Positions 1-64,000 of a stretch of DNA of 64,000 nt are shown piece after piece. Position 1 is the first letter of the stretch. Each line of letters starts with the position of its first letter. Source of the stretch: Sipunculus nudus (taxonomy: Eukaryota > Annelida > Sipuncula > Golfingiida > Sipunculidae); NCBI GenBank assembly GCA_026874595.1, contig CM049308.1, forward strand, positions 891,001 through 955,000, read 5' to 3'. The notes beneath the pieces were generated by a model, which was given only the letters and a program-made list of their open reading frames with translations, ran no database searches and was not told the DNA's origin. The translations under genes and the position numbers were made by a program.

Positions 1-203
1 ACTTGTATATACAACATCATAAAGTTTAAGAGTGAATACCACTAAGGACATACTTGTATATACAACATCATAAAGTTTAAGAGTGAATACCACTAAGGAC
101 ATACTTGTATATACAACATCATAAAGATTAAGAGTGAATACCACTAAGGACATACTTGTATATACAACATCATAAAGTTTGGAGTGAATAGCACCAAGAA
201 CAT
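1..203. repeat. 51-bp tandem repeat, four copies
   Basis: Units start at 1, 52, 103 and 154. The first three are nearly identical; the fourth is diverged and one base shorter. The array probably continues to the left of the window. It lies in the intron downstream of the TM8 exon on the minus strand. No coding potential is seen. Confidence 0.95.
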
Positions 204-507
204 ATCTAATACTGTCAATATTTGGGAGAAAGCAGGTTTGCTTTTGCTCCATGTCTAGATACATGTAGGTCACTGTCGCCAGTTCAATGTATATTTAATA
301 CAGACCTATCTGGATATCAATTTAGAATTTTCTAAGCCTGGCGTCCAAAAATTTCCTCCTGTTAAAAGGCAGAACTATCCTGCTAAATGCTATCAGAATT
401 ATCCTATTTCTGAAATAAAATATAAAATGCTAAACCATAAGGGTATGATGATTCAAGGGCCTGATGTATAAACACAAAGATTAAATTATTAAATTTCAGA
501 CACTCAC
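204..507 (-). other. Intron sequence, nothing recognisable
   Basis: AT-rich sequence between the 51-bp repeat and the TM8 exon of the ENT gene. It begins, in gene direction, with the donor GTGAGT at 507-502. No other feature is seen. Confidence 0.6.
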
Positions 508-593
508 CACTTGAATCCATCCAGCAATGGTTCTCCCCGCCAGATCACCCAGGTTAAATAACAGGAAGCATGTCACTGGCGTAAAATATCGAT
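508..593 (-). CDS. SLC29 (ENT): ENT (SLC29) internal exon: TM8
   Basis: Internal exon of an equilibrative nucleoside transporter, a membrane protein that moves nucleosides down their gradient. The minus strand reads acceptor TTTCAG (599-594), 86 bp of exon, then donor GTGAGT (507-502). The first two bases complete a GAT codon begun by the 8435-8543 exon. The next 28 codons include RYFTPVTCF and FNLGDLAGR. The latter is the TM8 signature of SLC29 proteins, with its conserved Asp and Arg; GRTIAGWIQV follows, as in the family. The exon ends in phase 0. Its 5' part (569-593) and its acceptor form the first unit of the 52-bp tandem array, which is very unusual. TM9-TM11 should be encoded left of the window. 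Family assignment rests on recalled motifs and phase continuity, not on a database search. Confidence 0.9.
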
Positions 594-1619
594 CTGAAAT
601 TTTAAACCAATATCAGGAGACATGTCACTGGCGTAAAATATCAATCTGAAATGGTAAACCAATATCAGGAGACTTGTCACTGGCGTAAAATATCGATCTG
701 AAATTTTAAACCAATATCAGGAGACATGTTACTGGCATAAAATATCAATCTGAAATGGTAAACCAATATCAGGAGACATGTCACTGGCATAAAATATCGA
801 TCTAAAATTTGAAACCAATATCAGGGACATATCACTGGCTTAAAATAACAATCTCAAATAAACCAATATCAGGAGACATGTCACTGGCGTAAAATATCGA
901 TCTGAAATTTTAAACCAATATCACGGACATGTCACTGGTGTAAAATATCAATCTGAAATAGTAAACCAATATCAAGAGACATGGCACTGGTGTAAAATAT
1001 CAATCTGAAATTTTAAACCAATATCACGGACATGTCACTGGTGTAAAATATCAATCTGAAATAGTAAACCAATATCAAGAGACATGGCACTGGTGTAAAT
1101 TATTGATCTGAAATGGTAAACCAATATCAGGAGACATGTCACTGGTGTAAAATATCAATCTGAAATAGTAAACCAATATCAAGAGACATGGCACTGGTGT
1201 AAAATATCAATCTGAAATGGTAAACCAATATCAGGAGACATGTCACTGGTGTAAAATATCAATCTGAAATAGTAAACCAATATCAGGAGACGTGTCATTG
1301 GCATAAAATATCAATCTGAAATGGTAAACCAATATCAGGAGACATGTCACTGGTGTAAAATATCAATCTGAAATAGAAAACCAATATCAGGAGACATGTG
1401 AGTGGTGTAAAATATCAATCTGAAATGGTAAACCAATATCAGGAGACATGTCACTGGTGTAAAATATCAAACTGAAATGGGAAACCAATATCAAGAGACA
1501 TGTCTCTGGTGTAAAATATCAATCTGAAATGGTTAACCAATATCAGGAGACATGTCAGTGGCATAAAATATCAAACTGAAATGGGAAACCAATATCAAGA
1601 GACATGTCACTGGTGTAAA
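569..1619. repeat. 52-bp exon-derived tandem array, left arm (~20 units)
   Basis: The period is 52 bp (CATGTCACTGG-type landmarks at 569, 621, 673, 725, 777 and on). On the minus strand each unit reads as the end of an intron (TTTCAG) followed by the first ~25-38 bases of the TM8 exon, then a degenerate CTCCTGATATT in place of the exon's CTTCCTGTTATT. The leftmost unit is the real exon. Near the exon, units alternate between ATCGATCTG and ATCAATCTG forms, a 104-bp dimer; further away almost all carry ATCAATCTG. The arm is cut at 1619/1620 by a mobile element and resumes at 6787. Confidence 0.93.
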
Positions 1620-4600
1620 CAAGGGACCCATGGGTCACGGCGCTCAGCTGATCGTGATTGGACTATAAATGTTTCTCTACTGTGATACTACCGTAAAAGT
1701 CGTTGCAGAAGTCGCATCCTTATTACAAGTCGCACCCTGACTTTTAGGATCCCCCTGGGGAATAGCCGTTCAAGTTTAGTTTCAGGAAAAGTCCATAATA
1801 TAGGTCGCACCCAGACTTCGGAGGCGTCCCAACCACCTGATACTTTTGGAATTTGAGTATCATTCCTTGCGATGCAAGACTACAACCAACGTCCCCGTAG
1901 TACTTTTGTGGTTTATAAACTAGATAAACCATTCAAACGTAAAAATAATTGGACAGCTTTAATACAATGCTTATATTTAAGGAATAACAACAGAATCTTA
2001 ACATATAAAGTCGGGGTTCAATTGTCAGGTAAGATTTGTACAGTGCCAAAGTCAGCTGCGTCGGATAACATTTTGTGCTGTGAAACGATGTCGATGTTGC
2101 CGTTTTTTACTAGGTTAAGTAACATTAGAATGCAAATATCAAGTTAAATGACTGTATTAATAAACTAAAAGAGTATGAGGCAAATTACTATCACAATCGA
2201 GCAACTCTTTAAATTGTTAAAGATCGTCAAACGTAGGGTGGATTCATTAGACTATGATTAGTTTGCGTACGCGTGACGAGTCCAAATCCGTCGCATTGGG
2301 CATGATTTGAACTGACTTAAGACAACTGAAAGATGGAAAGAATAATTGAGTTTGAATTTATTCACCTAATTTCTTAAATAGGCTCTAAAACTGAATTTAG
2401 TAACCCTTCAATTAAGTGTTACAACTTACCATCTAGGCGCGGCACATGCACGGTATTACTGAAACCACTGAAATATATGTCAGTCAACAGGGGGATAATG
2501 AACGCTTTATCGACCGGTCAGTTAACGTAAAATAAACATAATTGAATTTACAGATATTATATTTACTGGGACTAATGATTTATTTTTCTTTGATAATATC
2601 TGGAAAACCCAATTTCCATCGTTATCAGTGATTATATTCCAGTGGCTTGGATGTATGGCAAACTCAGCCGTGTTGAACCAGATCCGTCATGACACCAAAC
2701 GGTGCCGGTTCCCGTGGAATTTAGGTGCGTATGTGGCATTTTAAGTAAATAAAATATATACCTATATGGTGTTTGTTATTTCATTGTATTGACTAATGTG
2801 TCTTCATTAAAAAATATCATGAAAACGTCAACGCACGATTGACCGTAATGCATGCGTGCCGCCATATTGTTGGGCATACGATCGTCCTGAAAGAGACACG
2901 GGTAACACTCGGAGCAAATCGTATATTTGTAGCTCACGTGAAACGTTATAACATTGTTATCCAAAACGCTTGAAAACCACGAGATGGTGACAGTGACCTA
3001 ATGGTTCTTAATACGAGAGTTAATAATTGTGGATATCAGTCACGGAAGGCTTAGTTGACATGGGGATGTAAAGGTCATTGCACGGGTGACCCGGGGCTTG
3101 AACTTCCGTTACACGGCTTCAAAGGTCAGCTGGTATTCAGCGATCAACCGGGCAGGCAAAAGAATTCACGACGTATGTGTAGTGGATCAAGCTTGAATGT
3201 GACGCAACTTTACATGCATAAACGGAAATGGAACCGCGAGTTTTTCATTATGGAAAGCATACCCATATAGTTAAACGGAAAGAAAGTGTACATCAAAGAG
3301 CGGCAGACTGGCATATGCGTCAAATTGACTCATGATATAATAGTAACGCAGATTAGGAGGTGTCACTTGAATAGCGACTTGTCAGAACGGGTAGATCTTG
3401 AACTGGGCAAATTTAAAATTTGCATTTAATGTTAATAAAATGAAAATTTCGTCAGTTCACAAAATATAAAGCATAAGAGATGGTTAAAAGTGTAAATTAT
3501 TGGGGAAAGACGTTTCACAAAGCACTGGTTAAAGGTATTGCCGATTATCGCTCAAATGACGTCGTTCCATATACCGGGAAAGCTGACAGAAACGGGATAA
3601 GTACGTATTACAAGTCGCACCCCGACTTTGCTAGAAAATTCTAGTTTTTAGAATTCGATTTCCTAGTACAAGTCGCGACTTCTGCAACGACTTTTACGGT
3701 ATATCGAGTTGATAAAGCTTATGAATATCATGTACATGTTGGGCTATAATAAAGGAATGTAATGTAATATGTGAGTAAATGAAAAATGAAATTACCTGAC
3801 TGATGGATTAATAGAGTCAAATAAAGTGGTTTATTTTTTATTTATTTAGGAGGGGTTGAAAATTGTGATATATTTGAGCAAATATGAATGCAATGACAGC
3901 AGTAATAAGCAGTAGTAGAATGATGATAAGGCTATTTGTTGAAGGATCTAAAGTGTATGGTAGTCTGCAAGCGTTCAATTTGACAGATATGATGTTATGA
4001 TTAACTATGCTGATGAAGTGATTTATGAATATGTGACTGTATGACACAATATCTCTTTAGTCTTGACAAGGTACATTATTGTGATGCCCACTATGTCTAC
4101 ATATTACACAATATTGACATAATTTCTGGCATGTACATAGGTACCTATGGACGAATAGTTATACAAAATATTAAAGTATGAATATATCTGATTCATCTTG
4201 TTCTTGCTTCCTGAGGCTGACTTTGGGATGGGGTTCAAAGAAGGGAAAAGTGAGGGCAGCACAAAAGTGGATGTAGAAATATTCTATTGTAATGTTTTTC
4301 ATTTATATAAGAATATGAAAAGCTTAGAGGAAAGGGGCCCTCCTACTTGGTTATAGTAAAGTTCTAAATATATGATTGCAAACTAATACTCTGACAAGAC
4401 TGTTATGAAGAAAAACAGTAAAAGTTTTGAGATACTGTGTTGCATACGTAAATTTACAGATGGACAGGCAAGTGGACAGAATGGACTAATACCTGTATTT
4501 CACTTTCCAGAGAATAATGCATTTAAGTTTATATATAATCCTATTTTTTTAAGCAGACCCACTTTTTCCATTCAGAAGTTTTTATCTGAATCGTTTTTTT

Positions 4601-6786
4601 ATTTACAGGTTTATAAATTTTTTATTAAAAAACCTGAAAATATAAGTTAAAATATTAGAATTGTTGCAAAAGTTGCAATCATTATATATACAGAGTAAAA
4701 AACATTGGGTCATATAATGCATACACATATATTTTATTATTTTTAAATCATAAATGTTTAAACTGATTTTAAAAGAATATAATGCCACAACATGGCATCT
4801 ACAAGAATATTCCTTGAATCACTATTAAAAAGTTTTGCACATTGGAGTTTTCAGTACATGCTTAATTTTATTCACCAAAATAAAATAAAAGTAAATTTGA
4901 TAAAATAAAACATCTTTTCAAATAAAGTATACACACTGTTGGTTGAATGAGGGACAAACAATATCATTGTGCTAATTACTATCCCAGGTTTAATTAATTA
5001 CTGGAATTAATAGTCAATTTCACACCTGGTGAAGTTTTTACTCTTCTGAAATAAGGAATTACTTATCTCATGAACATCCACACTTTCACAGCAATACACC
5101 ACTTTGTGGACACAATTAAATGTACACTTTAATCATTGTAACCCTGGTGGTTCAATACAAAATCTAAAATGTAGCATGTCCAAGAATAAAATAAAATACA
5201 GAAAAATTATAACATTCATCTAGTTTATGCACCAGCTGGGGGGGGGGGGGGGTGAGTGCAGGGCACAGGGGAAGCCTGCTAGTAGTGGCCAAGCTGGGTC
5301 AAGGTAAGCTGCCTGGGGTAGGTTACATAATGCAAGTGAAGGCTGTACTACTAGGTGGGCTAGATGTAAACAACACTTGACATGGTGTATGAAAACATGA
5401 ATAAAAGCTATTCATTCCAATCAATTTCTTTGAAAGTTCAGATTTTAAAAGATTAAATCCTTATGCATATATGCTGGGAAAATTAAATCAACAGTGCCAA
5501 AGTTGGACAAAATTTAAGGTATTGATTTTTTATTTATGCTAATAACTTGAAAAATTTGCAAAATTCAGATCTAATTTTGGGTAAACAATTGAATCTTGAT
5601 TAAATAAAGTTATATTCCTGAAAAAAAGTCTCTAGGTTCAGCAATTCTCATGTTAGGTGAGTAAATATATTTCCTGATTTTTTAAAAAATTGCATTATGT
5701 TTTGGCCCATAACTTCAAAATAATACCCAATACTGACCTAATTTTTGGTATGTTCATAGAAAATGTATAAAAGAATGTGAATACTAAATACAATCAAAAA
5801 CAAATCAGTGGTTTTGATATTAGGCAGCCTTGAAGTGTAACAATGGCTTTTTTTTATGGAAAACAGAGTTTTTTTCCTTAATATCGCGAAGGAACAAAGT
5901 CCTAATGACCCAATTTTCGGTATGGTAGGAGATTTTGGGGACATCTAAAATTATGTCAACAGCCTGGGGAGCATAGAGATGTGCCCTGAATGACCTACAG
6001 TCATCAAAGTGGACTGCTTGACAATGTAAGGGAATACAACAAGAGCCTCCAAAAAAATTCAATAACTAGCCTAATTTTGCAGCTTTTATTTTCAAATTTC
6101 AGATTTTAACAGATTAAATCCTTATGTATACATGGTGTGAAAATTAAATCTACAGTACTTACAGGAAAAAAACGTGCCATGGCCAAAGTTGGGCAAAATT
6201 TAAGGTACCAATTTTATATTTTTGCCAATATTTAAAAAATTTAACAAAATTTGATCTAATTTTTTAGTATACAATTAAATTTTGATTAATTAAAGTTGTA
6301 TTACTGGAAAAAAGTCCCTACCTTTAACACTTTTGGTCTTAAGTGACCAAATATCTTCCTGATTTTTTTACAAAGTCCATTATGTTTGGGCCCATAACTT
6401 TTTTAAATTATATAATACTGACTTAATATCTGGCATGTACATAGGAACTATATAGAGGAATATTAATGGTAAACCAGATGAGTGGTTTTGATATTAGGCA
6501 GTCCTGAAGTGTGAAAATAGATTTTTAATAAAAAATTGAGGTTTTTCCTTAATATCTCAAAGGAACGAAGTCCTATTGACCCAATTTTTGGCATGGTAGG
6601 AGATTATGGGGACATCTAACAGTATGCAGAAATTCAGATTCGTAGGTCCAACGGTGTCGAAACGTGCCAGTCTTACGGACGGACATCCAGACGGACAGAC
6701 AGATGGACGAACGGACAGACAGACGGACAGACGAAGGACAATGGACCATGACTATAGCTCAGATGACTTATAGTCAGCTGAGCTAA
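1620..6786 (-). mobile_element. Helentron/Helitron2-like non-autonomous element, copy I
   Basis: Both ends are defined because the insertion splits the 52-bp array. The left end starts CAAGGGACCC and holds the 12-bp palindrome GACCCATGGGTC (1625-1636), then GCTCAGCTGA (1642-1651). The right end is a hairpin with 13-nt arms, one mismatch and a TAT loop (6756-6784) followed by an A-run; its TCAGCTGAGC (6774-6783) is the exact inverse of the left motif. A GACGGACA-type microsatellite (about 6674-6735) lies just inside the right end, and a 15-G run sits at 5238-5252. An asymmetric inverted repeat, a hairpin at one end and insertion in an A-run (TT on the other strand) fit Helentron/Helitron2 elements; that class is inferred. 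No Rep/helicase frame is seen. Without the nested 2-kb transposon it is about 3.2 kb, like the copy at 19866-23102. Confidence 0.75.
1691..3699. mobile_element. 2.0-kb TIR transposon with TA duplication (pogo/Tc1-like, non-autonomous)
   Basis: A 25-bp perfect terminal inverted repeat begins CCGTAAAAGTCG at 1691 and ends in the inverse at 3699. TA is present on both sides (1689-1690, 3700-3701). The related copy at 19866 has the same flanking sequence with a single TA (GATACTATATCGAG), so the empty site is directly visible. Inside the ends lie quasi-palindromic motifs AAGTCGCACCCTGACTT (1727-1743), a variant at 1802-1818 and another at 3612-3628, plus the perfect palindrome AAGTCGCGACTT (3670-3681). 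These are candidate transposase-binding sites. The interior is richer in CpG than its surroundings. The longest open frames are about 60-90 codons with no transposase motif, so it is probably non-autonomous. Superfamily is inferred from the TA duplication only. Confidence 0.85.
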
Positions 6787-7540
6787 AAATCAATCTGAAA
6801 TAGTAAACCAATATCAGGAGACATGTCACTGGTGTAAAATATCAATCTGAAATTGTAAACCAATAACATGAGACATGTCACTGGTGTAAAATATCAATCT
6901 GAAATTGTAAACCAATAACATGAGACATGTCACTGGTGTAAAATATCAATCTGAAATGGTAAACCAATATCAGGAGACATGTCACTGGTGTAAAATATCA
7001 ATCTGAAATTGTAAACCAATAACATGAGACATGTCACTGGTGTAAAATATCAATCTGAAATGGTAAACCAATAACATGAGACATGTCACTGGTGTAAAAT
7101 ATCAATCTGAAATGGTAAACCAATATCAGGAGACATGTCACTGGTGTAAAATATCAATCTGAAATTGTAAACCAATATCAGGAGACATGTCACTGGTGTA
7201 AAATATCAATCTGAAATGGTAAACCAATATCAGGAGACGTGTCATTGGCATAAAATATCAAACTGAAATGGGAAACCAATATCAGGAGACATGTCACTGG
7301 TGTAAAATATCAATCTGAAATAGTAAACCAATATCAGGAGACATGTCACTGGTGTAAAATATCAATCTGAAATGGTAAACCAATATCAGGAGACGTGTCA
7401 TTGGCATAAAATATCAAACTGAAATGGGAAACCAGTATCAGGAGACATGTCACTGGTGTAAAATATCAATCTGAAATAGTAAACCAATATCAGGAGACAT
7501 GTCACTGGTGTAAAATATCAATCTAAAATTGTAAACTGAT
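6787..7540. repeat. 52-bp exon-derived tandem array, right arm (~14 units)
   Basis: Continuation of the array at 569-1619 after the inserted element. Units carry ATATCAATCTG almost throughout, with subtypes having AATATCAGGAG or AATAACATGAG. The last recognisable unit ends near 7536 and passes into unique intron sequence. Confidence 0.92.
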
Positions 7541-8434
7541 CCTTGCAAAGCTGTTCAGGTTGAATACTGACAAAAATCAATTCCTCTTTTTATTTGAGAT
7601 CATAAATTATATGCAGTAGTGTTTGGTATTTTTTTCACATGTTGTGATCAGACTCAATTTTGTACTGGTCAGTAAGGCCAGCATACCACAATAGAGTCCC
7701 AAGCTCATGTGTGAAACCATAGGCCCATACACTTACAGTTTTTTATAGTTTAACAGTACTTTTTTAGGCCTGGAACATTAAAACATTTGGCAAAATTCAG
7801 AATATAGACAAATAATATGCTAGTTATTTAGTTACAACTTCTGCAACAACAGGAGGACATCATTATAATTGCCACAGCTTACACAGTGAAGAAAGTAAAG
7901 GACAGAATCAAAAAGAAAACAAACGAGGAGACAAAGGTGTGGGGAATTCCACAGTCACGTACAGGATTTGCAATTTGATGGAGATAAATCCATAGTCTGT
8001 CTTGGCATATACGGAACTGATGGACCATTACCACACATACATTTATATATTTTCCCATACATTTATGACAGCTGGACTGAAAAATGAACTATTGTCACCA
8101 GAGGGAAATATCTGTACGGCAAGTAAAGTTCTGTCCACTTTACATGTCCATATGATTTCTGTATCTACCCCCACATGATCTGGTTGGCAATTAAGAAGCC
8201 ACTATCTGGACAACCCTACACTTCACACAAATGGATGGTCTTTCTTATTTCTTTGTTAAATTGTGCACCATTTTAGCCAAAACCACATCCGTACATGTGG
8301 ACATGCAGCTTTAGACAAACCTTTTTACTAGCATGTCAACCCATGATTGTTGAGTTATTAATCAAATTAACATAGATGTAAAACATATTACAAATTTAAA
8401 GAACTAGGGGTTGTTTATTTGATATAAAACTCAC
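7541..8434 (-). other. Intron sequence, no recognised feature
   Basis: AT-rich, non-repetitive sequence between the 52-bp array and the TM7 exon of the ENT gene. No open frame of interest and no RNA gene is seen. The donor of the TM7 exon (GTGAGT, 8434-8429) lies at its right edge. Confidence 0.6.
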
Positions 8435-8543
8435 CACTCCATATATTATTGTGGTTTGATGACCGTATTGCTGAGTTTAATGCTGGGTAGCAGGCTAATG
8501 TCACAAAAAATATACTAAACACACTCAATCCATACACCCAAAT
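8435..8543 (-). CDS. SLC29 (ENT): ENT (SLC29) internal exon: TM7
   Basis: The minus strand shows a pyrimidine tract ending TTTTTTTCAG, a 109-bp exon, and donor GTGAGT. Translation in phase 0 gives IWVYGLSVFSIFFVTLACYP and then a short extracellular loop rich in Ser and Asn ending IWS. This is the TM7 segment of equilibrative nucleoside transporters, where an (I/V)W followed by a hydrophobic stretch with FFVTL is typical. The previous exon ends FKQ in phase 0; the joined VFKQ-IW matches the family. The exon leaves one base (G) that combines with AT of the 508-593 exon to make Asp. Splice sites, phase and protein order all agree. Confidence 0.92.
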
Positions 8544-8585
8544 CTGAAAAAAAGAGAGAAACATTTCAGAATATGTTACAGAAGA

Positions 8586-8965
8586 AGAGATAAAACATAT
8601 ATCTTATTATAAAGCCAATGACACATTATTACCAATAAAACATATATTTCATTAAAATGCCAATGACACATAATTACAGATGAAACACATATTTTATTAT
8701 AATGCCAATGACACATTATTACCAATAAAACATATTTTATTATAATGCCAATTACACATTATTACCAATAAAACATTTATTTTATAAAATGCCAATTACA
8801 CATTATTACCAATAAAACATATATTTTATTATAATGCCAATGACTCATTATTACCAATAAAACATATATTTTATTATAATGCCAATTACACATTATTACC
8901 AATAAAACATATATTTTATTATAATGCCAATTACACATTATTACTAATAAAACAAATATTTTCCA
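8586..8965. repeat. ~45-bp AT-rich tandem repeat, about 8 units
   Basis: GCCAATGAC/GCCAATTAC landmarks occur at about 8614, 8659, 8704, 8747, 8791, 8835, 8881 and 8926, so the period is 43-46 bp. The unit contains ATTATTACCAATAAAACAT. It lies 40 bp upstream (gene direction) of the TM7 exon acceptor. An open frame on the minus strand is only a read-through of the repeat. Confidence 0.93.
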
Positions 8966-9115
8966 TATAATGTACATATGTGATCGTGTGCATGTTATTT
9001 TTACTTGTTTCATGAGAAAACTTGAAATGTCTGGCATTGCAATTGAGTTGCCATAGCATGTATACCATGACAATGGTAACATCCCTTTAAAATAGACCCT
9101 CTACACTGACATATA

Positions 9116-10865
9116 CCGTAAAAAACCGCATATACGTCGAGAAATTTGTTCCCAAAAAATTAATCCAAGAAAGGGGAGTCGACTTATGTGCGGGTCTAAG
9201 CCTGAGAGGCAAAATTTTGCACGAACATAGTCAAACTGCCGGCCTGAATGTCTTAACTGATCGACAACTAGATATCCATTTCTGGTGAAGTCAGGTACAC
9301 AAGTCCCCCTTTCGGTCCAAAAATACAGTCTAATAAGGTTTCCGAACTTTTTTTTCGAATTTTGACCATTTACGCTGTTCTTTCATTTGGATAATGCAGT
9401 ATATTAAAATGTTTGCAATTTACGTGGTTCATAACAACCAGGAAATGACCCGCGTGTAGCTATTATGAGCTTCATTCACGGGCGATTAAGTACGAGTGCA
9501 AGAGGCACGGGTATTGCGTAATCAGTTGGGATTTTATCCAGGGCATCGGCCCCTGTGTATTTGACATCCAATTATGTTACAGTATTTCCCCACAAAAACA
9601 TTTGGTGCTTGCGTAAGTTTGCAAACATGTAAACGTTAAAAGCCTGTGGGCCGTGGTATCTGAACTACAGACAGGTGACAAATGGCTGATTACAGCACCG
9701 ATTAGCGCTCAATCGGTACGGGGATGACAGCCTGTCCCAAGAAGCTCAAAACTAGGTCACGCTGTTCACCTGTGTACTTACACGCGGGGGAAATTATTAC
9801 TCCGTTCGGGAGTTCCTACATAAAAATCACCCCAAATCGTAGTGAATGACTGCGGCCCTGAGCAAAGCTCGGGAAAAAAATTGATATCGCTATGAACAAA
9901 CGAACACAAAACCTGCATGACTTAGTAAAAATTAGTACTCCACAGAATGTGAAATATATGATTCATTCACGAAAACTTTCATCAAAAATAAAGAAAAAAG
10001 GAGTTTGTTCAAAGAACGACTGACGTGTTGTCCACGTATTGCCCTGGCTTCCGTGCTCTCACTCTGCGGTTCGCTATGCTGGATACCTACGCTGCATATA
10101 TGCAGTTATATCGCATGTACTTGTTCATTAGTGCGTCCGTCTGTGGAGGCAAGGAAGACCGGAGTTAATTAAAACTTGAATAAAACTGTCGTTTACGGCC
10201 TTGTGTTTTCTCAGAATGTATAAAAAAATCTCTGATAATAAAATTCCTGCCCTTGATCCACGGATATGACTAAGCTGAGGACAGCTAACATTGTCACGGG
10301 GCCTTTTCAGGCGACTCGCTTGGTCCCAACTTCGCGCGTTCTTTTCAATTTAGATTATATAAAATGTAGAGAAGTGCGCGACAAATCTGTTTTAGTAACA
10401 CGCTTAAATAGTCATATTTTTATTGATACCTGACACAAACAATTATTAGAAGTTTAAAATAAATGAGCAATGACGGAAAGTGTGAGAAATCCTTGGCTGT
10501 TCTATTATCTCGCACTTGCCGATTCTGGGTGTCAGACGATCTTCATTTCTGCAAAATACTTTAAGTATCGACCTGTTATATTTATTAATCTTAGAGTCTT
10601 TATGATGCCAAATATAACTTTTAAATAGATTGCACAACCAAACAAATGACATTTTTACAGTTTAAAAAAAAAATTGGAGTGGTATAAATGTAAAAAACAA
10701 GTGGCCAGTCACATAATTCACCTTTCCCCATTGGCCTGTCACACTACTCTCAATGGTCATGTATGCTGCTTCAGACCTGTTTTTACCTCAAGAATGGCTT
10801 GAAAAATTTTTTACCTGAAATTTACCCTGAAAATTAATACTCGACTTATATGCGAGTTTTTACGG
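9116..10865. mobile_element. 1.75-kb TIR transposon with TA duplication (pogo/Tc1-like)
   Basis: The left end begins CCGTAAAAAACCGCATATA; the right end is the imperfect inverse, ending CTCGCATATAAGTCGAG on the minus strand and closing at TTTTTACGG. TA flanks both ends (9114-9115, 10866-10867). Just inside the left end, TCGACTTATGTGCGG (near 9178) is an imperfect inverse of the terminal CCGCATATACGTCGA, so that end can fold on itself. The interior is CpG-rich compared with the flanking intron and holds no transposase-like frame. It shares the CCGTAAAA tip and GTCG-rich subterminal motifs with the 1691-3699 element but is not a copy of it. It sits in the intron between the TM7 and loop exons. 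Confidence 0.85.
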
Positions 10866-10950
10866 TAGTAAGCCTTGTTTAACATATAAATCTATTCAAC
10901 GTGAGGCTCAGAGCAACATCAATGAACATGTCAAATCTCACAAAACAAAA

Positions 10951-12075
10951 CAAGGGACCTGTGGGTCACAGCAATCAGCAGAAATTGACTATGAGAATAC
11001 ATAAATAAAATCCTAGTGGTCGTGTTGAGTGTGCACTTTTATGGATTACAAGAAAGATGCAAAAGCCTCTCATGATCAAATATCTGTAAAGTTTCAGTAT
11101 TTCAACTGTGTGACTGTTAAACACTTGTAAAAACACCCAATGGGTACATATGAAACCGTTTATATGATAGAATAAGTAAGAAAGAGGAGATGAGCTGAAG
11201 TACAATTATACATGTTTAATTTATTGCCTAAAATAAAATGCTAAAAAAAAATAAAATGTTCAATTTCCAAATTAGAATAAATCAAATCATGTTTCTGGCC
11301 AGTATCTCACAGAAAAAAGGTCATCACAACCTAATTTCAGGTTTCCAAGGAGATTTGTCCAAGGCTTCCCTAGATCTTATGTTTAAAGATTTTTGGGCAA
11401 ATGAAATATTTTGTGCCAATATGATATTCAGGGTGTTTATATCATGCTATCTGTCGGTAGCTCACAGAATATAGGCCATCATGACCTGATTTCAGGTTTC
11501 CTAGGAGATCTGCACAAGACCCTGACTGATATGTAAGAATATTCTAGGGCTGACAGATACATTTTGTGTCCTGTCTGACTGTCTGGATGCTCAAAACTTT
11601 TGGCCTGTAGCTTGCAGAATATAGGTCACTCTGATGTAGTTTCAGGTTTTCAAGGAGATTAATCTAGAACTTCCACGGATTTGGGCCTGAAGATTCTAGG
11701 CTTATGGATACAATTTGTGCCCAGCTGACATTAAGGGTGTTAAATTAATGTTTTTTCCTATAGCTTGCAGAATATAGGTCAAAGTTACCAAGGACCTGCC
11801 TGCGTATTACGTTAGGAGATTCTAGGCCACATGATTGTGCCCCACCTGACTGCCTGGGTGCTCAAAATCGGTTTTCAGCCCCTAGCTCCATCAAATAGGT
11901 CACCATGACTTAATTTCAGGTTTCAAAGGAGATTTTTATCCAGGACTTCCCTGGGTGTACAGTTAGAAGTTTCAAGGTCAAATTAATACAGTTTGTGCAT
12001 TGTTAACGGCCGTCAGATGGATGACAGGAAAACAGTAATCACTATAGTTTAGATAACTTACAGTCAGCTGAGCTT
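10951..12075 (-). mobile_element. Short Helentron-like element with ~150-bp internal repeats
   Basis: The left end CAAGGGACCTGTGGGTCAC (10951) is a degenerate form of the end at 1620, and the right end AGTCAGCTGAGCT (to about 12074) matches the hairpin end at 6784 with weaker pairing. Inside, a degenerate repeat of about 150 bp recurs near 11301, 11457, 11610, 11760 and 11881, marked by AATATAGGTCAC and TTTCAGGTTTCC. The same internal unit is found at 16910-18000 and 30128. The degenerate ends suggest an old insertion. Confidence 0.6.
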
Positions 12076-12076
12076 A

Positions 12077-12436
12077 TAAGAGACCAAATGGTCAGGTCTT
12101 ACAAGGACTCAGAGACTGTGCAGGATAATGGGGTAAAAAAACAAAACAAACAGTGAAACTGAAGATACAATTTCACCTGTAATCCAAAAAAGGTTTCCAT
12201 AGCTGCCATGGCTGTGGCAAAGAAATATACCAGTGATATTTTATGGTAACAGGTCAGCTGTGTTACTGTTGAAGAGATACAGTCACTGTCCGCAATATGT
12301 ATATGTGAGCTTTCATAACTTCAAACAACGCCCCCCCCCCCAATTTTAAGGCTACTGTGAGTTTAACCTCATGCTGTTTACTAAGAAGAGTCACACACAG
12401 CATCAAACAACAGTGTGAATAAAGCCTTAATCTTAC
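12077..12436 (-). other. Intron sequence with an 11-C run
   Basis: Unique intron sequence 3' of the loop exon. It contains a C homopolymer at about 12331-12341. No other feature is seen. Confidence 0.55.
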
Positions 12437-12570
12437 CTGTTTAAATACTGTTAATATAGGAACTTTACTAGAAACTGTGCTTGTTTCTTCTAGCGACTGG
12501 TAATCTGTGAGGGATTCTGATACTCGTTTTGATGTTTCCTCTCCCTCTCTTGCCAGACTCACATCTCTCT
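12437..12570 (-). CDS. SLC29 (ENT): ENT (SLC29) internal exon: central cytoplasmic loop to TM7
   Basis: The minus strand shows acceptor TTGTACAG, a 134-bp exon, and donor GTAAGA after CAG. The first two bases complete a Lys codon begun by the microexon at 16128-16152. Then come 44 codons: a hydrophilic segment rich in Ser, Thr and Glu (for example EGEETSKRVSESLTDYQSL) followed by VPILTVFKQ. In SLC29 proteins the large TM6-TM7 cytoplasmic loop has this composition and ends in a segment like TVF(K/Q)K(I/Q) just before TM7. The exon ends in phase 0 and joins IWVYG of the 8435-8543 exon. The loop is variable in the family, so this exon alone would not identify it; the phase links do. Its acceptor lies in a short AG-rich stretch, so a nearby AG could be used instead. 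Confidence 0.85.
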
Positions 12571-12599
12571 CTGTACAAGAAATCATTTAATAAAATACA

Positions 12600-13020
12600 T
12601 AACAACACCACATACTGGTAATATACCCATTGTATGTCTTGTGACCTTTGACCTTATCAGATATGCACTTATTTTGCAGACAATTGAACCCGGGGAGGTT
12701 CTTACATGGTTTAACATTTACACTGAATGTCAGCAAAATCCAACAAAATCCTAGTCACAGCAGTGCAATGAAGAAGTCTGGGGCCCTTTGACCTTATTAA
12801 ATTTGCATGGATTTTGCTGAGATTTGAATTCAGGTGAGAACCTTTATTTGTATATATTTTTATAAAGGGTTTAAAGAAAATCAAACAGATCTTTGGTTAT
12901 TCATCACAGTGCCTCCAGTCTGGTGACCTCTGACCTCTTCAAAAATGCAAGGCTTTTGCTTGGAATCCAACCAAGGCAAAATATCACATTGGTTAATATT
13001 TCTCTTGAGTTTCATCAAAC
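12600..13020. repeat. Degenerate ~140-bp repeat, three copies
   Basis: Blocks beginning GTGACCTTTGACCTTATCAG (12641), CCTTTGACCTTATTA (12785) and GTGACCTCTGACCTCTTC (12921) are spaced about 140 bp and continue with a related TTGCAxxxATTTTGC segment. They resemble the ~144-bp half-units of the array at 13241-14480. They lie upstream (gene direction) of the loop exon. Confidence 0.55.
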
Positions 13021-13060
13021 CCATTATATTCCTGTTAAGTTATCACAGCCACACTAAAAA

Positions 13061-15087
13061 ACTAGACATTTCTTGGCACCTGCGGTGCCAGAGTATCCCC
13101 AGACATAGTAGCCCCCCCCCTTTAAGAATAGACCCCCATTTTTAGCATATACTGACACTTGGCATATTAATTGTTTCTTCTATCTAACAATCCACAATCT
13201 TGTTGAAGATGTTGGTCCTGTGACCATGATCTTTTTAAAGATGTGTCCTGTGACCTTGACCTTTGACCTCATGACCCCAAAATCAATTTGGGTCTTACTT
13301 TTCCAATGGGACATATGGAAGTCAAGTTTGAAATCTATACATCAATAAAGCAGGAATTATCATCCAGAAACTAATTTTTGGACAGAAGGCTTCTGTGACC
13401 TTCACCTTTGACCTTGTGACCTCAAAATTGATAGTGTTCTTCCTCTCTTGGCAGGAGAACTATATGTGCAAGATGAAAGATCTGAGATGAAATGTTTGGC
13501 TGAAAATGCATCCACATCTTTTTAAAGATGTGTCCTGTGACCTTGACCTTTGACCTCATGACCCCAAAATCAATTTTGGTCTTGCTTTTCCAATGGGACA
13601 TATGCAAGTCAAGTTTGAAATCCATACATCAATAAAAGCAGGAATTATTATCCAGAAACTAATTTTTGGACAGATGGCTCCTGTGACCTTCACCTTTGAC
13701 CTTGTGACCTCAAAATTGATAGGGGTCTTCCACTCTTGGCAGGTGAACTATATGTGCAAGATGAAAGATCTGAGATGAATTGTTTGGCTGAAAATGCATC
13801 CACAATCTTTTTAAAGAGGTTTCCTGTGACCTTGACCTTTGACCGCATGACCCCAAAATCAATTCGGGTCTTGCTTTTCCAATGGGTCAAATACAAGTCA
13901 AGTTTGAAACCCATACATCAATAAAAGCAGGAATTATTATCCAGAAACTAATTTTTGGACAGATGGCTCCTGTGAACTTCACCTTTGACCTTGTGACCTC
14001 ACAATTGACAGGGGTCTTCCTCTCTTGGCAGGTGAACTATATGTACAAGATGAAAGATCTGAGATGAAATGTTTGGCTGAAAATGCATCCACATCTTTTT
14101 AAAGATGTGTCCTGTGACCTTGACCTTTGACCTCATGACCCCAAAATCAATTTGGGTCTTGCTTTTTCAATGGGACATAAACAAGTCAAGTTTGAAATCC
14201 ATACATCAATAAAAGCAGGAATTATCATCCAGAAACTAATTTTTGGACAGATGGCTCCTGTGACCTTACACCTTTGACCTTGTGACCTCAAAATTGATAG
14301 GGGTCTTCCACTCTTGGCAGGTGAACTATATGTGCAAGATGAAAGATCTGAGATGAATTGTTTGGCTGAAAATGCATCCACAGTATCTTTTAAAATGCCA
14401 GTCCAGTGACCTTGACCTTTGACCTCATGACCCTAGAACCTATAGAGTTCTTACTTTAGTGGTGGGCCATACATAAGTCATGTTTGAAATCCATATGGCT
14501 ATCAACACTGGAGATATCATAAGAGGTGTGTGATTTTCACCATATATGGCAATATTCAAGGTCAAGGCCACTATCATAGGAAAGGTCATGACCCCAATTC
14601 AAATAAACATCATCCCATAACCCATACCTATGTATATGCATAATATAAAAGAAATCTGTCCATTAGTTTTTGACTTATAATGCTCACAGTACTGTAAGGT
14701 GGCAATGTTGGGGGTATTAAATGGCACGAAAACAAGTAAAGAATAATAGGTGGCACCACCAGTTTCTGGAACATGACAACCCTATCCATGATCTTCCATC
14801 GACTTGATTTTGGGATAATCCATGCAAGATTTCTTGAGATATTAAAGAATTTTTGTGATTTTCCCCAAAATTGGACCTATTCAAGGTCAAGGACACTCTC
14901 CTAGTAAAGGTCATGACCTCATTTTAAATAGGTGTATTCCTCTTACCCATATCTATACATATACCAAGTTTGGTAAAGTTCCGTGAAATATTTTTTGGGT
15001 TATCGCACCAACAAGATTTATATGCGGCGGCGGAGGCGGCGGGACCGGTATGAAAACAAAGTATCCCCGACTTTGTCTGGGGATACA
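13061..15087 (-). mobile_element. Hairpin-ended rolling-circle-like element, family 2
   Basis: The left end ACTAGACATTTC is followed by a perfect hairpin GGCACC-TGC-GGTGCC (13075-13089), then GTATCCCCAGACA (13093-13105). The right end is a hairpin (15061-15086) with a TTT loop whose right arm, TGTCTGGGGATAC (15074-15086), is the exact 13-bp inverse of the left motif. The left end follows an A-run. The layout (short hairpin plus inner inverted repeat at one end, terminal hairpin at the other) is the same as in the families at 1620 and 23322, though the sequences differ. Near the right end a GCGG-rich stretch lies at 15022-15045. The interior holds the 288-bp array. No protein-coding frame is seen. 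It lies in the intron between microexon and loop exon. Confidence 0.7.
13241..14480. repeat. 288-bp tandem repeat (two ~144-bp halves), about 4.2 copies
   Basis: Unit starts (ATGTGTCCTG-type) fall at 13241, 13528, 13817, 14105 and 14395. Each unit has two related halves, one around TGACCTTGACCTTTGACC and one around TGACCTTCACCTTTGACC, so it is a dimer of ~144 bp. Similar single blocks occur near 25348-26160. Several short open frames on both strands are read-through of this repeat. Confidence 0.92.
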
Positions 15088-15465
15088 ATAACAGACAGAC
15101 CACAACCCCCATATCATAATATGACCTGTCTCAATCCAACAGGAGAGACCACATTTCCTGTATAAACTAACTACTGAATTAAAAAGAGGATAACCAAACG
15201 ATACCAAATCTCTCTGGCACTAAAAAACGAATAGCTTACCAAATAAACTCTGGAAAAATCACTTAAATAAAGAGTGCTGCATGTTTTCATAAAGGTTTAT
15301 ATTACAATAATTATTCAGAAATAACAATTACAATGATTGTAATTGGAAACATGGGCAGTGAAGAAATATAGGAAAATAAAGGAGATAATTTTATAGATGT
15401 TGGAAAAATATAAGAAACTGAAGGAGACAGTTTTTCATAAAAAAATATACAAAATAGGAGTAAGT
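15088..15465 (-). other. Intron sequence, nothing recognisable
   Basis: AT-rich unique sequence between the family 2 element and the 26-bp repeat. No feature is supported. Confidence 0.5.
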
Positions 15466-15741
15466 TGGAGCCCTGATATACAGTTGGACTCCTCTGTCCT
15501 GATGTACAGTTGGACCCCTCTGTCCTGTTATACAGTTGAACCCCTCTGTCCTGATATACAGTTGGACCCCTCTGTCCAGATGTACCCCTCTGTCCTGATG
15601 TACAGTTGGACCCCTCTGTCCTGATGTACAGTTGGACCCTTCTGTCCTGATGTACAGTTGGACCCCTCTGTCCTGATATACAGTTGAACCCCTCTGTAAA
15701 GATGTACAGTTGGACCCCTCTGTCCTATGTACAGTTGGACC
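15466..15741. repeat. 26-bp tandem repeat, ~10 copies
   Basis: The unit is CAGTTGGACCCCTCTGTCCT plus GATGTA (or GATATA). One unit near 15570-15600 is shortened. The open frames across it on both strands (repeats of YSWTPLSC or TEGSNCTS-like) arise because the repeat lacks stops in some frames; I do not call them genes. Confidence 0.95.
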
Positions 15742-16038
15742 CATCAATCAAACATCTGATAATTTGGCTTTCGGGGTAATATGGCAGATTCCTTGAAAAC
15801 ATATTTTCCTGTATCATTTTATAATAAGTTCTAATCTGACATTTTGTGTAATGCAACTCATTCACCATTGATGAAGCCCAATATCCCTTATTGCAGTAAA
15901 CTATATCCATGTGATCCAGCAAACCTGAGTGACCTCCAAGCCATAACATGACCCTGATGAAAATTTAATCCCTGATTGTGACAAATTAAAGGGGTCCAAT
16001 TGTAGGGAGTCTGACTGACTCCGGTAAAAAAGTTAGTG

Positions 16039-16041
<3 letters not shown>
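15742..16041 (-). other. Intron sequence, nothing recognisable
   Basis: Unique AT-rich sequence between the 26-bp repeat and the TA microsatellite. No feature is supported. Confidence 0.5.

Positions 16042-16083
<42 letters not shown>
16042..16083. repeat. (TA)n microsatellite
   Basis: About 20 uninterrupted TA dinucleotides, 45 bp downstream (gene direction) of the microexon donor. Confidence 0.97.
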
Positions 16084-16087
<4 letters not shown>

Positions 16088-16127
16088 TGATATATAATGC
16101 TGATGATATATATATCTGATCACTTAC

Positions 16128-16152
16128 TTTTTATATAATGCCTTGCAAATCG
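16128..16152 (-). CDS. SLC29 (ENT): ENT (SLC29) 25-bp microexon after TM6
   Basis: The minus strand reads a strong pyrimidine tract and acceptor (TTTTCTTTCCAG), 25 bp of exon, and the near-perfect donor GTAAGTG (16127-16121). Read in phase 0 it encodes RFARHYIK plus one base, A. That A joins AG at the start of the 12437-12570 exon to make Lys. In SLC29 proteins the segment just after TM6 reads like (K/E)(F/Y)ARYY, so position and sequence fit. The previous exon, encoding TM6, is not found in the rest of the window. An exon this short would be missed by most gene finders. It is supported by splice signals, family motif and phase, with no transcript evidence. Confidence 0.78.
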
Positions 16153-16414
16153 CTGGAAAGAAAACAAATCATATTTATATATTATGTCTTCAGTTTATTT
16201 TGTGAGGTTCATGGAAGTTAAGATATTACACATAATCAATATGGCATTGTATGCAGACAAAACTTATCTTAATACCACAAAATATTGTATATCATATAAA
16301 CTGTTTAATAATATACCTTTGAGATTTATTAATATGATTTTGATTATTATATCATTCATAATTATTTATTCATCATTATGAACTTTTTTACTTATGCCTG
16401 CACTCTAAACACAT
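16153..16414 (-). other. Intron sequence, nothing recognisable
   Basis: AT-rich sequence upstream (gene direction) of the microexon. A 65-codon plus-strand open frame here has no recognisable features and is not called. Confidence 0.5.
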
Positions 16415-16627
16415 CAAATGCTGACACCATACGCCTGCACAGTTTATTCTAAATATCAACAAGTGACCCATGGATCATGATGCTCAGTTGTGAAGGAGGA
16501 CATACACAAAAGGAATTTGGACAACAAATGCTGACACCATACGGCTGCACAGTTTATTCTAAATATCAACAAGTGACCCATGGATCATGATGCTCAGCTG
16601 TGTAGGAGGACATACACAAAAGGAATT
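16415..16627. repeat. 110-bp direct duplication carrying an element left end
   Basis: CAAATGCTGACACC starts at 16415 and 16525, and the two 110-bp copies are nearly identical. Each contains a left terminus of the CAAGGGACCC family (CAAGTGACCCATGGATCATG at 16460 and 16570). The outer nested element therefore has two left ends in tandem. Confidence 0.93.
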
Positions 16628-19241
16628 AAATCATCTGAATGCCAAATTTTTTAGGTGGTATCCCCATTCAACTGTAGCTATAAGTTCTTCAAAATCAACA
16701 AGAAGAAAGTTTCATGACACTGTGTCCAGCCATTCCCATGAAATCTAGCCTTTTGTATGCAGGCAGTTGAGATAAAAATTACCAAGCAAATTTCTTAAGG
16801 ACATCCCTGGATGTCAAGACAGAAGATTTTAAGGTCCATCAGTAAAGTTTTGTACCCTGTCTGACTGTCTGGGCGCTTAAAATGTTTAAAATTGCTTAAA
16901 TGCTTAAAATGGTAAGTAATATAGGCCACCATGACCTAATTTCAGGTTTCCATTAAGATTGCCAAAGATGTTTTGGCCAGTGGCATTCAAAATATAGGTC
17001 ACCATGACCTAATTTCAGGTTTCCATGGAGATTGCCCAAGACTTCCTTGTATATAACATTGGAACTTTCTCTTTAAGGGTTAGCATATAACTAATACAAG
17101 GCATTCTCCATGGCTCGGATATTTGCGCTCAGTGGTTGGTAAGGGTGGAGGACACTGGAGAACCCAGAGAAAACCACTGGCCACGGATGGACCACTACAA
17201 CCCACTCTCATAGCCACGCCAGGAATCCAACCCGGCTGCCAACGGAGAAGGTTGAGCGTTTCACCACTCAGCTGTCCAGGGTTTTAAAAACATGTTTTTG
17301 GCCCATAGTTCACAAAATATAGGTCATTATGACCTAATTTCAGGTTTCCATGCAAATTTACCAAGGACTTGCCTGAATATCATGTTAGAAGATTCTAGGC
17401 CTTGCAGATACAATATGTGCACCATGTGAATGACTGGATGCTCAAAATCATGTTTCAGCCTGTAGTTTGCAAAATATTGGTCACCATGACCTAATTTCAG
17501 GTTTCCATGCAAATTTACCCAGGACCTCCCAGGATGTACAGTTAGAAGTTTCTAGTTATTACAGTTATGATTTGTGCCCTGTTAACGGATGGACTGCTCC
17601 ATCTAAAGGTCTCAAAAATAGAGAAATAAATATGTAAAAATTAGAAAAATTACAGGTGGTGCCACCAGTCTTCAGGAAATAATGAAACACTATTTGATTA
17701 GTATATATGGAAAGAATCAAGGCAATCAATGCATTAGTTATCAGGTATTGGAGCTTTTGTATCAAATTTTTAATTATTCTTGGGGGGGGGGGTTACTTAT
17801 AAGCCCCATAGCTAGGAGGATATAAGTCAAAGTGACAAAATTCTGATGAGAATTTTTATCGACCTCCATGGGAATAACGTAAGAAGATTCTAGGCCTAAC
17901 AGATACAATATTTGCACCATCTGACTGACTGGGTGCTCAAAATCATGTTTTCAGCCTGTAGTTCGCAAAATATGTCACCATTACCTAATTCAGGTTTCCC
18001 AGGGGATTGGCCTAGGCACTCCCTGTATGTACAGTGCGAAGTTTCTAGGTTATGGCTATGATTTGTGCCATGTTAAGGGTGAACTAATTCACCTGAAGAT
18101 CTCAAAAATAGGGAAATGGGACCCATGGGTCACATCACTCAGCTGAATTTTGGAAAATATTAGTAACTGCAAAATATTTTTATTTCTTTTGGTTTTTCAT
18201 GTATATTATCATTTGAAAATCTATGAGAAAATGGCCCTGCTAAAATGAAACTCTGTAAATTATAAAATAATGGACATGAGCTAAACCATTTAGTGATGCA
18301 CCAAGGGAACAAATAGGCCTACAGTAAGTGTTATATTAAAGTAACATTTCATAAACAAATAATGCGTGAAGGTAATTAAGTTTTCAAAAGTTAAATATAT
18401 GGCCATATGAGTTAAAAATTAATCCCACAAAGTTGGCCAATATTCCTAATTTTAACTCTAAGTTAACAGTGTTATTCACACCTAGGCCCCGCCAACTTTG
18501 AGAGATATGAATGAAATGCTACAAAGTATTTATATTTTCTTAAATCTTGTCAGTTTGCACTTACATTAGATCCTAATATTTTATCACATTTACACATTAG
18601 GAATAAATTCCTGAACATTTTTCTTTAAAAAAATCAAAATCGTCCAAGTCTCAACAAAAAGAATTTATTTAACATTAAAATTATAAGATTCATCCTGTTT
18701 ATTAGTCCTGTGTATTGAAGGTGTGGGTGGTGGGAGGGGTCTCTATTGTTACTGCTCATTGCAGAATGGCGTCCAGTGGGGGGGGGGGGGAAGAGAAAAA
18801 GGCTCCCTGTGGTATTAGCTGCAGACAGCCTGATCAAGCTCAACTCAGTGGAGAGAGGGCTTGCCCTAGTGATGGGATTACATAACAACAGCCTTGGCAG
18901 CATGGAGAGCTGCACTGAATGACCTACAGTGACCAAAGTGGACTGCTTGACAATGTAAGGGAATACAACAAGAGCCTCCAATAAAATTAAATAACTAGCC
19001 TAATTTTGCAGCTTTTATTTTCAAATTTCAGATTTTAACAGATTAAATCCTTATGTGTACATGCTGTGAAAATAAAAACCACAGTACTTACAGGAAAAAA
19101 ACGTGCTGTGGCCAAAGTTGGGCAAAATTTCAGAAACAAATTTTTTATTTTTGCTAATATTTTAAAAAAATTAAAAGATTTTGATCTAATTTAAGTTATA
19201 TTACTGGAACAAGGGACCCATGGGTCATGGCGCTCAGCTGT

Positions 19242-19667
19242 TATATATGATAAAAATATGATTTTGAAATGAGGCACATGCTGGTTTTGTGTGGTTATAA
19301 ATATAAGCTGTATTATGAGTTGTTGGTGTTAAGCTTATGTATGATTTTGATAGTTTCTTTGGAGACAGGGAAGAGATTGATTTCAATTATTTTAACAAAT
19401 GGAGTGCTACCGCCATACAGATTTTGACTTGGCCATATAATATTATAGAATATATTCATGAATGCATTCATAAATACATTTTGAAAGTATTTGCACTGGC
19501 TTTCAAATACTTTCATTTTTACCTGAATTCCCATTCTTATGCAAGAAATTTTTATAATGGAGTACATATTCATATTCGTATTCAAATACAATTGCAAAGT
19601 TTTTGCACCATGTCTGGTATTTATTCAGTTTTAGCCAAACAATGATGTTGAGAATCCAGAATATAAA
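19242..19667. other. Unrelated sequence between two left termini of level C
   Basis: About 425 bp lies between the left end at 19210 and a second left end at 19668, with no counterpart in copies I or II. It carries overlapping open frames of 94-102 codons on both strands, with no recognised domain. It may be host or other sequence picked up when an upstream left end was used. An alternative is a deleted right end. Function unknown. Confidence 0.45.
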
Positions 19668-19865
19668 CAAAGGACCCATGGGTCACGGCGCCCAGCTTTA
19701 GTTTTAAATTTTTGCAAATGAAAAATATAAAAAATATTCTATTGTAATGTTTTTCATATATAAGCATATGAGAAGCTAAGAGGAAAGGGGCCCTCCTACT
19801 TGGTTATAGTAAAGTTCTAACTATATGATTGCAAATTAATACTCTGACAAGACTAACATGAAGAA

Positions 19866-22800
19866 CAAGGGACCCATGGGTCACGGCGCTCAGCTGATCG
19901 TGATTGGACCATAAATGTTTCTCCACTGTGATACTATATCGAGTCGATAAAGCTTATGAATATCATGGACATGTTGGGCTATTATAAAGGAATGTAATGT
20001 AATATGTGAGTAAATGATAAATGAAATAACCTGACTGATGGATTAATAGAGTCATATATAGTGGTTTATTTTTTATTTATTAAAGAGGTGTAGAAAATTG
20101 TGATATATTTGAGCAAATATGAATGCAATGACAGCAGTAATAAGCAGTAGTAGAATGATGATAAGGCTATTTGTTGAAGGATCTAAAGTGTATGGTAGTC
20201 TGCAAGCGTTCAATTTGACAGATATGATGTTATGATTAACTATGCTGATGAAGTGATTTATGAATTTGTGACTGTATGACACAATATCTCTTTAGTCTTG
20301 ACATGGTACATTATTGTGATGCCCACTATGTCTAAATATTACACAATATTGACATAATTTCTGGCATGTACATAGGTACCTATGGACGAATAGTTATATA
20401 AAATATTAAAGTATGAATATATCTGATTCATCTTGATCTTGCTTACTGAGGCTGACTTTGGGATGGGGTTCGGAGAAGGGAAAAGTGAGGGCAGCACGAA
20501 GGTGGATGTAGAAATATTCTATTGTAATGTTTTTCATTTATATAAGAATATGAAAAGCTAAGAGGAAAGGGGCCCTCCTACTTGGTTATAGTAAAGTTCT
20601 AAATATATGATTGCAAACTAATACTCTGACAAGACTGTCATGAAGAAAAACAGTAAAAGTTTTGAGATACTGTAATGTATGAAAATTTACAGATGGAAAA
20701 TTTACAGATGGACAGGCAAGTGGACAGAATGGACTAATACCTTTATTTCACTTTCAAGGGAATAATGCATTTAAGTTTATATATAAGCCTATTTTTTTTT
20801 AAGCATATCCACTTTTTCCATGAAGAAGTTTTTATCTGAATCATTTTTTTTATTTACAGGTTTTATAAATTTTAAATGAAAAAACCTGAAAATATAAGTT
20901 AAAATATTAAAATTGTTGCAAAAGTTGCAATCATTATATATACAGAGTAAAAAACTGAAACTATAAGTTAAAATATTAGAATTGTTGCAAAAGTTGCAAT
21001 CATCATATATCCAGAGTGTAGCTCATATTTGGTCATATTATGCATACACATATATTTTATTATTTTTAAATCATAAATCTTTAAACTGAATTTAAAAGAA
21101 AATAATGCCACAACATGGCATCTACAAGAATATTCCTTGAATCACTATTAAAAAGTTTTGCACATTGGAGTTTTCAGTACCTGCTTAATTTTATTCACCC
21201 AAATAAAATAAAAGATTCAGTAAATTTGATAAAATAAAACATCTTTTCAAATAAAGTATACACACTGTTGGTTGAATGAGAAACAAACAATATCATTGTG
21301 CTAATTACTATCCAAGTTTTAATTAATTACTGAAATTAATAGTCAATGTCACACCTGGTGAAGTTTTTACTCCTCTGAAGTAAGGAATTACTTATCTCAT
21401 AAACATCCACACTTTCATAGCAATACACCACTTTGTGGACACAATTAAATGTACACTTTAATCATTGTAACCCTGGTGGTACAATACAAAATCTAAAATG
21501 TAGCATAGCCTAGAATAAGAATGAATCACATACAGAAAATAATAACAATTATCTAGTTTATGCATCATCTGGGGGGGGGGGGGGGGGGGGGGAGGGAGTG
21601 CAGAGCAGAGGGGAAGCCTGCTGGTAGTGGCCAAGCTGACCCAAGGCAAGCTGCCTGGGGTGGGTTACATAATGCAAGTGAAGGCTGTACTACTAGGTGG
21701 GCTAGATGTAAACAACACTTGACATGGTGTATGAAAACATGAATAAAAGCTATTCTTTCCAATCAATTTCTTTGAAATTTCAGATTTTAAAAGATTAAAT
21801 CCTTATGTATATATGCTGTGAAAATTAAACCAAGAGTGCCAAAGTTGGACAAAATTTAAGGTATTGATTTTTTATTTATGCTAATAACTTGAAAAATTTG
21901 CAAAATTCAGATCTAATTTTGGGTAAATAATTGAATCTTGATTAAATAAAGTTATATTCCTGAAAAAAAGTCTCTAGGTTCAGCAATTCTCATGTGAGTA
22001 AATATATTTCCTGATTTTTTAACAAATTGCATTATGTTTTGGCCCATAACTTCAAAATAATACCCAAAACTAACCTAATTTTTGATATATTCATAGAAAA
22101 TGTATAAAAGAATGTGAATCCTAAATACGATCAAAAACAGATCAGTGGTTTTGATATTAGGCAGCCCTGAAGTGTAACAATGGCTTTTTTTTATGGAAAA
22201 CAGAGTTTTTTTTCCTTAATATCTCGAAGTCCTGAACAAAGTCCTAATGACCCAATTTTCGGTATGGTAGGAGATTTTGGGGACATCTAAAATTATGTCA
22301 ACAGCCTGGGGAACATAGAGATGTGCACTGAATGACCTACAGTCATCAAAGTGGACTGCTTGACAATGTAAGGGAATACAACAAGAGCCTCCAAAAAAAT
22401 TCAATAACTAGCCTAATTTTGCAGCTTTTATTTTCAAATTTCAGATTTTAACAAATTAAATCCTTATGTATACATGGTGTGAAAATTAAATCCACAGTAC
22501 TTACAGGAAAAAAACGTGCCGTGGCCAAAGTTGGGCAAAATTTAAGGTACCAAATTTTGATCTAATTTTTGGTATACAATTAAATTTTGATTAATATAAG
22601 TTGTATTACTGGAAAAAAGTCCCTACCTTTAACACTTTTGGTCTTAAGTGACCAAATATCTTCCTGATTTTTTTACAAAGTCCATTATGTTTGGGCCCAT
22701 AACTTTTTTAAATTATATAATACTGACTTAATATCTGGCATGTACATAGGAACTATATAGAAGAATATTTATGGCAAATATGAAGAAAACCAGATGAGTG

Positions 22801-23102
22801 GTTTTGATTTTAGGCAGTCCTGAAGTGTGAAAATAGATTTTTAATAAAAAATTGAGGTTTTTCCTTAATATCTCAGGGGAACGAAGTCCTATTGACCCAA
22901 TTTTTGGCATGGTAGGAGATTATGGGGACATCTAACTGTATGCCGAAATTCAGATTCGTAGGTCCAACGGTGTCGAAACGTGCCAGTCTTATGGACGGAC
23001 ATCCAGACGGACAGATGGACGGACGGACGGCACGACAGACGGACGGACGACGGACAATGGACCATGACTATAGCTCAGATGACTTATAGTCAGCTGAGCT
23101 AA
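19866..23102 (-). mobile_element. Helentron-like element, copy II (intact, 3.2 kb)
   Basis: Left end CAAGGGACCCATGGGTCACG at 19866, right hairpin 23072-23100 followed by an A-run. It is closely related to copy I along its length (for example 19897-20300 against 1652-1690 plus 3702-4075) but lacks the 2.0-kb TIR transposon, showing the empty site GATACTATATCGAG near 19930. It is inserted in copy III: left flank ATGAAGAA and right flank AAAAACAGTAAAAG match the continuous ATGAAGAAAAACAGTAAAAG of copy I (4405-4424). It has a 22-G run at 21571-21592 and a GGACGGAC microsatellite near 22993-23052. A local tandem duplication of about 60 bp lies near 20895-20995. No transposition protein is encoded. 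Confidence 0.8.
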
Positions 23103-23399
23103 AAACAGTAAAAGTTTTAATATACGGTGATGCATAAGAAAAATTTACAGATGGACAGGCAAGTGAACAGAATGGACTAATACCTTTATTTCACTTTCAA
23201 GGGAATAATGCATTTAAGTTTATATAAAAGCCTATTTTTTTAGCATATCCACTTTTTCCATTAATAGTTTTTATCTGATTCATTTTTTTTTTATTTACAA
23301 GTTTTATAAATTTGTAATAAAACTAGATGTGTCGGAACGACACGAATGCCCCCGCCTGGGGCAAATTAGAAACATTTGTTAAATTTTGTAAATTTTTTT

Positions 23400-23700
23400 A
23401 AGTTCAGGAAGTGTTGTATGGTCAAAAGTAGGTCAACAAGGGAAAAATGCAAACTTGATCTGTAAAGGGTCATTATCAAGCAACACACCAAAAATCAGGC
23501 CAGTATCTGCAAGCATTGTGAAAAAAAGACCATATATGTGCATTTTTCATGAAAATTTCTGTCTTTCATGAAATTTTCTATGTTCAGGATCTGTCATATG
23601 GTGAAAAATAGGTTAACTGGGACAAAACGCGAACTCGATCTGTAAGTGGTCATTATGCGCCCACAGACCAAACATTAGGCCAGTATCTGTAAGCATTGCA
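23400..23700. repeat. 180-bp repeat, left part (about 1.7 diverged copies)
   Basis: Two stretches (AAGTTCAGGAAGTG... and ATGTTCAGGATCTG...) match the 180-bp unit at 26840-28284, including ACTTGATCTGTAA/ACTCGATCTGTAA and CAGTATCTG(C/T)AAGCATTG. They are more diverged than the right-hand copies. They show that one array was split by later insertions. Confidence 0.85.
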
Positions 23701-24003
23701 TTGTGAAACTAGAATATTAGCAAAAGTTGATAATCATTTATAAATTTAAATTGGAGAGGTATATACCATGTTTCATAACAATCCACCAAATGCTTCCTGA
23801 GAAATAAGCTCCTAAGTTTTTTTCTATAAAAAAAGCTCTGTGACCTTGAAAAGTAGGTCAAGATCACCCATCTTTGAACTTGACCAAGATTTTGTAAATA
23901 TAATGCAATAGGACCGAAGAAATGAAGTTCTTGTGTTGAATACCTTTGGAGATATCCTGCACAAAAGGCCAAAATTGAAAAAATCCGATAAAATTTCATT
24001 AAA

Positions 24004-26456
24004 CAAGTGACCCATGGGTCATGACGCTCAGCTGCCAAGCATGACCTGTGACATCATGGACTGAGATTCACAACTTCCAGTCAAATTTTGAAGAACCAAT
24101 TTGCCAATTTGTTGAAAATTGTCTATGACAACAGAAATATATATCACCTATGTCTGGTTAAAACACAGTGAATTGATGGTCTGAGGAAAATGCATGATTG
24201 TTAAGCTATCAGGAACTATTCCAACAGCTTGCTTGAAACCTGTCAGTCTCAAAAGGAACACCACAAAGGGCAAATATAAGATCAAAATATATAGCAAAAA
24301 TCAAGGAAATACATGCAAGAATTATTGAGAAACAGGTGCTTCTGTATGAATTTTTATTCAATACAAGCCAACTGTACTGCACTTTTATAAATGATGGTAA
24401 TATTTATTCAGAAATATTTGACCCAATCCTTTACAAGATTACATAAATATACATCCAACTGCATTCACTTTAACTGTTCTTGAGATAATATGATCAAAAG
24501 GAATTAAAAGATGGTTGCCTGGTGGCCATATTGGACTTCTGACAAGTCTGAAATCAGACAACAAACATTCTCTAAATCGGACCAAACATTAAAGAAAAAT
24601 TACTGAAACTGCCCTGAAGAAAGAATTTCTAAGGTGGCTAACTGGCAGACATAATGGATTTCTGACATGTATGACATTTGATATCCCACATTCTCCAATA
24701 AGAGACCAAACTTGGTGCAAATTATCCAGTAATAAATGCCCAAAATAATTTAAAAGGCATGTCCAGGCCCTCATATCAGATTTATAGATATGCAATTGTA
24801 AAAAGTGTAAGTCCAATATTTTTTATTATCACTCTGCTTTTCAATGGGGTCAGCAGGGTAGGTAAACTGCCAAACCTGAAAGAAAAGAAATGCAGAAAGC
24901 ATGACTAAGAGTCTTGAAATAAAACAAAAAGCCACCCTGATCAAGGTACACATCCACATATTATGAGAACAAACACTTGCTTTTATATGTGGTGATATAT
25001 ATTAAAATATTCAGATATCTAGCAAACTAAGTTTATTGCTAGGCTTCCATAAAATAAACTGCAAAATGTTCCCATCATCTTATAAATCAGTAGCTAAACC
25101 TTAATACTATACTCTCATAGTCTTAATGCCTGGCTGAAGCATTCTGACAACAGTGTTTTTGTTATGAAGTAACGAGTACTTATCACTGAGCCTTATCACT
25201 TAATAGGCTGATACAAAAGGGAGTCATATGTCACCAGTGTCACTCACAATTACAGCCACACAGGGATATGTACCAGCTGGAGTGGGATGGTTATATATAC
25301 AAGAAAAATAGAGATGGTCTATAAAATTAAGTAATTGTGAACATCCCTGACCTTTGACCTTGGCCTTTTGCCCATATATCAATTGGATTCTTTCTAAATG
25401 ATGGGTAACTACTGACCACTTCAATCTGGTGTAATTACTTGGCAACCAATGGGTGAATAACTTTGACCTGCAACCTTTAACCTGCTGACCAGCTGACCCC
25501 AAAATCAATAAGTTATTTATTCAAGCAAAAAGACCCATAAATATGAAGTTTGAGTCAAACTGAGTGATGCATAGATGTGGCATATGTGAAAGACTGAAGG
25601 TTTGGGTTGAACAGTTACACTTGAAATATGCTCACAAGCATTTAGAACAATTAAATATTGTGACCTTGACCTTTGACTTTTTGACCTCAACATCAATAGG
25701 CTTCTTCCCTTATTGGTAGGTAAGCCATATATGACAGATGGAAGGTACAGATTAAAAAGTTTGCCTGAAAATGACTCCACGCAAGAAGTGGGTGCTGTGA
25801 ACTTGACCTTTGACCTCAAAATCAACAGGTCTTTTCCCCTGTTGGCAGAGAAGCGATATCAGTGCTGGAAGGTTTGGAGTGAAAAGTCTAGCTTGAAATG
25901 TGTCCACTACCTTTTCAAAGAAGTGGATCCTGTGACCCTGACCTTTGACCTTGTGACCTCAAAATCTATAGGATTCTTCTCCAACTTAGTAGGTGAGTTA
26001 TATGTGAAAGATCAAAGAATTGGGATGAAAGGGTTGGCTTAAAATGCATCCACAGGCTTTTCAAAAAAGAGGCTCCTGAGACCTTGACCTTTGACCTTTT
26101 GACCTAAAAAAAATTATGGTTCTTCACCTGTTGGTAGGTGAGCTGTATGTGAAAGATGGAAGGTTTGGGATGAAAATTTTGTCTCAAAAATTTATTTCTG
26201 GGGGGTGCAAACACACCCCATAACTTCGAGAATATAGGTCGCAGTGACCTAATTTCAGGTTTGCAAGGAGATCTTTTTATAACCTCTAAGACTGCATAGG
26301 GTTCATGGCCCTAGCCCCTACGGTTACGATTTGTGCCCTGCTAACGGACGGACGGCCGGCCGGACGGCCGGCCGGACGGCCCGACGGACAGACGGAAGGA
26401 CGCCGGACAAAGACCCATCGCTATAGCCCAGCGTGACTGAAAGTCAGCTGAGCTAA
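24004..26456 (-). mobile_element. Helentron-like element inside family 3
   Basis: Left end CAAGTGACCCATGGGTCATG at 24004; right end AGTCAGCTGAGCT closing at 26454, followed by AAAAA. The interior includes ~140-bp blocks with TGACCTTTGACCT (25348, 25804, 25939, 26085), a block AATATAGGTCGCAGTGACCT (26231-26250), and a GGACGGCCGGCC microsatellite (about 26344-26400). The right hairpin (AGCCCAG against CTGAGCT) is partly degenerate. Pairing of the ends is inferred: they are the only unmatched pair in this interval. Confidence 0.55.
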
Positions 26457-26459
26457 AAA

Positions 26460-26834
26460 TCAGAAATTGCAGGTGGCGCCACCAAAATTGTGCAGCACAT
26501 ACAGACCATCAGTCCCAATTATCATAGCAAGTTTTGTGAAAATCCACACAATGGTTCCTGAGATATAAACTTCTGAGTGTTTTTCTATAATCAGCTCTTA
26601 AATGTAGAAAAAAGGGTCAAGGTCACCCATCTTCGAACTTGACCGAGATTTTATCGATATACATCTTCACTGCTGAAATAAAATTCCAACGGTGAATCCT
26701 TTTAGAGATATCCCCCTCACAAGGTAAAAGTTAACAGACGCGGAAAGGACGGACAGACACCGGACAGACAGATGGACAGATGGACAGCTTGGGTGACGAC
26801 AATAGCCCATCAGCCTATGAGCTGAGGGCTAAAA
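26460..26834. mobile_element. Short element or end fragment with hairpin right end (family 4)
   Basis: The left side has the perfect 12-bp palindrome GGTGGCGCCACC (26472-26483). The right side ends in a hairpin AGCCCATCAGC (26804-26814) against GCTGAGGGCT (26821-26830) followed by AAAAA, with a GGACAGA microsatellite just inside (about 26738-26785). A diverged copy of its middle (CCTGAGAAATAAGCT, GGTCAAGATCACCCATCTT) lies at 23700-23950, so the element seems to be split by the 24004-26456 insertion and partly duplicated. Confidence 0.45.
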
Positions 26835-26839
26835 ACGGC

Positions 26840-28284
26840 TGTACATGTGTATTTGTCATGAAAATTTCTATTTTTCATGAATTTTTCTAAGTTTAGGAGC
26901 CGTAAAACGGTCAAAAATAGGTCAACCAGGACGAAACACGAACTCGATCTGTAATTGGTCATTATCTGCCCATACACCAAAAATCAGGCCAATATCTGCA
27001 GGCATTGCGAAAAAAAGTCCGTACATGTGTATTTGTCATGAAAATTTCTATTTTTCATGAAATTTTCTATGTTTAGGAGCCGTAAAACGGTCAAAAGTAG
27101 GTCAACCGGGACGAAACGCGAACTCGATCTGTAACTCGTCATTATCTGCTCACACACTAAAAATTAGGCCAATATCTGCAGGCATTGCGAAAAAAAGTCC
27201 GTACATGTGTATTTGTCATGAAAATTTCTATTTTTCATGAAATTTTCTAAGTTTAGGAGCCGTAAAACGGTCAAAAGTAGGTCAACCGGGACGAAACGCG
27301 AACTTGATCTGTAAATCGTCATTATCTGCCCACACACCAAAAATTAGGCCAATATCTGCAGGCATCGCGAAAAAAAGTCCGTACATGTGTATTTGTCATG
27401 AAAATTTCTATTTTTCATGAAATTTTCTAAGTTTAGGAGCCGTAAAACGGTCAAAAGTAGGTCAACAGGGACAAAACGCGAACTCGATCTGTAACTGGTC
27501 TATATCTGCTCACACACCAAAAATCAGGCCAAATTCTGCAGGCATTGCGAAAAAAAGTCCGTACATGTGTATCTGTCATGAATATTTCTATTTTTCATGA
27601 AATTTTCTAAGTTTAGGAGCCGTAAAACGGTCAAAAGTAGGTCAACCGGGACGAAACGCGAACTCGATCTGTAACTGGTCTATATCTGCTCACACACCAA
27701 AAATCAGGCCAATATCTGCAGGCATTGCGAAAAAAAATCCGTACATGTGTATCTGTCATGAATATTTCTATTTTTCATGAAATTTTCTAAGTTTAGGAGC
27801 CGTAAAACGGTCAAAAGTAGGTCAACCGGGACGAAACGTGAACTCGATCTGTAACTGACCTATATCTGCCTACACACCAAAAATCAGGCCAATATCTGCA
27901 GGCATTGCGAAAAAAAGTCCGTACATGTGTATCTGTTATGAATATTTCTATTTTTCATGAAATTTTCTAAGTTTAGGAGCTGTAAAACGGTCAAAAGAAG
28001 GTCAACCGGGACGAAACGCGAACTCGATCTGTAACTGGTCTATATCTGCTCACACACCAAAAATCAGGCCAATATCTGCAGGCATTGCGAAAAAAAGTCC
28101 GTACATGTGTATCTGTCATGAATATTTCTATTTTTCATGAAATTTTCTAAGTTTAGGAGCCGTAAAACGGTCAAAAGTAGGTCAACCGGGACGAAACGCG
28201 AACTCGATCTGTAACTGGCCTATATCTGCCTACACACCAAAAATCAGGCCAATATCTGCAGGCATTGCGAAAAAAAGTCCGTAC
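26840..28284. repeat. 180-bp tandem repeat, right part (about 8 copies)
   Basis: The period is exactly 180 bp: GGCATTGCGAAAAAAAGTCC recurs at 27001, 27181, 27541, 27901, 28081 and 28261, with single-base variants at 27361 and 27721. Units are highly similar and CpG-rich (GGAGCCGTAAAACGG, GGGACGAAACGCG). Tandem units of 150-180 bp inside non-autonomous rolling-circle elements are known in bivalves, so the period fits that setting. Confidence 0.96.
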
Positions 28285-30317
28285 AACTGTTTGATTTCGG
28301 AAGGACGGAAGGACGGAATGACGGACATGGGTAAAACTATATGCCCCGGCCACTTTGTGGCGGGGGCATAAAAAAAACTGAAAATATAAGTTAAAATATT
28401 AGAATTCTAAGTTGCAATCATTATATATCCAGAGTGTAGCTCATATTGGGTCATATTATGCATACACATATATTTTATTATTTTTAAATCAAATGTTCAA
28501 ACTGAATTTAAAAGAAAATAATCCAACAACAAGGCATCAACAAGATTATTCCTTGAATCCCTATTAAAAAGCTTTGCACATTGGAGTTTTCAGTACATGC
28601 TTAATTTCATTCACCGAAATATAATAGAAGATTCTGTAAATTTGATAAAATAAAATGATCTTTTCAAATAAAGTATACACACTGTTGGTTGAATGAGGGA
28701 CTTAAATATACACTTTAATCATTGTAACCCTGGTGGTACAATACAAAATCTAAAATGTAGCATAGCCAAGAATAAAATAAAATACAGAAAATTATAACAT
28801 TCATCTACTTAATGCACCATCGGGGGGGGGGGGGGGGGGGGGGAGAGTGCAGAGCAGAGGGGAAGCCTGCTATTAGTTGGCAAGCTGAGCAAAGGCAAGC
28901 TGACTGGGGTTGGTTACATAATGCAAGTGAAGGCTGTACTACTAGGTGGGCTAGATGAAAACAGCACTTGACATGGTGTATGAAAACTTGAATAAAAGCT
29001 ACTCTTTTCAATCAATTTCTTTGAAATTTCAAATTTTAAAAGATTAAATCCTTATGTATATATGCTGTGAAAATTAAATCAACAGTGCTTACAGGGAAAA
29101 AAGTGCCATTGCCAAAATTGGACAAAATTTAAGATATTGATTTTTTATTTATGCTAATAACTTGAAAAATTTACGAAATTCAGATCTAATTTTGGGTAAA
29201 CAATTGAATCTTGATCATATAGTTATTTTCCTGCAAAAAAAGTCTCCAGCTTCAGCAATTCTCATGTTAAGTGAGCAAATATATTTCCTGATTTTTAAAA
29301 TTTGGCATTATATTTGGGCCCATAACTTCTAAATAATACCCAATACTGACCTAATTTTTGGTATCTGCATAGAAAATGTATGGAAGAATAAGAATACTAA
29401 ATATGATCAAATACAGATCAGTGCTTTTGATATTAGGCATCCTTGAAGTGTAACAATGGCTTTTTTATGGAAAACAGAGGTTTTTCCTTAATATCTCAAA
29501 GGAATGAAGTCCTAATGACCCAATTTTTGTATGGTAGGAGATTTTGGGGACATCTAATGGTATGCAGAATTTTAGATTTGTAGGTCCAACAGTTTTAAAA
29601 CGTGCCCTGTTAATGGCCGGACGGCCGGACGGACAAAGGACAAAGGACCACGACTATAACTCAGATGACTTATAGTCAGCTGAGCTAAAAAAGTCCTTAG
29701 CTTCAACATGTTTTGTGTTAAGTGATCAAATACCTTTCCTGTTTTTTACAAAAGAGGTTTTTAATGAAAAAATTGAGGTTTTTCCCTTATTTCTCAAAGG
29801 AACAAAGTTGCAGAAACCCAGTTTTTGCAGATTTTTTTATTCTCAGGTCTTATGGTTTCAAAATGGCCACATCTACGGACGGACAGACAGACTGTTAACA
29901 GATGATGGACCATGACTATAGCTCAGATGACTTATAGTCAGCTGAGCTAAAAATTAGAAAATATACAGGTGGTGCCACCAGTCTTCAGAAAATGATGAAA
30001 CACTATTTGATTAGTATATATGGAAAGAATCATGGCAATCAATGCATTAGTTATTCAGGTATTTGAGCTTTTGTTTCAAATTTTAAATTATTCAGGTGGG
30101 GGGGGGGGGTTACTTACAAGCCCAATAGCTTGGAGGATATAGGTCACAGTGACCTAATATCAGGTTTCCAGTGAGAATTTTTATGGACCTCTATGGGTTT
30201 TCAGTGAGAAGTTTCTAGGTCCAGCCATTAGGAGTTGTGCCCTGTGTAAAGACAGACAGACAGACAGCTCAACAAGTGATCCCTTTAGCTCAGATGACTT
30301 TCAGTCAGCTGAGCTAA

Positions 30318-31191
30318 ACACAAGGTCAACAAAACCATCCTTATTAGAAAAACCAAAATTGATTGATACTAGAGGGAAACTGCATCTTGAAGCATCTTGG
30401 GCCTCCAATACTCCTTACTTTAACTACTGTACAAGGGCTACAACAATAGCCATTACACTTGTGCTCTAAGATTATATGGTTGATTTTTAAATGATCTGTT
30501 TCAAATTTAAGGAAGAAATATGTGATACTTCAAAAGTAATGGGGTTCACAAAAAAAAATTATATTTCAGCCTATTTGAACTTTATGATGATCAAGGTCAC
30601 TGTTTTTTTTAAACTTGTCTGAGATATTGGCAGAAACATATCAAATTTTTAATTTCATAAAAAAATGCTGATTCATTCAAAAGTTATTGCATTCACAAGA
30701 AATGAAACAGACACCTACACAGAAGGACCAAACACTAAAGGTCTCCCCCATGAGAGGGAAGACATCAAAACCCTAGGATGAGTATTTTATGGGGTATTAT
30801 AGAACACTTTTTACCACTAGGGTTTATATCATGTGATCATATGCCCATCTATGAAGCATGATGACTTTAGGCGATGAGAGGCAAGTCCAAGGCACGTGTC
30901 ATTTTGTGAGAGGTGGCTGTAAATCAGCATACAGCTCTATTTTCAAGTTACATTTTCATTGAAAAAAATTTCCAAGAGCATTATATAGACAAACATTCCA
31001 ATATTGTTACACCGCAGGGTTTACATCTCCATATCAGACACATTTTAATTCCATATTGCCTTAGTATTGGAGTGAGGGTAGCATATAGGCCCATTGCCAG
31101 AATGGCAGAGGCACGATATGACTGCCTGAAGGCCAATATGAAGGCAATACCCAACAAGCTGGTTCATAATTTTATTATGAAAGAGCTGTGC
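30318..31191. other. Unassigned sequence between the nest and the 43-bp satellite
   Basis: About 870 bp of AT-rich sequence with no recognised repeat end. A plus-strand open frame of 95 codons (30913-31200) runs into the satellite; it has no recognisable domain and no splice or start context that would support it. No ENT TM6 exon is found here on the minus strand. Confidence 0.45.
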
Positions 31192-33234
31192 ATATTATAA
31201 TACAAACAACCATGCACACCCTCTCTGTTTTCACATGTTCTAATACAAACAACCAGGCACACCCTCTCTGTTTTCACATGTTATAATACAAACAACCATG
31301 CACACTCTCTGTTTTCACATGTTATAATACCAAAAACAATGCACACCCTCTCTGTTTTCACATGTTATAATACAAACAATCATGCACACTCTCTCTGTTT
31401 TCACATGTTATAATACCAACAACAATGCACACCCTCTCTGTTTTCACATGTTCTATTACCAACAACCAGGCACACTCTCTCTGTTTTCACATGTTATAAT
31501 ACCAACAACAATGCACACCCTCTCTGTTTTCACATGTTATAATACAAACAATCATGCACACTCTCTCTGTTTTCACATATTATAATACCAACAACCAGGC
31601 ACACTCTCTCTGTTTTCACATGTTATAATACCAACAACAATGCACACCCTCTCTGTTTTCACATGTTCTAATACCAACAACCAGGCACACTCTCTCTGTT
31701 TTCACATGTTATAATACCAACAACCAGGCACACCCTCTCTGTTTTCACATGTTATAATACCAACAACAATGCACACCCTCTCTGTTTTCACATGTTATAA
31801 TACAAACAATCATGCACACTCTCTCTGTTTTCACATGTTATAATACCAACAACAATGCACACCCTCTCTGTTTTCACATGTTCTAATACCAACAACCAGG
31901 CACACCCTCTCTGTTTTCACATGTTATAATACAAACAACCAGGCACACCCTCTCTGTTTTCACATGTTATAATACCAACAACCAGGCACACTCTCTCTGT
32001 TTTCACATGTTATAATACCAACAACAATGCACACCCTCTCTGTTTTCACATGTTCTAATACCAACAACCAGGCACACCCTCTCTGTTTTCACATGTTATA
32101 ATACCAACAACAATGCACACCCTCTCTGTTTTCACATGTTATAATACAAACAATCATGCACACTCTCTCTGTTTTCACATGTTAAAATACCAACAACAAT
32201 GCACACCCTCTCTGTTTTCACATGTTCTAATACCAACAACCAGGCACACCCTCTCTGTTTTCACATGTTTTTATACAAACAACCAGGCACACCCTCTCTG
32301 TTTTCACATGTTATAATACCAACAACAATGCACACCCTCTCTGTTTTCACATGTTATAATACAAACAATCATGCACACTCTCTCTGTTTTCACATGTTAT
32401 AATACCAACAACAATGCACACCCTCTCTGTTTTCACATGTTCTAATACCAACAACCAGGCACACCCTCTCTGTTTTCACATGTTATAATACCAACAACAA
32501 TGCACACCCTCTCTGTTTTCACATGTTATAATACAAACAATCATGCACACCCTCTCTGTTTTCACATGTTCTAATACCAACAACCAGGCACACCCTCTCT
32601 GTTTTCACATGTTCTAATACAAACAACCAGGCACATCCTCTCTGTTTTCACATGTTATAATACCAACAACAATGCACACACTCTCTGTTTTCACATGTTA
32701 TAATACAAACAATCATGCACACCCTCTCTGTTTTCACATGTTATAATACCAACTATAATGCACACCCTCTCTGTTTTCACATGTTCTAATACCAACAACC
32801 AGGCACACCCTCTCTGTTTTCACATGTTATAATACCAACAACAATGCACACCCTCTCTGTTTTCACATGTTCTAATACCAACAACCAGGCACACCCTCTC
32901 TGTTTTCACATGTTATAATACAAACAACCAGGCACACCCTCTCTGTTTTCACATGTTATAATACCAACAACCAGGCACACCCTCTCTGTTTTCACATGTT
33001 ATAATCCAAACAACCGCACACCCTCTCTGTTTTCACATGTTATAATAAAAACAACCATGCATACCCTCTCTGTTTTCACATGTTATAATACAAACAACAA
33101 TGCACACCCTCTCTGTTTTCACATGTTCTAATACCAACAACCAGGCACACCCTCTCTGTTTTCACATGTTATAATACAAACAACCAGGCACACCCTCTCT
33201 GTTTTCACATGTTATAATACAAACAACCAGGCAC

Positions 33235-35814
33235 ACCCTCTCTGTTTTCACATGTTCTAATACCAACAACCAGGCACACCCTCTCTGTTTTCACATGTTA
33301 TAATACCAACAACAATGCACACCCTCTCTGTTTTCACATGTTCTAATACCAACAACAATGCACACCCTCTCTGTTTTCACATGTTCTAATACAAACAACC
33401 ATGCACACTCTCTCTGTTTTCACATGTTCTTATACAAACAACCATGCACACCCTCTCTGTTTTCACATGTTCTAATACAAACAACCATGCACACCCTCTT
33501 TGTTTTCACATGTTCTAATACAAACAACCATGCACACCCTCTCTGTTTTCACATGTTCTAATACCAACAACCATGCACACTCTCTCTGTTTTCACATGTT
33601 CTAATACCAACAACCATGCACACTTTTCTGTTTTCACATGTTATAATACCAACAACCATGCACACTCTCTCTGTTTTCACATGTTCTAATACCAACAACC
33701 AGGCACACCCTCCCTGTATCACATGTTCTAATACAAACAACCACGCACCCTCCTCTGTTTTCACATGTTTTAATACCAACAACCATGCACACCCTCTCTG
33801 TTTTCACATGTTCTAATACAAACAACCATGCACACTCTCTCTGTTTTCACATGTTCTAATACAAACAACCATGCACACCCTCTCTGTTTTCACATGTCCT
33901 AATACAAACAACCATGCACACCCTCTCTGTTTTCACATGTTCTAATACCAACAACCATGCACACTCTCTGTTTTCACATGTTCTAATACAAACAACCATG
34001 CACACCCTCTCTGTTTTCACATGTTATAATACAAACAATCATGCACACCCTCTCTGTTTTCACATGTCCTAATACAAACAACCATGCACACCCTCTCTGT
34101 TTTCACATGTTCTAATACCAACAACCATGCACACTCTCTCTGTTTTCACATGTTCTAATACAAACAACCATGCACACCCTCTCTGTTTTCACATGTTATA
34201 ATACAAGCAATCATGCACACTCTCTCTCTCTTTTCACATGTTATAATACAAACAACTATGCACACTCTCTCTGTTTTCACACGTTCTAATACAAACAACC
34301 ATGCACACCCTCTCTGTTTTCACATGTTATAATACAAACAACCATGCACACCCTCTCTGTTTTCACATGTTTTAATACCAACAACCATGCACACCCTCTC
34401 TGTTTTCACATGTTCTAATACAAACAACCATGCACACCCTCTCTGTTTTCACATGTCCTAATACAAACAACCATGCACACCCTCTCTGTTTTCACATGTT
34501 CTAATACGAACAACCATGCACACTCTCTCTGTTTTCACATGTTCTAATACAAACAACCATGCACACCCTCTCTGTTTTCACATGTTATAATACAAACAAT
34601 CATGCACACTCTCTCTCTCTTTTCACATGTTATAATACAAACAACTATGCACACTCTCTCTGTTTTCACACGTTCTAATACAAACAACCATGCACACCAT
34701 CTCTGTTTTCACATGTTATAATACCAACAACAATGCACACCCTCTCTGTTTTCACATGTTCTAATACCAACAACCAGGCACACCCTCTCTGTTTTCACAT
34801 GTTATAATACCAACAACAATGCACACCCTCTCTGTTTTCACATGTTCTAATACCAACAACAATGCACACCCTCTCTGTTTTCACATGTTCTAATACAAAC
34901 AACCATGCACACTCTCTCTGTTTTCACATGTTCTAATACAAACAACCATGCACACCCTCTCTGTTTTCACATGTTCTAATACAAACAACCATGCACACCC
35001 TCTTTGTTTTCACATGTTCTAATACAAACAACCATGCACACCCTCTCTGTTTTCACATGTTCTAATACCAACAACCATGCACACTCTCTCTGTTTTCACA
35101 TGTTCTAATACCAACAACCATGCACACTTTTCTGTTTTCACATGTTATAATACCAACAGCCATGCACACTCTCTCTGTTTTCACATGTTCTAATACCAAC
35201 AACCAGGCACACCCTCCCTGTATCACATGTTCTAATACAAACAACCACGCACCCTCCTCTGTTTTCACATGTTTTAATACCAACAACCATGCACACCCTC
35301 TCTGTTTTCACATGTTCTAATACAAACAACCATGCACACTCTCTCTGTTTTCACATGTTCTAATACAAACAACCATGCACACCCTCTCTGTTTTCACATG
35401 TCCTAATACAAACAACCATGCACACCCTCTCTGTTTTCACATGTTCTAATACCAACAACCATGCACACTCTCTGTTTTCACATGTTCTAATACAAACAAC
35501 CATGCACACCCTCTCTGTTTTCACATGTTATAATACAAACAATCATGCACACCCTCTCTGTTTTCACATGTCCTAATACAAACAACCATGCACACCCTCT
35601 CTGTTTTCACATGTTCTAATACCAACAACCATGCACACTCTCTCTGTTTTCACATGTTCTAATACAAACAACCATGCACACCCTCTCTGTTTTCACATGT
35701 TATAATACAAGCAATCATGCACACTCTCTCTCTCTTTTCACATGTTATAATACAAACAACTATGCACACTCTCTCTGTTTTCACACGTTCTAATACAAAC
35801 AACCATGCACACCC
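33235..35814. repeat. Higher-order copies in the 43-bp array, offset 1504 bp
   Basis: About 33235-34310 matches 34739-35814 at a constant offset of 1504 bp. The match includes rare variants: CCTCCCTGTATCACATG (33709, 35213), ACCACGCACCCTCCTCTG (33741, 35245), TACAAGCAATC (34204, 35708) and CACACGTTC. The offset is 35 units less one base. Confidence 0.9.
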
Positions 35815-37099
35815 TCTCTGTTTTCACATGTTATAATACCAACAACCATGCACACCCTCTCTGTTTTCACATGTTCTAATACAAACAACAATGCACACCC
35901 TCTCTGTTTTCACATGTTATAATACCAACAACCATGCACACCCTCTCTGTTTTCACATGTTATAATACCAACAACCATGCACACTCTCTCTGTTTTCACA
36001 TGTTATAATACAAACAACCATGCACACCCTCTCTGTTTTCACATGTTCTAATACAAACAACCATGCACACCCTCTCTGTTTTCATATGTTATAATACAAA
36101 CAACCATGCACACCCTCTCTGTTTTCACATGTTCTAATACAAACAACCATGCACACCCTCTCTGTTTTCACATGTTATAATACCAACAACCATGCACACC
36201 CTCTCTGTTTTCACATGTTATAATACAAACAACCATGCACACCCTCTCTGTTTTCACATGTTTTAATACCAACAACCATGCACACCCTCTCTGTTTTCAC
36301 ATGTTCTAATACAAACAACCATGCACACCCTCTCTGTTTTCACATGTCCTAATACAAACAACCATGCACACCCTCTCTGTTTTCACATGTTCTAATACCA
36401 ACAACCATGCACACTCTCTCTGTTTTCACATGTTCTAATACAAACAACCATGCACACCCTCTCTGTTTTCACATGTTATAATACAAACAATCATGCACAC
36501 TCTCTCTCTCTTTTCACATGTTATAATACAAACAACTATGCACACTCTCTCTGTTTTCACACGTTCTAATACAAACAACCATGCACACCATCTCTGTTTT
36601 CACATGTTATAATACCAACAACAATGCACACCCTCTCTGTTTTCACATGTTCTAATACCAACAACCAGGCACACCCTCTCTGTTTTCACATGTTCTAATA
36701 CAAACAACCAGGCACACCCTCTCTGTTTTCACATGTTATAATACCAACAACAATGCACACACTCTCTGTTTTCACATGTTATAATACAAACAATCATGCA
36801 CACCCTCTCTGTTTTCACATGTTATAATACCAACAACAATGCACACCCTCTCTGTTTTCACATGTTCTAATACCAACAACCAGGCACACCCTCTCTGTTT
36901 TCACATGTTATAATACCAACAACCAGGCACACCCTCTCTGTTTTCACATGTTATAATACCAACAACCAGGCACACCCTCTCTGTTTTCACATGTTATAAT
37001 CCAAACAACCGACACCCTCTCTGTTTTCACATGTTATAATACAAACAACCATGCATACCCTCTCTGTTTTCACATGTTATAATACAAACAACAATGCAC

Positions 37100-38270
37100 A
37101 CCCTCTCTGTTTTCACATGTTCTAATACCAACAACCAGGCACACCCTCTCTGTTTTCACATGTTATAATACAAACAACCAGGCACACCCTCTCTGTTTTC
37201 ACATGTTATAATACAAACAACCAGGCACACCCTCTCTGTTTTCACATGTTCTTATACCAACAACCAGGCACACCCTCTCTGTTTTCACATGTTATAATAC
37301 CAACAACAATGCACACCCTCTCTGTTTTCACATGTTCTAATACCAACAACAATGCACACCCTCTCTGTTTTCACATGTTCTAATACAAACAACCATGCAC
37401 ACTCTCTCTGTTTTCACATGTTCTAATACAAACAACCATGCACACCCTCTCTGTTTTCACATGTTCTAATACAAACAACCATGCACACCCTCTTTGTTTT
37501 CACATGTTCTAATACAAACAACCATGCACACCCTCTCTGTTTTCACATGTTCTAATACCAACAACCATGCACACTCTCTCTGTTTTCACATGTTCTAATA
37601 CCAACAACCATGCACACTTTTCTGTTTTCACATGTTATAATACCAACAACCATGCACACTCTCTCTGTTTTCACATGTTCTAATACCAACAACCATGCAC
37701 ACCCTCCCTGTATCACATGTTTTAATACAAACAACCACGCACACCCTCTCTGTTTTCACATGTTTTAATACCAACAACCATGCACACCCTCTCTGTTTTC
37801 ACATGTTCTAATACAAACAACCATGCACACTCTCTCTGTTTTCACATGTTCTAATACAAACAACCATGCACACCCTCTCTGTTTTCACATGTCCTAATAC
37901 AAACAACCATGCACACCCTCTCTGTTTTCACATGTTCTAATACCAACAACCATGCACACTCTCTGTTTTCACATGTTCTAATACAAACAACCATGCACAC
38001 CCTCTCTGTTTTCACATGTTATAATACAAACAATCATGCACACCCTCTCTGTTTTCACATGTCCTAATACAAACAACCATGCACACCCTCTCTGTTTTCA
38101 CATGTTCTAATACCAACAACCATGCACACTCTCTCTGTTTTCACATGTTCTAATACAAACAACCATGCACACCCTCTCTGTTTTCACATGTTATAATACA
38201 AGCAATCATGCACACTCTCTCTCTCTTTTCACATGTTATAATACAAACAACTATGCACACTCTCTCTGTT
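37100..38270. repeat. Higher-order segment repeated 24.8 kb away (61.9-63.0 kb)
   Basis: Rare variants recur at a constant offset of 24798 bp: TTCTTATACC (37251, 62049), CTGTATCACATGTTTTAATAC (about 37706, 62504) and TACAAGCAATC (38200, 62998). The match holds over roughly 1.1 kb with only a few base differences. Confidence 0.85.
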
Positions 38271-40369
38271 TTCACATGTTCTAATACCAACAACCATGCA
38301 CACTCTCTCTGTTTTCACATGTTCCAATACAAACAACCATGCACACCCTCTCTGTTTTCACATGTTATAATACAAGCAATCATGCACACTCTCTCTCTCT
38401 TTTCACATGTTATAATACAAACAACTATGCACACTCTCTCTGTTTTCACACGTTCTAATACAAACAACCATGCACACCCTCTCTGTTTTCACATGTTATA
38501 ATACCAACAACCATGCACACCCTCTCTGTTTTCACATGTTCTAATACAAACAACCATGCACACCCTCTCTGTTTTCACATGTTATAATACCAACAACCAT
38601 GCACACTCTCTCTGTTTTCACATGTTCTAATAGAAACAACCATGCACACCCTCTCTGTTTTCACATGTTCTAATACAAACAACCATGCACACCCTCTTTG
38701 TTTTCACATGTTCTAATACAAACAACCATGCACACCCTCTCTGTTTTCACATGTTCTAATACCAACAACCATGCACACTCTCTCTGTTTTCACATGTTCT
38801 AATACCAACAACCATGCACACTTTTCTGTTTTCACATGTTATAATACCAACAACCATGCACACTCTCTCTGTTTTCACATGTTCTAATACAAACAACCAT
38901 GCACACCCTCTCTGTTTTCACATGTTCTAATACAAACAACCATGCACACCCTCTCTGTTTTCACATGTTATAATACCAACAACCATGCACACCCTCTCTG
39001 TTTTCACATGTTATAATACAAACAACCATGCACACCCTCTCTGTTTTCACATGTTATAATACCAACAACCATGCACACCCTCTCTGTTTTCACATGTTCT
39101 AATACAAACAACCATGCACACCCTCTCTGTTTTCACATGTTCTAATACAAACAACCAGGCACACCCTCTCTGTTTTCACATGTTATAATACCAACAACCA
39201 TGCACACCCTCTCTGTTTTCACATGTTATAATACAAACAACCATGCACACCCTCTCTGTTTTCACATGTTTTAATACCAACAACCATGCACACCCTCTCT
39301 GTTTTCACATGTTCTAATACAAACAACCATGCACACCCTCTCTGTTTTCACATGTCCTAATACAAACAACCATGCACACCCTCTCTGTTTTCACATGTTC
39401 TAATACCAACAACCATGCACACTCTCTCTGTTTTCACATGTTCTAATACAAACAACCATGCACACCCTCTCTGTTTTCACATGTTATAATACAAACAATC
39501 ATGCACACTCTTTCTCTCTTTTCACATGTTATAATACAAACAACTATGCACACTCTCTCTGTTTTCACACGTTCTAATACAAACAACCATGCACACCCTC
39601 TCTGTTTTCACATGTTATAATACCAACAACAATGCACACCCTCTCTGTTTTCACATGTTCTAATACCAACAACCAGGCACACCCTCTCTGTTTTCACATG
39701 TTCTAATACAAACAACCAGGCACACCCTCTCTGTTTTCACATGTTATAATACCAACAACAATGCACACACTCTCTGTTTTCACATGTTATAATACAAACA
39801 ATCATGCACACCCTCTCTGTTTTCACATGTTATAATACCAACAACAATGCACACCCTCTCTGTTTTCACATGTTCTAATACCAACAACCAGGCACACCCT
39901 CTCTGTTTTCACATGTTATAATACCAACAACAATGCACACCCTCTCTGTTTTCACATGTTATAATACCAACAACAATGCACACCCTCTCTGTTTTCACAT
40001 GTTCTAATACCAACAACCAGGCACACCCTCTCTGTTTTCACATGTTATAATCCAAACAACCGCACACCCTCTCTGTTTTCACATGTTATAATACCAACAA
40101 CCATGCACACCCTCTCTGTTTTCACATGTTCTAATACAAACAACAATGCACAAACTCTCTGTTTTCACATGTTATAATACAAACAACCATGCACACCCTC
40201 TCTGTTTTCACATGTTATAATACAAGCAATCATGCACACTCTCTCTCTCTTTTCACATGTTATAATACAAACAACTATGCACACTCTCTCTGTTTTCACA
40301 CGTTCTAATACAAACAACCATGCACACCCTCTCTGTTTTCACATGTTATAATACCAACAACCATGCACA

Positions 40370-43300
40370 CCCTCTCTGTTTTCACATGTTCTAATACAAA
40401 CAACCATGCACACCCTCTCTGTTTTCACATGTTATAATACCAACAACCATGCACACCCTCTCTGTTTTCACATGTTATAATACAAACAACCATGCACACC
40501 CTCTCTGTTTTCACATGTTTTAATACCAACAACCATGCACACCCTCTCTGTTTTCACATGTTCTAATACAAACAACCATGCACACCCTCTCTGTTTTCAC
40601 ATGTCCTAATACAAACAACCATGCACACCCTCTCTGTTTTCACATGTTCTAATACCAACAACCATGCACACTCTCTCTGTTTTCACATGTTCTAATACAA
40701 ACAACCATGCACACCCTCTCTGTTTTCACATGTTATAATACAAACAATCATGCACACTCTTTCTCTCTTTTCACATGTTATAATACAAACAACTATGCAC
40801 ACTCTCTCTGTTTTCACACGTTCTAATACAAACAACCATGCACACCCTCTCTGTTTTCACATGTTATAATACCAACAACAATGCACACCCTCTCTGTTTT
40901 CACATGTTCTAATACCAACAACCAGGCACACCCTCTCTGTTTTCACATGTTCTAATACAAACAACCAGGCACACCCTCTCTGTTTTCACATGTTATAATA
41001 CCAACAACAATGCACACACTCTCTGTTTTCACATGTTATAATACAAACAATCATGCACACCCTCTCTGTTTTCACATGTTATAATACCAACAACAATGCA
41101 CACCCTCTCTGTTTTCACATGTTCTAATACCAACAACCATGCACACCCTCTCTGTTTTCACATGTTATAATACCAACAACCAGGCACACCCTCTCTGTTT
41201 TCACATGTTATAATCCAAACAACCGCACACCCTCTCTGTTTTCACATGTTATAATACAAACAACCATGCATACCCTCTCTGTTTTCACATGTTATAATAC
41301 AAACAACAATGCACACCCTCTCTGTTTTCACATGTTCTAATACCAACAACCAGGCACACCCTCTCTGTTTTCACATGTTATAATACAAACAACCAGGCAC
41401 ACCCTCTCTGTTTTCACATGTTATAATACAAACAACCAGGCACACCCTCTCTGTTTTCACATGTTCTTATACCAACAACCAGGCACACCCTCTCTGTTTT
41501 CACATGTTATAATACCAACAACAATGCACACCCTCTCTGTTTTCACATGTTCTAATACCAACAACAATGCACACCCTCTCTGTTTTCACATGTTCTAATA
41601 CAAACAACCATGCACACTCTCTCTGTTTTCACATGTTCTAATACAAACAAATATGCACACCCTCTCTGTTTTCACATGTTCTAATACAAACAACCATGCA
41701 CACCCTATTTGTTTTCACATGTTCTATTACAAACAACCATGCACACCCTCTCTGTTTTCACATGTTCTAATACCAACAACCATGCACACTCTCTCTGTTT
41801 TCACATGTTCTAATACCAACAACCATGCACACTTTTCTGTTTTCACATGTTATAATACCAACAACCATGCACACCCTCTCTGTTTTCACATGTTCTAATA
41901 CAAACAACCATGCACACCCTCTCTGTTTTCACATGTTATAATACCAACAACCATGCACACCCTCTCTGTTTTCACATGTTATAATACAAACAACCATACA
42001 CACCCTCTCTGTTTTCACATGTTTTAATACCAACAACCATGCACACCCTCTCTGTTTTCACATGTTCTAATACAAACAACCATGCACACCCTCTCTGTTT
42101 TCACATGTCCTAATACAAACAACCATGCACACCCTCTCTGTTTTCACATGTTCTAATACCAACAACCATGCACACTCTCTCTGTTTTCACATGTTCTAAT
42201 ACAAACAACCATGCACACCCTCTCTGTTTTCACATGTTATAATACAAACAATCATGCACACTCTCTCTCTCTTTTCACATGTTATAATACAAACAACTAT
42301 GCACACTCTCTCTGTTTTCACACGTTCTAATACAAACAACCATGCACATCCTCTCTGTTTTCACATGTTATAATACCAACAACAATGCACACCCTCTCTG
42401 TTTTCACATGTTCTAATACCAACAACCAGGCACATACTCTCTGTTTTCACATGTTCTAATACAAACAACCAGGCACACCCTCTCTGTTTTCACATGTTAT
42501 AATACCAACAACAATGCACACACTCTCTGTTTTCACATGTTATAATACAAACAATCATGCACACCCTCTCTGTTTTCACATGTTATAATACCAACAACAA
42601 TGCACACCCTCTCTGTTTTCACATGTTCTAATACCAACAACCAGGCACACCCTCTCTGTTTTCACATGTTATAATACCAACAACAATGCACACCCTCTCT
42701 GTTTTCACATGTTCTAATACCAACAACCAGGCACACCCTCTCTGTTTTCACATGTTATAATACAAACAACCAGGCACACCCTCTCTGTTTTCACATGTTA
42801 TAATACCAACAACCAGGCACACCCTCTCTGTTTTCACATGTTATAATACAAACAACCATGCATACCCTCTCTGTTTTCACATGTTATAATACAAACAACC
42901 ATGCACACCCTCTCTGTTTTCACATGTTCTAATACCAACAACCAGGCACACCCTCTCTGTTTTCACATGTTATAATACAAACAACCAGGCACACCCTCTC
43001 TGTTTTCACATGTTATAATACCAACAACCAGGCACACCCTCTCTGTTTTCACATGTTATAATCCAAACAACCGCACACCCTCTCTGTTTTCACATGTTAT
43101 AATACAAACAACCATGCATACCCTCTCTGTTTTCACATGTTATAATACAAACAACAATGCACACCCTCTCTGTTTTCACATGTTCTAATACCAACAACCA
43201 GGCACACCCTCTCTGTTTTCACATGTTATAATACAAACAACCAGGCACACCCTCTCTGTTTTCACATGTTATAATACAAACAACCAGGCACACCCTCTCT

Positions 43301-46300
43301 GTTTTCACATGTTCTTATACCAACAACCAGGCACACCCTCTCTGTTTTCACATGTTATAATACCAACAACAATGCACACCCTCTCTGTTTTCACATGTTC
43401 TAATACCAACAACAATGCACACCCTCTCTGTTTTCACATGTTCTAATACAAACAACCATGCACACTCTCTCTGTTTTCACATGTTCTAATACAAACAACC
43501 ATGCACACCCTCTCTGTTTTCACATGTTCTAATACAAACAACCATGCACACCCTCTTTGTTTTCACATGTTCTAATACAAACAACCATGCACACCCTCTC
43601 TGTTTTCACATGTTCTAATACCAACAACCATGCACACCCTCTCTGTTTTCACATGTTCTAATACCAACAACCATGCACACTTTTCTGTTTTCACATGTTA
43701 TAATACCAACAACCATGCACACCCTCTCTGTTTTCACATGTTCTAATACAAACAACCATGCACACCCTCTCTGTTTTCACATGTTATAATACCAACAACC
43801 ATGCACACCCTCTCTGTTTTCACATGTTATAATACAAACAACCATGCACACCCTCTCTGTTTTCACATGTTATAATACCAACAACCATGCACACCCTCTC
43901 TGTTTTCACATGTTCTAATACAAACAACCATGCACACCCTCTCTGTTTTCACATGTTCTAATACAAACAACCAGGCACACCCTCTCTGTTTTCACATGTT
44001 ATAATACCAACAACAATGCACACACTCTCTGTTTTCACATGTTATAATACAAACAATCATGCACACTCTCTCTGTTTTCACATGTTATAATACCAACAAC
44101 AATGCACACCCTCTCTGTTTTCACATGTTCTAATACAAACAACCATGCACACCCTCTCTGTTTTCACATTTTATAATACAAACAACCATGCACACCCTCT
44201 CTGTTTTCACATATTCTAATACAAACAACCATGCACACCCTCTCTGTTTTCACATGTTATAATACCAACAACCATGCACACCCTCTCTGTTTTCACATGT
44301 TATAATACAAACAACCATGCACACCCTCTCTGTTTTCACATGTTTTAATACCAACAACCATGCACACCCTCTCTGTTTTCACATGTTCTAATACAAACAA
44401 CCATGCACACCCTCTCTGTTTTCACATGTCCTAATACAAACAACCATGCACACCCTCTCTGTTTTCACATGTTCTAATACCAACAACCATGCACACTCTC
44501 TCTGTTTTCACATGTTCTAATACAAACAACCATGCACACCCTCTCTGTTTTCACATGTTATAATACAAACAATCATGCACACTCTTTCTCTCTTTTCACA
44601 TGTTATAATACAAACAACTATGCACACTCTCTCTGTTTTCACACGTTCTAATACAAACAACCATGCACACCCTCTCTGTTTTCACATGTTATAATACCAA
44701 CAACAATGCACACCCTCTCTGTTTTCACATGTTCTAATACCAACAACCAGGCACACCCTCTCTGTTTTCACATGTTCTAATACAAACAACCAGGCACACC
44801 CTCTCTGTTTTCACATGTTATAATACCAACAACAATGCACACACTCTCTGTTTTCACATGTTATAATACAAACAATCATGCACACCCTCTCTGTTTTCAC
44901 ATGTTATAATACCAACAACAATGCACACCCTCTCTGTTTTCACATGTTCTAATACCAACAACCATGCACACCCTCTCTGTTTTCACATGTTATAATACCA
45001 ACAACCAGGCACACCCTCTCTGTTTTCACATGTTATAATCCAAACAACCGCACACCCTCTCTGTTTTCACATGTTATAATACAAACAACCATGCATACCC
45101 TCTCTGTTTTCACATGTTATAATACAAACAACAATGCACACCCTCTCTGTTTTCACATGTTCTAATACCAACAACCAGGCACACCCTCTCTGTTTTCACA
45201 TGTTATAATACAAACAACCAGGCACACCCTCTCTGTTTTCACATGTTATAATACAAACAACCAGGCACACCCTCTCTGTTTTCACATGTTCTTATACCAA
45301 CAACCAGGCACACCCTCTCTGTTTTCACATGTTATAATACCAACAACAATGCACACCCTCTCTGTTTTCACATGTTCTAATACCAACAACAATGCACACC
45401 CTCTCTGTTTTCACATGTTCTAATACAAACAACCATGCACACTCTCTCTGTTTTCACATGTTCTAATACAAACAAATATGCACACCCTCTCTGTTTTCAC
45501 ATGTTCTAATACAAACAACCATGCACACCCTATTTGTTTTCACATGTTCTATTACAAACAACCATGCACACCCTCTCTGTTTTCACATGTTCTAATACCA
45601 ACAACCATGCACACTCTCTCTGTTTTCACATGTTCTAATACCAACAACCATGCACACTTTTCTGTTTTCACATGTTATAATACCAACAACCATGCACACC
45701 CTCTCTGTTTTCACATGTTCTAATACAAACAACCATGCACACCCTCTCTGTTTTCACATGTTATAATACCAACAACCATGCACACCCTCTCTGTTTTCAC
45801 ATGTTATAATACAAACAACCATACACACCCTCTCTGTTTTCACATGTTTTAATACCAACAACCATGCACACCCTCTCTGTTTTCACATGTTCTAATACAA
45901 ACAACCATGCACACCCTCTCTGTTTTCACATGTCCTAATACAAACAACCATGCACACCCTCTCTGTTTTCACATGTTCTAATACCAACAACCATGCACAC
46001 TCTCTCTGTTTTCACATGTTCTAATACAAACAACCATGCACACCCTCTCTGTTTTCACATGTTATAATACAAACAATCATGCACACTCTCTCTCTCTTTT
46101 CACATGTTATAATACAAACAACTATGCACACTCTCTCTGTTTTCACACGTTCTAATACAAACAACCATGCACATCCTCTCTGTTTTCACATGTTATAATA
46201 CCAACAACAATGCACACCCTCTCTGTTTTCACATGTTCTAATACCAACAACCAGGCACATACTCTCTGTTTTCACATGTTCTAATACAAACAACCAGGCA

Positions 46301-48760
46301 CACCCTCTCTGTTTTCACATGTTATAATACCAACAACAATGCACACACTCTCTGTTTTCACATGTTATAATACAAACAATCATGCACACCCTCTCTGTTT
46401 TCACATGTTATAATACCAACAACAATGCACACCCTCTCTGTTTTCACATGTTCTAATACCAACAACCAGGCACACCCTCTCTGTTTTCACATGTTATAAT
46501 ACCAACAACAATGCACACCCTCTCTGTTTTCACATGTTCTAATACCAACAACCAGGCACACCCTCTCTGTTTTCACATGTTATAATACAAACAACCAGGC
46601 ACACCCTCTCTGTTTTCACATGTTATAATACCAACAACCAGGCACACCCTCTCTGTTTTCACATGTTATAATACAAACAACCATGCATACCCTCTCTGTT
46701 TTCACATGTTATAATACAAACAACCATGCACACCCTCTCTGTTTTCACATGTTCTAATACCAACAACCAGGCACACCCTCTCTGTTTTCACATGTTATAA
46801 TACAAACAACCAGGCACACCCTCTCTGTTTTCACATGTTATAATACCAACAACCAGGCACACCCTCTCTGTTTTCACATGTTATAATCCAAACAACCGCA
46901 CACCCTCTCTGTTTTCACATGTTATAATACAAACAACCATGCATACCCTCTCTGTTTTCACATGTTATAATACAAACAACAATGCACACCCTCTCTGTTT
47001 TCACATGTTCTAATACCAACAACCAGGCACACCCTCTCTGTTTTCACATGTTATAATACAAACAACCAGGCACACCCTCTCTGTTTTCACATGTTATAAT
47101 ACAAACAACCAGGCACACCCTCTCTGTTTTCACATGTTCTTATACCAACAACCAGGCACACCCTCTCTGTTTTCACATGTTATAATACCAACAACAATGC
47201 ACACCCTCTCTGTTTTCACATGTTCTAATACCAACAACAATGCACACCCTCTCTGTTTTCACATGTTCTAATACAAACAACCATGCACACTCTCTCTGTT
47301 TTCACATGTTCTAATACAAACAACCATGCACACCCTCTCTGTTTTCACATGTTCTAATACAAACAACCATGCACACCCTCTTTGTTTTCACATGTTCTAA
47401 TACAAACAACCATGCACACCCTCTCTGTTTTCACATGTTCTAATACCAACAACCATGCACACCCTCTCTGTTTTCACATGTTCTAATACCAACAACCATG
47501 CACACTTTTCTGTTTTCACATGTTATAATACCAACAACCATGCACACCCTCTCTGTTTTCACATGTTCTAATACAAACAACCATGCACACCCTCTCTGTT
47601 TTCACATGTTATAATACCAACAACCATGCACACCCTCTCTGTTTTCACATGTTATAATACAAACAACCATGCACACCCTCTCTGTTTTCACATGTTATAA
47701 TACCAACAACCATGCACACCCTCTCTGTTTTCACATGTTCTAATACAAACAACCATGCACACCCTCTCTGTTTTCACATGTTCTAATACAAACAACCAGG
47801 CACACCCTCTCTGTTTTCACATGTTATAATACCAACAACAATGCACACACTCTCTGTTTTCACATGTTATAATACAAACAATCATGCACACTCTCTCTGT
47901 TTTCACATGTTATAATACCAACAACAATGCACACCCTCTCTGTTTTCACATGTTCTAATACAAACAACCATGCACACCCTCTCTGTTTTCACATTTTATA
48001 ATACAAACAACCATGCACACCCTCTCTGTTTTCACATATTCTAATACAAACAACCATGCACACCCTCTCTGTTTTCACATGTTATAATACCAACAACCAT
48101 GCACACCCTCTCTGTTTTCACATGTTATAATACAAACAACCATGCACACCCTCTCTGTTTTCACATGTTTTAATACCAACAACCATGCACACCCTCTCTG
48201 TTTTCACATGTTCTAATACAAACAACCATGCACACCCTCTCTGTTTTCACATGTCCTAATACAAACAACCATGCACACCCTCTCTGTTTTCACATGTTCT
48301 AATACCAACAACCATGCACACTCTCTCTGTTTTCACATGTTCTAATACAAACAACCATGCACACCCTCTCTGTTTTCACATGTTATAATACAAACAATCA
48401 TGCACACTCTTTCTCTCTTTTCACATGTTATAATACAAACAACTATGCACACTCTCTCTGTTTTCACACGTTCTAATACAAACAACCATGCACACCCTCT
48501 CTGTTTTCACATGTTATAATACCAACAACAATGCACACCCTCTCTGTTTTCACATGTTCTAATACCAACAACCAGGCACACCCTCTCTGTTTTCACATGT
48601 TCTAATACAAACAACCAGGCACACCCTCTCTGTTTTCACATGTTATAATACCAACAACAATGCACACACTCTCTGTTTTCACATGTTATAATACAAACAA
48701 TCATGCACACCCTCTCTGTTTTCACATGTTATAATACCAACAACAATGCACACCCTCTCT
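40370..48760. repeat. 3825-bp tandem higher-order repeat, ~2.2 copies
   Basis: Private variants recur at exactly 3825 bp: AAATATGCACACC (41650, 45475), CCATACACACC (41996, 45821), GCACATCCTC (42344, 46169), CACATTTTATAAT (44167, 47992), CACATATTCTAAT (44212, 48037). The CACACGTTC variant is spaced 1504, 2321, 1504, 2321 bp. No indel separates the copies, so the duplication looks recent. Confidence 0.93.
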
Positions 48761-50139
48761 GTTTTCACATGTTCTAATACCAACAACCAGGCACACCCTC
48801 TCTGTTTTCACATGTTATAATACCAACAACAATGCACACCCTCTCTGTTTTCACATGTTATAATACCAACAACAATGCACACCCTCTCTGTTTTCACATG
48901 TTCTAATACCAACAACCAGGCACACCCTCTCTGTTTTCACATGTTATAATCCAAACAACCGCACACCCTCTCTGTTTTCACATGTTATAATACCAACAAC
49001 CATGCACACCCTCTCTGTTTTCACATGTTCTAATACAAACAACAATGCACAAACTCTCTGTTTTCACATGTTATAATACCAACAACCATGCACACCCTCT
49101 CTGTTTTCACATGTTATAATACAAACAACCATGCACACCCTCTCTGTTTTCACATGTTATAATACAAGCAATCATGCACACTCTCTCTCTCTTTTCACAT
49201 GTTATAATACAAACAACTATGCACACTCTCTCTGTTTTCACACGTTCTAATACAAACAACCATGCACACCCTCTCTGTTTTCACATGTTATAATACCAAC
49301 AACCATGCACACCCTCTCTGTTTTCACATGTTCTAATACAAACAACCATGCACACCCTCTCTGTTTTCACATGTTATAATACCAACAACCATGCACACCC
49401 TCTCTGTTTTCACATGTTATAATACAAACAACCATGCACACCCTCTCTGTTTTCACATGTTTTAATACCAACAACCATGCACACCCTCTCTGTTTTCACA
49501 TGTTCTAATACAAACAACCATGCACACCCTCTCTGTTTTCACATGTCCTAATACAAACAACCATGCACACCCTCTCTGTTTTCACATGTTCTAATACCAA
49601 CAACCATGCACACTCTCTCTGTTTTCACATGTTCTAATACAAACAACCATGCACACCCTCTCTGTTTTCACATGTTATAATACAAACAATCATGCACACT
49701 CTTTCTCTCTTTTCACATGTTATAATACAAACAACTATGCACACTCTCTCTGTTTTCACACGTTCTAATACAAACAACCATGCACACCCTCTCTGTTTTC
49801 ACATGTTATAATACCAACAACAATGCACACCCTCTCTGTTTTCACATGTTCTAATACCAACAACCAGGCACACCCTCTCTGTTTTCACATGTTCTAATAC
49901 AAACAACCAGGCACACCCTCTCTGTTTTCACATGTTATAATACCAACAACAATGCACACACTCTCTGTTTTCACATGTTATAATACAAACAATCATGCAC
50001 ACCCTCTCTGTTTTCACATGTTATAATACCAACAACAATGCACACCCTCTCTGTTTTCACATGTTCTAATACCAACAACCAGGCACACCCTCTCTGTTTT
50101 CACATGTTATAATACCAACAACAATGCACACCCTCTCTG

Positions 50140-53100
50140 TTTTCACATGTTCTAATACCAACAACCAGGCACACCCTCTCTGTTTTCACATGTTATAATA
50201 CAAACAACCAGGCACACCCTCTCTGTTTTCACATGTTATAATACCAACAACCAGGCACACCCTCTCTGTTTTCACATGTTATAATCCAAACAACCGCACA
50301 CCCTCTCTGTTTTCACATGTTATAATACAAACAACCATGCATACCCTCTCTGTTTTCACATGTTATAATACAAACAACAATGCACACCCTCTCTGTTTTC
50401 ACATGTTCTAATACCAACAACCAGGCACACCCTCTCTGTTTTCACATGTTATAATACAAACAACCAGGCACACCCTCTCTGTTTTCACATGTTATAATAC
50501 AAACAACCAGGCACACCCTCTCTGTTTTCACATGTTCTTATACCAACAACCAGGCACACCCTCTCTGTTTTCACATGTTATAATACCAACAACAATGCAC
50601 ACCCTCTCTGTTTTCACATGTTCTAATACCAACAACAATGCACACCCTCTCTGTTTTCACATGTTCTAATACAAACAACCATGCACACTCTCTCTGTTTT
50701 CACATGTTCTAATACAAACAACCATGCACACCCTCTCTGTTTTCACATGTTCTAATACAAACAACCATGCACACCCTCTTTGTTTTCACATGTTCTATTA
50801 CAAACAACCATGCACACCCTCTCTGTTTTCACATGTTCTAATACCAACAACCATGCACACTCTCTCTGTTTTCACATGTTCTAATACCAACAACCATGCA
50901 CACTTTTCTGTTTTCACATGTTATAATACCAACAACCATGCACACCCTCTCTGTTTTCACATGTTCTAATACAAACAACCATGCACACCCTCTCTGTTTT
51001 CACATGTTATAATACCAACAACCATGCACACCCTCTCTGTTTTCACATGTTATAATACAAACAACCATGCACACCCTCTCTGTTTTCACATGTTTTAATA
51101 CCAACAACCATGCACACCCTCTCTGTTTTCACATGTTCTAATACAAACAACCATGCACACCCTCTCTGTTTTCACATGTCCTAATACAAACAACCATGCA
51201 CACCCTCTCTGTTTTCACATGTTCTAATACCAACAACCATGCACACTCTCTCTGTTTTCACATGTTCTAATACAAACAACCATGCACACCCTCTCTGTTT
51301 TCACATGTTATAATACAAACAATCATGCACACTCTCTCTCTCTTTTCACATGTTATAATACAAACAACTATGCACACTCTCTCTGTTTTCACACGTTCTA
51401 ATACAAACAACCATGCACACCCTCTCTGTTTTCACATGTTATAATACCAACAACAATGCACACCCTCTCTGTTTTCACATGTTCTAATACCAACAACCAG
51501 GCACATACTCTCTGTTTTCACATGTTCTAATACAAACAACCAGGCACACCCTCTCTGTTTTCACATGTTATAATACCAACAACAATGCACACACTCTCTG
51601 TTTTCACATGTTATAATACAAACAATCATGCACACCCTCTCTGTTTTCACATGTTATAATACCAACAACAATGCACACCCTCTCTGTTTTCACATGTTCT
51701 AATACCAATAACCAGGCACACCCTCTCTGTTTTCACATGTTATAATACCAACAACAATGCACACCCTCTCTGTTTTCACATGTTCTAATACCAACAACCA
51801 GGCACACCCTCTCTGTTTTCACATGTTATAATACAAACAACCAGGCACACCCTCTCTGTTTTCACATGTTATAATACCAACAACCAGGCACACCCTCTCT
51901 GTTTTCACATGTTATAATCCAAACAACCGCACACCCTCTCTGTTTTCACATGTTATAATACAAACAACCATGCATACCCTCTCTGTTTTCACATGTTATA
52001 ATACCAACAACCAGGCACACCCTCTCTGTTTTCACATGTTATAATCCAAACAACCGCACACCCTCTCTGTTTTCACATGTTATAATACAAACAACCATGC
52101 ACACCCTCTCTGTTTTCACATGTTCTAATACCAACAACCAGGCACACCCTCTCTGTTTTCACATGTTATAATACAAACAACCAGGCACACCCTCTCTGTT
52201 TTCACATGTTATAATACCAACAACCAGGCACACCCTCTCTGTTTTCACATGTTATAATCCAAACAACCGCACACCCTCTCTGTTTTCACATGTTATAATA
52301 CAAACAACCATGCATACCCTCTCTGTTTTCACATGTTATAATACAAACAACAATGCACACCCTCTCTGTTTTCACATGTTCTAATACCAACAACCAGGCA
52401 CACCCTCTCTGTTTTCACATGTTATAATACAAACAACCAGGCACACCCTCTCTGTTTTCACATGTTATAATACAAACAACCAGGCACACCCTCTCTGTTT
52501 TCACATGTTCTTATACCAACAACCAGGCACACCCTCTCTGTTTTCACATGTTATAATACCAACAACAATGCACACCCTCTCTGTTTTCACATGTTCTAAT
52601 ACCAACAACAATGCACACCCTCTCTGTTTTCACATGTTCTAATACAAACAACCATGCACACTCTCTCTGTTTTCACATGTTCTAATACAAACAACCATGC
52701 ACACCCTCTCTGTTTTCACATGTTCTAATACAAACAACCATGCACACCCTCTTTGTTTTCACATGTTCTAATACAAACAACCATGCACACCCTCTCTGTT
52801 TTCACATGTTCTAATACCAACAACCATGCACACTCTCTCTGTTTTCACATGTTCTAATACCAACAACCATGCACACTTTTCTGTTTTCACATGTTATAAT
52901 ACCAACAACCATGCACACCCTCTCTGTTTTCACATGTTCTAATACAAACAACCATGCACACCCTCTCTGTTTTCACATGTTATAATACCAACAACCATGC
53001 ACACCCTCTCTGTTTTCACATGTTATAATACAAACAACCATGCACACCCTCTCTGTTTTCACATGTTTTAATACCAACAACCATGCACACCCTCTCTGTT

Positions 53101-56100
53101 TTCACATGTTCTAATACAAACAACCATGCACACCCTCTCTGTTTTCACATGTCCTAATACAAACAACCATGCACACCCTCTCTGTTTTCACATGTTCTAA
53201 TACCAACAACCATGCACACTCTCTCTGTTTTCATATGTTCTAATACAAACAACCATGCACACCCTCTCTGTTTTCACATGTTATAATACAAACAATCATG
53301 CACACTCTCTCTCTCTTTTCACATGTTATAATACAAACAACTATGCACACTCTCTCTGTTTTCACACGTTCTAATACAAACAACCATGCACACCCTCTCT
53401 GTTTTCACATGTTATAATACCAACAACAATGCACACCCTCTCTGTTTTCACATGTTCTAATACCAACAACCAGGCACACCCTCTCTGTTTTCACATGTTC
53501 TAATACAAACAACCAGGCACACCCTCTCTGTTTTCACATGTTATAATACCAACAACAATGCACACACTCTCTGTTTTCACATGTTCTAATACCAACAACC
53601 AGGCACACCCTCTCTGTTTTCACATGTTATAATACAAACAACCAGGCACACCCTCTCTGTTTTCACATGTTCTTATACCAACAACCAGGCACACCCTCTC
53701 TGTTTTCACATGTTATAATACCAACAACAATGCACACCCTCTCTGTTTTCACATGTTCTAATACCAACAACAATGCACACCCTCTCTGTTTTCACATGTT
53801 CTAATACAAACAACCATGCACACTCTCTCTGTTTTCACATGTTCTAATACAAACAACCATGCACACCCTCTCTGTTTTCACATGTTCTAATACAAACAAC
53901 CATGCACACCCTCTTTGTTTTCACATGTTCTATTACAAACAACCATGCACACCCTCTCTGTTTTCACATGTTCTAATACCAACAACCATGCACACTCTCT
54001 CTGTTTTCACATGTTCTAATACCAACAACCATGCACACTTTTCTGTTTTCACATGTTATAATACCAACAACCATGCACACCCTCTCTGTTTTCACATGTT
54101 CTAATACAAACAACCATGCACACCCTCTCTGTTTTCACATGTTATAATACCAACAACCATGCACACCCTCTCTGTTTTCACATGTTATAATACAAACAAC
54201 CATGCACACCCTCTCTGTTTTCACATGTTTTAATACCAACAACCATGCACACCCTCTCTGTTTTCACATGTTCTAATACAAACAACCATGCACACCCTCT
54301 CTGTTTTCACATGTCCTAATACAAACAACCATGCACACCCTCTCTGTTTTCACATGTTCTAATACCAACAACCATGCACACTCTCTCTGTTTTCACATGT
54401 TCTAATACAAACAACCATGCACACCCTCTCTGTTTTCACATGTTATAATACAAACAATCATGCACACTCTCTCTCTCTTTTCACATGTTATAATACAAAC
54501 AACTATGCACACTCTCTCTGTTTTCACACGTTCTAATACAAACAACTATGCACACCCTCTCTGTTTTCACATGTTATAATACCAACAACAATGCACACCC
54601 TCTCTGTTTTCACATGTTCTAATACCAACAACCAGGCACATACTCTCTGTTTTCACATGTTCTAATACAAACAACCAGGCACACCCTCTCTGTTTTCACA
54701 TGTTATAATACCAACAACAATGCACACACTCTCTGTTTTCACATGTTATAATACAAACAATCATGCACACCCTCTCTGTTTTCACATGTTATAATACCAA
54801 CAACAATGCACACCCTCTCTGTTTTCACATGTTCTAATACCAACAACAATGCACACCCTCTCTGTTTTCACATGTTCTAATACAAACAACCATGCACACT
54901 CTCTCTGTTTTCACATGTTCTAATACAAACAACCATGCACACCCTCTCTGTTTTCACATGTTCTAATACAAACAACCATGCACACCCTCTTTGTTTTCAC
55001 ATGTTCTAATACAAACAACCATGCACACCCTCTCTGTTTTCACATGTTCTAATACCAACAACCATGCACACTCTCTCTGTTTTCACATGTTCTAATACCA
55101 ACAACCATGCACACTTTTCTGTTTTCACATGTTATAATACCAACAACCATGCACACCCTCTCTGTTTTCACATGTTCTAATACAAACAACCATGCACACC
55201 CTCTCTGTTTTCACATGTTATAATACCAACAACCATGCACACCCTCTCTGTTTTCACATGTTATAATACAAACAACCATGCACACCCTCTCTGTTTTCAC
55301 ATGTTTTAATACCAACAACCATGCACACCCTCTCTGTTTTCACATGTTCTAATACAAACAACCATGCACACCCTCTCTGTTTTCACATGTTCTAATACCA
55401 ACAACAATGCACACCCTCTCTGTTTTCACATGTTCTAATACCAACAACCAGGCACACCCTCTCTGTTTTCACATGTTATAATACAAACAACCAGGCACAC
55501 CCTCTCTGTTTTCACATGTTATAATACCAACAACCAGGCACACCCTCTCTGTTTTCACATGTTATAATCCAAACAACCGCACACCCTCTCTGTTTTCACA
55601 TGTTATAATACAAACAACCATGCATACCCTCTCTGTTTTCACATGTTATAATACAAACAACAATGCACACCCTCTCTGTTTTCACATGTTCTAATACCAA
55701 CAACCAGGCACACCCTCTCTGTTTTCACATGTTATAATACAAACAACCAGGCACACCCTCTCTGTTTTCACATGTTATAATACAAACAACCAGGCACACC
55801 CTCTCTGTTTTCACATGTTCTTATACCAACAACCAGGCACACCCTCTCTGTTTTCACATGTTATAATACCAACAACAATGCACACCCTCTCTGTTTTCAC
55901 ATGTTCTAATACCAACAACAATGCACACCCTCTCTGTTTTCACATGTTCTAATACAAACAACCATGCACACTCTCTCTGTTTTCACATGTTCTAATACAA
56001 ACAACCATGCACACCCTCTCTGTTTTCACATGTTCTAATACAAACAACCATGCACACCCTCTTTGTTTTCACATGTTCTATTACAAACAACCATGCACAC

Positions 56101-59100
56101 CCTCTCTGTTTTCACATGTTCTAATACCAACAACCATGCACACTCTCTCTGTTTTCACATGTTCTAATACCAACAACCATGCACACTTTTCTGTTTTCAC
56201 ATGTTATAATACCAACAACCATGCACACCCTCTCTGTTTTCACATGTTCTAATACAAACAACCATGCACACCCTCTCTGTTTTCACATGTTATAATACCA
56301 ACAACCATGCACACCCTCTCTGTTTTCACATGTTATAATACAAACAACCATGCACACCCTCTCTGTTTTCACATGTTTTAATACCAACAACCATGCACAC
56401 CCTCTCTGTTTTCACATGTTCTAATACAAACAACCATGCACACCCTCTCTGTTTTCACATGTCCTAATACAAACAACCATGCACACCCTCTCTGTTTTCA
56501 CATGTTCTAATACCAACAACCATGCACACTCTCTCTGTTTTCACATGTTCTAATACAAACAACCATGCACACCCTCTCTGTTTTCACATGTTATAATACA
56601 AACAATCATGCACACTCTCTCTCTCTTTTCACATGTTATAATACAAACAACTATGCACACTCTCTCTGTTTTCACACGTTCTAATACAAACAACCATGCA
56701 CACCCTCTCTGTTTTCACATGTTATAATACCAACAACAATACACACTCTCTGTTTTCACATGTTCTAATACCAACAACCAGGCACATACTCTCTGTTTTC
56801 ACATGTTCTAATACAAACAACCAGGCACACCCTCTCTGTTTTCACATGTTATAATACCAACAACAATGCACACACTCTCTGTTTTCACATGTTATAATAC
56901 AAACAATCATGCACACCCTCTCTGTTTTCACATGTTATAATACCAACAACAATGCACACCCTCTCTGTTTTCACATGTTCTAATACCAATAACCAGGCAC
57001 ACCCTCTCTGTTTTCACATGTTATAATACCAACAACAATGCACACCCTCTCTGTTTTCACATGTTCTAATACCAACAACCAGGCACACCCTCTCTGTTTT
57101 CACATGTTATAATACAAACAACCAGGCACACCCTCTCTGTTTTCACATGTTATAATACCAACAACCAGGCACACCCTCTCTGTTTTCACATGTTATAATC
57201 CAAACAACCGCACACCCTCTCTGTTTTCACATGTTATAATACAAACAACCATGCATACCCTCTCTGTTTTCACATGTTATAATACCAACAACCAGGCACA
57301 CCCTCTCTGTTTTCACATGTTATAATCCAAACAACCGCACACCCTCTCTGTTTTCACATGTTATAATACAAACAACCATGCACACCCTCTCTGTTTTCAC
57401 ATGTTCTAATACCAACAACCAGGCACACCCTCTCTGTTTTCACATGTTATAATACAAACAACCAGGCACACCCTCTCTGTTTTCACATGTTATAATACCA
57501 ACAACCAGGCACACCCTCTCTGTTTTCACATGTTATAATCCAAACAACCGCACACCCTCTCTGTTTTCACATGTTATAATACAAACAACCATGCATACCC
57601 TCTCTGTTTTCACATGTTATAATACAAACAACAATGCACACCCTCTCTGTTTTCACATGTTCTAATACCAACAACCAGGCACACCCTCTCTGTTTTCACA
57701 TGTTATAATACAAACAACCAGGCACACCCTCTCTGTTTTCACATGTTATAATACAAACAACCAGGCACACCCTCTCTGTTTTCACATGTTCTTATACCAA
57801 CAACCAGGCACACCCTCTCTGTTTTCACATGTTATAATACCAACAACAATGCACACCCTCTCTGTTTTCACATGTTCTAATACCAACAACAATGCACACC
57901 CTCTCTGTTTTCACATGTTCTAATACAAACAACCATGCACACTCTCTCTGTTTTCACATGTTCTAATACAAACAACCATGCACACCCTCTCTGTTTTCAC
58001 ATGTTCTAATACAAACAACCATGCACACCCTCTTTGTTTTCACATGTTCTAATACAAACAACCATGCACACCCTCTCTGTTTTCACATGTTCTAATACCA
58101 ACAACCATGCACACTCTCTCTGTTTTCACATGTTCTAATACCAACAACCATGCACACTTTTCTGTTTTCACATGTTATAATACCAACAACCATGCACACC
58201 CTCTCTGTTTTCACATGTTCTAATACAAACAACCATGCACACCCTCTCTGTTTTCACATGTTATAATACCAACAACCATGCACACCCTCTCTGTTTTCAC
58301 ATGTTATAATACAAACAACCATGCACACCCTCTCTGTTTTCACATGTTTTAATACCAACAACCATGCACACCCTCTCTGTTTTCACATGTTCTAATACAA
58401 ACAACCATGCACACCCTCTCTGTTTTCACATGTCCTAATACAAACAACCATGCACACCCTCTCTGTTTTCACATGTTCTAATACCAACAACCATGCACAC
58501 TCTCTCTGTTTTCATATGTTCTAATACAAACAACCATGCACACCCTCTCTGTTTTCACATGTTATAATACAAACAATCATGCACACTCTCTCTCTCTTTT
58601 CACATGTTATAATACAAACAACTATGCACACTCTCTCTGTTTTCACACGTTCTAATACAAACAACCATGCACACCCTCTCTGTTTTCACATGTTATAATA
58701 CCAACAACAATGCACACCCTCTCTGTTTTCACATGTTCTAATACCAACAACCAGGCACACCCTCTCTGTTTTCACATGTTCTAATACAAACAACCAGGCA
58801 CACCCTCTCTGTTTTCACATGTTATAATACCAACAACAATGCACACACTCTCTGTTTTCACATGTTCTAATACCAACAACCAGGCACACCCTCTCTGTTT
58901 TCACATGTTATAATACAAACAACCAGGCACACCCTCTCTGTTTTCACATGTTATAATACAAACAACCAGGCACACCCTCTCTGTTTTCACATGTTCTTAT
59001 ACCAACAACCAGGCACACCCTCTCTGTTTTCACATGTTATAATACCAACAACAATGCACACCCTCTCTGTTTTCACATGTTCTAATACCAACAACAATGC

Positions 59101-60700
59101 ACACCCTCTCTGTTTTCACATGTTCTAATACAAACAACCATGCACACTCTCTCTGTTTTCACATGTTCTAATACAAACAACCATGCACACCCTCTCTGTT
59201 TTCACATGTTCTAATACAAACAACCATGCACACCCTCTTTGTTTTCACATGTTCTATTACAAACAACCATGCACACCCTCTCTGTTTTCACATGTTCTAA
59301 TACCAACAACCATGCACACTCTCTCTGTTTTCACATGTTCTAATACCAACAACCATGCACACTTTTCTGTTTTCACATGTTATAATACCAACAACCATGC
59401 ACACCCTCTCTGTTTTCACATGTTCTAATACAAACAACCATGCACACCCTCTCTGTTTTCACATGTTATAATACCAACAACCATGCACACCCTCTCTGTT
59501 TTCACATGTTATAATACAAACAACCATGCACACCCTCTCTGTTTTCACATGTTTTAATACCAACAACCATGCACACCCTCTCTGTTTTCACATGTTCTAA
59601 TACAAACAACCATGCACACCCTCTCTGTTTTCACATGTCCTAATACAAACAACCATGCACACCCTCTCTGTTTTCACATGTTCTAATACCAACAACCATG
59701 CACACTCTCTCTGTTTTCACATGTTCTAATACAAACAACCATGCACACCCTCTCTGTTTTCACATGTTATAATACAAACAATCATGCACACTCTCTCTCT
59801 CTTTTCACATGTTATAATACAAACAACTATGCACACTCTCTCTGTTTTCACACGTTCTAATACAAACAACTATGCACACCCTCTCTGTTTTCACATGTTA
59901 TAATACCAACAACAATGCACACCCTCTCTGTTTTCACATGTTCTAATACCAACAACCAGGCACATACTCTCTGTTTTCACATGTTCTAATACAAACAACC
60001 AGGCACACCCTCTCTGTTTTCACATGTTATAATACCAACAACAATGCACACACTCTCTGTTTTCACATGTTATAATACAAACAATCATGCACACCCTCTC
60101 TGTTTTCACATGTTATAATACCAACAACAATGCACACCCTCTCTGTTTTCACATGTTCTAATACCAACAACAATGCACACCCTCTCTGTTTTCACATGTT
60201 CTAATACAAACAACCATGCACACTCTCTCTGTTTTCACATGTTCTAATACAAACAACCATGCACACCCTCTCTGTTTTCACATGTTCTAATACAAACAAC
60301 CATGCACACCCTCTTTGTTTTCACATGTTCTAATACAAACAACCATGCACACCCTCTCTGTTTTCACATGTTCTAATACCAACAACCATGCACACTCTCT
60401 CTGTTTTCACATGTTCTAATACCAACAACCATGCACACTTTTCTGTTTTCACATGTTATAATACCAACAACCATGCACACCCTCTCTGTTTTCACATGTT
60501 CTAATACAAACAACCATGCACACCCTCTCTGTTTTCACATGTTATAATACCAACAACCATGCACACCCTCTCTGTTTTCACATGTTATAATACAAACAAC
60601 CATGCACACCCTCTCTGTTTTCACATGTTTTAATACCAACAACCATGCACACCCTCTCTGTTTTCACATGTTCTAATACAAACAACCATGCACACCCTCT
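50140..60700. repeat. 5.28-kb tandem higher-order repeat, two copies
   Basis: Copy 1 is about 50.14-55.37 kb and copy 2 about 55.42-60.70 kb. Private markers support it: CCAATAACCAGG (51709, 56989) and TTCATATGTTC (53232, 58513), both near 5281 bp apart. The offset grows to about 5324-5334 bp after 53.6/58.9 kb, where one copy gained or lost a single 43-bp unit. Confidence 0.9.
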
Positions 60701-63700
60701 CTGTTTTCACATGTCCTAATACAAACAACCATGCACACCCTCTCTGTTTTCACATGTTCTAATACCAACAACCATGCACACTCTCTCTGTTTTCACATGT
60801 TCTAATACAAACAACCATGCACACCCTCTCTGTTTTCACATGTTATAATACAAACAATCATGCACACTCTCTCTCTCTTTTCACATGTTATAATACAAAC
60901 AACTATGCACACTCTCTCTGTTTTCACACGTTCTAATACAAACAACCATGCACACCCTCTCTGTTTTCACATGTTATAATACCAACAACAATGCACACCC
61001 TCTCTGTTTTCACATGTTCTAATACCAACAACCAGGCACACCCTCTCTGTTTTCACATGTTCTAATACAAACAACCAGGCACACCCTCTCTGTTTTCACA
61101 TGTTATAATACCAACAACAATGCACACACTCTCTGTTTTCACATGTTATAATACAAACAATCATGCACACCCTCTCTGTTTTCACATGTTATAATACCAA
61201 CAACAATGCACACCCTCTCTGTTTTCACATGTTCTAATACCAACAACCAGGCACACCCTCTCTGTTTTCACATGTTATAATACCAACAACAATGCACACC
61301 CTCTCTGTTTTCACATGTTCTAATACCAACAACCAGGCACACCCTCTCTGTTTTCACATGTTATAATACAAACAACCAGGCACACCCTCTCTGTTTTCAC
61401 ATGTTATAATACCAACAACCAGGCACACCCTCTCTGTTTTCACATGTTATAATCCAAACAACCGCACACCCTCTCTGTTTTCACATGTTATAATACAAAC
61501 AACCATGCATACCCTCTCTGTTTTCACATGTTATAATACAAACAACAATGCACACCCTCTCTGTTTTCACATGTTCTAATACCAACAACCAGGCACACCC
61601 TCTCTGTTTTCACATGTTATAATACAAACAACCAGGCACACCCTCTCTGTTTTCACATGTTATAATACAAACAACCAGGCACACCCTCTCTGTTTTCACA
61701 TGTTCTTATACCAACAACCAGGCACACCCTCTCTGTTTTCACATGTTATAATACCAACAACAATGCACACCCTCTCTGTTTTCACATGTTCTAATACCAA
61801 CAACAATGCACACCCTCTCTGTTTTCACATGTTCTAATACAAACAACCATGCACACTCTCTCTGTTTTCACATGTTCTAATACAAACAACCATGCACACC
61901 CTCTCTGTTTTCACATGTTCTAATACCAACAACCAGGCACACCCTCTCTGTTTTCACATGTTATAATACAAACAACCAGGCACACCCTCTCTGTTTTCAC
62001 ATGTTATAATACAAACAACCAGGCACACCCTCTCTGTTTTCACATGTTCTTATACCAACAACCAGGCACACCCTCTCTGTTTTCACATGTTATAATACCA
62101 ACAACAATGCACACCCTCTCTGTTTTCACATGTTCTAATACCAACAACAATGCACACCCTCTCTGTTTTCACATGTTCTAATACAAACAACCATGCACAC
62201 TCTCTCTGTTTTCACATGTTCTAATACAAACAACCATGCACACCCTCTCTGTTTTCACATGTTCTAATACAAACAACCATGCACACCCTCTTTGTTTTCA
62301 CATGTTCTAATACAAACAACCATGCACACCCTCTCTGTTTTCACATGTTCTAATACCAACAACCATGCACACTCTCTCTGTTTTCACATGTTCTAATACC
62401 AACAACCATGCACACTTTTCTGTTTTCACATGTTATAATACCAACAACCATGCACACTCTCTCTGTTTTCACATGTTCTAATACCAACAACCATGCACAC
62501 CCTCCCTGTATCACATGTTTTAATACAAACAACCATGCACACCCTCTCTGTTTTCACATGTTTTAATACCAGCAACCATGCACACCCTCTCTGTTTTCAC
62601 ATGTTCTAATACAAACAACCATGCACACTCTCTCTGTTTTCACATGTTCTAATACAAACAACCATGCACACCCTCTCTGTTTTCACATGTCCTAATACAA
62701 ACAACCATGCACACCCTCTCTGTTTTCACATGTTCTAATACCAACAACCATGCACACTCTCTGTTTTCACATGTTCTAATACAAACAACCATGCACACCC
62801 TCTCTGTTTTCACATGTTATAATACAAACAATCATGCACACCCTCTCTGTTTTCACATGTCCTAATACAAACAACCATGCACACCCTCTCTGTTTTCACA
62901 TGTTCTAATACCAACAACCATGCACACTCTCTCTGTTTTCACATGTTCTAATACAAACAACCATGCACACCCTCTCTGTTTTCACATGTTATAATACAAG
63001 CAATCATGCACACTCTCTCTCTCTTTTCACATGTTATAATACAAACAACTATGCACACTCTCTCTGTTTTCACACGTTCTAATACAAACAACCATGCACA
63101 CCCTCTCTGTTTTCACATGTTATAATACCAACAACCATGCACACCCTCTCTGTTTTCACATGTTCTAATACAAACAACCATGCACACCCTCTCTGTTTTC
63201 ACATGTTATAATACCAACAACCATGCACACCCTCTCTGTTTTCACATGTTATAATACAAACAACCATGCACACCCTCTCTGTTTTCACATGTTATAATAC
63301 CAACAACCATGCACACTCTCTCTGTTTTCACATGTTATAATACAAACAACCATGCACACCCTCTCTGTTTTCACATGTTCTAATACAAACAACCATGCAC
63401 ACCCTCTCTGTTTTCACATGTTATAATACAAACAACCATGCACACCCTCTCTGTTTTCACATGTTCTAATACAAACAACCATGCACACCCTCTCTGTTTT
63501 CACATGTTATAATACCAACAACCATGCACACCCTCTCTGTTTTCACATGTTATAATACAAACAACCATGCACACCCTCTCTGTTTTCACATGTTTTAATA
63601 CCAACAACCATGCACACCCTCTCTGTTTTCACATGTTCTAATACAAACAACCATGCACACCCTCTCTGTTTTCACATGTCCTAATACAAACAACCATGCA

Positions 63701-64000
63701 CACCCTCTCTGTTTTCACATGTTCTAATACCAACAACCATGCACACTCTCTCTGTTTTCACATGTTCTAATACAAACAACCATGCACACCCTCTCTGTTT
63801 TCACATGTTATAATACCAACAACCATGCACACTCTCTCTGTTTTCACATGTTTTAATACCAGCAACCATGCACACCCTCTCTGTTTTCACATGTTCTAAT
63901 ACAAACAACCATGCACACTCTCTCTGTTTTCACATGTTCTAATACAAACAACCATGCACACCCTCTCTGTTTTCACATGTCCTAATACAAACAACCATGC

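Follow-up and report, generated by a model that had tools for sequence, protein, structure and literature searches.

The left end of the window, the 64,000-nucleotide stretch of Sipunculus nudus DNA analysed here, carries a minus-strand gene of the SLC29/ENT family, for which two exons, named A and B, were identified and are joined in phase 1. The intron between them contains a tandem array of a 52-bp unit, each copy with its own AG acceptor; those lying before exon B are referred to here as decoys. Decoys and whole units are named by their first exonic base. Listed in the direction of the gene, the features are as follows:

8543-8435, minus strand: exon A, IWVYGLSVFSIFFVTLACYPALNSAIRSSNHNNIWS plus one base; open frame, with a TTTTTTTCAG acceptor and a GTGAGT donor at 8434
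8434-594, minus strand: phase-1 intron of 7,841 nt, containing the array and the insertion
7537-7580, minus strand: probably the ancestral 3' flank of the intron, adjoining the outermost decoy (ancestry judged from the outer-edge comparison)
6784-7536, minus strand: far block, 14 whole decoys with first exonic bases from 7522 to 6846, together with the surviving acceptor (6794) of the cut unit
1618-6789, no strand assigned: mobile-element insertion, edges good to a few bases (BLAST against the window)
1689-3701, no strand assigned: nested element, its inverted ends matching perfectly over 27 nt and the outer TA interpreted as a target duplication
609-1617, minus strand: near block, 19 whole decoys with first exonic bases from 1575 to 645, plus the rest of the cut unit
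557-608, minus strand: real unit, 15 intron nt (608-594) and 37 exon nt (593-557)
593-508, minus strand: exon B, 86 nt, RYFTPVTCFLLFNLGDLAGRTIAGWIQV after the split codon; open frame
502-507, minus strand: exon B donor, GTGAGT

The family assignment applies to the two-exon piece, which belongs to SLC29/ENT in that it exceeds the curated cut-off of PF01733 (Pfam; 50 bits against 29.8, E 3.7e-13). In a search of PDB sequences, human ENT1 matched the joined exon A/exon B peptide at E 7.2e-08, gapless over the aligned stretch; miniGq, returned for the same peptide at E 6e-4, was taken as a chance match. Since the joined peptide fits both ENT1 and PF01733, position 593 is the acceptor that the protein requires. 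A large protein set returned two relatives, P0001 and P0002 (the two with E up to 1 among 10 candidates), and CFLLFNLGDLAGRTIAG is common to exon B and both of them. The alignment with P0001 has a two-residue gap shortly before the exon A/B junction and none at the junction itself. When P0001 and P0002 were searched by tblastn against the whole window, exons A and B were recovered, A at E 0.016 and 0.048, and beyond these exons there were only matches with E of 1.2 or more.

Further ENT exons were sought in the window by Pfam, PDB-sequence and tblastn searches, and none was found. Pfam models run against the three minus-strand frames of 8551-18000 and 18001-27900, with stops masked, gave nothing above a family's cut-off; Colicin_D (E 0.079) and a DddA-like match (E 0.066), both in the minus-strand frames of 8551-27900, fell below it and were taken as chance. 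PDB sequences had no match in the same kind of frames over 8400-20000, a search that is insensitive, as it also missed the known exon A.

The 52-bp unit consists of the last 15 nucleotides of the intron and the first 37 of exon B, a few units deviating slightly in length. There are 34 decoy acceptors in the intron (33 whole units and one unit cut by the insertion), in agreement with the original prediction of about 34, and the real exon B is the 35th and last unit in gene direction. The unit at 557-608 is alone in continuing into coding sequence, and 593-508 runs on to the donor, just as had been proposed. The cut unit has kept its acceptor at 6794, and its remainder lies just above unit 1575. 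Within each block the acceptors are spaced 49-52 bp apart. AG is retained in every decoy (31 TTTCAG, 2 TTTTAG and 1 TTTGAG), and decoys 697 and 901 are identical to the real acceptor throughout the stretch from -20 to +3. The expected series of near-identical acceptors is therefore present, with AG in 34/34; the expected single array is not continuous, 1618-6789 being mobile DNA.

On average, two of the 33 whole decoys are 90% identical, with means of 93% for the far block and 88% for the near block; this set of 33, which leaves out the cut unit at 6794, also underlies the column, lag, tree and CpG figures given below. Exon B aligned with the neighbouring unit 645 over 37 nt with a score of 29, against a maximum of 17 among 2000 single-base shuffles of the exon. 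This unit-exon alignment had been set beforehand as the check on the claim that the array was made from the exon's own splice acceptor, and the claim held, the likeness spanning 37 nt of exon rather than a few bases.

A second copy of the inserted mobile element was found at 19864-23105 by BLAST of the insert against the window, in pieces 92, 94 and 97% identical to the first. The nested element is missing from this copy, which has an empty site with a single TA in its place. At 19732-23322, sequence resembling 4277-4629 of the first copy lies on the flanks of the second, an arrangement suggestive of one copy having inserted into another. A Pfam scan over five of the six frames of 1600-7500 had no match above cut-off; Cbl_N2 came closest, at E 0.18. 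In the unit tree, several unit sub-types occur in both blocks, and the array therefore predates the insertion.

Other tandem repeats are present in the window. From 31191 onwards the window consists of a 43-bp satellite, which continues past the window's end at 64000, with about 764 copies, 93% matches and a GC skew of -0.60 to -0.63. In the intron upstream of exon A, a 45-bp array (8590-8962, 8.4 copies) stops about 46 nt short of the exon and leaves the junction outside. Downstream of exon B, the intron contains a 51-bp array (1-204, 4 copies, cut by the window edge), in which the exon-derived unit has no match. Units of 289 bp and 180 bp form arrays at 13229-14433 (4.2 copies) and 26841-28285 (8.0 copies), respectively. 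Rfam at gathering scores gave 0 matches over the 64000 bases, and ARAGORN reported 0 genes.

The kind of structure seen in the ENT intron is already known, and the ENT case is a large and clean further mirage; a 2002 paper by Canestro is reportedly a mirage paper. Mirages, named at Adh3, are minisatellites lying across intron-exon boundaries of amphioxus genes, and they are described for the globin genes BflGb6 and BflGb9 and for Adh3 (PMC3087553). According to the same paper, the Adh3 data and the authors' RT-PCR suggest that splicing is undisturbed (PMC3087553). A troponin C mirage and similar repeats in PGBD5 were added later, in a second paper (PMC3902484). The original prediction knew of no described example, a view overtaken by these published amphioxus mirages (PMC3087553, PMC3902484).

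The ENT array has the structural features of a mirage: its units span the authentic intron-exon boundary (15 intron and 37 exon nt), that boundary lies at one end of the array and continues into the gene (exon B, 593-508), and splice signals are found in the copies (AG in 34/34). As in the amphioxus cases, the tandem repeats cross an intron-exon boundary and many of them keep AG/GT (PMC3087553, PMC3902484). In these sources the BflGb6 mirage lies over the same boundary as the ENT array, the 3' end of the intron and the 5' part of the exon, and the amphioxus mirages are described as turning over like other tandem repeats. The two differ in scale, the ENT gene having 34 extra acceptors, where the two BflGb6 haplotypes have 6 and 3 repeat units, and a unit of 52 bp as against 150-160 bp (10-72 bp in Adh3). 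Unlike the amphioxus mirages, the ENT array lies in another gene, is split by mobile elements and is known from sequence. In a limited literature search, covering the accessible text of the sources, no mirages outside cephalochordates were found.

Use of the decoys would have consequences for the reading frame. When spliced to exon A and followed as far as donor 507, every one of the 34 hits a premature stop, after one codon in 29 decoys, after 2 in unit 1107, after 10 in unit 852 and after 20, 41 and 41 in the ATCGAT-type units 901, 801 and 697. The original prediction that any decoy would be harmful is right as far as the stops are concerned and wrong in giving the ATCGAT-type units about 12 codons. 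The commonest decoy stop is the change of CGA to TGA, a CpG transition. A scan of the gene strand for the GTRAG motif found no such donor inside either block. The nearest GTRAG upstream of the exon B donor is at 2429, and donor 507 is the first GTRAG usable by the near-block decoys. Paired with this donor, the six nearest decoys would form exons measuring 138 to 394 nt, and exon definition alone thus does not exclude them.

Pyrimidine counts over the 17 positions from -20 to -4 do not single out the real acceptor as the strongest: its count is 9, which 30 of the 34 decoys exceed and the other 4 equal, and the exon A acceptor has 16. Branch-point-like YTNAY motifs were found 17-23 nt before 31 of the 34 acceptors scanned, and these are ordinary, as unique intron carries 0.75 of them per 32 nt. 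RNA folding of 508-808 gave a z of -2.2, with 2 of 100 shuffles as stable; shuffling breaks up the repeats, which limits this comparison.

Several acceptors before one exon are also found in NAGNAG and other tandem acceptors, where they lie a few bases apart and are often in frame; by comparison, the ENT decoys lie 49-52 bp apart within each block and all lead to stops. A minisatellite in human IFI6 (6-16) is said to give multiple splice donors, as attributed to Turri 1995, and some of the repeated donors are reportedly used in transcripts. The ENT array, like IFI6, is a minisatellite with many copies of a splice site, but these are donors in IFI6 and acceptors here; a 5' splice site was not found in the ENT unit, to judge from the lack of GTRAG on the gene strand of either block.

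The original prediction had also raised the possibility of a splicing regulator or nonsense-mediated-decay switch. The decoys would then compete, and array length together with splicing-factor levels would set the amount of productive ENT mRNA, the rest going to nonsense-mediated decay. The intact AG of all 34 decoys, the premature stop from every one of them (after a single codon in 29/34) and the weak real acceptor, with its 9/17 pyrimidines against 16/17 for exon A, would all suit such a role. However, the acceptor letters are kept no better than other columns. Among the 33 whole decoys, special conservation of these letters was not seen, as 6 of the 52 six-column windows vary as little as TTTCAG or less, and the constancy of AG is not distinctive, as 13 of the 52 dinucleotides never vary. 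Furthermore, the CGA to TGA stop is expected from CpG decay without selection, and the described mirages are reported not to disturb splicing (PMC3087553, PMC3902484). A regulator is therefore unsupported, and we consider it unlikely. It is quite improbable that the array works as a length-tunable rheostat, in which dozens of near-equal acceptors, each leading to a stop, would compete for the spliceosome and let the repeat number set the productive share of ENT mRNA.

That the array damages the gene, the decoys lowering correct splicing and the allele being weak or dying, seems unlikely. In favour of it, the upstream context of the real acceptor is now exon-derived repeat DNA, and the acceptor's pyrimidine tract is poor. 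Against it, both exons still have an open frame and intact splice sites, and they preserve conserved residues in common with human ENT1, P0001 and P0002.

As to its origin, the array probably multiplied in place from the exon's own junction, and comparison of the units with the exon and their surroundings shows that descent runs from exon to unit. Most of the residues encoded by the exon part that the unit shares are conserved in human ENT1, P0001 and P0002. Both CpG sites of the exon have been lost from most units, with decay in either possible direction: among the 33 whole decoys, the first site reads TG in 29, CA in 1 and CG in 3, and the second reads CA in 23, TG in 6, AG in 1 and CG in 3. 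In all, 60 of the 188 exonic differences between exon and units fall in 4 CpG columns, and 59 of these 60 are C-to-T or G-to-A, counts in which the units share ancestry and the events are not independent. At the outer end of the array, likeness to the unit reaches the unit's own edge and no further, ending about 14-15 nt short of the AG of unit 7522. In addition, a similarity search of the whole window found the 52-bp unit nowhere else in it. These four points, coding conservation, CpG decay, an outer edge that is the unit edge and no unit elsewhere in the window, all indicate descent from exon to unit.

Three of the same points tell against the opposite history, in which a satellite came first and the exon start was taken from it by exonisation. 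The 37 nt common to repeat and exon speak for it, but the shared part codes for largely conserved residues, CpG decay runs from exon to unit and there is no unit elsewhere in the window, which leaves exonisation very improbable.

Turnover may have left its mark on the units. The far block has a three-unit (156-bp) higher-order structure and the near block a two-unit (about 104-bp) one, the lag-3 and lag-2 similarities, respectively, each being matched by 0 of 5000 order shuffles. Such blocks of 3 and 2 units, seen here in one haplotype, are consistent with what unequal exchange gives. In the unit tree, exon B groups with units 697, 801 and 901 (support 90/96), with no fork at the tool's star and the bootstrap unsettled. 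A gradient of exon likeness with distance along the array was absent (Spearman -0.09, p 0.61).

That the copies are short alternative exons, a tandem exon duplication with mutually exclusive splicing, is barely credible: each copy does have an acceptor and an exon start, but in place of whole in-frame exons with acceptor and donor, the copies end at 37 of the 86 exon nt, have no GTRAG donor and run into stops.

The reading that we favour, with a probability of about 0.78, is that of a tolerated mirage-type minisatellite that would serve no function in itself, the real exon being selected because it alone has the full exon sequence and a donor, with splicing deduced from the protein. It would have begun with the duplication in place of a 52-bp stretch spanning the ENT exon's 3' splice junction, after which unequal exchange of blocks of units would have raised the number to 35 copies, the real one included; a mobile element later split the array inside one unit. 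To judge from the protein, splicing would normally go to 593, the acceptor that alone is joined to a complete exon and donor, while the decoys carry at most 37 nt of exon and have no donor. Occasional misuse of a decoy would presumably be removed by nonsense-mediated decay. No evidence points to a purpose for which the array would be maintained. Weighing against this reading are a real acceptor that the decoys equal or exceed in pyrimidines, two of them (697 and 901) being identical to it from -20 to +3, the six nearest decoys that exon definition alone would admit, the lack of a distance gradient in exon likeness and the unsettled unit tree.

Beta-globin pre-mRNAs with duplicated 3' splice sites, reportedly the subject of Reed and Maniatis 1986, offer an engineered parallel to such a tolerated mirage. 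As in the ENT gene, identical acceptors stand in cis with the upstream one on a truncated exon (PMC5389562); the beta-globin constructs have two laboratory-made sites, compared with 35 in the natural ENT gene. With 14, 55 or 205 nt of exon on the upstream copy, only the distal site was used, and splicing was very inefficient (PMC5389562). By analogy, these duplicated-site experiments fit the choice of 593, the last acceptor (PMC5389562).

The ENT locus provides a natural competition test of 3' splice site choice, in which 35 near-identical acceptors stand in cis and the correct one is the last and not the strongest. If 593 is used cleanly, the exon body and its donor outweigh both the strength and the order of acceptors. 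The locus also shows clearly how an exon junction can give rise to a minisatellite, with CpG decay revealing the direction of descent, and through it the range of mirages may come to reach beyond lancelets.
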